From: Diacronema lutheri
Lineage: Eukaryota > Haptophyta > Pavlovophyceae > Pavlovales > Pavlovaceae
Length of the DNA: 64,000 nt
NCBI GenBank assembly: GCA_019448385.1
Contig: JAGTXO010000015.1
Location: 1 to 64,000, forward strand
Direction: 5' to 3'
The notes below the pieces were generated by a model. The model saw only the letters and a list, made by a program, of their open reading frames with translations, ran no database searches and was not told the DNA's origin. The position numbers and the translations under genes were made by a program. Below are positions 1 to 64,000 of this stretch, piece by piece (position 1 is the first letter of the stretch; every line of letters starts with the position of its first letter).

Positions 1-395
1 TTAGCCAAATCCGATCAGGGGCACGATCGCGCCCCGAGTGCAGCGCGGGCCGTTCGGAAGGACGTCCTTGTGAGGGAGCTCTTCGCGTTTGGCGAGCGGG
101 GGGAGCACGACGCGCAGCGTTGCTGCGGCGGCGTGCGGGCGGCGAGCAGCGGTCGGGCTGCTCGCGACGAGGCCGGAGCAGACGGCGCCGTGGCCGCCGG
201 CGCAGGTGACGCGCGCCGACGAGCCGTAGCGAGCGTCCGTGATCCGCACGGCGGTTGGAGCGGGCCGGCTGGTGCGGCGCGCTCGGCCACGGGTGGCGGC
301 GTGCACGGTCGTGCCGCGCGCGGCACGCGTCGCCAGCCGCGCGCGACCTGGGCAGAGCCCGCAAAGCGTCGACCGCTGCGCGGCTCGGCCGTGCG
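1..395 (-). other. 3' flank of the Fanzor gene; possible terminal exon or guide-RNA region
   Basis: This stretch lies directly downstream of the Fanzor stop on the minus strand. It holds an open minus frame that ends with a TAA at 3-1 and whose last 30 codons look protein-like, so it could be an alternative last exon, but no splice junction could be fixed. In TnpB and Fanzor systems the guide RNA usually comes from the 3' end of the nuclease gene and the sequence just after it, so this is where such an RNA would be expected. That is family knowledge; nothing in the sequence proves an RNA. Confidence 0.3.
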
Positions 396-3140
396 TCAAC
401 GCCGGCCGCGCTTCGGCCCGCGCGCGCTGCCGCCGCCGGCACTGGCGCTGGCAGCTCCGCGGGCGGGGGTGCGGGCGCGAGAGCCGCCGCCGCCACCGCC
501 GCCGCGCCCGCCGCCGTCGTCGCCACCGCCGTCGCCGCCGCCGCCTCCCCCGCCGTCATCGTCGTCGTCGCCGCCGCCGCCTCCGTCGCCGTCGCCGTCG
601 CCGTCGCCCTCGCCGCCGCCGCCGTCGCCGCTGCCATCGTCGTCGTCGTCGTCGTCGCCCTCGTCGTCGCCCTCGTCGTCGCCGTCGCACTCGTCGTCGC
701 AGTCGTCGCCCTCGCCGTGCACCATGCGCTCCTCACGCTCCCACACCTCGCCGCGCGCCCACCAGGCGAGCACGAGGGCAAAGCGCTCAGGCGTCGACGT
801 GGTGTCGCGCCCGGCCGCGTGCGCCGCCATGTCGTGCACGTCGTAGAAGATGTTGCGCGCGGCGTTGTAGTCGCGGTGCACGGGCTTCTTGCCGCCGTTG
901 CACGCCGGGCAGATGACGAGCGCGTGCACCGTGCGCGTGCCGCCCTTTGCCACGGGCAGGCGCGGGTTCTGCGCGAGCTCCGCGCCGCAGCGCTGCAGCC
1001 TGCCGCCCTTGGCGAGCCGCGGCATCGAGCAGTGCATCGACGTGTACGGCTCGGGCACGAAGACGGCCGCGACGCCGCGCCGCCGCAGCTCGCGCAGCAG
1101 CCCCACCTGGAAGGCGGGCGGCGCGCCCTTGGGCTGCGCGCCCTTGTGGTCGCGCAGCCACTTGCCCACGCACACGAGCAGCCGGTCGCGCGTCACGCCG
1201 TCGACACAGTGCGCCGCGATGAGCGCCTCGGCGACCCGCGCCGCGTTGGACCGCCCGCCGCTGTCGCGCCGCCAGCGCTCCTTCCGGCGCGCCGGCGCGT
1301 CGTACACGTGCTCGGCGGCGCGCTCGCGCACCCGCGCGCTCTCGCGGTGGAAGGCGTGGAACTCGCCCTCGCCGAGCACCTTGGCGCTGTGCGCCTCGCC
1401 AAGCCGCGCCTCGTCCGCCTCCACGCTGAACTCCTCGCCGCGCCCGTCCTTGCGCACGCGCCGCCGCGCCGCGTTGGTCTTGGCCGTCTCGCGCGCAAAG
1501 CCCGCGGCGCGCGCGCGCGCGCGCTGCGTGAACTGCCGCCAGACGGCCGCCCGCCCGACGTGCGCAGAGTAGGTGGTGATGTTGCCCATGTTTGGGTCGG
1601 CCGCGACGACGACCGCCGCCTCGACGTCGATCGCCCGCCGCAGCTCGGAGCCGAGCGCGACGGCGATGCGCCCGTCCGGCCGGCGCCAGCGGTGCAGGAC
1701 GCCCGAGCCGCCGGCCGGCGCCTGCGCCTTCGGCACGAGGACGGTCCCGACGGCGTGCACGGCGACGCCATCTGTCACCACCGACTTGACGGGCTGCCGG
1801 CCCGGGAGCGGCACGCGCGGCAGCGGCGCGAGGCCAACCCACGAGCGCCGCGCGTGCCACGGCAGATCGGCCGGCGGCCGCTCGCGCCCGGCGTAGTCGA
1901 AGACGCGGTTGGAGATGTCGAAGCGCGTCGCAAAGACCGCGTACCTGACGCGCACGTCCGACATCGGCGGGGTGTTGCCGTTTGTGCCTGTCCACTTGAT
2001 CGGCTCGCCATCGTGGTCGCGCAGGTCCAGCGCCTTGAGCCGCGTGCGCAGCTCCTTGCGCTCGTCATCCGAAAGCGTCACCCAGATGGCGCTCGCGGCG
2101 AGGCGCACGTTGCGCGGCACCTGCGCGCAGCGCGCGGCGCGCGAGCGCGCGGGCGCGTGACCAACCTGGCCGCGGGGCGGCGCGCACGGCGGCGGCGCGC
2201 GCGCTTGGGCGCTCGGCGGCGGCAGCGGCAGCCACGCCTCGCGCGCACATTGTGCGTGCGCAGCGGCGCCACATTGTACCGCGGCGGCCGTCCGGTCAGC
2301 TGCGTGTGGATGTGCGCGAGCCGGCAGAGCAGCGCCTGCCCCTCGGCCACGTGCTGCAGGGTGCGGATCTGCACGAGGAAGTAGCGCGTCGTGTGCCGGT
2401 CGTAGTTCCACCTTTTCGTGGGCGTGCACTTGTAGTCGATCTTGTGGAGGACCATGTCGGGCAGGTGGCGGTCGAGCGCGGCGGGGCAGCCGACGCGCGC
2501 GCCCTCCACGTCGCCGCGCAGCAGCCGCTCGCACAGCTCGCGCACGCGCGCGTTTCGCTGCATCTCGGGCAGCGCGACGAGCGCCTCGTCGCGCTCGACT
2601 GCCGCGCGGACGACGTCGCGGAGCAGCCCGTTCACGACGCGCGATGGATGCATCAGGCACGCGGTGGACACCTGCGTCGCCTCCGCCTCGAGGATCTCCG
2701 TGAGGCCCACCGCGCAGACGGGCTGGACGCCCTCGGCCATCTCGCCGACGGCGCGCGCCGTCGCCGCCTTGGTCTGCGCGGCGGCTTGCTCGGCGGGCTT
2801 GCCTCGGGGCGCTGCACCGTACGTGCTCTCGTCCTTGTGCCAGCCGATGGCCGAGAAGATCGCACGGACGGTTCCCTTGTCCATCGTGGTCGACGTGTGC
2901 ACGCTGGTCGACGGGCCGCCCGACGCCGCGCCGACGGCCTGCGCGCTCGCCACCGCAGCCTCGTCGCGCACCACCTTGTTGATGACGCGGTACGCCTGTG
3001 TCGTGAGCCTGTGCACGGCCGCCGCGATGCGCCGCAGCTCCTTCCGCGCACCGGGCTGCGCCGTCACCGCCTGCGGCCCCGCGTTGAGCGTCGAGCGCTT
3101 GACCACGAAGCCCGGGAGCACGCTGACGCGCGTGCGCGCC
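396..3140 (-). CDS. Fanzor1-like RNA-guided nuclease (eukaryotic TnpB homologue)
   Basis: Carries the split RuvC fold of Fanzor/TnpB nucleases. RuvC-I is AADPNMGN with the Asp codon at 1596-1598; RuvC-II is VPEPYTSMHC with the Glu at 1050-1052; RuvC-III is HRDYNAARNI with the Asp at 870-872. Cysteines of a zinc ribbon lie between II and III (HCSMP, RCG, CPAC). Upstream is VVTDGVAVHAV, like the TDGVSVS signature of Fanzor1. The N-terminal part (about 3140-2249) lies in the frame of the giant upstream ORF and joins the RuvC part through an intron at 2121-2248 (GT...AG, phase 0 on both sides). The C terminus is a long Asp/Gly-rich tail ending in a basic GPKRGRR, possibly a nuclear localisation signal. 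All three catalytic acids are present. Expected function: RNA-guided DNA cleavage that helps maintain or spread its host element. Whether it is made alone or as the end of the giant protein is not known. Confidence 0.85.
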   Translation of the reverse strand, partial: GAHARQRAPGLRGQALDAQRGAAGGDGAARCAEGAAAHRGGRAQAHDTGVPRHQQGGARRGCGGERAGRRRGVGRPVDQRAHVDHDGQGNRPCDLLGHRLAQGREHVRCSAPRQARRASRRADQGGDGARRRRDGRGRPARLRGGPHGDPRGGGDAGVHRVPDASIARRERAAPRRRPRGSRARRGARRAARDAAKRARARAVRAAAARRRGGRARRLPRRARPPPARHGPPQDRLQVHAHEKVELRPAHDALLPRADPHPAARGRGAGAALPARAHPHAADRTAAAVQCGAAAHAQCAREAWLPLPPPSAQARAPPPCAPPRGQVGHAPARSRAARCAQVPRNVRLAASAIWVTLSDDERKELRTRLKALDLRDHDGEPIKWTGTNGNTPPMSDVRVRYAVFATRFDISNRVFDYAGRERPPADLPWHARRSWVGLAPLPRVPLPGRQPVKSVVTDGVAVHAVGTVLVPKAQAPAGGSGVLHRWRRPDGRIAVALGSELRRAIDVEAAVVVAADPNMGNITTYSAHVGRAAVWRQFTQRARARAAGFARETAKTNAARRRVRKDGRGEEFSVEADEARLGEAHSAKVLGEGEFHAFHRESARVRERAAEHVYDAPARRKERWRRDSGGRSNAARVAEALIAAHCVDGVTRDRLLVCVGKWLRDHKGAQPKGAPPAFQVGLLRELRRRGVAAVFVPEPYTSMHCSMPRLAKGGRLQRCGAELAQNPRLPVAKGGTRTVHALVICPACNGGKKPVHRDYNAARNIFYDVHDMAAHAAGRDTTSTPERFALVLAWWARGEVWEREERMVHGEGDDCDDECDGDDEGDDEGDDDDDDDGSGDGGGGEGDGDGDGDGGGGGDDDDDGGGGGGGDGGGDDGGGRGGGGGGGSRARTPARGAASASAGGGSARGPKRGRR
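480..720. repeat. Trinucleotide-rich tract coding the acidic Fanzor tail
   Basis: Imperfect runs of CGC/CGT-type triplets encode, on the minus strand, alternating Asp and Gly blocks at the Fanzor C terminus. Such tracts vary in length by slippage, so the tail is unlikely to be catalytic. Confidence 0.7.
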
Positions 3141-6100
3141 GTCGCGCCGCCGGCGGCGCGCGCGCTCGGCGCAGCGGGCTCGTCCACGCGCGCGCGCTCG
3201 ACGCCGCGCGCGCGGGGAACGCTCGGCGCGCGCGCGCCCGCGGCGTCGCGCGCGCTCGCGGCGGCACCCGCCGCGGCGCGCTTGCCCGCGGCGCCCGACT
3301 CGCCGTGCGCGCGAAGCGGCGCCGACGCCAATGCCGACGCCGCGCCCGCGCCGCCGCTGCCGCTGCCCGATACGCCCGCGCGCCGCTTCTGCTCGTCGCG
3401 CGTCTTGCGGAACTGGGCGACGAGGTCGCTGCTCACGTTGGCCTCAGGCTCCCACGTGTCGGCGCTCTCGTCGTAGCCCCGCCACCTGATCCGGAACTGG
3501 AACGTCACCTTCTTGCCCGCCTTGCGGCGCTCGTCGACGACCGCCTCGACCTCGTACGTGCGCGCCTCCTCGTCGACGCTCGCGCCCGCCGCGCTCGCGC
3601 CCGTGTCCGGCCACCCAGCGACCGTGCCGCCCAGCCTCTCGGCGGCCGCGCGCAGCTGCCGCTCGCGCTGGGCGGCCGCGGCGCCTCGCGCGACCAGCGC
3701 GGGCAGCATGCCCGCGCCGCCCGCGAGGCCGTGCGCGCCGACGCTGGCGGTCATCAGCGCGTCGAGGCACGCGAACGTTGCGAGCGCACGCGCGCCATCG
3801 TCGCCGCCGCGCGGCTGCGAGCGCACGACGGGCGATGGCCGCGGCTCCCCCTCGGCCGCGAGCAGCGGCCAGATCGCACTGGCCAGCGCGACGGCATGCG
3901 CGCCGACCGCGACGGCCACGTCCGCGTCGAGCGGCGCAAAGTCGTAGCGCACGAGCGCGGCCGGGCGCGAGTCGTCCGTCGGCCGGTCGGCGACGAGCAG
4001 CCCGACCGGGCGCGGCGGCTCGCCGGACGGCGCGGCGACGGGCACGCAGAGGAGCACGACGAGCAGGCGCGGCGTGCCGCCGAGCAGCGCGCGCGCGGCA
4101 TCCGCCCCGTCGGCTCCGCCGCGCGCGGCCGCGGCGAGCAGCTCGGCCGCGCGCGTCGGGCCCAGCGCCGTGCGCGCGTCCTTGCGCGCGCGTGCGCGGG
4201 CCGTGTACGCGGCGCAGGCGTCGTCGAGCACCGCCGCGCTGGGCGCGGTGCCAGTCGTCGCCCACGCGCGCAGCGCGTCGCGCACCCGCGTGACGATCGC
4301 CTGGTCGACCGCCGCCTCGCCGGCAGCGTGCGCCGGCGCGCACGCCGGCGGTGCGGCGGCAGGCGCGAGCGCGGGCGCGCCGTCGGCGCCGTCAACGCCG
4401 ACGGCGCCGTCGGCGCGCCGCCACGCGAGCTTCGCCTCGATCTGCTGCCGGACGGCGTGGCAGTGCCGGTCGATGCCGCGCGCGTCGTCGAGCGCGGCCA
4501 GCGCGTCCTCAGCGGCGGGACGGCCGCTCGCGTCCGCGACGGCCTGCAGGCAGAGCAGCGCGGCCGCACGCGCGTTGCACGCGCTCTGCGGCTCGGGCGC
4601 GAGCGCGAGCTCGAGCTCGAGCGGCGACGCGCCTCGCGCCGCGGCGATCGCGTCCATCAGCACGTCCAACCGCTGCACCAGCGCCCTGTGCGCGTCGCGC
4701 GGCGCGCCCGTCGACGGCGCGCGCGAGCGCGTCGCCAGGAGCCCGAGCGCGCGCGCCGGCGCGCCCGCCGGCGTGTGCAGCACGAGCAGCGCCGCGCCCG
4801 CCAAGCTCGCGTTGCGCGTGACGAGCGCGAAGATGCGCGTCGCCTCGTGCGCGCCCACCGACGCCCAGATCGCAGCGCGATCGGCGTCCGTCTGCGCGTC
4901 GCACAGGTCGCGCACGTCGTCCGGCGCGAGCAGCGCGCCGCCGCCGGCGGAGCGCGCGACGATCGCCCGCGCCTCCGCCACGAAGACGGCCTGCGGCAGG
5001 TCGGCGTGGCGCGCGTCGACGATGGCGCGCGTCGCGTGCACGCCGAGCTCCACGCCGCGGTAGAAGGCGCGCGCGTTGGCCGCGCGCGCGTGCGCCGGCC
5101 GTCCGTCCGCGTTGCGCCTCGCGCGCGCCTGCTTGCTCGTGCGCGCGAGGCCGTCGCGTGGCGGTGGCGGCAGCGTGGCGAGGAAGCGCGCGGCGGGCGG
5201 CGGCGCGCGCACGCCGCGCTGCCGCCGTGCGATGGCCGCGAGCCGCCGGCCCGCCGCGCTGCCGCCCGCGCCGACGTGCTGCCGGCGGCCGAGCGCCGCC
5301 GGTGGCGGCGGCGGCGGCGGCGCGGCGGCGGGCGGCGGCGCGACGGCGGGCGGCGGCGCGGCGGCGGGCGGCGGCGCGGCGGTGGGCGGCGGCGCGGCGG
5401 CGGGCGGCGGCGCGGCGGCGGGCGGCAGCGGCGGCGGCGCGGCGGCGACGGCAGCACCAGTCGGCTTGTCCGCCCACGCACCCGAGACTCTGTCCCAGAC
5501 CTTGCCCCATGGCGCGCGCCCACGCGGCCGCGCGAACTGCCCCGGCTCGAGCGCCTGGCCGCGCTTGGCGGCGGCGGCGGCGGCAGGGGGCGGGCGGCCG
5601 GCGCGCCAGTCGAAGACAGGTGCAACCGTGGCGGCAGGCGCCGAGTGCCGCGCGTCGGTCACAGAGCGCGTGGTGCGCGCGGCGACCGTGGCACGCCTGG
5701 CGGGCGGGCGGTGAGCAGCGCCCGCCGGCGCGCCGGCGGGCGCGGCCGCCTCGAGCCCGGCGGAGGCGCCGCGCTTGCGCTTGCGCGTGCCGCCGCGCGT
5801 GCGCCTGCGCGCGCGCCCGCCGCGCGCCCGTTCGGCCTGCGCGTCGCCAGCCGCGTCGCCGGCCGCGTCGCCGCGCCGCACGTAGACGACCGCGAACGCC
5901 TCCTCGCCGGTCCCGTCGACGCCGCCGCGCGCGCGGCGCAGGACCGACCGCCACTGCAGCCGCCGCGCGCGGCCGGGCTCGCACGCAAACCAGCGCCCAC
6001 CGCGCCTGACGACGGCCACAAAGTCGTCGTCGCGCCGCCCGCGCCGGCGCGTGCGCAGCAGCACGCACTGCACGTCGAGCCAGCCCTCGTGCCAGTCGGC

Positions 6101-9100
6101 CGTGCTGGGGGCGACGCGAATCGACTGCGGGAGCTCGACGCCAAAGCCGGCGAGGCGCACGATGTGCGCGACGATGACGCTCGAAATGGCGGGGGCGCTC
6201 GACGGGTCGCCCGCTGCAGCGAGCACCGCCCCGCCCCAGTGCTCACGCGTGACGCAATCCGCGTCCTCGACGTGCACGTGCGCCACGCTCGCGCCGAGCT
6301 GGTGCAGCAACGCGCAGATGTCGGCGTCGACCGTCCTCTCCTCCTCGGCCGCCTCGGCCGTGCCGCGGGCGGCGGCGTCGCCTGTCGGCTGCCCGAGGTA
6401 CGCGATCGCCCGCTCGACGGCCGCGCGCTCCGCACGCGCTGCGCTGTCGATCGCCGCATTGCCGACGGGCGCGCGCAGCGCCGCGATCGCGTCTTGCAAC
6501 GCCGTCGCGTCGCCCGTCGCCGCCGCCGCCGTCACCGCCGCCGCGCTCGCGGTGCCGTGCGCGACGGCGTGCAGCGCGGCGGCGCGCGCGGCGGGGATGC
6601 GCCCGTCCAGCGCGAGCACGAGCGGCGGCCCGGCCGGCGTCTGCTGCCGCCGGTGCCGCCGGCTCGCAGCCGGGTGGTCGGCGCGCGCGCGCTCGAGCCG
6701 CGCGCGCCGCTCGACGACGCGCGCCCAGAAGGCCTGCACCCTCGGCTGCGCGAATGCAAGCCAGCCGGCGCCGCGCGTCACGACGTGCACGACGATCCGG
6801 TCCTCGTGCCTGAGGTACTGCACGTAGAGCGCTTTGCTCACGCCGAGGACGTGCATGCCGAGCTGCAGCTGATCGCGGTGCGGCTGCGGCGGCCCGTCCT
6901 CGTGCGCCGTGGCGCCCGCCTTGGTGAGCGTCTTCACCTCGACGAGGACCTGCTCGTTGTTTTCGGGGAGGATGGCGAGCCCGTCCGGCGAGAAGGCGAA
7001 CGGCGCGCTCTTGTCGTGCGGGTCCGCACGCACCATCGGCAGGTTGCACACGACGGTGATGCCGTACGCGGCCGCCAGCTTGCGCAGCGCGACGGCCTCG
7101 CCGAGGATGCCCGCGGTCGTCGCCTTGGTCCGCACCTCGCGCCGCCGCCGGTGCACGTACTCGTCGGTGAGCGTCTCGTGCGCGACGCCGGCGTTGTCGT
7201 TCACGACGTCGCCAACCTTGCTGCCCGTGACCTCCTCCCATCGCTCGTCGTGCCAGCGCGGGCTGCGCTGCGCGGGCGCGCCCGCGCCGACGGCGTCGAG
7301 CACGCGGCGCAGCGCTGTGCCGTCGGGCGCAGCAGGCACGCGCGCGCGGTCCTGGGCCTCGCGAGCGTCGAGGACGCGGCCCGTAGTGGAATCTTGGGGT
7401 AGGTCGAGCTTGCTCGCCTCGCCGTAGCGGCTCTCCAGCTGGCGCGGTGCGTCGGCAGGGCCGCCGTCCGTGCGCGCACCCGACGCGCCCGCCAGTGCAC
7501 GCGGCGCAGCGTCCGAGGCGCCCGCCGCGCCCGCGCCGCCGCCAATCGCGCCAGCGCACGCGCGCGCCGCGACCTGCGGACGGCCAGCCGCAGGGACCTC
7601 GTCCGCTCGGCCGGCCGCTGCGTCGGCCGTCCGCTTGGCCACCTCGCGCACGTCTCCGAGCGCGAGCGTGGCTGGCGCCGTCCAGCTCCCGTTGCGTTTG
7701 TCCCAACATTTGAGCAGCCCGCCAAGGAAGGGCGTGCCCGTCGGGCGGTCCTCGGGCACCTCCGCCAGGATCGCGTCGACGCGCAGCGCGGCCGCCACAT
7801 CGCAGAACGCGCGCGCGGCGCGCGCCATCCGCTCGGCGCGCGCGCCGCCGTCGTCCGCCGCGCGGCGGATGGCGTGGCTCACGTGCGCGACGCGGAGCGA
7901 GACGACGGCGTGCGCCGGCGCGTCGGCGCCCGTGCCGAGCGTGTGCCGCCGGATGGCCAGCTGCCCATCGCCCATGCGCGGCGGCAGCGACGCGCACGCC
8001 GCGACGGTCGTCGTGCCGGCCGCGCTGTCGCACAGCCAGCTCGCCTCGCCGCCGCCCGCAAACTCAAAGGTCGCGAAGCCCTCGCGGCCGAAAAGCGCGA
8101 CGAAGTGGTCGAGCACCGCCTTGTTGATCGCGCGCGCCGCCGGCCGCGTCGATGCGCCGCGGGCAGCGCCACCCGCCGCGCCGCGCGCATCGCTGCACGT
8201 CGCAGGGCAGGTGCAGCCGGACGCGCGCACGCCGTCCGACCGCGTCCGCGGCAGCTCGAGCTCGCGCACCTTGGGGCAGAACCAGAGCGGGTTGGACGCC
8301 TCGAGGCACAGCACGACGAGCCGCCCGTCCGTGCCGGCCAGCGCGCGCGCGTCGCGCAGCAGCTCGACGGCGAGCTCGGACGTCGCCGCGTGCACCGCCG
8401 GCTCGCCCGTCGCGCGGTCGGGCGGGAAGAGGCCACCGCCGACGAGCGGGCTGGGGCAGCGGCCGAGCATCACGAGCAGCGGCGGCGGCGGCGTCTGCGG
8501 CGCCTGCTGCCCGACCGCAGCCGCCGTCAGCCCGGCCAGGTCGGAGCTCGTGCGGAGGGCCTTGAGCGCGACGCGCGAGCCGGTGCCCGCCTGCTCGGAA
8601 AACGTGGCGAGCATGGCGCACGTGCTCGCCCTCGCGCCGCACTGCCAGCTGACGCGCGCGAGGAGGCCTTCCAGCGTGTCGTTTTCGCGCGGCCGCGTGA
8701 CCGCGTCGAGCGCCGCCGGGCCGAGCTGGAGGCTGCCGGGCGTGACGCACAGCACCGCCTCGTGGTAGGCGCGCAGCAGCTCCCTCGGCAGCTGCTCGGC
8801 GGGCGTCGCCGCCTGCCCGCCCACCCACCGTGCACCGTGGCCGCCGTCGCCCGCGCCCGCGAGCCGGACCGCCGGCCCGCCCGTGATCGCCGAGGTCGGT
8901 GGCGTGCCGAGCGCGTCGACGAGCGCGCGCACGGGCGCGACACGCCTGCGCGCAGCGTCCGCGCCGACGGCGAGCGCGGCGATCTGAGCGCCCTCCCATG
9001 CGCGCTCCCTCGCGTCGTCCCGCGCGGCCGCCGGCGCGGCGCCCGGCCGCGCGCCGGGCGGCACCGCGCACGCCGCCGCGACGACCTCCGCGCGCGCGCC

Positions 9101-10969
9101 GGCGGCGTCGGGCGCGTGCAGCTGCGCGAGCGCGCCAAAGAGCGCGGCGGCCGAGCGGTAGCGGCCGTGCGCCGCGACGAGCGCGTAGAGCACGCGCAGC
9201 GCGGCCACGCCCGCCTGGTCGGGCGCGTCGCCAGCGATTTGCTCGACCTCCCACGTGCGCGTGGGCGGCGGGCTGCCGTCGGCCGGGTCCGGACGCAGCG
9301 CCCACGCGCGCTCGACGATCGCGTTGAACACGCCGCGCGCGGCGCCCTCGTCAAACTCGGCGGCGCCCGCCGCGTGCGCGCACCACCCGTGCACGCGCGA
9401 CGTGGGCGCGTCCACGGCGCGCTGCACGACGAGCACCGCCGGCCGGTCGACGCAGCCGAGGCTCACCGCCGCGTGCTTGCCCTCGAGCAGCGCCGCCGCC
9501 GCAGCCTCGACCAAGGCGTCATCAGGCGCGTCGCCGACGACGACGGCACAGCCGTCGCCGTACTCGGCCTGCATCGCGGCGACGCACGACGCGACAAAGT
9601 CGCCGCCCGCGGCCGCCGCGTGTCGCGCCGCCAGCATCCGGCGCGCGATGGCAAGCCAGACGTACTCGGCCGGCGCGCGCGCGGCGCGCGCGCGAGGCGC
9701 GCCGGCCGCGCCGCGTGCGCCCGCGCGTGCGCCTCCAGCGGCCGCAACGGCCGAGGCGGCTGGAGCGGCGGTGAGCGTGCGCCGCGCGCGCTTCGCCGGC
9801 CGCGTGATGGGCGATGCACCCGCCATCGCACCGCCCGCAGCAGCCGGTGCGGCCGCCACAGCGCCCGCCGCAACGCCACTCGTCACGACGCCCGTGGCGG
9901 GCGGCGCGGCGGCGGACGTGGCCGCCTCGACGGGCGTCGCGCAACTACCGCCAGCGGTCGCGGACGCGCCCGGCGACGCGTCGGCGAGGAGGTGGCGCAG
10001 CACGCCGCGCGCGAGCGCGACTGGCACGGCGAGCGTCAGCGCGCGCAGGCGGTCGGAAGGCGAGGCGTCGCGCTCGGCGTCGGCGGACGTGGCGGCAGCA
10101 GGCGGGGCGGCGGGCGGCACGGCGGCGGGCTGGGCGGCCGCCGGCGCAACCTCGTCGGCCTTGGCCAGCCAGACGAGCCCGGCGACTGCGAGCACGACGC
10201 TGTACGCGCCGACATCGTCACCCGCAACGCGCGCCAGCCGGGCGTGGGCGTCGGCCTCGGACACGGCGACGTGGAAGAGCACGTCGTCGCGGGCAGCTTG
10301 CTCGGCAAACTGACGCAGCTGCTTGGCCATCGTCACGCCGGCGACGCACGCCTCGCCCGCCTCTGCCTCGACCTGCTCGTCCTGGCCGATGGCGGACGCG
10401 CCGGCCTCGGCGCCAGCGTCGAGTGTCCGGCGGCGCTCGAGGGCGAAGCCACGCACACAGACGCGCTGGAGGCCGCCGAGCGCGCCCGCCTTCTCGTGCA
10501 GCGCGCACGACAGCTCGACCACCGAGTCCACGCGCCTCGCGGCGGCGCCCCCCCGCTCGCCGCGCGTGGCCGCGCGCACGACGAACACCGTGAATTGCGC
10601 GCGCTTCGCCGCGCGCGCCGACGCGCACGCGTGCTTCAGGAGCCGGCAAAGCGCGGGCCTTTGCGCCGCTGCGCCCCGCGTGCACAGCAGCAGTTGGCCG
10701 CGCTCGTCGCCCAGCTCCTGCTCGACGGCGGCCTCGAGCGCGTCGTCCGTCAAATCGCCGTGCTCCGTCGAGGCGAGCGCGCGCGCAGCCGCGAGCGCCA
10801 GCTCGCCTGCGCCCGCGCGCCGCCGGCGGCGCGCACCGGCGGGCGCGTGCGGCGCCGACGCGTGTGACGACGCCGCCGCGTCCGCGCGCGCACACGCGGC
10901 GCGCAACGCCTCACGCGCCGAGGCGGCCGCGCGCGCCCTGGGCGCGAGCTTCAAGAACGTGCGCGCGGC

Positions 10970-11039
<70 letters not shown>

Positions 11040-12613
11040 TCGCCCGCGTCGCCGGCCGGCGGCGGCGGTGGCGGCGGTGGCGGCGCGGCCACGGCGGCGG
11101 CAGCAGCGGCGGCGGCGGCGGTGGCGGCGGCGGCGGCGCCCAGCGCGGGCGGCGGCGGCGTGGCGGCGGCGGTGGCGGCGGCGGTGACGCCAGCGGCGGC
11201 CTTGGCGCCGCGCGTCTGCGGCGGCGTTTCGGCGCGATCGGGGCTGCCCCCGCCACGCACCGCGCTCGTGACCGCGCAGACGCCGCCCGGCGCACGATCG
11301 CTGGCCGCGCCGGTCAGCGCGACGCGGAGGCGCTCGCCGACAGCGTACATGTCCGCCACGCCGAACGTGCGCGGCGCGGACGAGCAGCCCGCCGCGGCGA
11401 GCGCGTCGTTGAGCGCGCCCACTATCGCGAGGCCGCACGTCGCGCCACGCTGCGCCGCCTCGTTGAGCAGCAGCGCGCGGCGCACGCGCGAAATGTCGAG
11501 ACCCGCCGCGTGCAGCGTGGCAGTTATCGCCTTGGCGAGCATGAGCGCCTGCCTGCAGGGCGACGCGAGCGTGTCGACGAGCACCGCGTCGTAGCGATGC
11601 TCGCCCGCGCGCGCGACGCGCACAAGGCGCAACGCGGTGAAATGGCCGGAGGCGAGCTGCGCGCCGTCGTCACCGCCCGCGCCGCCGCGCTCGTCCGACG
11701 GGCTCCACACGCCGATGACAGCCTGCGTTGTCGCCTCGCTGCGCAGGCGGTGCAGCAGCGCGGCGCGCTCGGCGTCGTCCTGAAACACCGCGGGTTGCGC
11801 GGCGAGCGGCACGTGGCAGACATGCCCGCCGCCGGCCTGCCCGTGCACGCGCAGCACGACCTCGCAGCACGCGTCGACGGTTGAGGCGAGCATGTCGCCG
11901 CTGGCGATGCGCTCCACCTCTGCCTGCGGGAGGCCGGCGCTCGCGGCGGCGGCGGCCAGCCGGCGCGCAGCCGCGTCGCCCGCCCACGCAAGCAGCGCCG
12001 AGTTGGCGGGTTGGAGGGGAAGCTCAAGGGCGGCTGGTTCGGTGGCGGTAGCCTCGTTGGCAACGGGCACGTTGGCGGTGCGCGCGTTGGCGGCGGGCGC
12101 GGCGGCGATGGCTGGTGGGGCGGAAGACGCGCCCGCGGCGGCGGGCGCGGACGCGGCAGCGGCAGCGGCTAGTGGGGCGGGGAAAACGCCGTCGGTGGCA
12201 GGCGCGGAGGCGAATGCAGGAGCAACTAGTGGGGCGGGAAAATCGGCGGCAGGCGCGAAGGCGGATGCAGCAGCGGCTAGTGCGGCGGGGAAAACACCGT
12301 CGGCGGCAGGCGCGAAGGCGGATGCAGGAGCGCCCAGCGGGGCGCAGAAAAACCGTCGGCGGCAGGCGCGAAGGCGACAGCAGCAGCGGCCAGTGGAGCG
12401 GAGGCGCAGGGCCACGCGCGCGCCAGCCGTGCAAGCCCAAGCCGCGCGCGAGCGACGCACGCGCCGATGGCCGAGGCGGCGGCGCAGGCCACGACGTGGC
12501 CTGGCACCGGTGTGGCCAGCCGCTCGCGGGTGTGCACGTCGAGCCGCGCCCCACGCCAAGAGCGGCGGCGCGCTGAACGGAGGCGCGCGACCCCGATCGA
12601 TCCGCCCGCGCAC
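2249..12613 (-). CDS. Giant multidomain ORF: Ulp1-like protease repeats, YqaJ exonuclease, chromodomain, leading into Fanzor
   Basis: About 3,450 codons are open without a stop. Domains in order: (1) an Ulp1/C48-like cysteine protease at about 11900-11400, with GHFTALRLV (His), a following VDTL (Asp) and QRGATCGLAIVG (Gln and Cys). (2) Related but degenerate units farther on, for example DAPDQAGVAALRVLYAL near 9.2 kb and ACNARAAALLCLQAV near 4.55 kb. (3) A YqaJ-type PD-(D/E)XK exonuclease at about 7255-6790, with LGEAVALRKL, FSPDGLAI, VEVKT and HRDQLQLGMHVLG supplying the Glu, Asp, Glu-x-Lys and Gln set. (4) A chromodomain at about 3560-3400 (YEVEAVVDE, then FRIRWRGYDESADTWEPE). (5) The Fanzor N-terminal region. 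Spacers are rich in Ala, Pro and Arg. The first part overlaps the end of the upstream ORF inside a tandem repeat. Function of the whole is inferred to be mobile-element replication and targeting. Some in-frame introns may be hidden. Confidence 0.6.
5290..5450. repeat. 18-bp tandem repeat coding Pro-Ala hexapeptides
   Basis: About six copies of an 18-bp GC-only unit encode PPPAAA-type hexapeptides on the minus strand, between the YqaJ domain and the downstream helical region of the giant ORF. It looks like a flexible linker grown by slippage. Confidence 0.75.
10960..11040. repeat. GGC microsatellite coding poly-alanine
   Basis: A run of more than 20 GGC triplets encodes uninterrupted alanine on the minus strand. 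A second, less regular GGC-rich stretch follows to about 11190. Both lie in a linker of the giant ORF. Confidence 0.85.
12150..12400. repeat. Minisatellite, about four units of 51-63 bp
   Basis: Degenerate units share cores such as GGGGCGGGGAAAA and GGCGGCAGGCGCGAAGGCG. On the minus strand they encode SAFAPAADGVFPAALAA-like peptides. The end of the 12.3-19.3 kb gene and the start of the giant ORF overlap here in different frames. Confidence 0.8.
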
Positions 12614-15600
12614 GCGCGCGCCGGCTCAGTGTGGCCAACGCGCGCCGCTATGCAAGGCGCGCGCGCGATAACGGCGGCTGTCGGCCGTGGCGTGCGCGTG
12701 GCGGCGCCGCGGCGACGGGCGCGGCACACGAGCCGCTCGGGCGCGCCGCCGCCGCGCGGCACGATGTCGAGCAGCACGGTCACGCCGCGCGCGCGCGCGA
12801 CCGCCGTGCACGCGAGCCGCACGGGCAGCGGCGGCCCGTCCGGGCGCGCGAGCGCCGCCACCTCGGCGTCGGTGAGGCTGTGCAGCTCGCGGCGCGCGCG
12901 CGCGAACGCGGCGATGTCCGCGCGCAGCTCCGCGTCCGTGCCGAGCGCGGCACGCGCGTGCACGGGGAGCGACGCGCGCAGCGCGTGGAGCACGCCGCCG
13001 CGCGCGCCGCGCGGCGCCGGCGCGCGCTCGCGCTCAGCGCGCGCGGCGCGCGTGAGCTCGCGCACCGCGCGCGCGAGATTGCGCCGCGCGGCCGCGACGG
13101 GAGGGCTAGGTGCGCGCGCGCGCCGGTTGTAGCGCGGCCGCGCCGAGTCGAGGGGCGGCGGACGCGGTGCGTACGCCGCGGCGCGGCCCGCGCGCCAAAA
13201 GGCCGGCGGCGGGCGCAGCTCCGTCGCGTCGACCGCGGCCGCGAGCGCGCCGAGCGCGGCGTCGCTGTCGCCCGCCGCGTCGGCCGCGTCGACGAGCACG
13301 AAGAGCGCGCCGAGCGCGCGCGACGCGGCCGCCTGCGCGGCGGTGGGGCGGGCGCAGGCAGCGACGCATGCGGCCGCCATGCCGCGCGCCGCGGCGAACG
13401 CCGGTGACGTGACGGCCGCGCCGATGGCAACGGCGGCGGCGGCGACGGTGGAGGCGGCAGCGCCGGCGATGGAGGTGGCAGCGGCGGCGGCGCTTGCCAT
13501 CGCGCGGCGCGCGAGACGCGAGGCGCCACCGACCGCCGCCGCCGCAGCGCGCGCTGCGCGCGCGCCGGTGGCGCGCATCGTCGCCGCGCCAGGCGCCGCC
13601 GCGCCGACGCCGCCGGCGCCCGCGCCGTCGCCGCTCTCGGCCGTGCAGGGCTCCGATGGCGAACCCGGCGTGCGCTGGCGCGTGATGCGCGCGCCGAGGC
13701 GCGCGCTCCGCGCCGCGCGGCCGGCGACGTCGAGGAAGCGCCGTGCGCGCGCCGCGCGCAGGCCACGCGCGCGCGGCGGCGCACCGACAGGCGCCGAGCG
13801 CCGCGGCGCGCACGCCGGCGCGTCGCTGTCGGGTTGCGCAGCGCGCGCGCGGGAACTCGGCGCGGCGTGTGCGGGCGGCGGGCGCGCGCCCGCGCGGCGC
13901 AGAGGCGCGAGGCGCCGGCCGCAGACGAGGCGTGTGCGCAACCAGGACGGCGAGGGCCGCAGGGCGCCGTCGACATCGCGCATCGGCGGGCCGCGAGCCC
14001 GCCGCGCAGCCGTGCGGCGCGCGCGAGGCGCTCGGCGGCGCGCGCGCCGCACGGCGCGCGCGGCGGCGCGCACGCCAGCGACGGCTGCGGCCACGCCGCG
14101 CGCCAACACGGCCGCGGCGTGCGCCATCGCACCGAGCACGGCGCGTGGCGCGCCGAGCAAGCGCAGCAAGCGCGACGCCGTCGCGCGCGCCGGCGCACCG
14201 TGTGCAGGGGCCTCGCCAGCGCCAGCACCGACGCCGCCATCGCCGCAGCCGCAGGTGGCGTCGCCGCCGCCGCAGGCGTCGCGACGGACGCCGCCGCCGC
14301 CGAAACAACCGCCGCACACGTCGCCGCCGACGTTGCCACCCCAGCCGCCGTTGCGTGCGCAGGTGGCTGCGGCGCGTGCGTGCGGGAGGCGTGCCGTGCG
14401 GCGCGCATCACACGGGCTGCGCGACGCGAGCGACGCCGCCGGGGTCCCCGCTGCGCCAGGCGCGCCGTGCGCGCCAGCCTCGCCGGCCTCGCCGGCGCGC
14501 GGTCGCGCGCTCGCCTCGACGTGGCCGCCTCCGCCGCCATCGCCGCCGTCGAACCGGGCGGCGGAGGGCTGCCGCTCGAACCGCTCGTCGGCGTCGGCCG
14601 CCACCGCCGCCTCGCGCTCCGCCGCCGCGGCGGCCGCACGGCGCGCGTGGCGGAGCGCGCGGCCGCCGTCCGCTGCGCGGCGTGGCGGCGCGGGCGCGGG
14701 CTTCGGCGCGCGCGGCCCCTCGGCGCGCTCGCGGAGCACGGCGAGCGGCGTGCCCGTGGCGACGCTCGTGCAGACGCGCCGCAAGGCGGCGCTTACGCAC
14801 GCGTGGACGACGCGCGCCGTCCGCTTGTCGGCGGCGCGCGCGGCGCGGCGCGCGGCCTTGGCGGCGGCCTTTTTGGCGCGCCTCTGCTCCGCCTGCTCCG
14901 ACAGCGCGCGCGCCTGGCGCTCGGCTGCGAGCGCGTCCTCGGGCGAAACGGTCGGCCTCGGCGGCCGCGCGCGCGCGCTGCGACGCTGCGCGCTGCGGCG
15001 GTCGGACGGCGGCTGCCGCGGCGGCGAGGACGGCGAGCGCGAGCTCGGCGTGGGCGACCAATCGCCGCTGACGGTTGCGAGCGGCGCAAACGGGTTGTCG
15101 TCCCCGCGACCCGCGGCGTGCGACAGTGCACGCGGCGTCGGGCGCCGGCCGACCGCTGGCGGGCCCCACTCGGACGGCGGCTCCGAGGGCGAGCGCGCCG
15201 TCGGCGCCGCGCGTTGCGCGGCCGGCGGCGCCTCCCGGTCCAGCGCCGCCTGCTCTCTCGCCGCGGCCTGCTCGTCACCCTCCGGCACGCCACGCGGCGC
15301 GAGCACCGCGGTGGCGCAGCGCGTCGCGTTGAGCAACGCCGCCTCCATCTGCCGCACGCTGGCCTTGGCGCACGCCACACCCTCTCTCGCCCGGCGCAGC
15401 ACCTCGTGCGCGCGGCGCACATCCGCGTCGGCATCTTCGCGCATGCCAAAGTGCGCCTGTTGCAGCCGCAGGTCCGCAGGGCGCCCCTGCGCGCGAGGGG
15501 CACGGGCGCGGCGGCGCGCAGGTGACGGAGCTGGCGCGCCGTTCTGCGCTGCGCGCACGCCAATCGACGGGCGCGCGCGCGGCGGGGCGCGCGCGCGCGC

Positions 15601-18600
15601 GCGCGCGCGCGCTGCCTACCCAGCCGCCGGCCGGCTCGCGCGAGCGCGCCAGCTGCTCCGCCGCCTCGGCGTCGAGCACGCGCTGCTGCGCCTCCTCCTC
15701 GCCCAGTGCAGCGAGGTGCAGCCGGCGGGCTGCCTTGCGGCAGTTGCCCTCCGCCTTGCCCACGGCCTTGCGCGCCGCGTCGACGGGGTCGTCGTTGGCT
15801 CTGGCGCGCCTGCGCTTGCCCTTGTCGGCGGGCGGCGGCTTGGCGCGCTGCAGCGTGCCGAGCGCGTCGTCGGCTCCGCGCGCGGCCGCCCGCGGGCGGC
15901 GGGCCCCAAAAAGCGCACCGGTCGCCGTGCGCGCCGCGCAAGCAACGACCAGCGCTGACATGCCGGCGAAGACCGCACCGCCCAGCGCCACGGTTGCCAC
16001 GATGCGCAGCGTCCCGTGCGCAAGCTGCGCTGCCTCCGCCGCTTTGGCGGCCTCGCGCGCGCGCGCATCGGCGGCTCTCATCTCGTGCAGCAGCCCGGCC
16101 GCGCCGCTCGCGCCGTCGCGGCCGCGCGCGAGCTCGCACAGCACCGCCGCCGCGCGCCGCGTGGGCTCGCGCGCGAGCAGCTGCGCGCCGCCGTCGGGGC
16201 GCAGCTTCTCAACGAACTCGACAAACGTCGCGTCGCGCCAGAGGGACATGCGGAAGGCCCTGTGCACCGCCCCCTCCTGCTCGCGCATCCGCCGTGCCGC
16301 CCGCCTGCCGTCGCGCGCGTGCGCGTGCGCGGCCGCGTCGAATCCCGCGACGCCGCGCTGCGCGTCGCGCGCGGCCGACGACGGCGCCGCCGCGCTGCCC
16401 GCCAAGGGCGCCGCAGCGGCGACGCGCGCGTGCGGAGCGACGGGATCGCCGGCGGCCGGCGGCTCGGCGCGCTGCGGCGTGCCGTTTGCTCCGCGCGCGG
16501 CCGTCCCGGGGGAGATGGCCGCGATGGCGCCGCCAGCCGCGCCGCGCGCCAGCCACGCGCATAGGCTGCCGACGAGCTCGCCGAGACCCCCGACGGTCGC
16601 CGCGGCGGCGAGTGCGCCGGGCTTGCCGGCCGACAGCGGCTCGCGAGCGTCGTCGTCGCAGCCGCCGGCACCCGTCTTGGCGAGTGCGTCGCGCTCGCCC
16701 TCGACGCCCGCCACGACCGCCGCCCCTCCGTCGTCCGCCGCGCCGGCCGCGCGCGCGGCCGGGCGCAGAGGAGGCGTGCCGGTGCAGCCGTCGCCGCTCG
16801 TCTTCGCCGTTTCCTCCACTTTGGTCACTTCGTCGCCACCTGCGCCATCTCCGACGCCGGGGCCCTTGGTCACGCTTGCCGCCATGCGCGCCGTGCCCGC
16901 CGGCCAGCCCGCCGACTGCTCGAGCGCGGCGGCGAGCGGCGCGACGCGCGTCGACTCGGGCGCGCTCTCGTCATCGGGCTCGAGCGCGTTGTGCAGGCGC
17001 GCGAGCGCGCGCTCGACGGCCGCGGCGCCACTGCCGGGGGCGCGGCTCGCCGCGCGCACCGCGCGCCGCCAGGCCGGCGCGAACATGAGCGCCGGCTCGA
17101 GCGCCGCGAGCGCGCGCGCCTCGCGCGCGTCGCTCGCGCCGAGGCGCGGCGGCACGCGCGCGGCTCCGCGCGGCGCGGTGCCTCGGAAGCGTGGGCTCAG
17201 CGTGTAGGCGAGGTGCTGCGGCACGCCGCGCGCCTCCGCGCGCGCGCGTCCGTCCTCGACCTCGCGCCGCGCCTTCGCGATCGCCGGCGTGGCGCGCGCG
17301 AGCCAGTCGGGGTCGGCGGGCAGGTGGATCACGACGAGAATCGGCGCCCAGTCCAGCCGCGGGTTCTTGTGACGGTCGGGCACGACCCACACGAGCAGCA
17401 CCGTGCCCTCCGCGCCGCACGCCGCCTCGTAGATCCTGGGCTGCGAGCGCCAATCGGGCCTGACGCGCAGCGCCCGCGCGTGGTCGATGGCGGCGGCGCG
17501 GTCGCCATTGAAGTGAACCGTCGTCACCTCGCCGATGACGGACCGGCCGGACCGCCAGCAGAACACCGCGTCCGCCGACCCGCCGGCGATGGCCGCGAGC
17601 GATTCGGGCGCGGCGAGCCGCGGCAAGCCCTCGAAGGCGGCAAAGTCCTCGTGCGCATTGTACACGCCGCCCCAGCCGTCGTGCGCGTACGCGCGCGCGG
17701 CCGCTCGTACCGCGCGCGGCTGGTTCTCCACGCCCGACGTCATGTGCCATGTCGTCCCCGCGAAGCCGGGCTCGCCCAGCTCGGCCCGCACGACGGTACC
17801 GTACCCCGCGCCCTGCGTCGGGGCGGCGAGGTGGTGCATGCCCGCGCCGGTCACGCCCTCCGTGCGCTGCCGCGTGACGATCGTGCCCGTCGCGTGCGCG
17901 AAAAGCGTGTCGACCACGGCGGGCGCGCGCCCGCTGTTCGCCCGTAGCCGCGCCCTGCCCGCTTTTAGCTGCTCGGGGTCCTTGGCGTCGTACACGCGCG
18001 CGTCCGCGTCGCCCTCATCAGGCGCAGTGTAGACGCAGCGGCGTTCGAGCGGCGCCGAGCCACCGCCGTCCGCCGCCGCCGGCGAGGTTGGCGCCGCGCC
18101 CGCCGCCACCGCGCTCGTCGCCGCCGTGCCCGTCGCCACCGCCGCAGCCGCCGCGCCCGCGGGGTCGTCGTCCCCGTCCTCCGCGCCCTCCCCGTCGTCA
18201 GCGGTGGTGGCGTCGCCATCGTCCCCGTCGCCCTCGCCCCCGCCGAGGCTGCTGAATGGTCGGGGCCCCCACGCCGAGGCGGCGCGCCGCTGCGGCGCAC
18301 GCGGCGGTGGCGCTCGCGACGGCGGCCTTGGCGCCGCCGCGCCGCGCGGCCTGGCCGCCGTCGACAGCGCGCGGCCTGCAGCGCCCGTGAGCGCGTCGAG
18401 CGCGGCCGTGCGTGCGATGCGGTCGTCGGGCGCGCGCAGCGCCGCCTCGACGGCCTGCAGCAGCCCGTCGGGCGCGGATCCGCCGATACTGGCATCGCAC
18501 GCCTCGGCGAGCCGCGCGGCCTCGGCGAGCCGCGCGGCCTCGCGGGTGAACGGGCCGAAGCGCCTGGCGCGGTCGCCGAGCAGAGCGCCGATGGCGGCGC

Positions 18601-19294
18601 GGAGCGTGCGCGCGCGGGTCTCCTCGTACGCGGCCGTCGTGAGGCGCGCGAGGCGCGCGTCCAAAGCCTTCTTGATGTCGACAAGGACACTCGCGCGGCG
18701 GCCGTAGAGCGTCGATGCGCTCGCCACGACCTCGGCCGCGACTGTTGCCGCGGCGAAGCAACACGCGGCCCCACTCTGCGGGGGCGCCTTGAAGGCATCG
18801 ATGGGCGGCGCTGTTCTGCCGATGCGCTGCGCAAGCTTCTTGATGAGCACGCCGGCCGCCGTGGCGTACGCCGATTCGCCGTTGCCCAAGGTGCGCGAAT
18901 CGGCGAGCAGGGCGAGCGCGGCGCCGGGCGGCGCGCCGCGCTGCGCGGGCGGCGCGAGGAGCAGGTACGCCGCCGTCCAGTGCACGAGGCCGCTGGACGC
19001 GCGGAGGCAGAGCGGTAGCACGACCACGAGCACCTGCCCAAACCGGTCCGCATCCGCGCATGCTTTGCGCAGGTTGCGCAGCGCCACCTTGAGCGCATGC
19101 TGCGAGCACCCCGTGTCGCCCACCCTAACCCTGCTCGTGCCGAAATCCGCGTAACGCAGCAGGGCGATGAGGCAAGTGGATGGGACCACGTGGGGGTGGG
19201 TATCTCCCGGCGACAGAATGGTGCTGAGGGCCAGCGAGAAACTGTCCGAGCCGCCCCGCCCGCCGGGCAAAGCGTCCTTCACGGAGTCCTCCAT
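12277..19294 (-). CDS. Large two-exon ORF with N-terminal Ulp1-like protease domain; function otherwise unknown
   Basis: Starts at ATG 19294 (MEDSVKDALPGG). Exon 1 runs to 15620 (1,225 codons) and ends TGG before GTAGGC. Exon 2 starts at 15486 after a CAG acceptor; the 133-bp intron (15487-15619) is phase 0 on both sides and contains a long CG dinucleotide run. An Ulp1/C48-like cysteine protease fold is suggested at about 19000-18730 by VHWTAAYLLL (His), ALLADSRTL (Asp) and PPQSGAACCFAAAT (Gln, Cys). A later block around 17600-17300 (DAVFCWRSGRSVIGEVTTVHF) could be a PD-(D/E)XK-like nuclease core, but this is weak. A hydrophobic helix (IVATVALGGAVFAGMSALVV) lies near 15950. Coiled-coil-like sequence bridges the splice site (KAVGKAEGN to VRRAHEVLRRAREG), which supports the junction. 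The rest is Ala/Arg-rich and unrecognised. Confidence 0.5.
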
Positions 19295-20555
19295 CTGCAG
19301 ACTGTGGGCACGTCAGTGTCCGGATGGCGGCCCGGATGATACTTGGGAGAATTTACATGATGCCCTGGAGAATGCCCCGCTCTCCCACAACCAGGACCCG
19401 CCAGCGCGCCGAGCCTACTCGTTTGCCCGCGCCGCCTCTCTTTGCGCGCCCGAGCGCGGCCTCCGAGCGCGGCCAACGTCCTCCGGGGGCGTGCATCGTG
19501 GCTGCTCGGAGGGGCTGCGACGCGGCGAAAGCTCGCTGCGCGGCCGCAACGTGAGCGCGCGCGCGCGGCCGCGCGCCGGCCTGCGCTGCTCTGCACGGCC
19601 GCGCGCCGGCCTGCGCAGCCTCGTCGCGCAGCGTGAGCGCGAGCGCGCGCGAGGTGAGCTCGGCGGATGGGTGCGCGGCGGCGTTGGCGGCGGGTGCGGC
19701 GGCAGGCTGGGCGGCGGGTTTGGACGGAGAGTGTCGGGGAAGAACGGGGCGCATCCTGGCTGGGAGTTGGACGGCGCCCACCACGCGCTGGCGGATCCTG
19801 GTTGCCACCACCACCCCCCCCCCCCCCCCCGGAGACGAGGACCAGGGGCATGGCCGACTCGCTGCGCCGCACAGCGCGCGGCGCGCGGCATGCTGCGCGA
19901 CCTCAAGCACATCCAGCCGCGCTCCGCCCACGCAACGCGCGCAATGCCGCGTTGCACTGCAGGTGTGCACGTGCGGCTCTCACGCGCACTGTGTTGCACG
20001 AACGGCATCACGCCACCGAGCTGCGTCCGGACCACGCGCCGCGCGCAGGCGACCACACAGGGGCGCGCCGCGCCGCGCGTGCGCGCCCTCGCAACCGTTG
20101 CAGCACGCTCTGCCTTGCACTGCGCCGAGCCGCCGCGCGCTGTGCGCGTGCATGCAGGGCGCACGCGTGCGACGAAGCGCGCGCGCGGCGAGGCGCGCGG
20201 GCGGCTCGCTGCGCGGGCGGCAACGCGCCCAGCTGCGCCCAGGCCAGGCGCGCGCCCGCGAGTGCCACCGGGACGCACTGCCCCCGCCGGGGTCGCCGCG
20301 CGCTCTGTGTGTGCGCTCGCGCGCTGCGAGCGCGGCGGAACGTTCGTGCATGGCGCGAAGAGCGCGGCACCCGAAGACGGCTGCCCCGAGCCCGCGCCGG
20401 GTGGCAGCGAGCGGCGGCACCTCCTCGGCGAGCCCGCCCCGCGCCTTCCCCTCCACGTGGCGTTTTGAGGCAGACGGACACGCGCCCACACTGCGACTGG
20501 GCACGCTGCTCGAGGCAGACACGCACCCAACGCGCGCGCACCACGCGCCCGCGTC
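19295..20555. other. GC-rich stretch without a convincing gene
   Basis: Open frames exist on both strands because stops are rare at this base composition, but none shows a recognisable domain. A poly-C run at about 19815-19830 resembles those found inside introns elsewhere in the window and may mark an early intron of the plus-strand gene that follows. Confidence 0.4.
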
Positions 20556-20559
20556 GGCG

Positions 20560-22011
20560 GGCCGGTGTGAACGAGCGAGAGCTCGGTGTCGCCAACGAGG
20601 GCACGGGCGCGACTTCGGTCCGCCTCTCGACGGACGCAAGCGACGCTGCCGGGAACTTCCCCGACGCCTGCACATCCAGGGCTTCGAGGTACAGAGCTGG
20701 GCAACAGTGCCGCTCGTCACCGATGAGGCGGCCAAGCTCGCTATCCTTGCTGCCCTCGGCTCCACCAAACAGCCGGGCGACCCAACGGTTCGTGATCGCC
20801 TGGCCGCCAGGTGCGAACCGCGCCCGTGCAAGCGCTTCACCCGCATTCTCCGCCCCGCTGCGGACGTCCGCCTGCCGGCCGCGAACACGGCCGGTGCGCG
20901 TTGCCGCCTGGCCCAACACGAAAACCCGCCCGCCCCCGAGGCCGCAGGTCCTACCTGCCCAAGCGCAGCCCAACGGCACGCAGACAGCCCGCCTTGGCAA
21001 CCGACTCGTGCGCGAGCGCTCCGCCCTCCACAAGAGCCTGCCCCACGCCACCGCCGACGCGGAGCCAGCGCAGCCGACGCCCCTCCGCGACGCTCGCGCC
21101 GCAAGGCGCAAGGGCCCCGGCGAGACGGCGTCAACCAAGCCCGCCGCTGGCACAGCGCCGGCACCCGGAGCCCACCCCAAGCCCCCGCGCACGCCTCGCC
21201 CCCCCCCCCCCCCCCCCCCCCCCCGATCGGCGGACCGATTGCGTTTTGGTGCGCCAGGCTCAATGCGCCATCGCAGTGGCGGGCCCGCAGACGCAGACGC
21301 TGACATGCCCAACGCTGGGCACTGAGGCCGCAGGCCGGCCCTCCTGGACCTGGCGGGCGAGCTGCCCGCGCAGCGGCCACGCGAGCCTCGCACTGACCGT
21401 GGCGGTCGCTGCCACCGTGATAGCTGCGGGTGCGGCGGCCTTGGCCCCAACCCCATCATCCGTCTTCATCCCCGCCCTGCTCGCGCTCGCGGCCTACGTC
21501 GGCAATCCCTGCACCGGGATCCGCCCCGCGAAGTCCACACAAGACTTATCCGTGCTGCACGCCAGCCGCGCGCGCCGACGCGCGCCGCTCCCACACGCTC
21601 ACCTCCGTTTCCGCGGGCGGCCCAACGCCCCCCCCCCCCCCCCCCCCCCTCCCCCCCCCCCCCCCCCCCGGCAGGCGGCCATCGAGCCGCATTAGCACAC
21701 CCGCCCGGGGCCTCCCGCCGCACCCGCAGCGGCTCGGCGCCTTGAATCCTCCCGTCCCCCGGGGTGAGGCCTTCAACCCGGGCCCAGCGCGCTCCGACTG
21801 CCTCACGCGCGCCAGCGCCAACCTCGGCGGCATGGTAGACCCCGAGCGAAAAGCCGCACTTCTCGCCGTCCTCGTCAGGCGCAAGTACGTTATCCTGCTC
21901 CTACTGCCGACGCGGCTCCCGCGCGCGCGGACTACTACGCCGGGCAGATCGCCGCAGACGCACGTGAGTGCACACGTGCGGACAAGGCGCACACGCTCGA
22001 CGTCCAGTTAG
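20560..22011 (+). CDS. Probable spliced gene for a small membrane protein (unrecognised)
   Basis: The start is not resolved. The best exon is 21258-21551, after a CAG acceptor and before a GTG donor. It encodes AQCAIAVAGPQTQTL, then two hydrophobic helices (LALTVAVAATVIAAGAAALA and VFIPALLALAAYVG). Two 3' ends are possible: a short exon 21675-21695 ending in TAG, or an exon starting at about 21737 that reads RLGALNPPVPRGEAF... MVDPERKAALLAVLV, reaches a GTACGT donor near 21880, and leads to a stop at 22009-22011. Poly-C tracts at 21199-21222 and 21629-21669 lie in the proposed introns, in the orientation seen in arginase. An upstream open segment near 20680-20810 could be an earlier exon. Function unknown. 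Confidence 0.35.
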
Positions 22012-22214
22012 CGCACGTGCACGTGCGCGCCACTGGTCACATTTGAGCGTCCGTGCTCGCCCACAGCGTCGCCATCCACAAGATGCGCGCTGGAGCCATC
22101 CAAGCAGGGCTCTGCCTGCTCGGCTTCCGCAAGGCAATTTGGGCCGCGGACAGCGGACAGCGGACGGCGTGCGCGTGCGAGGTGCGAAAGGAGGAAGAAG
22201 GTAGGGAGAGTTGT

Positions 22215-22264
<50 letters not shown>

Positions 22265-23688
22265 CGGCCGCCGGAGACGAGGACGCACTCACCGCTGTTG
22301 GCAATGCGCGCGTCACGGAGACAACTTGGCGGGCCTCGCACGCAGCTGGGCCGATCGCCGCCGTAGAGATGTCTGCAGCCGTCTCCGCGATGCCGATCGT
22401 CGCATCTGTTGGCACCGCTGCCATCTGCCGCACCCGCGGCCAGGCTGCCGGCAAGGTCGGCGCGTCGGGCTCCGAGCTCGGCCACGCAGGCGATGCGGCC
22501 GACGGCGGTGACGCTGAGCCCAGCGCCGGGTCCAACGGCTCCACGTCGAGCCGGCTGTGAACGAGCATGCTCGCACCACTTGCCCACGCCAGCGCGTCGG
22601 ACTCAGGCACGTTGTAGATCTGCGCGGGCAACGCGCGTGCGTGCGGCAGGCGCGCGCGCGAGCTTTCAGGCCACGCGCGCGTGCCGCGCGGGAGGACGGG
22701 GCGGTCGCGGCTGCGCTCGACCGCCGGTCGCGGCACCGAGCGACCGTGCGCGCCGCCGCACGTTGTAGTCGTCGCACGGAAACCAAGCCTCGTTGCGGAG
22801 CACGATGGCGACAAGGTGCCCGCTCATCGGCCCCTCGCCCACGTGCACCACGCCGGCGACGGGGAGGTGGTCGCGCCCGCCGAGCAGCAGCCGCGGCGCG
22901 CACACGAGCGCGCGGTTGTTCTTGCACTGCGAGCCATTGCCGCGCGTCGTGCGCGGCGCCTCGACAGCAATGCTGGCTGGCGTGAGCACGCCCGAGTGGC
23001 CCGCGTTCGTGTGGCGATCCCGCGGCGGCCCAGCGGCGCCCCCCAGAGCGTGTGCAAGCGCGCGCGCCGCATCGCCGCCGACGCTGACGAGTACGGCGAT
23101 GCCCTCGCCGGCCTCTGAAGGCACGGCGATCTGCTCGAGCACTGGCCCGACGCGTGTGTCGGCTTCAAAGGCCGCAGCGAGCCCGGGCACTCGGCCGAGC
23201 AGCAACCGGAAGAACTCAGCGGCATCCTGCGGCGTCCTTCGCGCGCCACGGCCCGAGATGACGTCGATGACGGACACAAGACACAGCCGTGTCGGCGCCC
23301 TGGTGTCCTCGATCAGCGTGCCAAAGTCCCGAAAACGCGCCCTCTCGACGCTGTTGGCACGGCGCGAAGCGGAGCGAAGCATCGCACGGAGCATGTTCAG
23401 GGCGAAGAGCGATTGCATAAGGACGGTCGTGTAGCACGCGCTGCCCTCGTTTTTCGCGCCTGCGCCGCGCCGCGCAGCGCCGGGTGTCCGGGGTGCGCAC
23501 GCACGGTTTGCGGCGGGATGGAGGGAGGCTGGCTGGGCGCGCGCCGAGCCCGGCAAGCCGTGCAGGCGCTCACCACGCGGCACGCCGGGCACTCTCACCG
23601 GCCACATCGGGCCGTCAAACGCGTCTTCCACAGGCTGCCGACCGACGACGTAAAACTTGCTCAAGGCGCCGCGCCGTGCACGCGCCAT
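22008..23688 (-). CDS. Ubiquitin-specific protease (USP/UCH family C19)
   Basis: Four exons: 23688-23550, 23459-22762, 22619-22293 and 22115-22008, giving 423 aa. The first intron would be GC-AG; the others are GT-AG, and all phases agree. Exon 1 begins MARARRGALSKFYVV. The Cys box is NEGSACYTTVLMQSL (compare GNTCYMNSVLQ in USPs), at the start of exon 2. PQDAAEFFRLLL follows near 23220. The His box GHLVAIVLRNEAWFPCDDYN ends exon 2, and exon 3 continues with IYNVPESDALAW and MLVHSRL as the last core strand. Catalytic Cys and His are both present, so an active deubiquitinase is likely. The core is short, without obvious accessory domains. The third intron holds the homopolymer at 22230-22259, which is poly-C on the coding strand. 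It lies on the same strand as the flanking element genes, so it could be cargo or a captured host gene. Confidence 0.75.
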
Positions 23689-24933
23689 GCGCGCGCTGTT
23701 GCGGGCTGCGCAGCAGGGACGACGGGGGAATTGGCGAGCGAGGGTTGGGCGCAGATCAGCGTGGTGGCGCGGCAAGACGAGCGCGCGCCGGGCGCCTGGC
23801 GCGGAGGCGCCCCGCGCGAGGACGCGAGCCGCTTCTCGCACCGGACGGGCGCCCACGCGCAAGCCGGCTTTCGAGGGCTGGTGGATGGTGGCAGATGCCG
23901 AAACGGACACATGGAATGATGCGTCGGCGGCGCGAGCGCGGGACGATCTTGCCCGGGCAATTTTGCGCACGCTGCCAGCGCGCGTATGCGTGCGCATGCA
24001 GCGGGCGGCGCGCACGTTGCGCGTGACGGGGCGCCGAGCGGCACACCGGCGGGGACGCGCTCGCCGCTGCCGTGGCATCGTACGCTGCCTGCGTGCTGGC
24101 CCGCACGCACGTTGCCGGCGCGAGGGGACGGCGAGTGCGCCTCGGCCGAACAGGCGCGAACGTTACGCCCGAGCGCGTGGCCGGGCCCCGCCGACTGCAC
24201 GCAGCGCCGGCCCAGGCGCGCATCCGCCCGACGCGGATTTGGACGACGCATCGACCGGCACGCCGAGCGTCTGCGCCCGCCTCGCGGCCGGTCGCGCCGG
24301 CCCCTCTTCGGCCCGAGGCCGCACGTCCGCCGCGCGCCGCTTTGGCGCGCGGCGCGGCGCTCCCGGAACGCGCATGGCACACGCGCGGTGCGCGGGCACG
24401 CCCGCAACGCGCCATTCCAGCGCGAGCAGTTCGGCAAGCTTGCAGCGCGCGAGCAGCCGGGCATGTGCCGCGGAAACACAGTTCGCTGTGTGCGCCGGCC
24501 GCGACGACACGGCGTAGCGGCGCGAGGCTGGCCGCCGGGGCCACGGGCGTACTGCCGTGGCGCGACGCCATGGTATGAGCATTAAATTCATCGGGGGGTG
24601 GGGTGGGGGGGGGGGGGGGGGCGCGTTGTGCGCACTTGGCGCGCGAGTAGTGCGAGTGGCGGGCGAGCCTCGTCGCCCACGGAGCCCGCCCCCGGCTCGG
24701 CGGCGCGCCGCCTGCTCGCCGGGTCGCGCACCGCCGTCGCCGCCGCTGCGCACTTGCCCAGCTTGCCGGCAGGCGGCAGGCGGCGGCGACGGCGGCGGCT
24801 GCGGCTGCGGCTGCGGCGCGAGCGCGACGCCGGGCGGCGGCAGCGCCGACGGCACGCGCGCAGCGGCGACCCACGCGGCGGCGGGCAGCGCGCCAGCGTG
24901 AGGCCCCTGCGCGCCGGCCGCATTGGCGCCGCC

Positions 24934-24958
24934 CTGCGCGCCCTAGAAGGGCGCGCAG
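24934..24958. repeat. Perfect 11-bp hairpin with 3-nt loop
   Basis: CTGCGCGCCCT, then AGA, then AGGGCGCGCAG: arms match exactly. It lies just past the coding part of the helicase on its strand. Confidence 0.85.
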
Positions 24959-24978
24959 GTACGCGGGCCGGTCGCGCG

Positions 24979-25070
24979 GCGCGCGGTGCTGGCGAGCACC
25001 CGACGGCTGCGCGTCGGCGCGAGCGGCGCGGCGGGCGTCGCGCCGGCGGGTGCTGGCCAGCACCGCGCGC
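24979..25070. repeat. Long inverted repeat, about 23-bp arms
   Basis: The arm around GCGGTGCTGGCGAGCACCCG at about 24980-25002 is matched in reverse complement at about 25047-25070, with one mismatch. The loop of about 44 nt has its own GGCGCGA/TCGCGCC pairing. It could form a large cruciform or RNA hairpin. Confidence 0.75.
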
Positions 25071-25257
25071 CGGCGGCGCGCCCGCCGCCAGCGCGCCGCC
25101 CGCCGCCGGCGCCGCGCGCGCCGTCCGCGCCCGCCGCCACCGCGCGCCGCCGCCGCGCATTCGCGCGCGGCGGCGACGGCGGCCGCGGCGAGCGCCGCCG
25201 CCGCCGCCTCGCCACCGCTGACCGCGCGGAGCACCTCTTTGAAGACGACGCTGCGCG

Positions 25258-27590
25258 TCACGAGGTCCGGGCCGAGCGCAAAGCGGACGCGCGACGTGTG
25301 CCCGACGCGCGAAGCGGCCACGTGGAGCTGGCCGTGCGTGAAGCACGGCTCGGCGAGCCACACGCCCGCGCACCCGAGCGCTTGCCCCTGCGCCTCGTTA
25401 CGCCGGCCGCACCGGGGAACTGGCGGCGCATCCGCACAAGCGCGAACGTGCCGTCGTCGGGCGAGTGGTGGTCGACACGCGCGACGAGCACGGTGCTGTC
25501 GCGCCCGGCGGCCGCGCCGGGGCGTGCGCACTCGAGCAGCCGGCCGCCGGCGCGCACGCCGCGCACGATCAGCCGCGTGCCGCCGCACAGCCCCTCGCCG
25601 GGCGAGAGGTTGCGCGGCAGCATCACCACCATCCCGGGCTTCAGGTCGAGGACGCGGTGCGGCATCTGCGCGTGCTCGAGCGAGTCGAGGAATTCGACCG
25701 ACGCCCGCGCAATCTGCTTGCCCGCCCCGTCGTCGCGCCAGCTCGTCCGCCGACGCGCACCTCGCCGCCGCGCCCGGGAAGCGGCCGATCGCCAGCCAGT
25801 TGATCCGCGCCACGTCCGTCTGCTTGGCGCAGAGCACCGCGCGGTCGCACAGCGAGCCGTCGTCGGTCCAACACGTCGCGCCGTGGACAAAGTCGTCACG
25901 AGCTCCGTCGGGTAGGCCGAGCCCACGCGGATGGGGACGCCGCCGACGGCCTCGGGCAGCTGCACGGGATCGAGCGGGAATGCGCCGGGCATGGCCCCGG
26001 CCGCCGGCACCGCCGCGGGAACGGCGCCGTCGCCGGGGCTGCGCAGCAGCTCCGCCCACTCGCCCGCGCCGAGCGCGTCGCCCGTGTCGCGCGCCGCGCT
26101 CGAGGCGCGAACGTTCTCGACCAAGGCGTGCTGCCGATCGTGCTGCCACGGCGCCGAGTACTTGAGGCAGGAGCGCACGATCTGCGCGCGCGAGCCGCGC
26201 CGCACCACCGGCAAGCACTGGCGAAAGTCGCCGGCGAGCAGCAGCGTCTCGCCGCCGAAGCGCTCGTCGACGCCCGTCACGTCGCGCAAACACCGATCAG
26301 GCGAGTCGAGGTGGCACCGCGTCTGCATCGGCGCCTCGTCCCACACGACCAGCCGCCGCGGCGGCCAGGGAGCGCCCGCGCTCGGAGCGCGGCACGCCAT
26401 TGAACGGCTTGCCCGTCGGAGTCGGCACCGCCGGGCACCTTGAAGGTCAAGTGGAAGGTGCGGCCGTCGGGCAGCAGCGTGGCGGCGACGCCCGAGGACG
26501 CGCCCACGACGACCGCGTGCCCATCCGCGCGCACGGCGGCGATAATGGCGCGCTCGACGAACGTCTTGCCCGTTCCGCCCGGCGCGTCGCAAAGATGCAG
26601 CCGGTTGCCCACGCCGCGCAGCGCCGATTTGACGACCGCGCCGTGGAGCGCGCACTGCTGGCCGCCCTCGGCCATCGCCGCGCGCGCCGCCGCCGCGCTC
26701 GCAGCCCGCTCGGCGCGATGGTAGCCCTGCGCGCGCGCGAGCTCGCGCCCGCCCGGCCCGGCCGGCGCGCGCGCCGTGCGCAGACCGGCCACCGCCGCGA
26801 GCGCCGCCGCGCGCTCGCGCTCGTCGGGCACGTACAGCCCCGTGGAGTCGAACGTGTCGGCCCAGGCGGGCACGCCGTACGAGGCGAAGGCGTCCGAGCC
26901 GGGCTGCGGCCGCTGCTCGGCGCGCTTCAGGAGCATGACCCCGCACACGTTCCACTTGGTGCCAAACATCGAGCCCGTGAGCCCCGTGTAGACGCGGTCG
27001 AGCTGCGTGGCGATGGCGCAGACGTCCTCGTGCCGGATCTCGTCGACCGGTTCGCGCCGCGCGTCGACGAGCGGCACGACGCGCTCGGAGCCCGCCCACG
27101 TGAACGTGCGCGTCGACATGTTCAGCCGCGTGTGCGCGAGCGTGTCGTCCTCGTACTTGGGCTTGACGGCGGGCGAGAGCTTGCCGCGCACCTCCTCCTT
27201 CGAGAGGCCGCGCGTGTTGAGCAGCTCCTTCTGGCGCGCGTGCACCGTCTCGACGCGCTGATCGTCGATGGCGCGCAGGGCGCCAAAGTAGGCGTCCATC
27301 TGCGCGAGCGGCGCGCCTTCAATCGGCAGCTCCTTGTCGGTCACGCCGGCCGTGTACGCCGCCTTGTCGACGTCCGTCGGCCCGTACATGGTGCCAAAGT
27401 TGCCGTCGCCCGTGAGCTCGGGCCAGTCGACGACGCAGGGCGGCGAGACGAAGGCGAGCGCGCGGCGCGACGGCCCGTAGCTCAGCTTGTCGACCGTGCG
27501 CGCCTGCTCGCTCGGCTTGACCGGCCGCGTGCTCACGATCTCGCAGTTGACGAGCGCCGCGTCGAAGGCGCGCAGGTCGATGGCGGCCAT
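25258..27590 (-). CDS. Helitron-type Pif1 helicase with unusual N-terminal domain
   Basis: Starts at ATG 27590 (MAAIDLRAFDAALVNCEI). The N-terminal part, about 240 aa, is unrecognised; blocks such as TGLTGSMFGTKWNVCGVMLL recall single-stranded-DNA-binding domains of large DNA viruses, but only weakly. SF1 helicase motifs follow: Walker A DAPGGTGKTF near 26570, SSGVAATLLPDGRTFH, Walker B LVVWDEAPMQ near 26330, AGDFRQCLPVVRRGSRAQIV near 26220, FLDSLEHAQMPHRVLDLKPG, GGTRLIVRGV near 25570, MRRQFP, and the end motif HGQLHVAASRVG near 25310. These match the helicase half of Helitron Rep-Hel proteins better than cellular Pif1. The reading frame changes more than once, so the copy is spliced in ways I cannot resolve, or is decayed. 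No HUH Rep motif was found. The role would be DNA unwinding during element replication. Confidence 0.7.
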
Positions 27591-27802
27591 GGTCGTTGTG
27601 CGCGGGAGATCACGCTGCAGGCGGGCTCCACAGTAGGTTCGAGAAAAAAAAAAGCTGGGCCAACGGTCAGTCGAGCGCCACAAGCAATCCTCGGGAGCCG
27701 GTGGCCCAACCCAACCCAACGATCTTCGTCGCCACCCTTCGCGCGTTTTCCGTTCGCGCCCAAGCAGACAATGAGACCACAATCTCGGTGCTGCTCGGCG
27801 CG

Positions 27803-28066
27803 ATGATGGGCCTCAGCGGCTCGGTGGCGATCGTGCTCTACGTGCGCGCGCGACGTCGCGAGGTGCAGCACGGGCGCGTGGCGACGCCGCGCATCATCCA
27901 GCGCCAGCTCGAGCTGCAGCTGCCGTGGGGCCGGCCGGACGAGGCATCCGTCGCCTCGCGTGCCGAAACGCCGGGCGTCGAGGCCGCGTCGCGCTCGGTG
28001 CGCGACGCGGCGCCCGAGCCGGACCCGGACGAGGGCTACGTGCGCGTGGCGAGCGCGGCGTTCTGA
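27803..28066 (+). CDS. Small single-pass membrane protein (hypothetical)
   Basis: The open frame reaches TGA at 28064-28066. The first in-frame ATG pair at 27803/27806 gives about 87 aa, but the hydrophobic segment (ISVLLGAMMGLSGSVAIVLY) begins before it, so the true start probably lies in an upstream exon. An AG just before 27768 is a candidate acceptor. The segment is followed by a basic stop-transfer sequence (VRARRR) and a soluble acidic tail ending YVRVASAAF. It is divergent from the helicase gene and may be the first host gene right of the element block. No family recognised. Confidence 0.4.
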   Translation: MMGLSGSVAIVLYVRARRREVQHGRVATPRIIQRQLELQLPWGRPDEASVASRAETPGVEAASRSVRDAAPEPDPDEGYVRVASAAF

Positions 28067-28149
28067 GGCGCGCACGACGTCGCCCAGCCAGAGCAGCCCG
28101 GGGCGGGGCGAGTCCGGCTGCGCGGAGGTCCGGCTCGAGCGGGCGGGCG

Positions 28150-28495
28150 CCATGCTCTGAGGCGCCGCCGCTTTCTAAAAGGGTGTAGGGTGTAGGGTGT
28201 AGGATGCAAAACAAGCCCTCCCCACATTTGGGCCCGACGTCATTCCTTCTTCGAAGCCGTGACGTTACTCACATACGAGTACTTTTACTTAGTGTAGGAT
28301 GTATCTATTCTCTAAGTATTTGCATAGTGTAGGGTGTAGGATAAGTACGGTTACGAAAGTCCTACAGGGAGTGAAGGAATGACGCTGTGACGAAAGAAGG
28401 AATGACGTCGGGCCCAGATGTGGGGAGGGCTTGTTTTGCATCCTACACCCTACACCCTACACCCTTTTGAAAAGCGGCGGCGCCTCAGAGCATGG
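28150..28495. mobile_element. MITE-like element, copy 1
   Basis: A 346-bp unit with terminal inverted repeats of about 101 bp (28150-28251 and 28395-28495). From the outside in, the termini read a GGCGCCGCCGCTTTCT block, three GGGTGTA-type heptamers, then GCAAAACAAGCCCTCCCCAC and GGGCCCGACGTCATTCCTTC. The interior is AT-richer than anything near it and has a further GTGTAGG pair. No coding capacity. No clear target-site duplication, perhaps because the copy sits in a larger palindrome. Confidence 0.75.
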
Positions 28496-28700
28496 CGGCT
28501 CGACAGCATGGCGCCTATACAGCATGGCGTCGTCCAGCGTCACGCCGCGTCGTGGTCCTGCCGCTCCTCCGTGGCGCACGGATGGCGCTCCTCCGTGACG
28601 CAGCCGAACGACGTCGCGGCGTCACGGCCCGGGCGCAGTCGCCATCCTGGACGCCACGCTGGACGACGCCATGCTGTCGAGGCGCCATGCTGTCGAGCCG

Positions 28701-29033
28701 CCATGCTCCGAGGCGCCGCCGCTTTCTAAAAGGGTGTAGGGTGTAGGGTGTAGGATGCAAAACAAGCCCTCCCCACATTTGGGCCCGACGTCATTCCTTC
28801 TTTCGTCACAGCGTCATTCCTTCTCCCCCCTATGGGACTTTCATAACCGTACTTATCCTACACCCTACACTATGCAAATACCTAGAGAATAGATACATAC
28901 TACACTAAGTAAAGGTACTCGTATGTGAGTAACGTCACGGCTTCGAAGAAGGAATGACGTCGGGCCCAAATGTGGGGAGGGCTTGTTTTGCATCCTACAC
29001 CCTACACCCTACACCCTTTTAGAAAGCGGCGCC
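28701..29033. mobile_element. MITE-like element, copy 2, inverted relative to copy 1
   Basis: It has the same termini and, read in reverse complement, the same interior as copy 1 with only scattered differences (for example, ACTTTTAC versus ACCTTTAC after TACGAGT). The high similarity suggests recent duplication or gene conversion between the arms. Confidence 0.75.
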
Positions 29034-29448
29034 GAAGGTGGGAGGATGCCACCCGTATGCGCGCGTTTGAACGTGCGCGGACGGCCGTTGGCTTCGCGCC
29101 CTTTCGCCCATGGTTTGCGCGCCAACGGACCAGTCCTCCGCGGGCGCCGCGCATCGTCTCAGGGGCGGTCGGTGTGGTACGCCGCGCGCATCGTCAGCGC
29201 CGCGGCGTCGAGCTCGGCGAGCGAGGGCGCGTACGTGACGCCGCTCAGCACCTCGTCCGCGCCCGCCCTCGTCGCGCTCGCCGCCTCCGCAGTGCGCGCA
29301 GGCGGCTTCGTGACGGCACGCGAGGCCACGCCGCGCGCCGCAGGTGCCTTCGCGCGCTGCATCGTCTGTCTGCCGGTCCGACGCGCTCTGCTCTCAACGA
29401 ACGGACGGCACGCCCGACGAGATCTCGTCGCGTGCACGCTCGCACAGC

Positions 29449-30281
29449 ATGTACCCCCAGAACGTCTCCGAGCTGCTGCCCGACGAGATCTTCGGCGACG
29501 AGCTGCTCGTCGACCGGCACTACCGCGTGCGCATCCTTCAGCGCGTCGCCCGCCGCCGCGATGCGGCCGAGGCCAACTTTTGGCTCGACGGCGGGCCCGC
29601 CGACTCGGTCGTCGGCGCGTGCATGTGCGGCCGAATCTACGCGCTCAAGTGCATGGGCCGGCTCGTCCGCGGCGCCCGGATCCTCGCGCTGCTGCGCAAA
29701 AATGTGGCGCTCGCCATGTGCCGCGCACACCTCATGGGCCACATGCTCCAGCGCATCGTCGGCGACAGCGGCGTCGCGCGGCTGCTGCAGCTGGTTGCAG
29801 CTCGTTCGCGAGGATCACGACACGCTCAACGCCGAGCACCAGGCCTTGGAAGCACAGCATGACACCGGCCAAGTCATGCGACGGCATGTGCGCGCGCGCC
29901 GACGCGCTCTCCAAGGACCTCGCACGGGCGCACGAGCACGCTCACAAGCTCGATGGCTATCTGGTGTGGTGCAGCGAGCGCCTCGGTGAGAGTGACTCTT
30001 TCAACGGAGCGCTCGAGAACCTGAACACGCGGTGCAGCATGAGATGTGCTGGCTCCACGCCGAGATGTCGTCGCTCGTTGCGAGTTCGCCCGAGGCTTAC
30101 GCGAACGACAGCGAGGCCACCGACTTCAAGGACCACGGCGTGTGCGTCGAGTTCGATGTCTTCAACCGCGACGGGGTCGAGGGCGCGCCCGTGCCCGCGA
30201 CCGCGCCCACGAAGGCAGAGCCGGGCATCGAGTCCGAGTGCATCGCGCCCGCACAGGCAGAGCCGGGCAGCGAGTCCGAAG

Positions 30282-30314
<33 letters not shown>

Positions 30315-30360
30315 GGCAGAGCCGCGCACCGAGCCCAAGTGAGCCAACGTGCCGCCGAAC
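29449..30360 (+). pseudogene. Decayed coding sequence, unrecognised protein
   Basis: From ATG 29449 the sequence MYPQNVSELLPDEIFGDELL is followed by protein-like text (RILQRVARRRDAAEANFWLD, MCGRIYALKCMGRLVRG). Related-looking sequence then continues through other frames (REDHDTLNAEHQALEAQHD, ADALSKDLARAHEHAHKLDG, then an acidic DFKDHGVCVEFDVFN and a Pro/Glu/Ser-rich repeat). The later part looks coiled-coil-like. No single frame stays open across it and no splice sites explain the changes, so it appears broken. It lies beside the palindrome. Its family is unknown, and a mobile-element or viral origin is as possible as a host one. Confidence 0.4.
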
Positions 30361-31001
30361 TCGCCCAAGCTCTCGTCGGTCGACAGTCAGGCCACCGAGT
30401 ACAAGACCTCCTACGCGAACTCACGTGCTCGCCACCTGCAACGCCTCGAGTTTACGCACGCGTTCGAGTCTGTGCAGGCCGAGGTCGCTTAGCCAAAGCG
30501 CGCCAAGGTTCCGGCCACCGGCGCATCCAGCCGCTGGCTGCGCAACACGGCGGTGCGCAACACCCGCAGCTCGGCCAACGGCAAGTAGCGCGCCGGCGCA
30601 GCGCACGGTATGCCGCGGCGAGCTCAGTCGCGAAGAGTGTCCGACTGGCCGCGCCCTCCACGGGGTGCACGCGCACTCGGCGCGGTCCGGTCAGTCAGGG
30701 GGCCTCAGCTTGCGCGATGCCAGTTGCGAGCCCCCCCGGAATCCGCCATTCTATTCTACTAGGCGTAAATCACCCAAGCCCTTCCGGTCGCCCGCATTCC
30801 GGGGTCGGACCCTCCGTCGGCCCGGCTCGGGCCCTCCGTCCGCCGCGCCCGCTCGACCCCGAATTCTACTCCAAATCGGCCGGTCAGGAGGGTGTCTCGG
30901 TCCTAGGCTCGTCATAAGCCTCGCCCCGACCCCTCGAGCGCTCATTGGCTGGCTTTTAACCCTTGATTGTACGACCCGGGTCGTACTCTCAGCCTTACAC
31001 T
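30361..31001. other. Non-coding stretch with a perfect palindrome
   Basis: No supported gene. It has short AT-rich motifs near 30765 and 30865 (ccattctattctact, gaattctactccaa), and a perfect 18-bp palindrome at 30969-30986. Confidence 0.5.
30969..30986. repeat. Perfect 18-bp palindrome
   Basis: GTACGACCCGGGTCGTAC reads the same on both strands. It lies 15 bp from the TATA-bearing repeat, so it may be a dimeric-factor binding site. Confidence 0.8.
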
Positions 31002-31033
31002 GGCCGGACCAGCCCGGACCGCGCCGTATATAG
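31002..31033 (-). promoter_or_regulatory. TATA-bearing repeated element, copy A
   Basis: On the minus strand it reads CTATATACGGCGCGG followed by TCCGGGCTGGTCCGGCCA. The same block occurs on the plus strand at 49352-49384. Shared TATA box plus GC block suggests a core promoter, possibly of a small RNA gene, but no transcript could be identified. Confidence 0.4.
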
Positions 31034-31274
31034 GCGAGTCGCGGACACCAGGCGACGTGTTCGGCCCATGCTGCATGCGTGCTCGACGATGAATGGGGCC
31101 GCGGTCTTGAAGAAGTCGTGCGGAGAGACGATGGCGTCGCCGGTGCGCATCGTTTGTGGGCTCTTGGCAACAAAATATTGGGCTCGGCCGCTCGGCGGGT
31201 GGCCGCGGACTCAAAGGTGTTCTTGCGGCGTCGGGCGCGACGGGCACGCTGCGCGTCCAGGTCGGGCGGGCGCG

Positions 31275-32258
31275 TCACGGGTACGACGCGGCGATGACGC
31301 GATCGGCGGGCGCTGAGAAGCTGAGGCTGCGCGACGAGCAATGCCGCCGGAGCTCGAGCGCGCACGCGCCGAGGTCGATCGCGACGATCTGCTCGCCAGC
31401 CTCGTCGCCGCCGTGAAGGCAGGGCGTGCTGTCCTTGGAAAGCGGGACGGGGCGACGCTCGCCGCTGCCACATTTGTCCGCCGGTTCGTCGTGCGCGTCG
31501 CTGTCGACATCGTCAAGCAGCGCGCGCGCGGTCGCGCGCGACGACGATGAGCTGGCATCGTCGGCGTGCGTCGCGCGCTGCGCTTCGGTCGAGCCAGCGC
31601 AGAAGTCTTGCTGCGCGCACAGCACGAGGCTGAGCGGCGCGTGCGCTTCCACCGGCCCCGCGGGTGCCACGTCGCTTGGCGCCGCGCCGATCTCGTGCGC
31701 GTGCGCGGCGAGCGCGGCGCGCTCGATGCACGCCCGCAGCGCCTGCCCGCCCATGCGCCGCCGGTTGCCCGCGGCGATCACCTGCGCGAGGTGGATCTCA
31801 TCGGCGCGCGCACGCATGCGCTCGATCAGCGAGCACCCGCCGAGGAAGCTGAAGAGCGCCGCCGATTCAAGCGCGAGGCCAGTCGCGTTCTTCCCCGCCG
31901 CGACGCTGTTGAACCACGCCGTGAGCTCGAGCGCGCGCTGCTCGCAGAAGCGACGGTCCTGCACGAGTGCGAGCGGGCGAGACGCGGGCAACGGCGGTAC
32001 GTCGCAGTGATGCCGCGCGCCGCATGGCTCGTCGCGCTCGAGCTCGGCGAGCATGCGCTCGTGCAGCCTACGGAACGCGGAGAAGCGCGCCTGCCGCGAG
32101 AAGACGATTGCTGTCTTGCCAAGCGCGATGACGGTGCACTCCAGCGTGTACGAGGCGTGCGAACCGCTCAACTTGTCGAGCAGGCCGGCATGGCACGCGC
32201 TCGGCCCCACACGGTATGCAACGGTCCGAAGGAGCGTGGCGGGCTCGAAACTTTCCAT
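31275..32258 (-). CDS. PX-domain protein
   Basis: 327 aa from ATG 32258. The N-terminal third is a phox-homology fold: YTLECTVIALG, then RFSAFRRLHERMLAEL with the phosphoinositide-contacting basic residues, the polyproline turn PPLPASRPL, and DRRFCEQRALELTAWFN. Such domains bind phosphatidylinositol 3-phosphate on endosomes. The C-terminal half is Ser/Ala-rich, without a recognised domain or membrane segment, unlike sorting nexins that carry a BAR domain. It is head-to-head with arginase, 138 bp between starts. No intron is needed. A role in endosomal sorting is inferred from the fold only. Confidence 0.75.
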   Translation of the reverse strand: MESFEPATLLRTVAYRVGPSACHAGLLDKLSGSHASYTLECTVIALGKTAIVFSRQARFSAFRRLHERMLAELERDEPCGARHHCDVPPLPASRPLALVQDRRFCEQRALELTAWFNSVAAGKNATGLALESAALFSFLGGCSLIERMRARADEIHLAQVIAAGNRRRMGGQALRACIERAALAAHAHEIGAAPSDVAPAGPVEAHAPLSLVLCAQQDFCAGSTEAQRATHADDASSSSSRATARALLDDVDSDAHDEPADKCGSGERRPVPLSKDSTPCLHGGDEAGEQIVAIDLGACALELRRHCSSRSLSFSAPADRVIAASYP

Positions 32259-32396
32259 GCAGGTTTGGTCTCTCCCAACAATGAACGCTCCCGATTCGTC
32301 GTGCTCATTGGTCTCCCGGGCCGGTGCTCAATAACCGCGTTCACGGAGCACATCCGGACACAGCTCGCCGGACCGTGTCATACCGTGTCATACGTC

Positions 32397-33759
32397 ATGG
32401 CGGCGACCCCGAAGAGCGCCCATGGCGAGACGACGGCTTTCGCGGGGCTCGCAAGCCGCGACGTGCACGTGATCGGCGCGGCGTTCTGCGAGGGTCAGAA
32501 CCTTGCTGGTGCCGACGCCGCGCCCGCCGCACTCCGCGCCGCCGGCCTCGCTCCGGCGCTCGCAAAGCTCGGGTGGACGGTGCACGACCCGGGCGACCTC
32601 GATTTTGACGCGCGGTACCGCGAGCGCGGGCTGGGCGCGAGCCTGCCGCTCGATAAGCACCACGAGTCCATGGAACGATACCGCGAGTGGGAGGACAGCG
32701 GCATGGCCGTCAATTTCGCCACATGGGCCCACGACCACGGCGCGCAGCACGGCAGCGGCGCAGACGGCGACGCGGCCGTCGGCGAGTCGAGCGCGCGCGC
32801 GCCGCCGCAGATCGTCAACGGGCCGCTGATCGGTTGCGGGCTTGAGCTCGTGCACGAGGCCGTCGCACGCGCCGCCGCGCTCGGCCGCTTCGCCCTCACG
32901 CTCGGCGGCGATCACTCGGTCGCCGCCGGCTCGGTGAGCGCGCTCTGCGAGGCCTACCCGCGGCTCGGCGTGATCTGGATCGATGCGCACGCGGACGCGA
33001 ACACGCCGTCGACGTCGCCATCGCTGCATTACCATGGCATGCCCGCCGCGCACCTGCTCGGCTGGTTCGAGCGCCAGCCCGCCGGTTTTGACTGGCTCCG
33101 GCCGGGGGTGCTCCCGGAGTCGAGCCTCGCATACATCGGGCTGCGTGACATCGACCCGGACGAGGCCAAGCTACTGCGCGCGAGCAAGGCGCGGCGCGCG
33201 TGCGCGGGATCGCTTGCGCGCCGCGGGCCACTCCGCGCGCCGCGCCTTTCACACTGCCGCGCCGCATCGCGCTGAGCGTCCCCCCCCCCGCCCCCCCCCC
33301 CCCCCCCCCACATCCCCCCTGCACGACGCATGCCGCGCACACTGCCAGGCGCACGTGTACACGATGCGCGACGTGGACAAGCACGGCATCGGCCGCGTCG
33401 TTGAGATGGCGCTCGAGGCCGTCGACCCGCACCGCAACGGGCCGCTCCACCTCTCGCTCGACGTCGACGCGGTCGACCCGCACTTTGCGCCCGGCACTGG
33501 CACGATGGTGCGCGGCGGCCTTACATACCGCGAAATCCATTACATCGCCGAGGAGATGGCGCTGACTGGCCGGCTTGTGGGGATGGACCTCGTCGAGGTC
33601 AACCCCCACCTCGAGCCGAGCCAGGCCGGCGGCGGCGCTGCGCGCGCGATGCACAACGAGGACCCCGAGGCGGCGCACGTGTCGCCAACGGTCAATCTTG
33701 GCGTCGAGCTCATCCTGTCCGCGCTCGGCAAGACGATCATGCATGATCGGTACCACTAG
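32397..33759 (+). CDS. Arginase
   Basis: Hydrolyses L-arginine to ornithine and urea. Two exons, 32397-33188 and 33349-33759, give about 400 aa. Mn-binding motifs are intact: TLGGDHSVAAGS, WIDAHADANTPST and SLDVDAVDPHFAPGTGT. GGLTYREIHYIAEE and GMDLVEVNPHLE are arginase rather than agmatinase signatures, and TVNLGVELILSALGK closes the fold. The junction reads LLRASK then AHVYTMRDVDKHG; it keeps phase only if the intron begins GCGCGG after AAG, that is a GC-AG intron (33189-33348) with a poly-C tract near its 3' end. An insert rich in Gly, Asp and Ala (after WAHDHGAQH) lengthens it over the usual 320 aa. A G-rich tract follows the stop. No clear targeting peptide. Paired head-to-head with the PX gene. 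Confidence 0.9.
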
Positions 33760-33844
33760 TAGGGGGGGAGGGGGGGGGGGGTGGGCCCACGCCTCGGCCC
33801 CGTGCACGTAAGCGTCGTTGGTATTTTTAAAATCAATCAAAGCA

Positions 33845-33994
33845 ATGTCGTCTGTCTCGGCGTCGCCTATCGCACGATTCGTGGGCCTCGGGGCGCTGGC
33901 CATGATGGTCATTGCGCACTTCCGCAACGCAAGCGCGAGCACGCGCATTGCTGGCGACGCCAACCCGTACGCGACGTACCTCAAGAACCGCTGA
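33845..33994 (+). CDS. 49-aa putative membrane micro-protein
   Basis: ATG at 33845 follows an unusually AT-rich leader (tatttttaaaatcaatcaa). The protein starts MSSVSASPIARFVGLGALAM, has one short hydrophobic helix, and ends ANPYATYLKNR before TGA. The size and shape recall small inner-membrane subunits of respiratory complexes, but no family could be named. The small size makes a chance frame possible. Confidence 0.4.
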   Translation: MSSVSASPIARFVGLGALAMMVIAHFRNASASTRIAGDANPYATYLKNR

Positions 33995-34407
33995 ACGGCC
34001 GCCGGCGCGTCGGTGAGCGTCGGTGGGCGGTCAACTAGCCGGTGCTCAACCCGCACCTCGCGACACGTCAACGGCAAGTTGGTCGCCCGCGTCGAGGTCA
34101 ACCAGCGATGGCGAGCGGTGGCGGCTGTGCGTTTGCACCTGTGCGGCAGTTCATCCAGCCCGCGTGGTGCCTGAGCACCTTCGTGGCCGCCGGTGTCACG
34201 ACACGTTGGCTCCCCCACCCCTGCTGTGACGCCTCTCGATCGTGGGACGCGTGTGAGTCGCGGGAAGTGCACGCGAGCGGCCATCTAGCCGTGAATATGT
34301 TCACAGGCCCCGCCGACGTCTGACGCAGGGTGGCCAAGGCCCTGTCTTCTCAGCCTGGGCGGCCCGCAGCGCGGCTGGGCGTCCGTCACGCGCCGGGCCG
34401 ACGGCCC
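33995..34407. other. Intergenic stretch, nothing recognised
   Basis: This interval lies between the micro-ORF and the stop of the dehydrogenase gene. It has open frames in several phases but no domain, repeat or RNA signal. Confidence 0.5.
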
Positions 34408-35587
34408 TCAGCTGCGTAGGCCCACCTGCGCTGGCCCGCCCCTGCCAATAAAACCGTCCATGCTCGTCGTGATGCCGAGGACGTCGCCGACCGCGTCGAA
34501 CGCCTGCACGGGCAAGAGGGCGCGCAGGAGCGGCATGACGTGGAGGATCGGCGGGATCATCACGACCGCGTCGCGCGCCTGGATCGCGTCCACGATACGG
34601 TCGGCGACGGCCGCGGGCTCCAGCACGGGCAGCAGCCACGAGAGGCGCGTGCGCACGCCCTCAAACATGCCCTGCAGCGCGCGGCGCGGATCGCCGCGCC
34701 GCACGTCGCGCAGCACGCCCGGCCGTGAGGCGCGCCTCACCGCAGGGCGCGCCGCGGTGCGAAGCCGGAAGAGAAGGAGTTGCATCGCGCGCCGTGTGGG
34801 TGTGGGAAGCTGATGCGCTCACCGTTGAGACAAAGAAGGGGCAAACCGTCGTGACGGTGACGCCCGTTTTCCCCGCCTTGCGCACTTCCATCCGGACGCT
34901 CTCGGCAAAGATGAACGCCGCCGCCTTGGACGCGGCGTAGTCAGCGAGGCCCGGGCCGCCACCGAGCGCCGATGCCGACGCAATCGTGACGATCTGCCCC
35001 GCGTTTCGCTCGAGCATCGCCGGCAGCGTCGCGCGGACGAGCCAAAAGTGAGAGAGCGCATTCACGTCCATCGTGCGCAGCATCGCGTCATCGTCCGCGC
35101 GCGCCACGTGCTTGCCGCTCACCACGCCCGCGTTGAGCACGACGACGTCCAGCTCGCCGACGTCGAGGCGCATGCGCTCAACCTCGGCGTACACGCGCTC
35201 GCGATCCGTCACGTCGACGGTGCGCGCGACGACCGTCGAGCTGCTGGCTGCGAGCTCACGCACGTCCTCGAGCGCGCGCACGCACGCCTCGGGCTGGATG
35301 TCCCAGATGATGACGTCCGCGCCGAGGCGCGCGCACCGGCGCGCGAGCTGCAGCCCGATGCCCGACGCGCCGCCCGTGATCAGCACGCGCTTGCCGTCGA
35401 GCCGCGCGCGCAGCGCCGCGCGCCGCCTATTTGCGAGAATGGCGCGTGAGATCGCGGTCGCGAGCGCGACCACGCGCGCCCACAGCGGGATGCGCTTGAG
35501 CACGGGCACACCGTACGCGCCCTGGTCGAGGAGGACCATCAGCACCAAAGGCCACGTGAAGCTCACCACCGTCGCGGAGGGCGCCAT
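34408..35587 (-). CDS. Short-chain dehydrogenase, SDR16C (RDH10/HSD17B11-like)
   Basis: Two exons, 35587-34823 and 34671-34408, give 342 aa; the GT-AG intron is 34672-34822. The start MAPSATVVSF precedes a hydrophobic anchor (TWPLVLMVLLDQGAYGVPVL). The Rossmann signature is LITGGASGIGLQLA, then VVLNAGVVSGK. The catalytic Ser is in ASASALGGG, followed by YAASK (Tyr and Lys). The splice restores VCPFFVSTGMFEGVRTRL, and the tail AVADRIVDAIQ ... LGITTSMDGF is diagnostic of the SDR16C group. These membrane enzymes oxidise or reduce retinoids, steroids or other lipids with NAD(P); the algal substrate is not known. Shares a 34-bp divergent start region with the flavin oxidase gene. Confidence 0.85.
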
Positions 35588-35621
35588 CTCGTCCGAACCG
35601 CGCCCGCGCCCAGCGCCACCA
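35588..35621. promoter_or_regulatory. 34-bp divergent start region (SDR / flavin oxidase)
   Basis: Only 34 bp separate the two start codons, so the core promoters must lie within or overlap the opposite gene's 5' end. There is no TATA-like sequence. Confidence 0.5.
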
Positions 35622-36896
35622 ATGGCGGCCGGCGCCGCGATCGACGTGTGTGTCATCGGCGGCGGGATCGTCGGCGTGGCAACGGCGTGGCGCTCGGCGC
35701 TGCGCGGGCGGCGCACGCTCCTGCTCGAACGATTCGGTTCCGTCCTTCACACGCGCGGCTCGAGTCACGGGCGCAGCCGCATCATCCGCCGCACGTACCC
35801 GCAGGACGTGTACACGCGCGCGATGGCCGACGCGTACGCGTTCTGGCGGCAGGCGGAGGCGGAGGCGGGCGTGCAGCTGATCACGACGACGGGCGGCATC
35901 GATCTGGGCGCGGTGGGCAACCCGGGCCTCGCCGCGATCGTGCGCGGTTGTGAACGCTTTGGCGTGCCGCACGAGCGGCTGCGCGCGGACGAGGTGCACG
36001 CGCGCTTCCCGCTTTTGCGCCCACCCGATGGCTACGAAGCCGTCTTCTCGCCCGAGGGTGGCGTGCTAGACGCGGATGCGGCGCGCGAGAGCCTGCTCGC
36101 GCTTGCGCTGCGCGCGAGCTGCGAGCTGCGTACCGGCGCGACGGTCGTCGACGTTGCCGCCGACGGCGCCGGCGGCCTGCGCGTCGACGTCGCCGTCGAC
36201 GGCGGCGCGGGCGCGCGCACGACGAGCGTGCACGCCGCGTCGGTCGTGCTCGCCGCGGGCGCGTGGACGCCGGCACTTCTTCGCCGCTGCACGGCGACGC
36301 GGCACACCGCATGGGCGGCGCTGCCGCTCGCGCTGAAGAAGGTGCGCTCCATGCTCTGGCGGCCGCGCGGCGCGCGTGCGTGCGCGCTCGTCGGCTCGAC
36401 GCCGGCATTCATCGATTACTCGACGGACATGCCCGTGTACGGCATGCCCGATCCGTCGGGCCTCCTCAAGCTCGCGACCCACGACGGCCCGCTCTTCGCC
36501 GACGCGGACGCGCGCGACGAGCAGGATGACGAGGCGTCGGCGCTCGCCGTCGCGCGCGCCTTCATCCGGCGGTGCGTGCCCGACCTCGACGCGTCCGGCG
36601 CGCCCGAGCGCGTCGAGCACTGCGTATATACGATGACGCCGGACGAGGACTTTGTGCTCGACGCGATGCCCGTCGGCCAGGCCCGGCTGGTGCTCGGCTC
36701 GAGCTGCTCGGGCCACGGCTTCAAGCTTGCGCCGTGGACGGGCGAGGCGCTCGCGTGCCTCGCGACGGGAGAGGCGGGCGCACGCTCGTGGCATGCGGCG
36801 GCACTCGGCGCGCTGCGCGCCGACCGCGCGTTTGGCTCGTTCGACGCGCCGCTCATCATGGGCCAGCAACGGGGGCCCTCCACGACCTCGGACTAG
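35622..36896 (+). CDS. Sarcosine / L-pipecolate oxidase-like FAD enzyme
   Basis: 424 aa, one exon. The N-terminal FAD-binding motif is DVCVIGGGIVGVATAW. SSHGRSRIIRRTYPQDVYT matches the active-site His/Arg stretch of monomeric sarcosine oxidase and PIPOX. EHCVYTMTPDEDFVLD has the Cys that carries covalent FAD in this family, and GSSCSGHGFKLAPWTGE closes the flavin site. It oxidises a secondary amino acid (sarcosine, pipecolate or a relative) to an imine with release of hydrogen peroxide. The C terminus TTSD lacks a classical SKL peroxisomal signal. Head-to-head with the SDR gene. Confidence 0.85.
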   Translation: MAAGAAIDVCVIGGGIVGVATAWRSALRGRRTLLLERFGSVLHTRGSSHGRSRIIRRTYPQDVYTRAMADAYAFWRQAEAEAGVQLITTTGGIDLGAVGNPGLAAIVRGCERFGVPHERLRADEVHARFPLLRPPDGYEAVFSPEGGVLDADAARESLLALALRASCELRTGATVVDVAADGAGGLRVDVAVDGGAGARTTSVHAASVVLAAGAWTPALLRRCTATRHTAWAALPLALKKVRSMLWRPRGARACALVGSTPAFIDYSTDMPVYGMPDPSGLLKLATHDGPLFADADARDEQDDEASALAVARAFIRRCVPDLDASGAPERVEHCVYTMTPDEDFVLDAMPVGQARLVLGSSCSGHGFKLAPWTGEALACLATGEAGARSWHAAALGALRADRAFGSFDAPLIMGQQRGPSTTSD

Positions 36897-37058
36897 ACTC
36901 TATAGCGCGTACCACGGTGCGTACCACGGCGCGCGCTTGTGGTAGCACGCGCGCGGCGCGCGCCCCTGCAAGCTCTCGACGTCGACGGAGAGCCTCCGTG
37001 ACGAGAGCATTCGCGCCTTTTTTTCCCGATTTCGATTGTCTTGAACGCCGTGCCCCCC

Positions 37059-38196
37059 ATGCCGCCGGCCGCGGGCGCCACGCAAAGCACGCGCGATTCG
37101 CGCGTGGCGGAGCGAAAGCGCAAGCAGGAGGCTCTGGAAGCGGCGCGCGCCGAAGTGCCGTCGGCGCGCAAGCCGCGCCGCGACGAGATCGCGCTGTGCT
37201 CGGACCACCTGACGTGCCCGATCTGCCGCGAAATCCTGGACAACGCCGTCGAGACGGCATGCGCGCACGTCTACTGCGAGGTGCGCGCCGCGCGCGCGCG
37301 CGCGCGGCGGCGGCGGCGGCGGTGGTGGCGCCGGCGACGCGCGTGCGAGGGTGCGCGCGCCTTCGTCGAGCCGCGTCCGCCCGCCCGCTCGCCCGCTCGC
37401 TTCCGCCGCCGCCGCGCAGAACTGCGTCGCGATCCAGATTGCCAATGGGAACAAAAAGTGCGCCGTCTGCCGCGCGGCGATCCGCACGGCGGACCTGCGC
37501 CCGTCGGTGCCGATCCGGCGGATTGTGTCGGACATGGACACGACGTGTACGAACGCCGAATGCAAGTGGAAGGGCACGCGCGGCAACCTGCAAGACCACG
37601 AGCTCATGTGCGGCTACACGGAGGTCGCGTGCGAATACGGCCACGACAAGTGCGGCACGATGCGCCGGATGGACCTGAAGAAGCACCACGTGTCGGAGTG
37701 CCTGTACTTCATTTGCAAGTGCACGCTCGGCTGCGGCCAGTCCTTCCCGCGCCGCGACCTCTCCAAGCACAAGAAGCTCTGCCCGAACGCGCGCGCAAAG
37801 TGCGAGCGATGCGCGCTGCAGGTGAGGCGCAAGGACATCCCGCACCACGCGGAGCACGTGTGCACCAAGGCCAAGATCTCGTGCTTCGCCGGATGCAAAG
37901 GCAAGATGCTGCGCGAGCAGCTCGGCGGCCACATCCTCTCCAACCTCGGCCCGCACCTGTGCGCGCTCGCGACCAGTGCGCGTATCGCCGAGCAGGAGAA
38001 CAAGCGCCTCACCACGCGCATCGCAGAGCAGGAGAAGTCGCTCGCCGCGCTTGCCGAGACCGTCGCCGAGCTGAACGCAAAGGCACGCGGCGCGCCGACC
38101 GAGGAGGACGACGCGGACGACGCCGACGACGCGGACGACGACGCAGCGGATGGCGACGACGACGACGGGGACAGCAGCGCAGGTAGCGATGATGAT

Positions 38197-38237
<41 letters not shown>

Positions 38238-38535
38238 CGACGACGACGATGACGACGAGGACGTGGACGCGGACGGGAGCGGCGCGGGCGCAACGAGCAC
38301 GGCCGACGGCAGCAGCAGTGCCGACAGCAACGCACAGGACGCGGAGGAGGAGGAGGACGACGGCGACGACGACGACGAGGACGAGGACGAAGCTGAAGGC
38401 GACGACGATGGCAGCGACGACGGTGACGGCTCGAGCTCGTCGGACGACGAAGCGCGCTCGGGCTCGGGCGACGAGGAGGAGAGCGATGGCCGCTACCTCC
38501 TCCGCGTCGCGGGCTCGCCCGACGATGGCGAATAA
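37059..38535 (+). CDS. RING / TRAF-type zinc-finger protein, probable E3 ubiquitin ligase
   Basis: Two exons, 37059-37280 and 37420-38535 (GT-AG intron), 445 aa. The start is the first in-frame ATG (MPPAAGATQSTRD). The C3HC4 RING is complete only after splicing: LTCPICREILDNAVETACAH, then VYCENCVAI and KCAVCRAAI. At least three Cys/His-rich TRAF-type fingers follow (TTCTNAECKWKG, HKCG-like repeats, CKCTLGCGQSFPRRD). A short coiled coil (ARIAEQENKRLTTRIAEQEK) is next, and the last 140 residues are almost all Asp, Glu, Ser and Ala, encoded by GAC/GAT repeats. RING proteins of this build transfer ubiquitin; the acidic tail is unusual and may bind basic partners such as histones (inference). Confidence 0.85.
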
Positions 38536-38607
38536 CGCGCCCTCAGCGGGGGGCACGTCGTGCTCGAGTGAATCGTCACGCGCCGCGACCAAACGTACGA
38601 CTAGAGT

Positions 38608-40083
38608 CTAGGCTGACCTCCAACACGCCAAGCGAGCGTGCTGGTCGAACGGGTAGACGAGCGGCTCGCCGCCCGTCTCGTCTGCCGAAAGGTTGGAGGC
38701 CGACGCGCAGGCCGGCTGCGCGAAGGCAAACTCGTTCACGTGCCCGGCCGGCGGGGGCGAATAGCCGGTGGCGGCGGTGTACTCGGCGGCGCTGAAGACG
38801 ACGGGCCACGCGTGCGCGTACAGGCCCTTGTGCCCGCCGCGCGGCTGGATGAGCACACGCCGCCGGCGGATGTGCGCGCGCGCGTTCAGCATGGCGCACA
38901 GCTGGCGGCGCATCTGCTCGTCGGCGTAGCGCACGTGGAAGAGGTGCGCCGCGCCGCTGAGCACGTGCGTCGCGCGCGGCCAATCGGACCGCTGGAAGTC
39001 GTCCACCCGCTCGAACGCGCCCGCAAAGTTTGCGTGCATCCGTGCGAGCCGCAGCCCGCCCGCCCGAGCGCGCGCACGCGCCGCGTGCTCGAGCGGCCCC
39101 TGGTCGTCGCCGCCCTGCGCGAGGTAGGCGAGGTACCAGTCAGTGAAGAGCGCGCGCATTGCCGGCGCGCGCGTGTAGTAGAGCAGCGCCCAGTTGTGCG
39201 GCCGGCCCGACGTGAGGAAGGTGTTGAACGCGAGGTCAAACCACCGGCGCGCCGAGCCGACGGCCGGCAGCGCTTCGAGCACGGCGGCGAGCTCGTTGCC
39301 CGCGCGCCACGCGCGCGCCGGGCGGACGCGCGCGACGCGCTCGGCCGCGCTCGCCCGCGGGTGCGCGCTCGCGCCCGCACGCGCGGCGGCCTCGTCGCGC
39401 GCGTCGTCCGCGGTGCAGGGGAGTGCGTGCGAGTCGAGCGCGAGCGTAAGCTCGAAAGGCGAGAGCGCCATGTAGTGCGCGCGCGTGACCCACTCGTAGC
39501 GCGGGCGGACGGTCGACGGGTACACCATGTGGTCGTGGCGGATGGGGAGCACGAGCGCGAACGGCGGCGTGCGGAAGAGCCGCGCACCCGACGCGGCCGA
39601 GACGTTCGGAAAATTGGATGCGATCGCGATCGGCAGGCGCGGGTTGGTCCGGCGGAGCGCCTCGGCGGTCTGCACGGCCTCGGCGCCGTATTTGCGCACG
39701 AGCTCTGCGCTCTCGCCATAGGCGAACAGGAGCACGCCGTATGGCGCGATGATGCGATGCGTCGGCGTCGCGCCGATCAGCACCGGCGGCGGCGCGCGCG
39801 CGCGCGCGCCCAACGCGCAGGCATGCCGCCCGGCCTCGAGCCACGCGCGCGGGTCCACGTCCGCATCGTTTCCAAACGCCGCGAGGGCGCGCCCGCCGAG
39901 CCAGAACCTCCGTCGCGCGGGGCGCGCCCAGAAGGCGACGCCCACGAGCGCGACCGCGGCCAGCACGGCGGCCAGCGCGACGGCCGGCCAGCGCCGCGCC
40001 GTCGCACTCCTTCTGTCGAACGCGCGCCCGCGGCACTGTGCGTCGCGGGCGCCGCGAAGCGCAGGGCTGCGGTCGGGCAGCAT
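38608..40083 (-). CDS. Type II membrane protein, glycosyltransferase-like
   Basis: 491 aa from ATG 40083. One transmembrane helix at about residues 32-52 (WPAVALAAVLAAVALVGVAF) follows a basic cytosolic stretch, typical of Golgi type II enzymes. The luminal part has YGVLLFAYGESAELV and LRRTNPRLPIAIASN, shaped like the opening of nucleotide-diphospho-sugar transferases, then ALDSHALPC and DDQGPLEHA, which could be the metal-binding and acceptor motifs. The family could not be named. The gene is convergent with the RING gene (72 bp between stops). Confidence 0.5.
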   Translation of the reverse strand: MLPDRSPALRGARDAQCRGRAFDRRSATARRWPAVALAAVLAAVALVGVAFWARPARRRFWLGGRALAAFGNDADVDPRAWLEAGRHACALGARARAPPPVLIGATPTHRIIAPYGVLLFAYGESAELVRKYGAEAVQTAEALRRTNPRLPIAIASNFPNVSAASGARLFRTPPFALVLPIRHDHMVYPSTVRPRYEWVTRAHYMALSPFELTLALDSHALPCTADDARDEAAARAGASAHPRASAAERVARVRPARAWRAGNELAAVLEALPAVGSARRWFDLAFNTFLTSGRPHNWALLYYTRAPAMRALFTDWYLAYLAQGGDDQGPLEHAARARARAGGLRLARMHANFAGAFERVDDFQRSDWPRATHVLSGAAHLFHVRYADEQMRRQLCAMLNARAHIRRRRVLIQPRGGHKGLYAHAWPVVFSAAEYTAATGYSPPPAGHVNEFAFAQPACASASNLSADETGGEPLVYPFDQHARLACWRSA

Positions 40084-40548
40084 TCACGCCCGACCGCGCG
40101 ACCTCCCAGGCGCGCGCTCCGACGGAGCCGCCGTCGGACGCGAGAACCGGCCGCCACGTTTAACGCGGTTTTTTGTCTGTCGCCCAGCATGACTGGCTCA
40201 CATGTGTCATGCTGCACAAGCTGTGGGCGAGCAGCCGCATCGAGGTGATTGACAGATGCGCATGGACCGCCGCGGCGCCCGGTAGTTCAAGCTCTCGCGG
40301 CGGCGGCGCGCCTCGTCGTGCGCAAGGCCGCGCGAGCGCCACGCAAATGGCCACCACGGCAGCCGCATCCGGCCGGTTGCTCGCCGCTCACAGCGCAGCC
40401 GATCGCGCACAGGGCGCACGCCGGCGCGCGAGGCTGCGCGCGGGCGCCGGTGGCGCCTCACGCGAGAATGAGAACGGGCCGCTCAAACGCGAGCGGCTGC
40501 CGCCCGTTCGGCAGGGGCGCCCCGCCCCCGCCCCCCCCCCCCGCCCCC
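40084..40548. other. Intergenic stretch with a C/G homopolymer
   Basis: No gene supported. A poly-C run at about 40528-40545 becomes a G run just after the stop of the methyltransferase on its own strand. Confidence 0.5.
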
Positions 40549-41958
40549 TCATTCTGCGGCGGATGCGCCAGGAGGAGGCCGGTAGAGCGTCGAGACGCCA
40601 ACGGGCATGGGCCGCGCGGCCAGCTCGGCGTGCGCGCCGTCGCGCGTACCCGCCTGCACCCTCGCCGCATCGCCCGCGCCGTCCGCGTGAGCCGCAGCGC
40701 CCACGTCCGCGGAGTGCGGTGTTGCGCCGCCATCGCCATCGCCGCCGCTGCCGCCACCGCCGCCACCAGCGTGCGGCGGCTCGGGCGCGCCGGGCGGGGG
40801 CCGCGGCACGTAGCGTCCGCCTGTCTCGCGCGCGCGCTCGGCATCGGCGAGCGCGACGTCGATTGCGGCGAGCTCCGCCTCGAGCATGTATGCGCGCAGC
40901 TCGGCGGGCGGCAGGTCAGCGGGCGGGACGAGCGGCCCGGTGAGGGCGCGCTCGCCCTTCTTCGTGCAGATCTGCACGCCGCAGCCAACGGGGAGCATCG
41001 TCGTCGTGACGCGCGTGTCGTTCGCGACGAGCGAGATGAGGCCGTCGATCGCCTCCTTATCCTCCTCCGTTGGATAGAGCATCATGCCAAACATGACGAG
41101 GAGGCCGCGCGGGCGGAGGAGGCGGAGGCACATCTCGTAATACTGCTGCTGCTGCTGCTTGTCAGCGTCGATCGTGATGAAGTCAAACAAGCGTCCCTCC
41201 GCCTCAAGCGCGCGCAGCTCGGCGAGCGCGTCGCCGACGCGCGTCTCGAGCCGCGCAGGCAGCTGCGAGAGGAAGCGGGAGGCAATCGCGGCGTACTCAC
41301 CGCGGATCTCAATGGCGGTGAGCCGCCCCGACGCGGGTAGCGCCTGCATCACCGCGCCGGCCGAGTAGCCCGTGAACGAGCCGACGTCGAGGCACTCGCG
41401 CGCGCGCATCACGCGCGCGAGGAGGTGCAGGAGCGTCGCCTGCTCGGGCGCGCAAATGTACATGGCGTCCTCGTACGGCACGCTGCGGAACGTGTAGTTG
41501 TAGATGTCGTCGATCAGGCGGCTGGGCGGCGTCGATGAGCGGAGCACAACGTCGCGCAGCTCATTGTCGGGCGCAAGCGGCGGCGGCCCCGTCGCGTTGA
41601 TCTGGTCGACGTACTTTTGCAGCTCGTAGACAAACGCCGTCATGTTGGTCGCCTTGAGCTCGGCGAGCCGCCGCTTCTCCACCTCCTCGTCCGCCGCCGT
41701 CTTCGCCATGAAGACCGCCTCCTCGTCGCGCCCCGCACCGCCCGCCGCCGCCGCCGCCTGCTCTGCCGCCGGCTCGGCGAGCGCCGACGCCGAAAAGGCG
41801 CCGCGTGGCGCCGCATGCGCGAGGCGCCTCCTCGCGGTCGCGGGCGGCGCGCGCGTCCCCCGGAGCGCGCGCGCGGCCGGCAGACGCAGCGCCCGCGCCG
41901 CACCAAGCAGCGCGAGCGCGCCGAGGACGAGCGCGACGCCTCGCGCCATGGCCCGCAT
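40549..41958 (-). CDS. Class I O-methyltransferase (caffeoyl-CoA OMT-like), possibly plastid-targeted
   Basis: 469 aa from ATG 41958, or 466 from ATG 41949. A hydrophobic N terminus (GVALVLGALALLGAARAL) followed by an Arg/Ala-rich segment resembles the bipartite plastid leader of algae with secondary plastids. The core has ATLLHLLARVMRARECLDVG, SFTGYSAGAVMQALP (SAM-binding motif I), LTAIEIRGEY, and DFITIDADKQQQQQYYEMCL with the Asp that binds metal, then LLRPRGLLVMFG. This is the cation-dependent catechol OMT/CCoAOMT group; the substrate is unknown. The core is preceded by about 110 residues and followed by a Gly/Ala/Pro-rich tail of about 100, both unusual for the family. Divergent from Sec61 alpha. 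Confidence 0.75.
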   Translation of the reverse strand: MRAMARGVALVLGALALLGAARALRLPAARALRGTRAPPATARRRLAHAAPRGAFSASALAEPAAEQAAAAAGGAGRDEEAVFMAKTAADEEVEKRRLAELKATNMTAFVYELQKYVDQINATGPPPLAPDNELRDVVLRSSTPPSRLIDDIYNYTFRSVPYEDAMYICAPEQATLLHLLARVMRARECLDVGSFTGYSAGAVMQALPASGRLTAIEIRGEYAAIASRFLSQLPARLETRVGDALAELRALEAEGRLFDFITIDADKQQQQQYYEMCLRLLRPRGLLVMFGMMLYPTEEDKEAIDGLISLVANDTRVTTTMLPVGCGVQICTKKGERALTGPLVPPADLPPAELRAYMLEAELAAIDVALADAERARETGGRYVPRPPPGAPEPPHAGGGGGGSGGDGDGGATPHSADVGAAAHADGAGDAARVQAGTRDGAHAELAARPMPVGVSTLYRPPPGASAAE

Positions 41959-42112
41959 GTGGATCGTCGACGACACCCACCCACCGCTGGTGTTCCTCCA
42001 CGGAATGGTCCGGACTGCCCGCTCTGAAGGCCGACTCCGGTGCCACGTGTTGGCGGTGCGGCCTTGATTTCTCTGCCATTGCTGGTGGCGGGCAGCAACC
42101 GGCAGGTCCACC

Positions 42113-44072
42113 ATGTCGGGGAGCAAGCTGCGCTTCCTCACGCTGGTGAAGCCAGTGCTGTGCGTGCTGCCCGAGGTGGCGCCGCCCGAGCGCAAGATCC
42201 CGTTCAAGTGCGCGCACGCACACCGCGCCTGCGCGCCACGCGCGCTTGCGTGTCGCGCTCGCCGCGAGCGCGGGACGCGATCTCGCGGCGCGCGGGTGAG
42301 GGCGCGCGCGCGGGGGCGCAGAGGCGGCCGAGTGGGCTCGGCCGCGCGCGTGTGGTGTGCAAGCTGCCAAGCTGCTCCGTCAGCCCCCGGTTAAGCAATC
42401 GCTCACCGTCGCTCCGCGTGCGCGCACGGCCGCGCGCGGCTCGGCCCCGCGCGCCGCGGCCGCCGCGACCTCGCGGCGCGCGCGCGCGCAGGGAGAAGAT
42501 CCTGTGGACGTCGATCACGCTGTTCATCTTCCTCGTCTGCTGCCAGATCCCGCTGTACGGCATTAAGACGAACAAGAGCTCTGACCCCTTCTACTGGATG
42601 CGCGTCATCCTCGCGTCGAACCGCGGCACGCTCATGGAACTCGGCATCTCGCCGATCGTCACGTCGTCGCTCGTGATGCAGCTGCTCGCCGGCTCGAAGA
42701 TCATCGACGTGGACCATGGCATCAAGGAGGACCGCGCGCTCTTCAACGGCGCGCAAAAGCTTTTTGGCATCCTCATCACCATCGGCGAGGCTGTCGCATA
42801 TGTGATCTCGGGTATGTACGGCGACGTGCGCGAGCTCGGCGCGGGCAACGCGGTGCTCATCATCATCCAGCTGTTCATTGCCGGGCTGATCGTGATCATC
42901 CTCGACGAGCTGCTCCAGAAGGGCTACGGCCTCGGCTCGGGCATTTCCCTCTTCATCGCGACCAACATCTGCGAGACGATCGTGTGGAAGTCCTTCTCGC
43001 CGACGACGATCAACACCGGCCGCGGCACCGAGTTCGAGGGGGCGGTGATCGCGCTCTTCCATCTGCTGATCACGCGCACGGACAAGGTACGCGCGCTCAA
43101 GGAGGCCTTCTACCGACAGAACCTGCCCAACGTGACCAACCTGATGGCGACGGTCCTCGTCTTTGTCTTCGTCATCTACTTCCAGGGCTTCCGCGTCGAC
43201 CTGCCCGTCAAGTACCGCTCGCAGCGCGGCATGCAGGGCTCGTACCCGATCAAGCTGTTCTACACGTCCAACATGCCGATCATCCTGCAGACCGCCCTCG
43301 TCTCCAACCTCTACTTCCTCTCGCAGCTGCTCTTCAAGCGCTACCCGGGCAACATCATCGTGCGACTAATTGGCGTCTGGCAGGACGGCGAGGGCGGGCC
43401 GCAGACGAGCTCGCCGGTCGCGGGCCTCGCCTACTACATCTCGCCGCCAAACAATTTGACCGAGGTGACGACCGACCCGCTCCACGCCCTCATCTACTTC
43501 ACCTTCATCCTCGTCTCGTGCGCGCTCTTCTCGAAGACGTGGATCGAGGTGTCGGGCTCGTCCGCAAAGGACGTCGCGAAGCAGCTGCGCGACCAGAACA
43601 TGGTCATGAAGGTGCGCGCGCGCCGCGCGCGGAGAGGGCTGGGCGCACGCCGCGCGCGGCGCCCGCGGCGCGGGCGATTAGTTGCTTCTTAACCATAACT
43701 GCCGACCGAGCGTTTGGCGTCAACAACATGTCACGAGCCACGCGCGCGCGCCGAGCGGCTGCTGCCGGGCGGCTGTCGCACGCGCGCCATTGAGCGCGCG
43801 ACGCCGCGTGCGCTTGCTCCCATTCGCTCGCCGCCGCCGCGGTGCAGGGCCACCGCGACTCGAGCCTGATGCATGAGCTGAACCGTTACATCCCGACGGC
43901 CGCGGCCTTTGGCGGCATGTGCATCGGCGCGCTCACGGTCGTCGCCGACTTTATGGGCGCCATCGGCTCGGGCACGGGCATCTTGCTCGCCGTCACGACC
44001 ATCTACCAGTACTTCGAGATGTTCGTCAAGGAGAGCGGCTCGGCGGACGCCATGTCAGTCTTCCTGTCGTAG
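42113..44072 (+). CDS. SEC61A: Sec61 alpha, protein-conducting channel of the ER
   Basis: Three exons, 42113-42207, 42492-43611 and 43848-44072, give 479 aa, the usual length. Introns are GT-AG. The start is [20 protein letters not shown]; splicing restores [20 protein letters not shown]. Hallmarks are [29 protein letters not shown] (lateral gate/plug), [18 protein letters not shown], and the cytosolic loop [20 protein letters not shown]. The last exon encodes [20 protein letters not shown] and [11 protein letters not shown]. It forms the ten-helix translocation pore for secretory and membrane proteins. The large intron 1 is very GC-rich. Confidence 0.97.
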
Positions 44073-44194
44073 GCGCACCGCGCACGGTCCGCGCGCGGCG
44101 CGCGGCGGTCGAAAGTCGAGCCCCCGTGCGGCCCGGAATTTGGTGCCGGTGCTGGAGACAGAGACACACGAATCCTCGTGAGCAGGGTGTGCAA

Positions 44195-45688
44195 TCACGC
44201 GGGCAGGCGCAGCGGCCCGTGCGCGCCCCAGTAGCGCCACGTGAACGCGGCGAAGCGTGCGAGCTGCACGATCGCGATCGCGCGCCACGCGGCCCAGAGC
44301 GCGTGCGGCGCAGCGGGCGCGTCGCTGGGCGTCCCGATCGGCGCGTCGTGCGCGCGCGACACGTCGATGACGCCGGGCGACCGCTCGGCTTCGAGCAGCA
44401 GCAGCGCGCCGCCGGCCGCCGCGGCAACGCCCATGGCGAATGCCTCAAAGCCAAAGTCGAGCGAGCCCTGCAGTACGCCGTCCGCCGCGAAGACGAGCGC
44501 GGAGAGCGGCTGCAGCGGCGCGCTCAGCCGGCGGAGCACGGGCACGGTCGCGGCGCGCACGTCGCGCGAGCGCGCCATCGCGCCGACGAGCGGCTGCGCG
44601 CAAGCGGCCAACGCCGCACCGCACGCGAGGCCAACGAGCGCGCCCCAGTGGAGCACGCGCGCAGCCGCGGCGCGCTTGTCCTCGACGCGCTGCGCGGACG
44701 CGACCATCTGCTGTGCGGCGATCGCGAGCGCGTCCGTGCCGAACGAGACGACCGCGTAGACGGTGAGGAGGAGCTGGTGGCTCGCGAGCGCCGTGCGCTC
44801 GCCGCCGAGGCTGAGCGTCGCGCCGGCGAAGAAGAGCTGCAGCGCGACGGTGCGTAGGATGGTCGCCATGGAGCCTCGGAAGAAGGGCGCGAGCGCGTGG
44901 GCGAGAGGCCTTGCCACTGCGGCCTGCGCGCCGCTCCGCGGCCGGCCCTCGGCGTCGAGCAGCCGATCCGAGCCGCCGCGCAGCGCGGCGGCCTCGGCGT
45001 CGCGATTCGCCTCCGCGGCCGCGCGTGCGGCGCGTGCGCGCGCAGCGAGGAACGCGACGGCGCACCACTCGGCGATGGCGGTGGCAGCTGCTGCACCCGT
45101 CACGCCCCACCCGAGCTCGAAGATGAGCAGGACAGCGAGGGCGAGGTTGACGCAGCCTGCGCCCATGGCCGCCCACAGGCCGGAGCGCGCGTCGCCGAGC
45201 GCGCGCAACGCGCCGTTGAGCGCGGTCTGCATTATGACGGCCGGCGCGGAGAGGGCGCGCACGCGAATAAAGCCGCGCGCGGCCGCGTGCAGCGCGCGGT
45301 CGGCGCGCGCGTCAATGCCCATCAGCGCGACAAAGCCGCCGGCGGCCACCTCGAGGCTGACCAGCGCACCCACGCCGAGCGCGGCGGCGATCGCGACAAT
45401 GACCACGGCCAAGTCGCACGCTGCCGCCTTGCCGTGGCGCCCGACGCGCTCGGCAATCACGGGCGTGGCCGCGTTCGCGAAGAAGTTGAAGGAGGAGAAG
45501 ACGAGCTGGAAGAGCGACGCGCTCACGCTCAGCGCGGCGAGCGGCGCCTCGCCGGGCAGCCGGCCGACGAACGCAGTTCCGATCGCTGCAAGCAGCGGGT
45601 CAAGCGCGAGCGCAAAGAGGCTGGGCACAGCGATGTGCCAGATGCGCTCGTCGAGCGCGCGCGCCGCGTCCGAGCGCGCCCAGACCAT
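44195..45688 (-). CDS. MATE family efflux transporter
   Basis: 497 aa, single exon from ATG 45688 (MVWARSDAARALDERIWHIA). About twelve hydrophobic helices in two related halves. Family signatures are ALDPLLAAIGTAFVGRLPG in helix 1 and PLAALSVSASLFQLVFSSFN in helix 2. A mid-protein cytosolic loop rich in Arg and Ala is followed by FFAGATLSLGGERTALASHQ, the second-half equivalent. MATE proteins export organic cations or metabolites against H+ or Na+; the plant-type DinF-like organisation fits an organellar or plasma-membrane location. Convergent with Sec61 alpha and divergent from MORN5 (57 bp between starts). Confidence 0.85.
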   Translation of the reverse strand: MVWARSDAARALDERIWHIAVPSLFALALDPLLAAIGTAFVGRLPGEAPLAALSVSASLFQLVFSSFNFFANAATPVIAERVGRHGKAAACDLAVVIVAIAAALGVGALVSLEVAAGGFVALMGIDARADRALHAAARGFIRVRALSAPAVIMQTALNGALRALGDARSGLWAAMGAGCVNLALAVLLIFELGWGVTGAAAATAIAEWCAVAFLAARARAARAAAEANRDAEAAALRGGSDRLLDAEGRPRSGAQAAVARPLAHALAPFFRGSMATILRTVALQLFFAGATLSLGGERTALASHQLLLTVYAVVSFGTDALAIAAQQMVASAQRVEDKRAAAARVLHWGALVGLACGAALAACAQPLVGAMARSRDVRAATVPVLRRLSAPLQPLSALVFAADGVLQGSLDFGFEAFAMGVAAAAGGALLLLEAERSPGVIDVSRAHDAPIGTPSDAPAAPHALWAAWRAIAIVQLARFAAFTWRYWGAHGPLRLPA

Positions 45689-45745
45689 GCATTCCGTTCT
45701 CGCTTTCCCGCGGAATCCGTTACTTTACGCACGCCATCGTTGCGC

Positions 45746-46328
45746 ATGGACTACTCCGGATCGGTGTACGAGGGTGGAGAGGTGCGGGGGCGCATCGAGG
45801 GCCAGGGCAAATATCTCTTCCCGTCGGGCACAACGTACGTCGGCGAATTCAAGGATGGGGAGTGCGCGCCATTTCTCGCAGCGCCCGCCCCCGCGCCACG
45901 CGCGCGCCGGGCCGAGCGCCGCGGCACGCGTGCCCTCGCGCGCCCACAGGTTCCACGGCAAGGGAATGCTCATCTTCAAGGATTGCGGCAAGTTCACCGG
46001 CACGTGGGAGCGCGGCGCCGTCGTTGCGGGCGAATACGCTTTCAGAGACGGGCTGCCATACGAGGACAACCCGAGCTGGAGCTACTGCGACGGCGTCGAC
46101 CGCACCTTCTTCCGTGAACGGGTGGAGGGGCTGCGACCCGCGGGCGACGAGCAGCTGACCAACGAGCATCCCGTGCGCGACATTCCAAAGGGATGCTACG
46201 ACATCGGCCGAGGGTACTACAACCCGGTCGACGGGCTCGTCTACAACTACTCGGATGGTGCGCTCATCGGCGGGCTGTACATGGGAGAGACGGAGGCGTG
46301 GGTCAAGGCGACGTGCAGAGTAGGGTAG
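45746..46328 (+). CDS. MORN5: MORN repeat protein, MORN5 orthologue (axonemal)
   Basis: Two exons, 45746-45861 and 45950-46328, give 164 aa. The start is MDYSGSVYEGGEVRGRIEGQ. Two to three MORN repeats (YVGEFKDGEFHGKGML is formed across the splice) are followed by the MORN5-specific tail: GLPYEDNPSWSYCDGVDRTF, LRPAGDEQLTNEHPVRDIPK, GCYDIGRGYYNPVDG and ending ETEAWVKATCRVG. Length and every block match animal MORN5, a protein of motile cilia and sperm flagella. This implies the organism makes flagella. Confidence 0.93.
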
Positions 46329-46476
46329 GGCTCGCGCGTGTGCGTGCTCGCGCACCCTCTTTGGTGGGGCGCGGTGCCCGCTCGTGTGGGCCATCGCGCT
46401 GACCACACTGACGCCCACGACTAGTCCGGGCGGGCCCGGAATGGCAAATTATACGTTCAATCAAACGCGACCAACA

Positions 46477-47280
46477 ATGTTCCGCATCGCCGTCGCGTTC
46501 GCGCTCTTCGGCTCGGCCGCCGCGTTCAGCGCGCCTGCCGTGGCGGGGCGCCAGGCGGTCGCGCGCGCTAGCCCGCGGATGGTCACCCTCGAGTCTCTCC
46601 CGGGCAAGTATGCGCTCGGCGGTGTCTTCGACCCGCTCGGCCTCGGCGAGAAGGGTGACGTCGTTTGGCTGCGCGAGGCAGAGCTGAAGCACGGCCGCGT
46701 GGCGATGCTCGCCGTGGTGGGCTACATCGTGAACGACCTCGGCATCCATTTCCCCGGCGAACAGTACGCCGGCATCTCCTCGCTGGCCGCTCACGATGCG
46801 ATGCTCAAGGTGCGTCCTCGCACCGCCAGGATCCGCGCGTTCCGCGGAATCATCGCTCATCGCGACCGCCCCTCCATCCCCACGCGCACGCGTTGCCGAC
46901 GGCCGCGCAGACCGGCAACATGCAGCAGCTGCTCTACGCGGTCATCGTCTGCGAGATCCTTGACTCGATTCGCGTCTTCACCGTGCGTCGCGCACGCTTG
47001 GCCGGCGGCGCATCGTCGGGACGACCTTTCGGGGAGCCCGCCGCGGTACACCCTGACGCCTCAACCGCGCGCGCTCCACGCCCGTGCGTACCGCGCGCAG
47101 GCGATGAAGGACGGTTGGCCCTCGGACTACAAGATTGGCAGCTTCGAGCTCGACCCGCTCAACATGGCGAACGAGCGCACGAGGCTCGCGGAGATCAAGA
47201 ACGGTCGCCTTGCCATGTTTGCCATCAGCGGCATTCTCACGCAAAGCGCGCTCACGCACGGCGGCTTCCCGTACCAATAA
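46477..47280 (+). CDS. Fucoxanthin chlorophyll a/c-binding (light-harvesting) protein
   Basis: Three exons, 46477-46809, 46911-46982 and 47101-47280, give 194 aa; introns start GTGCGT and end CAG. The precursor starts MFRIAVAFALFGSAAAFSAP, a signal peptide with the conserved Phe at the cleavage site that marks plastid transit in chlorophyll-c algae. Three membrane helices: helix 1 REAELKHGRVAMLAVVGYIV, helix 2 QQLLYAVIVCEILDS, helix 3 LAEIKNGRLAMFAISGI. The E..HGR and EIKNGR pairs bind chlorophyll and bridge helices 1 and 3. Located in the thylakoid, feeding photosystems. The subfamily (LHCF, LHCR or LHCX) was not fixed. Confidence 0.93.
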   Translation: MFRIAVAFALFGSAAAFSAPAVAGRQAVARASPRMVTLESLPGKYALGGVFDPLGLGEKGDVVWLREAELKHGRVAMLAVVGYIVNDLGIHFPGEQYAGISSLAAHDAMLKVRPRTARIRAFRGIIAHRDRPSIPTRTRCRRPRRPATCSSCSTRSSSARSLTRFASSPCVAHAWPAAHRRDDLSGSPPRYTLTPQPRALHARAYRAQAMKDGWPSDYKIGSFELDPLNMANERTRLAEIKNGRLAMFAISGILTQSALTHGGFPYQ

Positions 47281-47524
47281 TTAACGCCGTCGCGGGGCAG
47301 CGGGGCAATGCCTAATGCTGAATAACAATCATTTTTGAGCCCCTCACCGCCGTCGCGCGGCCGCACAGTCCAGCCCGCGCCGTCGTCGGCCGCATCCGCC
47401 GCGCCGGCCACGCGGCCTACGAGGCACTGCGCCCGGCGCACCTCCGACGTCGGCGGCCCGCACGTCCTCGACCACGTCCCCTCGTTCGACGGAACGGCGA
47501 GTTTAGAAATTGGGCGCCGCCACG

Positions 47525-49324
47525 ATGGCGTGGCGCGCGATCGGGGGAGAGGGCGCGTTGGCGATCACGCCGCTGCTCGCGGGCGTGCAGCTGGCTAACG
47601 CGGTGGCGATGGCGCTGCCGCTCACTGCGTGCAGCCTGCTCGTCGTGCGCGACGTGGGCTTCGGCTCGCACCCCGAGTGGCTGATCGCGTACGACGCGTC
47701 GCTCTTCTCGCCGTCGTTTGCGGCCGTGCTCTTTGGCCTGCTGAGCGACTGCGTGCCGATGGGCCGGCGCGACGCGCTCACACGCCGGTGTTCGCGCATG
47801 CGCTGGGTCATGCTCGGCATGGCGGGCGCGGGCGGGTGCCTCGGGCCCTTCGCCTCGGGTGCCGTCCGCTCGCCGCTGCCGCTCTTCGCGTTTGGGATAG
47901 GCGGCGCCGTCTTCGTCGCGATCACCGGCTCGGCGCTCGAGGGCGTGATGGTCGAGCGCGGGCGCGAGCTTGCAGAGGAGCGCTTCGCGGCCGATCCGCT
48001 CGCCGGCGCGCGCTTCCGCGCTGCCGTCCAGGCCCTCGACTATCAGGTGCGCGGCGTCGGCGCGCTCCTCGGCTACGGGGGCTCGGCGCTCGTGCTCGCA
48101 CGCTTCCCGCCGCGCGCGGCGATCGGCGCAGGCGCGGCGTGCTACGCGCTCGCGATCGTACTCGCCAGTGCGTACGCGAGCGTGCTTGCACGCCAAACCA
48201 CGCCCGCACTCGAGCCGGCGAGCGCAGGCGCGCCGTCCGCCGACGCTGACGACGCAGCAGGCGCGACCGCGCGCGCGCGCACCGCCGGCGCGCCGCCGGC
48301 CGGCGCGTGCGCGCGGCTGCGGCAGGGCTCGCGCTCGCGTCAGGCGCGCGTCGCGGCGCTCGCCGCGCTCGGCGCGTTCCTCTATCAGCTCCCGCCCACC
48401 ACCGACGACACCTTCGACGCGTACGTTTTCTCGGGCGAGCTGCAACTGTCGGCCGCCGCGCTCTCTGCAACGTCGACCGCGTCGCTCGCCATGTCCATGG
48501 TCGCCGCGCCCGCGCTCTGCGCGCGCGTCTCGCTGCCCGCGCCGGCGGCGTTCGCGGTCGGCGCGCTCGCGGACGCGTTCAGTGCTCTCGCGCGCCTCGC
48601 CTTCGTGCGCCTCGCGCCCGCCGCGTCGGCGGCGGGCGCCACGCGCCTCGTTGAGCTTTACGTGGCGACATCGACCACCTCTGCATTCCTGAGGGGGGTC
48701 GCGTTCGTGCCCGTCGTCTCGCTCGGCGCGCTCGCCGCGCCGGCGGGCGCGGAGGCGACGGTGTTCGGCCTCGTGCTCACCGCGCAGACCGCCGGTACGC
48801 TCGTCGCCGCCGCCATCGCTGCCGTCCTCAACGCGCGGCTTCGCATCGGCACGCCGCCCGCCGCGGGCGCGCCGTCGGACGCGCGCGCGCCCGACGCTCG
48901 CTCGTGGGATCGGCTGCCCGCTTTCATCCTGATCTGCTGCGTGCTGAAGCTGGCCGTGCTCATCCCCGTGCTCCCGCTGCTGCGCACGTGCGTGCGCCTC
49001 GCCACCGGCGGCGGCGGCGCCGCGCGCACCGAGCGCGGCGACGAGTTGGCGCGCGACTGGAGGCAGCGCCTCTCCGAGCCGCTCCTTGCCCGGACGGCGG
49101 CGCGCACCGAGCCCGGCGCTGCACCCCGCTGCTCGGAGGCGTGGTCGTGCGCGCCGCGCGCAGGCGCCGTGCTGCCCGACGCGACGCCCGGCGCCGCGCC
49201 CAACGCGGAGGACGAACTCGCTGTTCAGGCTGAGTCGCGCGGCAGTCGCAGCGACAGCGCGCGAAGCGCCGCCTGCGAGCACGGCGCGGTGCGGGCGAGC
49301 GGCAGCCGGAATGGCACACACTGA
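47525..49324 (+). CDS. Major-facilitator transporter, BT1 (folate-biopterin)-like
   Basis: 599 aa from ATG 47525 (MAWRAIGGEGALAITPLLAG). About twelve hydrophobic helices are present. FGLLSDCVPMGRRDALTRRC resembles the GLLSD..PI.G.RR motif of the BT1 family, and QALDYQVRGVGALLGYGGSA fits the fifth-helix motif. A long Ala-rich loop splits the halves. The C-terminal 120 residues are polar, Arg/Ala-rich and without a domain. BT1 members move folates, pterins or S-adenosylmethionine; some sit in plastid envelopes. The substrate is not predictable here. Confidence 0.65.
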   Translation: MAWRAIGGEGALAITPLLAGVQLANAVAMALPLTACSLLVVRDVGFGSHPEWLIAYDASLFSPSFAAVLFGLLSDCVPMGRRDALTRRCSRMRWVMLGMAGAGGCLGPFASGAVRSPLPLFAFGIGGAVFVAITGSALEGVMVERGRELAEERFAADPLAGARFRAAVQALDYQVRGVGALLGYGGSALVLARFPPRAAIGAGAACYALAIVLASAYASVLARQTTPALEPASAGAPSADADDAAGATARARTAGAPPAGACARLRQGSRSRQARVAALAALGAFLYQLPPTTDDTFDAYVFSGELQLSAAALSATSTASLAMSMVAAPALCARVSLPAPAAFAVGALADAFSALARLAFVRLAPAASAAGATRLVELYVATSTTSAFLRGVAFVPVVSLGALAAPAGAEATVFGLVLTAQTAGTLVAAAIAAVLNARLRIGTPPAAGAPSDARAPDARSWDRLPAFILICCVLKLAVLIPVLPLLRTCVRLATGGGGAARTERGDELARDWRQRLSEPLLARTAARTEPGAAPRCSEAWSCAPRAGAVLPDATPGAAPNAEDELAVQAESRGSRSDSARSAACEHGAVRASGSRNGTH

Positions 49325-49351
49325 CCGCGACCCCCCCGCCCCCTCACTGTA

Positions 49352-49384
49352 CTATATAAGGCGCGGTCCGGGCTAGCCGGGCCA
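49352..49384 (+). promoter_or_regulatory. TATA-bearing repeated element, copy B
   Basis: Reads CTATATAAGGCGCGG followed by TCCGGGCTAGCCGGGCCA, nearly identical to the minus-strand block at 31002-31033. The homology ends soon after, so the shared unit is about 30 bp. It is followed by gtgtacagtacaaacac; no gene with recognisable product starts here. Confidence 0.4.
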
Positions 49385-50201
49385 TAGAGCGGTGTACAGT
49401 ACAAACACTTGCACTGCGCACACCGCCCGGCGCTGCACGTGCTGGTCGCGGCGTGGCATGCTCGCGACGAAGGCGCGCGCAGCGCACGCCGCTAGCGCCG
49501 TGTGAACGCCGAGATCGTTTTGGGCTTTGGTGAGAGCCCAAATCCGAGGGAGATACCCCTCGACGGCGGTTTCGCTTGCGGCGCGGCCTGCGCCTTGTCG
49601 GGCGGCGGAGGCGACTGCGAGCCCGGCCTGCGCGCGCCGACGCGCGAGACGTGGGCACGCGCGGCGCGGGCGCGAAAGCGCTCAGCGACCGCACCAGCGT
49701 GCACGACGCGCTCGCGCGGTGCTGCGCAGGCGGCACGACCGCGCGGCGCGGCGCGGCGCGCACCGCTGCGACTGCGGCGAGCCGCTGCGCCCCATGGCGA
49801 GTTGTCGCATCTGCTGCGTGATCGAGAGGCCGGTCGATTTGGGCTCGTCTGCGCGCACGCCCGTGCCCATCTTCCTGCGATAGGTCTCGCCCTGCGCCAC
49901 CGGTCCGGTCCCGTCCGGGTGGGTGGGGAGTGGGTGGGGAGTGGGTGGGTGGGGGGGGGGGGGGGGGGGGGGGGCGCTGGATGGCGCGGTGTGAGCGGAC
50001 GCATGCGCACGTCGGGCACGCCACGCAGCGCGCCTCGCGGGTGCGAACAATGGGCCGCGCCGAGCCTGCGCTAGCCTCTCGAGCGGAGCGGCGCGACCGG
50101 AGAAGCGCGCGCCTCTGCCGGCCAACAATAGGCCGCGCCACACCGCCGCCGCTTTCAGCTGCGCTTCCACCGGCGCCCCTCGCGCGCAGCCGATGCGCGG
50201 C
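49385..50201. other. Intergenic stretch, possible non-coding transcript
   Basis: No coding gene supported. It begins at the TATA-bearing element and includes a short self-complementary patch (ttgggctttggtgagagcccaa near 49518) and a long G run near 49950-49972. A small RNA gene is possible but unproven. Confidence 0.4.
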
Positions 50202-52118
50202 TCAGCGCGCGCGCCCGACGACGGGGCTCCGCTCGGACCGCCCAAATCCGCCACGCTGGTTTGCACGTGCACGCAGCAGCATCCGCCGCAGCCGCAGCAG
50301 CAGCCGCAGCGAGGCGCACAGCGACGGGCGCACCTCTTTCCACATCCGTTTTTCGAGGTCGTGCAGAAAATTCTGCTGCGGGCCGATGACCGAGCCAGGC
50401 CGGCAGAGGCGCAGCCACGCGATCACCTCGGCGGCGGTGAAGCCCCAGTGCTTCATGATGTACAAGCCGATGAGCGTGCCTGTTCTGCCCAGCCCAGCTT
50501 TGCAGTGCACCGCCGTCCCGCCGGGCTCCTGCGCGCGCGCAGGCCGGAGCGGAGCGCGCGGCGGGCACGTGGCAGCGGCACGCAGATGGGGTCAGCGCGA
50601 GCGAGCACGCGCGGACGAACGGCTGGCCTTGCTGTGCGGTCGCAGGCCGCACGGCGCGGCCGCGCCCGCGTGCGCGCGGAACGCTTCGCCGCCGGCCATC
50701 GCGTGGCATTCCGCCGGGAGCGGCGCAGCGTCACCCCGACCGAACGGGCCACGCGCCGTCGCTCGCGCGCGGCCGCCTGGCCAGGCGGCCCGCGCGCGCT
50801 CGTGCACCCTCGTGTGCAGCGTGACGTGGGCGCGACAACCCTCGCCGCGCCTCGCGCGCGCCAGCCCTTCGCGCGCAACCCAGCGCAGATGTGCGGCGTG
50901 CACAGAGCTCGGCGGGCGGCCTGCCAGCCCCTCGTTCGCAACCCAGCCGCATCCGCGCAATCCAGCGCAGATGTGCGGTGTGCACTGAGCTCGGCGTCAA
51001 GCGGCGGCGCTGACGGCCCCTCGCCCACGCGCACGCAGACGCACATTCTCGCACGTCTCCATGAAGCGTTTGATGATCGCATCCGACGGGTTGCTCCCGT
51101 CGGCAAAATAGAGGTCCGAGTGGTTGAAGCCTGCGCGCGGTCCGGTCGTGCCGGCGCGGCAGCGCGGATGAGCGCGAGGGCCGGCGGCATGCGCACGCAC
51201 GTGCGCGCGCGCGGCGCCGCGTAGCTCGGGCCGTGCTGCCCAGTCTGACGGCCCAGTATGACGGCCCAGTCTGACGGCCCAGTCTGACGGCGCGCACGAG
51301 AGGCGCGCGCGTGCGTCCTCGCGTGGTATTGCGTATCGCCCGCCAGGCGCGACACGGGCTCGCCAGCGCGCGCGCGGCGCTCGCGGTGCAGCGCTGTGCG
51401 GCGCGGCTGGCGCACCCGCGTCGAGGAATTTCTTGCGGTCGTAGACCTTGTTGTTAAAGCGGATGACGCCGGTGACGTTGTTTTCGCGGAAGTACTCGTA
51501 GTAGGTTTCAGGCGTGTTCGTCTTGACGCCATCCACGTACGAGATCGGCGTCTGCGTGGGCCCGGAGAAGGCGAGAAATTTTCCGGGCACGATCCAGTTG
51601 AAGTCGCCGTTCTCGACGCGCTCATAGTACTCGTACTCGTCGCAGTCAAAGGCGTCGGGGTCGATGAACCCGCATTCGATGGCCTTGTGCAGGCCCGCGA
51701 GGCAGTGCGGGATCGTCAGGTGGAAGGTGGGCGGCCCGAGCGAGGCGTCGCGGAACGGGACGAACGGCGTCCTCACGGCGCCGAACGGCGCAACCGCCTC
51801 CGCGGGCGACTTGTCGCGATAAATCATGTTCCACGCGGAGATGAGCAGTGCGGAGTTGGCGCGCGTGTCGGCGTTCGCGCGGCAGAAGTAGACAATCTTC
51901 TTCTTCTCCGCCTCCGCTGCCCTCATCTTGTCGTTGAGCATCCGCATGAAGCGCACGAGCTGCGACGTGTTGAGCGGGCCAAAATCGCCGTAGTACGGAT
52001 CGTAGACGAGCAGGTCGTCGGTGGAGAAGAAGTGGACGCCCTGCTGCGGCTCCGGGTACCCGCGAAACGACTGCCAGTATAACCGGTCCGCCACGATCTC
52101 GATGGCGGGCTCGGCCAT
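50202..52118 (-). CDS. CDC14: CDC14 dual-specificity phosphatase
   Basis: Three exons, 52118-51416, 51130-51045 and 50528-50202, give 371 aa; both introns are GT-AG and phases agree. The N-terminal CDC14 domain includes [40 protein letters not shown] and [19 protein letters not shown]. The catalytic domain has [40 protein letters not shown] and the P-loop [19 protein letters not shown], with Cys and Arg intact, then [20 protein letters not shown]. It removes phosphates from CDK sites at mitotic exit and in ciliated cells acts on basal bodies. The long regulatory tail of fungal and animal CDC14 is missing; only the core plus about 50 residues remain. Confidence 0.92.
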
Positions 52119-52205
52119 GGCCGCGCCTCGCGCTAAACCAAGACTGCGCCCCCCGCCACCCTGGCCCAGAAGAAACGATCCCGTGACGAGTTGCATAGCA
52201 TCACC

Positions 52206-53525
52206 ATGTGCGCGCGTCACGCAGAAGCGAAGCGCGAGGGAATACCCATACTGGCAGTCAGTAAAGGAAGTATGGAGGAGAGGCATCGGAGAGCGTGGGA
52301 GAAGCTCGCCCTCTACCCGCTCACGAGGCCGCGCGGCGCGACCGGCCGGCATTCGCCTCGCCGTCGCGCCCGCGCGCCTACGCGTCCCGCGCCATCACGC
52401 GCCGTACCGCTTAGCACCGAGCCGGCGCGAGTCGACGCCGACCCGCGGCGTGCGGACGAGATCGCGCGCGCGCTGCGCCTCGCGCAGGAGGGGCGCGAGC
52501 GCGAGCTCGAGCACGCGCTCCGTACGCTTGGCTTCACTCGCCGCCTCACGCCGCGCGCGCTTGCGTACGCGGCGGAATACCACGCGATGCGCGCGGCTGC
52601 TGGCGAGCACGGCCACGCACCGCACGCAGGGTGCGTGTGCGCGCTCGACGGCGCGCTCGCGCCGGCGCTGCTCGCGCGCGCGCGCGCCGCCCTCGGCCCG
52701 GACGCGCGCTTCTGGCGCGAGACCGGCTACCTTGGCAGCAGCGCGCCGGTCGGCTACTTTAGCTACGTGCACGCGCTCAGCGCGCCGGCTACGTCGGCAA
52801 TGGACGAGCTGATTGCGCGCGTGCGCGCGCTCATCATGCCGCACTTCCCGCTCGTGTCGCGCGCGCGCTACGCCGAGTGGTGGGCGCACAACCGCGCGCA
52901 CGGCTGCGGCCACCAGCTCCATTTTGATTCGGACAACGAGGGCGACGGCGGGGTGCGCAACCCGATCGCTTCGGTGGTCCTTTTCCTCTCGGCGGCCGGC
53001 GGGCCGACGCTTGTCACGCAGCAGACCCTCGCGTCCAACGCGCTCGCGCCGCACGGCTGGCTTGCGTACCCGCGCGAGAACCGGCTCGTTGCCTTCGACG
53101 GCCGGCTGCTCCACTCCGTGGTGCCCGGCCGCGCGGCGTTTGCGACGGACCGGCGACGTGTCACGGTGATGGTTGCCTTCTGGCGCGACATCCGCACGCG
53201 CGACCCGCCGTCCGGCGCCGGCGCCGGCGCCGGCGCCGCCGGCGCGAGCGCGCTCGGCCCGGCGCGCTCCTTCCCGGACCCGCGCGCGCCCGGAACGCCC
53301 GCGTGGGTCGCCGACTTCGCGCCGCTCGGCGCAGCAGACGGCGGCCTCAGCGACAGCGAGGGCGGCGCCGGCTGCGGCGGCGAGGTGCGCGTCGCGCCGG
53401 TCGTGCCCGTGCGCCCCGTCTGGCTGCACGTCCAGCCCGCCGCGGAGGAGCCTGGCGGCGGCGGCACGGGTGGGCAGGCGTCGCTCGCACTCCCTCCGTA
53501 CGACGAGCTTTTCCAGGGGCTCTGA
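52206..53525 (+). CDS. 2-oxoglutarate/Fe(II) oxygenase, prolyl-4-hydroxylase-like
   Basis: 439 aa from ATG 52206, or 417 from ATG 52272; the choice is uncertain. The C-terminal half is a double-stranded beta-helix: HQLHFDSDNEGDGG gives the His-x-Asp pair, FDGRLLHSVVPGRA the distal His, and RRRVTVMVAFWRD the Arg that binds 2-oxoglutarate. Upstream, DARFWRETGYLGSSAPVGYF and ARYAEWWAHNRAH precede the core. An Ala/Gly-rich linker and an acidic C-terminal extension follow. These enzymes hydroxylate proline or other side chains; the substrate is unknown. No membrane helix was seen. Divergent from CDC14, 87 bp between starts. Confidence 0.75.
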   Translation: MCARHAEAKREGIPILAVSKGSMEERHRRAWEKLALYPLTRPRGATGRHSPRRRARAPTRPAPSRAVPLSTEPARVDADPRRADEIARALRLAQEGRERELEHALRTLGFTRRLTPRALAYAAEYHAMRAAAGEHGHAPHAGCVCALDGALAPALLARARAALGPDARFWRETGYLGSSAPVGYFSYVHALSAPATSAMDELIARVRALIMPHFPLVSRARYAEWWAHNRAHGCGHQLHFDSDNEGDGGVRNPIASVVLFLSAAGGPTLVTQQTLASNALAPHGWLAYPRENRLVAFDGRLLHSVVPGRAAFATDRRRVTVMVAFWRDIRTRDPPSGAGAGAGAAGASALGPARSFPDPRAPGTPAWVADFAPLGAADGGLSDSEGGAGCGGEVRVAPVVPVRPVWLHVQPAAEEPGGGGTGGQASLALPPYDELFQGL

Positions 53526-53743
53526 CGTGCGACGAACTCATGGGCGAGAAAGGGATGCGTGGGCGGGGGGTTGCTGTGCGTGCAGCCGAGCCTGACGCCA
53601 GGCGTCGAACAGGCGTCGAGGCAGGCGTCGGTTGTCCAAGCCGGCCCGTGCGCCCGGCGCTGCTTGACGAGTGGGATGCAGCGTGAGCCGTCCAATTGCA
53701 CGTGCCTCCGCCTGCACCACGTGCAAATGCAACGCGCGTCACG

Positions 53744-55348
53744 TCACTCGCTCGCGCGCCTCGCAAGGAGCAGCGCGCCGAGGGGCTTGTTTGTAAGAGC
53801 ATAGTACGGCTCGGGCGCCTTGGCAAGCGAGAAATCGTAGTCCGCCGCGAGCTTCGCCACGATCGCGTGCAACTCAGTCGAGGCGAGGCCCTGGCCGACA
53901 CAGTTGCGCGTGCCGGCCGCGAACGGGAAGAAGCTCTCGACCAGCTCGAGGCTCGGCTTGGCCCAGCGCTCGGGCAGGTACTCGTCGGGCTGCTCGACGC
54001 GGCCAGTGAATCGGAAAATGAGATGGAATGGCATCGTGACGTGTGCGCCGGCCGGCAGCACGTACGGCGTCCCCGCGACGGGAAAGTCGCGCAGCAGTCG
54101 GCGCATGCTGCCCAGGGCGGCGACCGGGTGCAACCGCATCGACTCTTTGACTGCAGCAAGCAGCTCCGGGCAGGCGTGCGGCTCGCTCGACGCGCGCAAC
54201 GCCGTGCGCAGCGCGGCTGCCCGCTCGGGATGCGCTGCGAGATCGCAGAGCGCCCAGCACACCGAGAAGCTCGTCGTGTCGTGCCCGCTGCGCGCGCCGC
54301 GCACGCAAGAAAAAGGGAAGGGGGGGGAAGGAGAGAAGGGGAAATCGGCTAGCGCGCCAGGCGGCCGCGGCGCGCCCACGGCCCTCCGCCCGCGCCCAGA
54401 CGACGACGGCGGCGAAAGGCGAGAGCAGCGGCTGGGGAAGGGAGGAGGGGGGGGGGATGGGGTGATGCAGGCGTACGCGATCATCATGATGAGGAGCTCG
54501 GCGCAGCGCTCGCGATCGTCCTTGTAGCCCAGATTGTTCGCGATCAGCGCGACGACGGTCTCCTTGCCCGCCGCGCCGGGCGGAAGCGCGCGATAATGCT
54601 CCAGGATTTTCTCCATCATAGCCATGTTTCGATGCGCCGCCGCGTGCGCCGCGCGCGCGCTCGGCAGCGCCCACGCGATGAGCTTGCGCCAGGGCAGCAT
54701 GATCTGCTTCTGCGCGTATTCGTCAAGGCACAGCTCGAGGTCGTGCAGGAAGGAAACGACCTCCGCGTCGCTCATCGCGTACTCGAAAGCCGCCTCGGCG
54801 ATGGCGCCCACCGTCACCTTGAGCATGTGGTGGCAGATGTCCACGGGCTGCCCGGCCGCGACCGCCGGCTCGAGCTCGGCCGCCGTCCACGCCGCGAGGT
54901 GCGCGAGGCAGACGGAGCGCATGCGATGCAGATGCTCCGGGCGGAAGGCGGGCACAACGCCCTTGCGCGCAAACTTGTGCGCCGCGCCGTTCATCTTGGT
55001 GAACATTGACCTCGTGCCCGCCGTGGTGCCGTCAAACATGCGGTACGCGGGCGTCTTGTCCGTTGCACCCTCGGCGAGCAGGGCGCGCGCAAGGCGGCCG
55101 TCTTGCACAAAGTAATTGAACGCCAAATCGGGCAGGCGGACGCGGAAGACGGGCGCCGCACAGCTGCGCCCGATGGCGAGGAGAAGCTCGGGCGCCTTAG
55201 GATTCGCGATCGAGCACAAAAAGCGAAAGGTGGAGACGCCTAAAAGTGGAACGCCACCGTCGCGCACCGGGCGGAAGAGCGCGTAGTAGCTTAATGCCGC
55301 CGCGACGCTCGCCCCCGCGACCGCGGCGGCCGCGCTCGTCCAGTCCAT
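53744..55348 (-). CDS. Cytochrome P450 monooxygenase
   Basis: Two exons, 55348-54477 and 54287-53744, give 471 aa. The intron (54288-54476, 189 bp) is a multiple of three and has no stop, so unspliced RNA would stay open; splicing restores the I-helix MIAGHDTTSFSVCW. The start MDWTSAAAAVAGASVAAALS is an ER anchor. Other hallmarks: ExxR in AVKESMRLHPVAALG, PERW in EYLPERWAKP, and the haem loop FFPFAAGTRNCVGQG with the Cys thiolate ligand. The CYP family is not assigned; sequence around the haem loop is of the eukaryotic microsomal type. The intron is C-rich on the coding strand. Confidence 0.93.
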   Translation of the reverse strand: MDWTSAAAAVAGASVAAALSYYALFRPVRDGGVPLLGVSTFRFLCSIANPKAPELLLAIGRSCAAPVFRVRLPDLAFNYFVQDGRLARALLAEGATDKTPAYRMFDGTTAGTRSMFTKMNGAAHKFARKGVVPAFRPEHLHRMRSVCLAHLAAWTAAELEPAVAAGQPVDICHHMLKVTVGAIAEAAFEYAMSDAEVVSFLHDLELCLDEYAQKQIMLPWRKLIAWALPSARAAHAAAHRNMAMMEKILEHYRALPPGAAGKETVVALIANNLGYKDDRERCAELLIMMIAYACITPSPPPPPFPSRCSRLSPPSSSGRGRRAVGAPRPPGALADFPFSPSPPFPFSCVRGARSGHDTTSFSVCWALCDLAAHPERAAALRTALRASSEPHACPELLAAVKESMRLHPVAALGSMRRLLRDFPVAGTPYVLPAGAHVTMPFHLIFRFTGRVEQPDEYLPERWAKPSLELVESFFPFAAGTRNCVGQGLASTELHAIVAKLAADYDFSLAKAPEPYYALTNKPLGALLLARRASE

Positions 55349-55408
55349 CCCGCGAATTTCCAGGTCCCTCCCTACCAAAACTAGTATTGAGACCTGGGCC
55401 GATGTATC

Positions 55409-55433
55409 ATATTAATGGATGTTATTAATATGG
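55409..55433. repeat. AT-rich inverted repeat in a divergent promoter
   Basis: CATATTAAT and ATTAATATG, 9-bp arms with 7 bp between, in an AT-rich island (about 55380-55465) between the P450 gene and the next plus-strand gene. It stands out in a GC-rich region and is a candidate factor-binding site for both genes. Confidence 0.5.
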
Positions 55434-55467
55434 GCACCGTACGCATTGTACTCATTTTGATGGAACG

Positions 55468-56793
55468 ATGACGTCCTTGCGCGATGCGCTCACGGCGGCG
55501 ATCCCATCTCGCGCGCTCCTCGAGCCCAGCGCGAGCCGAGCGGACGTGCGAGCAGCCCTTGAGGGCGAGCCGCTCGTTGCATGCGCGTCTGCCGCGCGCG
55601 CGGCGGCGGAGCTCCTGCGTGCCGCGCCTCCCGCCGCGGTCGCCGATCTGCTCGCCCAGCTCGACCGTGAATCAAGCGCGCTCCTCGTCGCGGCGCGCGG
55701 GCGCCCGCTCGACAAAGTGCACCGCGAGCTCGGCGCGCTCATATTTTCGAGTCGCACGCTCGTTCTCGCCGAGCTCGCGCCGCGGATGCGCCTCCTCGGT
55801 GCGGCCGTGGCCGAGCAGTGCGCCGCTGTCGTCGTCAAGCTCGCGCCGCTCGCGCTACCGAGCCAACTGCGCGAGGCGGACGGTCTCCTCCACGCGTGCG
55901 TGCGGGTGCTCGACCAGGCCGCGGACGGCGCTCTCGCTCTCGCTCGATGCCTGCGCGCCCTCCTCGATGACGAGCTGCGCGGCTCGACCGAGTCGCCATG
56001 CGTCGCGCGCGCCATCCACCTCTTCTTCGACGATTCAAAGGATGCCGGAAAAGTCGACAAGCCGCAGGCCGTCGCGCCGTCGGCGCCGTGGCTTGCGGGC
56101 GCGAGCGCGCTCGTCTCGTTGCTTTTCGAGCAGCTCGTCGTGGCTGCACAACCGCAGGGTGCGCTGCTCGCAACGGGCGGCGCGCTCGTGGCTGCGTGTA
56201 GACGGCTCGCGCGCGCAAGCCACACGTCAGACGCCGCGCGCTTGCTTGTCGAGGGCTGGTTCGAGCGCGCGCTGCGGCTGCCGCTTGCGTCACCCGCACA
56301 CAAAGCCATCGCCAGCGCGCTCGCGCGCCTCGCGCTCGACGCGTCGCCCACGCTCGCGGCGTCCATCGTTCGCGCGCTGTGCACGAGCGCGGCAGAAAGC
56401 ATCGCAGCCAGCGCGCGCGGGCCGCGCGCGCGACCGGGCGAGCTCGAGCAGGCCGTCGACGCCGCCGCGCTACTCTTTGGCGTGATGCGCTACGTGCGCA
56501 CGCGCTCGCTCCTCGCCACCCTTAAGCACGCGATCGAGCGCGTCGTGCTGGGCGCTGTTGAGAATGCGAAGCCCGAGGCCACACGGCGCGCGACCGAGCT
56601 GAGCGTCGCCCTGATGCGCGCGCTGCAGGCGGAGGTGTTTGCGCGCGCGCGCGGGTACGAGCGGCCATCGCTCGCGCGCTGGTACTTGATGCTCGCGGCG
56701 CGCATCGAGGAAGAGCTTGACGAGCTGAGCTGGGAGGCTGCGCGGCGCGTCGGCACCGCACCAGGCCCGGATGCGGTCAGGTCTCGGCTCTGA
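55468..56793 (+). CDS. Conserved-looking alpha-helical protein, unrecognised
   Basis: 441 aa, single exon from ATG 55468 (MTSLRDALTAAIPSRALLEP). Almost entirely amphipathic helices with regular Leu/Ala spacing (for example DGLLHACVRVLDQAADGAL, SPAHKAIASALARLALD), as in HEAT or ARM repeat proteins. No membrane segment, signal peptide or catalytic motif. Fully open and with codon use like its neighbours, so a real gene is likely. Divergent from the P450 (119 bp between starts), convergent with RPC4 (68 bp between stops). Confidence 0.7.
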   Translation: MTSLRDALTAAIPSRALLEPSASRADVRAALEGEPLVACASAARAAAELLRAAPPAAVADLLAQLDRESSALLVAARGRPLDKVHRELGALIFSSRTLVLAELAPRMRLLGAAVAEQCAAVVVKLAPLALPSQLREADGLLHACVRVLDQAADGALALARCLRALLDDELRGSTESPCVARAIHLFFDDSKDAGKVDKPQAVAPSAPWLAGASALVSLLFEQLVVAAQPQGALLATGGALVAACRRLARASHTSDAARLLVEGWFERALRLPLASPAHKAIASALARLALDASPTLAASIVRALCTSAAESIAASARGPRARPGELEQAVDAAALLFGVMRYVRTRSLLATLKHAIERVVLGAVENAKPEATRRATELSVALMRALQAEVFARARGYERPSLARWYLMLAARIEEELDELSWEAARRVGTAPGPDAVRSRL

Positions 56794-56861
56794 TGTGACA
56801 GACGGCCTCCCTGCGTGCGTCCGCTTCCGGTGACACGAGATACCTGTCGTGCATGCGGGCG

Positions 56862-58249
56862 CTACACGTACGACGGTCCCGCCTGGCCGCTGTCGCGGAT
56901 GTGTGGCGCGCCCGTATTGCCGCCGTGCGGCATCGGTTTGACGTCGCCCTGCGCGCCGCCTGCGCGCACGCCCGCGACGAGCGACGCGATCGACGGCACG
57001 CAGAGCATGCGCGCTCGCACGTCGCCCAGGCTGCAGCACTTGTCTGCTGAGAGCGCCATGAGCTCCTGCGCGCACGCGCAGTCCGTGCCGGCACGCACCT
57101 CAAAGTTGACTTCACCGAGCCGGAACGAGATGCGCCCGGACTTGTGCAGGCGCATCTTGCCGAGCGAGCCGGCGCCGAGCTCCTTGCAGCGGTTGCCAAA
57201 CTCGCGCGGCGTCGCCGCATCCTCCTTGCCCGCCGCGGGCGCGAGGCCGAGCGCGGCGCTGATGGGCAAATCCGGCGGAAGCTGAAGGAAAAAGATGCTT
57301 CCAGAGAGCTCACGGCTGCCGTGCAGCAGCACGTCGGCCGCGCTGCCCGGCGGGAAGACGGGCGCGCCGGGCGCGGCGCTGCGCGGCGTCTCGATCCGTT
57401 GGAATGGCAGCACCGTCGGCGCCTGCGGATCGCGCAGCCAGTCGTCCACGTCCGCGACCTGTGCGCAACGTGCGCGCGGCCGCGGAGCGCCGCTGCAAAT
57501 GGGTTGGCGTGAGCGGCAACGGCGCGGCGCGGTGGCCCGTTGCAGAGGCACGGCGGGCGCGCGCGCGCGCGCGCGCGGCGCGCGGGCGGTGCCTCGGGGT
57601 ATATTAAAGTTATGTTAGGAACCGTCACGGCGAATCGGCGCTCGGTTGTCGTCACAGGCAGCGCGCGACGCGTCCACGCGGCGGCGCGCGGCGCGGCGCG
57701 CGGCGCGGTGCGCGTGGCGGCACGAACGCACCTGGGCAAGCATCGGCTCCTCGGCGATTTGCCGGAACGTCTGCTGGCCGTGCTCCCTCGCGCCGCTCGC
57801 TCGAAATGTGACGGTCGCTCCGTGCCCGAGCTGGCGGCTCGCGGCCTGCTGCGCGGCGACTCGCGCGGCCGCCCCCCTTGACAGGCCTTGGCCGTTCGCA
57901 GGCGGCTGCAGCCCGCTGTGCGCGACGGACGTGCCCGGCTGCGCTCGCGGGGCGCCCAAAGCGCCCGCCTGTGCCGTCGGTACGGGCACCTGCGGCTGCG
58001 TGTCCGCGTCGTGCAGCATCTGCAGCAGATCGCTGTCCTCCCTGCGCGGCGGCGCGGCGCGAGCGGAGGCGCGCGAGCGCATGTGCGCGCGCGCGTGGGT
58101 GAGGAGAAGCGAGGGGCGCCGCACGGTCGCGATGTGCACCAGCGAAGGTGAGTGAGTCCACGGCTCGGCAGCCGCGCGGCGCGCGTGCGGAGACGGCGCG
58201 CGACGCACTCCTTGACGACCCGCTTGCGCCTGGGCGGCATCTTGGGCAT
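56862..58249 (-). CDS. POLR3D: RNA polymerase III subunit RPC4 (POLR3D / Rpc53)
   Basis: Three exons, 58249-58209, 58041-57732 and 57458-56862, give 315 aa; introns are GT-AG. The start MPKMPPRRKRVVK fits the basic N-terminal motif of RPC4. Exon 2 is a low-complexity acidic then Gln/Ala-rich linker (EEDSDLLQMLHDADTQPQ). Exon 3 holds the RPC4 C-terminal domain: SIFFLQLPPDLPI, GSLGKMRLHKSGRISFRLGE, VNFEVRAGTDCACAQELMAL, and SLGDVRARMLCVPSIASLV. With RPC5 it forms the TFIIF-like subcomplex of Pol III used in initiation and termination. Shorter than the human protein (398 aa). Confidence 0.85.
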
Positions 58250-58421
58250 GAACTGCGCTGGGCATGAACCGCGCGGCGCGCGCGCGGAGACGCGCGAGTG
58301 CACGTCGGCATGAGGCCCAGCCGCTGCCGCGCGGCGACGCTCGACCCCGTTCGACCCCGCGTCGTACCCGGCCCGTGGAGCCCTCCATCGTGCCAGGTGT
58401 GCGCGAAGCGAGAATCGGAGA

Positions 58422-59291
58422 ATGCCCACCCACCCGGAGCTCGACCGCGTGTCGACGGCGGCCGTGTCGCAGGCGTACGCGGAGCTCGGGCAGTGGGTGC
58501 GCAGGACCAACTATAAGCTCACCCAAGACGAGTGGATCTGGCTCAACCAGGCGCGGATGAACGTCTTGCGCGCGCAAGCATCGTATGCGGGCTTCACATT
58601 CTGCGGCGTCCTCGCGGCGACGCACGTCAAATTCTCGATCGGCAGCGGGCCGCCGCGACGGTTGCCCGGGTGGTCGCGCTGGGGCATCGCGGGGCTCGCC
58701 GCATGGATGGCCTCCGGCTTTGGCAAGCTCAGCGGCCACCGCATGAGCATGAAACGGCTGATGCTCATCCCCGATTCGCGCCTCGGCGAGCACATGCGCA
58801 AGAGCCTCTCGCTCCCGCCCCTCGCGGAGCAGCCGGGCGCGTCCTTCGGCGACGAGCTGGCGGACGGAAAGCGCGAGTTTGCGCCGCACTCGCCGCGCGT
58901 CGCCGGGGTCAAGGACGAGCGCGAGCAGCCATTCGCGACGGTCGCCGAGGGCACGGCCGACGATGCGCGATTCGGCGCTCCGGCTGGCGCGGCCGCCGCC
59001 GGCAACGGCCCTCTCCAGCCGGCGCTGGGACGGCCGCCGCCGCGCGGCGCGAATCAGGCCGCCGCGCCTGAACGGCCGAACAGCTGGGATCGCGTGCGGC
59101 AGCAGCGCCTCGAGCGCAACGCGCAGCAGCTCGCCGCGGACGGTGCCAGCCGCGACTCGCCGTTCGGCCGCGCGGGCGACGCGCTGCCGGCGCAGATGCG
59201 CGGCGACGGCTCGGTGGAGGCGGGCTTGCCGCGCGTCCTCGCCGGCAAGAACCGGTGGGGCGACAAGGTGCTGTCGGACACGCTCGAGTGA
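58422..59291 (+). CDS. Putative membrane protein, unrecognised
   Basis: 289 aa, one exon from ATG 58422. The N-terminal 110 residues have two hydrophobic stretches (YAGFTFCGVLAATHVKF and WGIAGLAAWMASGFGKLSG) after a WIWLNQARMNVLRAQ helix, an arrangement that recalls OCIA-domain mitochondrial proteins, though the match is weak. The rest is polar and low-complexity, ending LAGKNRWGDKVLSDTLE, a conserved-looking tail. Divergent from RPC4, convergent with FPGS. Confidence 0.6.
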   Translation: MPTHPELDRVSTAAVSQAYAELGQWVRRTNYKLTQDEWIWLNQARMNVLRAQASYAGFTFCGVLAATHVKFSIGSGPPRRLPGWSRWGIAGLAAWMASGFGKLSGHRMSMKRLMLIPDSRLGEHMRKSLSLPPLAEQPGASFGDELADGKREFAPHSPRVAGVKDEREQPFATVAEGTADDARFGAPAGAAAAGNGPLQPALGRPPPRGANQAAAPERPNSWDRVRQQRLERNAQQLAADGASRDSPFGRAGDALPAQMRGDGSVEAGLPRVLAGKNRWGDKVLSDTLE

Positions 59292-59396
59292 GAATGAGCT
59301 TGGCATTCGCGGGACATGATTTTTTCTGCACATGGAATTGCAGTGACATCCCCACCCGATCCTCTGCGCCCTTCACAAGGGGCGCACCGAGCGTGT

Positions 59397-60956
59397 TCAC
59401 ACGATTGGAGGCTCGCCTGCCTGCTCGAACGCCCAGTCGGAAGAGCTGAACATGTCGGGCCTGAGCCGCGCGAGCTGCGCTCGCGCGTCCGCGACGACGA
59501 AAACGCTCCCAAACGCGACGGTGCAGTCGAGCTCGGCGCGCTCGCCGCTCACGGCGGCGGCTAGCGCATCGGCCATCGTCGCGTGCTGCGTGCACCACGG
59601 CGCGCCGGGGCACGCGTCGCGCGCGATCGCGGCGAGCTCGGACGACGGGCAAGCTTTTGGATGTGGTGATTCGACGAGATGAATAGCGAGCACATTTGGG
59701 CGCGCGGCGGCGGCGTGGCCGTGGGCGGCGGCGTCGGCATCGGGAATGACGAGCGTGCCGATCATCTTCAGCATCGTGCGCAGATCCTTGTCCCTGTTCG
59801 CGCCGAAGATGAGCTCGACCCTCGGGTTCGAGCCCTGCCCGCCGCCCGCGCCGGCGGCCGCCGCACGCACGATGCGTGGCAGGTTGTGGAGGAGGCCGCG
59901 GACGGCATCCTCGTTGTGCGCGACGTCGAAGATCACCTTGGCCGCGCGCCCGCCGCCCGCCCGCTCCGCCCGCTCCGCGACGAGCTCCGTGCGACCGGGC
60001 CACGCCGTCGCGAGCGCGGCGCGCAGGAGGTTGTCCGGGAGGCCCGCGGCCTGAGCCGCGCCGACGACGGCCGGGCCGCTTGCAGGCGCAAGCGTGTGCA
60101 ACAGGCCGCGCTCGGCGAGCGAGGCCACCATCGCCGCGGCAAGGGCAAAGTTCTCGAGCTGGTGCGCCGGGCGGAGCCACGTCGGCAGCATGGCAGCGTC
60201 GTCGCCTGTCCGCCCGCCACACGCTCCGCACGCGAGCGCCACGGCGTGCGCGGCGAGCGGGTGGTCGGCGCCCACAAAGCTCAACGGCGCGTCAAGCTCC
60301 ATTGCCGTCACCTCAAAGACGCGCCGCGCCTCCGCCGTCTGCGGCACGGCGAACGCCGGCACGCGCCGCTTGATGATCCCGGCCTTGTGCGCCGCGATCT
60401 GCTCAAGCGAGTTCCCCAACACGGCCACGTGGTCGATGCCGACGCGGCAGAGGCCGACGACGGCGGGCTCGGGCACGTGATTGGTGCAGTCGAACCGCCC
60501 TCCCAGCCCCGTCTCGAGCACCGCCCACTCCACGCTCGCACGCCGGAAGCACATGAGGGCGAGCGCCGTCAACTTCTCAAACGGCGTGAACGGCACATCG
60601 ACCTGCACGTGCGGGCGGAGCTGCTCCCACGCAGCGATGACCTCGTCTTTGCTTACAAGCGCGCCATCAAGCCGGATCCGCTCGCGCCACGAGTGCAGGT
60701 GCGGGCTGGTGAAGAGCCCAACGCGCGCGCCCGACGCGCGCAGCATCGCGTCCACGATCGCGCTCGTCGTGCCCTTGCCGTTCGTGCCGGCGATATGCAC
60801 GACGCGCAGGCCAAGGTGCGGATTGCCGATGGCAGATAGCAGCTGCGTGAAGCGCTGCCAGCGCTGCTGCTGCGGCAGCGGGTTGAGCGAGTAGTTCGCG
60901 TTGCCAAAGATGAAGGCCACCGCGTCCGCGTACGCGGCCGCCGACGACATGACCAT
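59397..60956 (-). CDS. Folylpolyglutamate synthase / dihydrofolate synthase
   Basis: 519 aa from ATG 60956; in-frame ATGs at 60989 and 60950 are alternatives. Ligase motifs are complete: P-loop VVHIAGTNGKGTTSAIVDAM, LFTSPHLHSWRERIRLDG, EWAVLETGLGGRFDCTNH, GIDHVAVLGNSLEQIAAHKA and the C-terminal KVIFDVAHNEDAV. It adds glutamate to folates (and, in bifunctional forms, to dihydropteroate) with ATP. The N-terminal YADAVAFIFGNANYSLNPL is bacterial FolC-like, so dihydrofolate synthase activity is plausible. No intron. Confidence 0.9.
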   Translation of the reverse strand: MVMSSAAAYADAVAFIFGNANYSLNPLPQQQRWQRFTQLLSAIGNPHLGLRVVHIAGTNGKGTTSAIVDAMLRASGARVGLFTSPHLHSWRERIRLDGALVSKDEVIAAWEQLRPHVQVDVPFTPFEKLTALALMCFRRASVEWAVLETGLGGRFDCTNHVPEPAVVGLCRVGIDHVAVLGNSLEQIAAHKAGIIKRRVPAFAVPQTAEARRVFEVTAMELDAPLSFVGADHPLAAHAVALACGACGGRTGDDAAMLPTWLRPAHQLENFALAAAMVASLAERGLLHTLAPASGPAVVGAAQAAGLPDNLLRAALATAWPGRTELVAERAERAGGGRAAKVIFDVAHNEDAVRGLLHNLPRIVRAAAAGAGGGQGSNPRVELIFGANRDKDLRTMLKMIGTLVIPDADAAAHGHAAAARPNVLAIHLVESPHPKACPSSELAAIARDACPGAPWCTQHATMADALAAAVSGERAELDCTVAFGSVFVVADARAQLARLRPDMFSSSDWAFEQAGEPPIV

Positions 60957-61004
60957 CGCTTTAAAACGCGGCCGGCGGCCGTACCGCATATTGTAACGGA
61001 CCGC
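60957..61004. promoter_or_regulatory. Ultra-short divergent start region (FPGS / MORN3)
   Basis: Only 48 bp between the chosen starts, 15 bp if the longer FPGS start is used. It contains TTTAAAA at 60960-60965 and CATATTGTAA at 60987-60996, the only AT-rich words nearby. Confidence 0.5.
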
Positions 61005-62216
61005 ATGGAGCTCGACGCGAGCCAGTTGCCCGCTGCGGGGCTCAAGCCGAAGAAGCTGAGCCTCTCACAGACGCGCGACCTGATCTCGCAAAAGAGTGGT
61101 GACCGGCGGACCATCTACTGGAGCAAGGGCAAGCCCGGCGCGTACACAACCGCCGCGAAGTACCTTGGCCAGTGGCAGGACAACAAGAAGCACGGCAAGG
61201 GCACGCAGACGTGGGCCAACGGCGACAAATACGTGGGCGAGTGGCTGGAGGGCAAGCCCAGCGGCTTCGGCACGTTCTGGAAGCAGGGCTCCAAGGCCCT
61301 GCTCAAGCAGTACGCCGGCCAGTGGGCCGGCGGCAAGCAGAACGGGCGCGGCGTTCACTACTATGACGACGGCGGCGTGTACGACGGCCAGTGGCGGAAC
61401 GGGCTGCGGCACGGCGTCGGCACGATGAGCTATGCGGACGGGTCAGTGTACGAGGGCGACTGGTTCAACGACAAGCGTCACGGCTTCGGCATCTTTGACC
61501 ACGCCAACGGCGACCACTTCGAGGGCCACTACGTCGAGGACAAGCGCGAGGGCGAGGGCGTGCACTTTTACTTTTCGGCCGAGAAGAAGACGCATCACAA
61601 GCGCATGGACGGCGAGTGGGTGGACGACGTGTGCAAGTGCTCGATCTACTCGGAGATGGAGCCCGACCCCAACGTGCCCGCCTCCGAGAAGCCCGAGCCA
61701 CTGCCGAAGCTCCACCTCCTCAAGCCCGACTCGGTTCTCGCCGTCGAGCTCCTCCGCATCCGCGAGCAGCGCGCGCACCACCGCGCGACGCGCGTCACCA
61801 TCGACGAGCACTTTACGGAGGAGGTGCGCGAAAGAACACGCGCCGCAGCACCCCGTGGCCGCGACAGGACGTGCGCCGCACCGTCGCAGCGAGCTCACGC
61901 GCAACGCCGCACACTATGTGCGCTCGCGCCGCGCGCGCGCGCGCCCTGCGCGCGCCCCATCCCCCGGCTCGCGTCCCGGCCACAGGAACTCGCCGCGCTG
62001 CGCACGGCGTTTGGTCGCGTAGACGTGGACGAGCAGGGCGCGCTCACGCTCGCGCAACTGCGCGAAGCCTTCTTGCACATCGGCATGGACCCGACCAATT
62101 ACGAGCTGGAGACGGTGCTCGGCAACTTCAGGTCAGAACCTGCGAGCGACGACACGCGCTTCACGTTCGCTGACTTTGCGCAGGCGTGCGACCTGCTCTC
62201 GCCCATTGATTCGTAG
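61005..62216 (+). CDS. MORN3: MORN3-like protein with C-terminal EF-hand region (axonemal)
   Basis: Two exons, 61005-61823 and 61986-62216, give 349 aa. The intron (162 bp, GT-AG) is a multiple of three without a stop; splicing joins IDEHFTEE to ELAALRTAFGRVD. Seven or so MORN repeats start at YLGQWQDNKKHGKGTQTWAN and run to GHYVEDKREGEGVHFY. DGEWVDDVCKCSIYSEMEPD and LHLLKPDSVLAVELLRIREQ match the MORN3 tail. After the intron, a pair of EF-hand-like units (FGRVDVDEQGALTLAQLREA) follows, absent in animal MORN3. A role in motile cilia is known for MORN3. Together with MORN5 in this window it points to a flagellate. Confidence 0.88.
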   Translation: MELDASQLPAAGLKPKKLSLSQTRDLISQKSGDRRTIYWSKGKPGAYTTAAKYLGQWQDNKKHGKGTQTWANGDKYVGEWLEGKPSGFGTFWKQGSKALLKQYAGQWAGGKQNGRGVHYYDDGGVYDGQWRNGLRHGVGTMSYADGSVYEGDWFNDKRHGFGIFDHANGDHFEGHYVEDKREGEGVHFYFSAEKKTHHKRMDGEWVDDVCKCSIYSEMEPDPNVPASEKPEPLPKLHLLKPDSVLAVELLRIREQRAHHRATRVTIDEHFTEEVRERTRAAAPRGRDRTCAAPSQRAHAQRRTLCALAPRARAPCARPIPRLASRPQELAALRTAFGRVDVDEQGALTLAQLREAFLHIGMDPTNYELETVLGNFRSEPASDDTRFTFADFAQACDLLSPIDS

Positions 62217-62240
62217 AGACGTGTCTTGCTACGCACACGG

Positions 62241-62761
62241 TCAGAAAGCTGAACTGCGCCGCGACCGGTTGGAGAGCGCCTCAAGGGCCTCGTTGATCTT
62301 CGTCGCGATGAACGGAGAACCACCCTTGTCCGGGTGGTTGAGCAACATCATCTTGCGGTGCGCCTCCTTGAGCTCCGTCTTCTGGACGCTCTCCCTGCGG
62401 CCCGAGCGGGTGGGGCGACGGCGCACGTCGCGCGTGTCGCGTGAGCGCGCGTGCGCCACGCGCGCAGGCCGCAGAGCGCGCGCGCGAGCACGGCGCGGCG
62501 CGCGCACTTGACGCCGAGGATCATCGCCGCCTCGCGTCGCGTCATCGTCTTCTCAAAGCCTCCGGGATGCCCTCCGGCCACGCGCGACGTTGCGTCCTGG
62601 AAGAGCTTCTGCGCGGCGGCGGCGGCGGCCTCCATGTTGGGCGCGGCGGCACCCAAGTTTGGCATCGCGGGCGCCTTCACGTGCTTCGCCGCGAGCAGTC
62701 CCGCGCGGAGCGTCCAGCAGCCCGCGGCGACGCCGCATCCCACGAGGAAGGCGGACGCCAT
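62241..62761 (-). CDS. DNAJC19: TIM14/Pam18-type J protein of the mitochondrial import motor
   Basis: Two exons, 62761-62508 and 62394-62241, give 135 aa. One N-terminal membrane helix (AFLVGCGVAAGCWTLRAGLL), a short linker, then GGFEKTMTRREAAMILGVK spliced to ESVQKTELKEAHRKMMLLNH and PDKGGSPFIATKINEALEAL. The HPD tripeptide needed to stimulate mitochondrial Hsp70 is intact. Size and every block match TIM14 (animal DNAJC19). It sits in the inner membrane and drives preprotein import. Stops of this gene and MORN3 lie 24 bp apart. Confidence 0.94.
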
Positions 62762-62831
62762 TTCTGGTCCTCTCCGGCCCTTGTCCGCCGCCGGGCGCGG
62801 GTGTCCAACCGCGCGGGCACGCGTGCGCTTC

Positions 62832-64000
62832 ATGTTCCTGGCTGGGCACGACGGGCATGCCGCCCGTTCGGCCGAGGCGCAGCGGCCTCACGGCCTCGCT
62901 CAGCTCGTGCTCGACAGCACGCTCTTTCTCAACGTGAGTGACGTTGGCGCGCACGAGCTCGCGCTGCCCGAGCTGAGCGACCGGTACACGGCGCACCTGC
63001 CGCCGCCGCAGCTGCCCGTCGGCTTTGAGCAGCGCGTGCACGAGGCGTCGGGCCGATTCTTCTTCGTCGATCACACGTGCCGCTCCACCACCTGGGCCGA
63101 CCCGCGCGAGCATGCCGCGCGCGCCGGCGAGATGCCGATCGCCGATGCGTCCGCTCACGAGGACGACGACGCGTCGGCGGCGGGCACATGCCGCGAGGTC
63201 GTGCTGCCGAGGCCACGCGACCCGTCCGAGCTCGGCGTGCGCTTTGCGACGGTGCCTCTCCCCGGCGCGGGCACGCTGCGCGCGGCCGATGGCGCCGAGG
63301 CGTCCGTCCAGCCGTCTGGGGGCGTTTTCGCCGTCGTCGCCGAGCTCGACCCGCTCGCGCTCGACGCGCTCGACGGCGCGCTGGTGGTGGGCGACGTGCT
63401 GCTCGCTGTAGACGGCGAGGCGGTGCGCTCAGCCTCGGAGGCCGTCGCGCTGCTCGCCAACGGACGTGAGTCCTTTGTCCGCCTGACCATGTGCACGCCT
63501 GGCGAGCTCGAGCGCAAGGCGGCGCCCGACGAGCCCTTCGCCGTCGCCGCCGCAGCCGCAAGCCGCGCGCAGCTCGGCGGTAGCCGATCCGCGTTGAGCG
63601 ACGCGCTTGCGCTCGAGCTCGAGGCGAGCTCGTCGCTGCTTGTGGCGCGGCCGCACTCCTCCGTGCGCACGGGCACACTTGTACATGCCGACCAGCCGCC
63701 CGCCGCGCCCGCCGCGCCAGCGTCGGACAAGGCCGCGCTGCACGCGCGTGGTGTGGCCGCCGCGGCCGCGCGCGCGCGCGCGCTCGCGCACGCGCACGCG
63801 CGCTTGCTCTTCGCCGCGCACTCGCACGCGCTCCTCGCCGCGCCCGACGGCGCGGACGCACCGGACTCTGCGCGAGCACCGGACGGCGGCGTTGGGCGCG
63901 GCGCGTCGCCGGACGGCGACGGCGCTGGCGACGGCGCCGGCGCAGAAAATGCACCCGGCGTTCACGACGCGGGATTTGAGCGGCGGTTGCGCTTGCGGAT
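62832..64000 (+). CDS. WW- and PDZ-like domain protein, 3' end outside the window
   Basis: Open from ATG 62832 (MFLAGHDGHAARSAEAQRPH) to the window end, at least 389 codons. A WW domain near residues 63-95: LPVGFEQRVHEASGRFFFVD then HTCRSTTWADPRE; the first Trp is replaced by Phe, the second is kept. A PDZ-like fold follows (GGVFAVVAELDPLALDALDG, VVGDVLLAVDGEAVRSASEA, SFVRLTM). The remainder is Ala/Arg/His-rich with a helical stretch. Likely a scaffold protein; partners unknown. Head-to-head with TIM14, 70 bp between starts. Confidence 0.75.
   Translation, partial: MFLAGHDGHAARSAEAQRPHGLAQLVLDSTLFLNVSDVGAHELALPELSDRYTAHLPPPQLPVGFEQRVHEASGRFFFVDHTCRSTTWADPREHAARAGEMPIADASAHEDDDASAAGTCREVVLPRPRDPSELGVRFATVPLPGAGTLRAADGAEASVQPSGGVFAVVAELDPLALDALDGALVVGDVLLAVDGEAVRSASEAVALLANGRESFVRLTMCTPGELERKAAPDEPFAVAAAAASRAQLGGSRSALSDALALELEASSSLLVARPHSSVRTGTLVHADQPPAAPAAPASDKAALHARGVAAAAARARALAHAHARLLFAAHSHALLAAPDGADAPDSARAPDGGVGRGASPDGDGAGDGAGAENAPGVHDAGFERRLRLR

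Follow-up and report, generated by a model that had tools for sequence, protein, structure and literature searches.

In chromodomain LTR retrotransposons, a chromodomain is part of a mobile-element polyprotein. Retrotransposons of this kind are named in the available part of PMC6338049. Fanzor1 and TnpB nucleases carry the motif D-X(125,275)-[TS][TS]xx-C4 zinc finger-RD (PMC3627910), and their RuvC2 glutamate may occupy an alternative position six residues ahead of the zinc finger (PMC10711439). In the green alga Auxenochlorella, no repeat is more abundant than an uncharacterized element that encodes a Fanzor (PMC12636532). We found no description of a chromodomain-Fanzor arrangement in the literature searched, largely open-access papers, and none is given in the accessible portions of PMC6338049, PMC11071296 and PMC12898463. 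In the haptophyte alga Diacronema lutheri, the sequence gives good support for a chromodomain in frame with an intact-looking Fanzor1.

A recently amplified element of ~31 kb

Using computed ends and repetition, we were able to identify positions 1-31033 of the window (the whole 64,000-nt stretch of DNA analysed) as one copy of a ~31 kb mobile element that has recently amplified. The stretch at 396-12613, described earlier in the sequence-only reading, is the 3′ part of this genome-wide repeat. The element and its non-coding landmarks are as follows.

1..31033, coding strand minus: one copy of the ~31 kb mobile element; the similarity of other copies stops at 3 and 31033
1..35, plus: left end, where the coding strand has its 3′ end; other copies show the full form GTATAGATGGTCAAGCC...
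28148..29034, no strand: nested palindromic (MITE-like) sequence with inverted repeats of 207, 174, 104 and 89 nt
30961..31033, plus: right end, ...GCGCCGTATATAG, from the comparison of ends among copies

The contig begins about a dozen bases inside the left end of the element. Counted by eye, an 18-bp near-palindrome (8/9 pairs) lies at 18-35 in the left end and a perfect 18-bp palindrome, GTACGACCCGGGTCGTAC, at 30969-30986 in the right end; no terminal inverted repeat was seen at the element ends. That the right end does not vary partly reflects how the examples were chosen, since the 25 right ends came from exact probe matches, and left ends L045 and L062 were excluded as absent at their predicted positions.

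The element is repeated across the 43.49 Mb genome. At least 146 of the 150 scored chromodomain rows (260 candidates) were assigned to it by score alone, and probes for the two ends gave 246 and 241 candidates, all at 100% among the 40 scored for each, making ~240 copies in the genome possible. Over the 3′ 4.9 kb, with gaps not counted, 19 of 21 compared copies are 99.49-99.86% identical and the other two 98.45% and 97.80%; the 3′ end of copy L101, picked for its higher YqaJ score, is 99.8% identical. Three shortened copies retain both ends and the chromodomain half. The D. lutheri genome paper gives repeats as 22.9%, with LTRs at 32.7% and LINEs at 3.8% of masked bases (PMC8379373), and the ~31 kb element may make up a large share of the alga's unclassified repeats. 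We infer about 7 Mb (240 copies x 31 kb) as an upper estimate, because scoring covered 40 ends for each probe and not all copies reach this length.

Target duplications of over 2 bp were absent from 15 flank pairs, in which we observed a 2 bp match in four, a 1 bp match in six and none in five; by hand reckoning about one 2 bp match is expected among 15. In the L022/L071 pair one base is missing from the left end, which shifts the comparison by one position. No fixed flank motif (possible TAM) was found in 25 right and 28 left flanks, which counts against a simple IS605-like cut-and-copy loop; C precedes the left end in 15 of the 28. Among 18 flanks of 5 kb, compared with each other and with the window rather than with the whole genome, there was no mutual repeat over 150 bp, and 17 shared none with the window. 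Two flank pairs chosen as repetitive-looking were searched genome-wide and both lie in repeats; a clean empty allele was not found for these two insertions, whose sites are in palindromic or diverged repeats. Additionally, Pfam, NCBIfam, PHROGs and PADLOC yielded no transposase in the frames searched. Neither a regular expression nor a family search detected a Helitron Rep in the element, and the one Helitron_like_N match of the genome is elsewhere, at C63.

The predicted giant gene and its domains

One minus-strand gene is predicted from 19294 to 396, with two phase-0 introns and ~6,200 aa. Its parts, and the other coding regions of the element, are listed here.

25258..27591, minus: Pif1-like helicase (PF05970 1.8e-24, PF21530 6.2e-13)
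22666..23454, minus: ubiquitin-specific protease (UCH/USP) domain (PF00443 4.3e-8)
15620..19294, minus: first exon of the predicted polyprotein gene; open frame, with a second Ulp1-like region near its start, by motif only
15487..15619, minus: predicted phase-0 GT-AG intron, 133 bp; codon-position signature lost
12402..15486, minus: upstream part of the giant open frame, 0 in-frame stops, no domain found
12136..12401, no strand: 57/108-bp tandem repeat, where the open frame of the window copy changes
11306..12010, minus: Ulp1 (C48)-like region, motif only, no profile match
6659..7270, minus: YqaJ / RecE-like PD-(D/E)XK exonuclease (PHROG 434, 4.3e-15)
3404..3556, minus: chromodomain (PF00385, 46.3 bits, cut-off 25.1, E 4e-12)
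2249..3175, minus: putative Fanzor N-terminal half, placed by position; frame and codon-position GC as in the chromodomain
2121..2248, minus: predicted phase-0 GT-AG intron, 128 bp; splice sites present, codon-position signature stops and then resumes
396..2120, minus: last exon, with predicted Fanzor RuvC, zinc ribbon and acidic tail (PF07282 4e-6; motif spacing; L074 alignment)
1..395, minus: non-coding 3′ region from the Fanzor stop to the element end, candidate omegaRNA; no coding periodicity

The sequence-only reading had placed an Ulp1-like protease, a YqaJ-type exonuclease, a chromodomain and a Fanzor1 RuvC nuclease on a single minus-strand run at 396-12613, with the intron at 2121-2248. 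The intron, chromodomain, exonuclease and RuvC assignments are borne out by the profiles and signatures listed above; no stop separates the chromodomain from the Fanzor, and profile searches recovered both. The run itself holds in that the chromodomain and Fanzor are in frame, but the gene probably begins near 19294 rather than 12613, and the window copy changes its open frame in the tandem repeat within the run.

No in-frame stop occurs over 9,852 nt of the giant frame, compared with a simulated mean of 23.8 and minimum of 11. An antisense frame across this 9,852-nt stretch holds just 3 stops, which makes the openness of a frame weak evidence by itself here. The codon-position GC pattern (0.835/0.740/0.892 in 12402..15486) is unbroken across the chromodomain, the linker and the Fanzor N-half, and disappears in the two predicted introns and in the 395 nt at the 3′ end. 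At least 102 of the 146 element-family rows lie in open frames no shorter than 4,000 codons. Substitutions between copies look neutral (N:S 32:12, opportunity ratio 2.49; 46:23 for copy L012 and 46:18 for copy L005), and among such young copies this gives no sign of current selection.

The chromodomain matches the PDB structure of CDYL (2dnt, 1.3e-8), and residues Y, W, Y, which we take to be those of the cage, appear present at the presumed positions. In the predicted protein it is joined to the Fanzor by a long alanine/arginine-rich linker at 3176-3403 with a weaker codon pattern (0.84/0.78/0.93), and no in-frame Met lies between residues 2973, before the chromodomain, and 3248. The chromodomain-to-zinc-ribbon spacing recurs in at least 90 of 112 rows; 22 of the 112 zinc-ribbon rows lack a partner chromodomain among the matches listed.

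Judged from its sequence, the nuclease is a divergent Fanzor1 with catalytic residues. PF07282, which covers the Fanzor RuvC end and zinc ribbon, scores 27.3 bits against a cut-off of 26.3, and the Fanzor at L074, a canonical Fanzor1 with DPG that this genome also encodes, aligns at 26% identity over 335 columns (E 2.7e-9, calculated for this single locus and without low-complexity filtering). The N-half has no significant match to the L074 Fanzor1 (BLASTP E 3.5). The predicted catalytic D, E and D and the four Cys are present, the D lies 184 residues from TS, and RD follows, in agreement with the published motif. The residues had earlier been called intact, and this stands for all of these, the glutamate at its alternative position (E-x6-C); RuvC1, however, reads DPN and not the near-exclusive DPG of the Fanzor1/TnpB family. 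The NCBIfam TnpB model falls far under its cut-off (E 0.085), Cas12f 9i8y is matched at 3.5e-5 with a 3-row profile and 0.14 with the sequence alone, and solved Fanzor structures gave no match by sequence (E<=10) or 3-row profile (E<=1). A structure model of the RuvC piece has a pLDDT of 37.6, too low to use. Among the 8,000 candidates with the most shared words, to which scoring was restricted, one near-identical fragment (P0001) was the only homologue of the Fanzor region, and a two-row profile returned only P0002 under the same restriction.

The exonuclease scores 2.2e-5 with TIGR03033, below the cut-off of that model, and 15.4 (whole ORF), 21.6 (piece) and 22.4 bits (six-frame search) with PF09588, whose cut-off is 22. 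A sequence search found no relative among solved structures, and no homologue of the YqaJ region occurred among 2,173 scored candidates. The protease once assigned to the Ulp1-like region was not recovered by a C48 Pfam search, and its structure model (pLDDT 43.8) is too low to judge the fold; the name reflects the order H...D...Q...CG, which we take to be that of C48 peptidases. The USP domain matches USP12 at E 0.014 by sequence. Both USP and Pif1 are encoded in other frames than the giant polyprotein, and the Pif1 match shifts frame near 26.4 kb, where four other copies have no indel.

Guide RNAs of TnpB and Fanzor nucleases usually arise at the position that corresponds to the 395-nt 3′ end. 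The fold of 1-300 is weakly unusual (z -1.72; 9/200 shuffles as good), and an Rfam search of the 3′ region gave no match.

Possible roles of the chromodomain-Fanzor protein

Computation establishes the repeat, its ends, the frames, the named domains and the recurring chromodomain-Fanzor spacing. The reading that we prefer, tentatively and at somewhat short of an even chance, is that the mobile element encodes a giant polyprotein ending in chromodomain-Fanzor1 after a RecE/YqaJ exonuclease, and that this acts as an RNA-guided, chromatin-held copying aid. An omegaRNA would come from the ~395 nt that follow the Fanzor stop and may extend into flanking DNA; guided by it, the Fanzor nuclease would cut matching DNA. 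The break would be resected by the RecE-like exonuclease and copied with help from the helicase, and together these steps could help the element to be copied or retained. The chromodomain may tether the Fanzor to chromatin with methylated histones, perhaps on the element copies themselves. The second, chromatin-level targeting layer proposed in the sequence-only reading is likewise hypothetical. A bolder extension, which we consider distinctly improbable, is a giant eukaryotic mobile element of a new class that has no conventional transposase. Its chromodomain-Fanzor would find sites by combining a guide RNA with histone marks, and copying into the break would fall to the RecE-like exonuclease and Pif1 helicase that the element itself encodes. 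If made as one protein, the chromodomain-Fanzor would amount to a naturally occurring Fanzor nuclease that carries its own reader of histone marks, and it would offer a directly testable case of chromatin-aware targeting. The abundance of near-identical copies should make it straightforward to sequence RNA and guides from the alga.

The Fanzor could instead be a passenger of an unrecognised rolling-circle or site-specific transposase or recombinase within the diverged polyprotein, with the chromodomain serving integration or anti-silencing. Exact ends with palindromes near both, no inverted repeat and no duplication over 2 bp in the 15 pairs all suit such an enzyme, as do the large parts of the polyprotein without a detected family. 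However, the family searches above revealed no Helitron Rep, DDE transposase, or tyrosine or serine recombinase in the frames searched, and the chromodomain adjoins the Fanzor in the same open frame, leaving this a serious possibility that we do not expect to hold. Separation of the chromodomain and Fanzor into different products, by proteolysis, an unseen exon or internal initiation, is somewhat unlikely. The element has protease-like domains (USP by profile, Ulp1-like by motif), the linker has its weaker codon pattern, and Met 3248 and later Mets could initiate a shortened Fanzor; against this, third-position GC stays at 0.93-0.96, with the frame unchanged, through the linker and the segment leading to Met 3248.

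It is improbable that the copies are dead relics whose intact motifs merely reflect youth. Neutral-looking substitutions and the frame changes in the tandem repeat of the window copy and in the helicase would fit such decay, but the catalytic pattern is kept despite only ~26% identity to another Fanzor1, and the long open frames persist in the family rows counted above. An endogenous fragment of a large DNA virus is very improbable: Fanzor is known in large dsDNA viruses (PMC3627910), and YqaJ and Ulp1 are both mentioned in the available text of a paper on a Mimiviridae gene cluster (PMC3620924), but the frames searched match no capsid or DNA polymerase family, scans of viral contigs and a phage search gave no relatives, and the unit is repeated with exact ends.

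Comparison with known systems

Several described systems share parts of this architecture. Helitron2 elements have hairpins near both ends, Fanzor1 and usually no target duplication, and the element here has a helicase; it differs in lacking a detected Rep and the TTTT target context, as far as the accessible text of PMC3627910 describes them. Helitron identity was rejected, with Pif1 found but no Rep (HUH) domain matched in the element. ISL2EU (PHIS) transposons likewise encode a YqaJ exonuclease, but they also carry a DDE transposase and TIRs and show AT duplications, features that were not seen in the ~31 kb element (available part of PMC4482050); with no transposase match in the frames searched, TIR or AT target duplication, this identity was rejected as well. 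PpFz1, with its FRI domain, resembles the predicted protein in having an extra domain on a Fanzor, but that domain is linked to cyclophilin and 'chromo' is absent from the portion of text available (PMC11423790). The Auxenochlorella repeat is alike in being abundant, algal, unassigned to a class and Fanzor-encoding, a likeness of description rather than of sequence, and the accessible part of PMC12636532 gives for it no chromodomain, size or domain list. Chromodomain LTR retrotransposons share the chromodomain-bearing polyprotein; here there is no reverse transcriptase or integrase match, and the chromodomain instead precedes a Fanzor. Described Fanzor1 elements share the D, TS, C4 zinc finger and RD and a repeated mobile element as carrier. 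They are mostly of known superfamilies, whereas this ~31 kb element has no transposase found, and, unlike in the described Fanzor1s, the predicted Fanzor here lies at the C-terminal end of a giant frame that encodes several domains, a chromodomain among them.

A chromodomain and a Fanzor nuclease in one coding run

The sequence-only reading had placed a chromodomain and a Fanzor RuvC nuclease in a single coding run. Profile searches bear out both domains, with a chromodomain match to PF00385 (E = 4e-12) and a Fanzor match to PF07282 (E = 4e-6, 1 bit above the cut-off). The parts of the giant gene are as follows.

19294 to 396, minus: predicted giant gene
15487-15619, minus: predicted second intron, GT-AG, phase 0
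12136-12401: tandem repeat (units of 57/108 bp) at which the window copy changes frame
3404-3556, minus: chromodomain
3176-3403, minus: linker
2249-3175, minus: putative Fanzor N-half
2121-2248, minus: predicted Fanzor intron
396-2120, minus: RuvC exon

Positions 2249-12100 of the minus strand contain 0 in-frame stops, where simulations averaged 23.8 and never fell below 11; an antisense frame of this interval has just 3 stops, so at this GC openness by itself does not settle the matter. The GC values of the three codon positions are 0.84/0.64/0.95 upstream of the chromodomain, 0.63/0.41/0.98 within it, 0.84/0.78/0.93 in the linker, and 0.70/0.64/0.96 and 0.73/0.48/0.93 in two parts of the Fanzor N-half. 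The phase-0 intron proposed to join the Fanzor halves holds up as a prediction: the codon pattern is lost there (0.81/0.91/0.88) and regained in the RuvC exon (0.75/0.54/0.96). The last 395 nt have no codon pattern (0.71/0.83/0.75). The pattern is also lost in the predicted second intron, which would link the giant frame to a 1,225-codon exon starting at Met 19294; a length of about 6,200 aa is predicted for the full product. In the joined frame no Met lies between residue 2973, ahead of the chromodomain, and residue 3248, beyond it. Barring another exon or a non-ATG start, a Fanzor containing residues ahead of 3248 would therefore have to start upstream of the chromodomain.

We searched the genome (43,492,796 bases on 103 contigs, the window being the start of contig C29), whose GC is given as 73.25% (PMC8379373). 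Among the best 150 of 260 candidates, at least 146 chromodomain rows were assigned by score to one family, a count that omits four top-scoring rows in other frames; these 146 rows among the matches listed lie on at least 60 contigs. The open frame around the chromodomain spans 4,450-4,700 codons in 71 of them and at least 4,000 in 102. Spacing from chromodomain to zinc ribbon is constant in 90 of 112 rows, nearly all of these pairs differing by no more than a few bases; the other 22 zinc-ribbon rows have no chromodomain partner, which the restriction of the chromodomain list to the best 150 of 260 may explain. Taken from sequence, the architecture is well supported as real and unusual, and the literature searched holds no description of such a chromodomain-Fanzor arrangement.

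By sequence, the solved structures nearest to the chromodomain are CDY-family proteins and MPP8. Two results weigh against the Fanzor assignment: sequence searches of structures matched no solved Fanzor, and the NCBIfam TnpB model reached only E = 0.085. A 3-row profile of the element Fanzor did match Cas12f 9i8y (3.5e-5). The nuclease residues had been called intact, and their active-site spacing does match published motifs, although DPN replaces DPG. Further Fanzor families exist in the genome, one comprising 13 rows at 43.9 bits, with other Fanzor-like rows at other scores. One of the 13 represents a second, canonical Fanzor1 family (locus L074, C9:378000-383500; motifs DPG, ESYTS and RDFNAARN); this locus aligns with the element Fanzor at E = 2.7e-9 (that one locus, low-complexity filter off) and has no chromodomain match in its frame. 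Among young element copies N:S is 32:12 (opportunity ratio 2.49), and copies so young allow no constraint to be demonstrated from N:S. Over a longer span, the fact that the element Fanzor has kept the catalytic pattern in comparison with L074 is an argument for function.

Extent and copies of the element

For 20 copies retrieved at their 3′ side, similarity starts at window base 3. Flanks are unlike in the 15 of these with long flanks, whose end is GTATAGATGGTCAAGCC except at two loci (L013 and L022). On the opposite side, similarity of loci L033 and L034 to the window ends at 31033, with flanks unlike the window's. Because similarity stops at both ends and the flanks differ, window 1-31033 is a single copy of an element of about 31 kb. 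Probes for the two ends gave 246 and 241 candidates; the best 40 of each were scored and all were identical to the probe. All 25 right ends read further, each picked from exact probe matches, finish in GCGCCGTATATAG. No terminal inverted repeat was seen at the element ends; an 18-bp palindrome lies near each, the right-hand one perfect, the left-hand one containing a single mismatched pair. At least eight contigs start (C1, C10, C12) or end (C3, C13, C14, C32, C33) about 15 bp or less from the left end; these are probably assembly breaks, yet strikingly exact.

With gaps not counted, 19 of 21 copies match the window at 99.49-99.86% identity across the 3′ 4.9 kb, and two are lower (L012, 98.45%; L005, 97.80% over 3 kb). 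When gaps count, L009, L010 and L012 are 98.1-98.6% identical over 6 kb. In the 4,900-base comparison, the differences of L012 (C6:1-6000) from the window are concentrated below roughly base 3,130, which suggests recombination or conversion between subfamilies.

Three shortened copies, on C4, C27 and C5, retain both ends and the chromodomain half, and some of their inner stretches have no match in the window. The shortened copies located are:

C4:1055336-1076754, about 21.5 kb
C27:146428-168011, about 21.5 kb
C43:219528-241127, about 21.5 kb
C4:712948-734510, about 21.5 kb
C5:895653-922154

A shorter copy on C28 (right end 71510) has no left end at the predicted place. The recurring size near 21.5 kb suggests mobilisation in trans.

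Other domains and stretches

The YqaJ-type exonuclease of the sequence-only reading is confirmed by a RecE-like PHROG match (4.3e-15). The Ulp1-like protease fared less well, its regions having motif order as their sole basis. We also found a Pif1 helicase (1.8e-24) with its 2B domain (6.2e-13) and a USP domain (4.3e-8). The frame of the helicase match changes near 26.4 kb, where four other copies have no indel; the change is either an unplaced intron or a lesion common to the copies. Other stretches observed are:

19400-22600: poly-C runs, no family match in the frames searched
near 21.8 kb, plus: piece presumably similar to the beginning of a LINE endonuclease
28148-29034: MITE-like sequence of nested palindromes, containing GTAGGGTGTAGGG runs and several inverted-arm pairs
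28929-30917, plus: open frame with coding-looking stretches, no family match
C63:35738-36019: sole Helitron_like_N match in the genome (8.3e-23)

Insertion sites and the 3′ edge

None of 15 flank pairs shows a target duplication that exceeds 2 bp. A 2-bp direct repeat adjoins the element in 4 of the 15, with about 1 expected, and this excess may point to a target step of 2 bp. AT-richness of the flanks is local, mean GC over 18 flanks being 0.598 in the first 25 bp versus 0.715-0.729 beyond 200 bp. Comparison of 18 flanks of 5 kb with each other only revealed no common repeats longer than 150 bp, and none were shared between the window and the 17 flanks outside it (5 kb each, comparison limited to the window). 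Two other flank pairs, chosen as repetitive-looking, fall in repeats (630 and 6 candidates genome-wide). There is no fixed flank motif, only a tendency for the base preceding the left end to be C (15 of 28 flanks), and flanks of this kind speak against a simple fixed-TAM homing loop.

The chromodomain may serve either to choose insertion sites or to keep the nuclease on the chromatin of the element itself. The Fanzor lies at the 3′ edge of the element, followed by about 395 non-coding nt, whose folding is only weakly unusual, and then the element end. It is from such a 3′-edge position that the omegaRNAs of TnpB/Fanzor systems are described as coming (PMC10432273).
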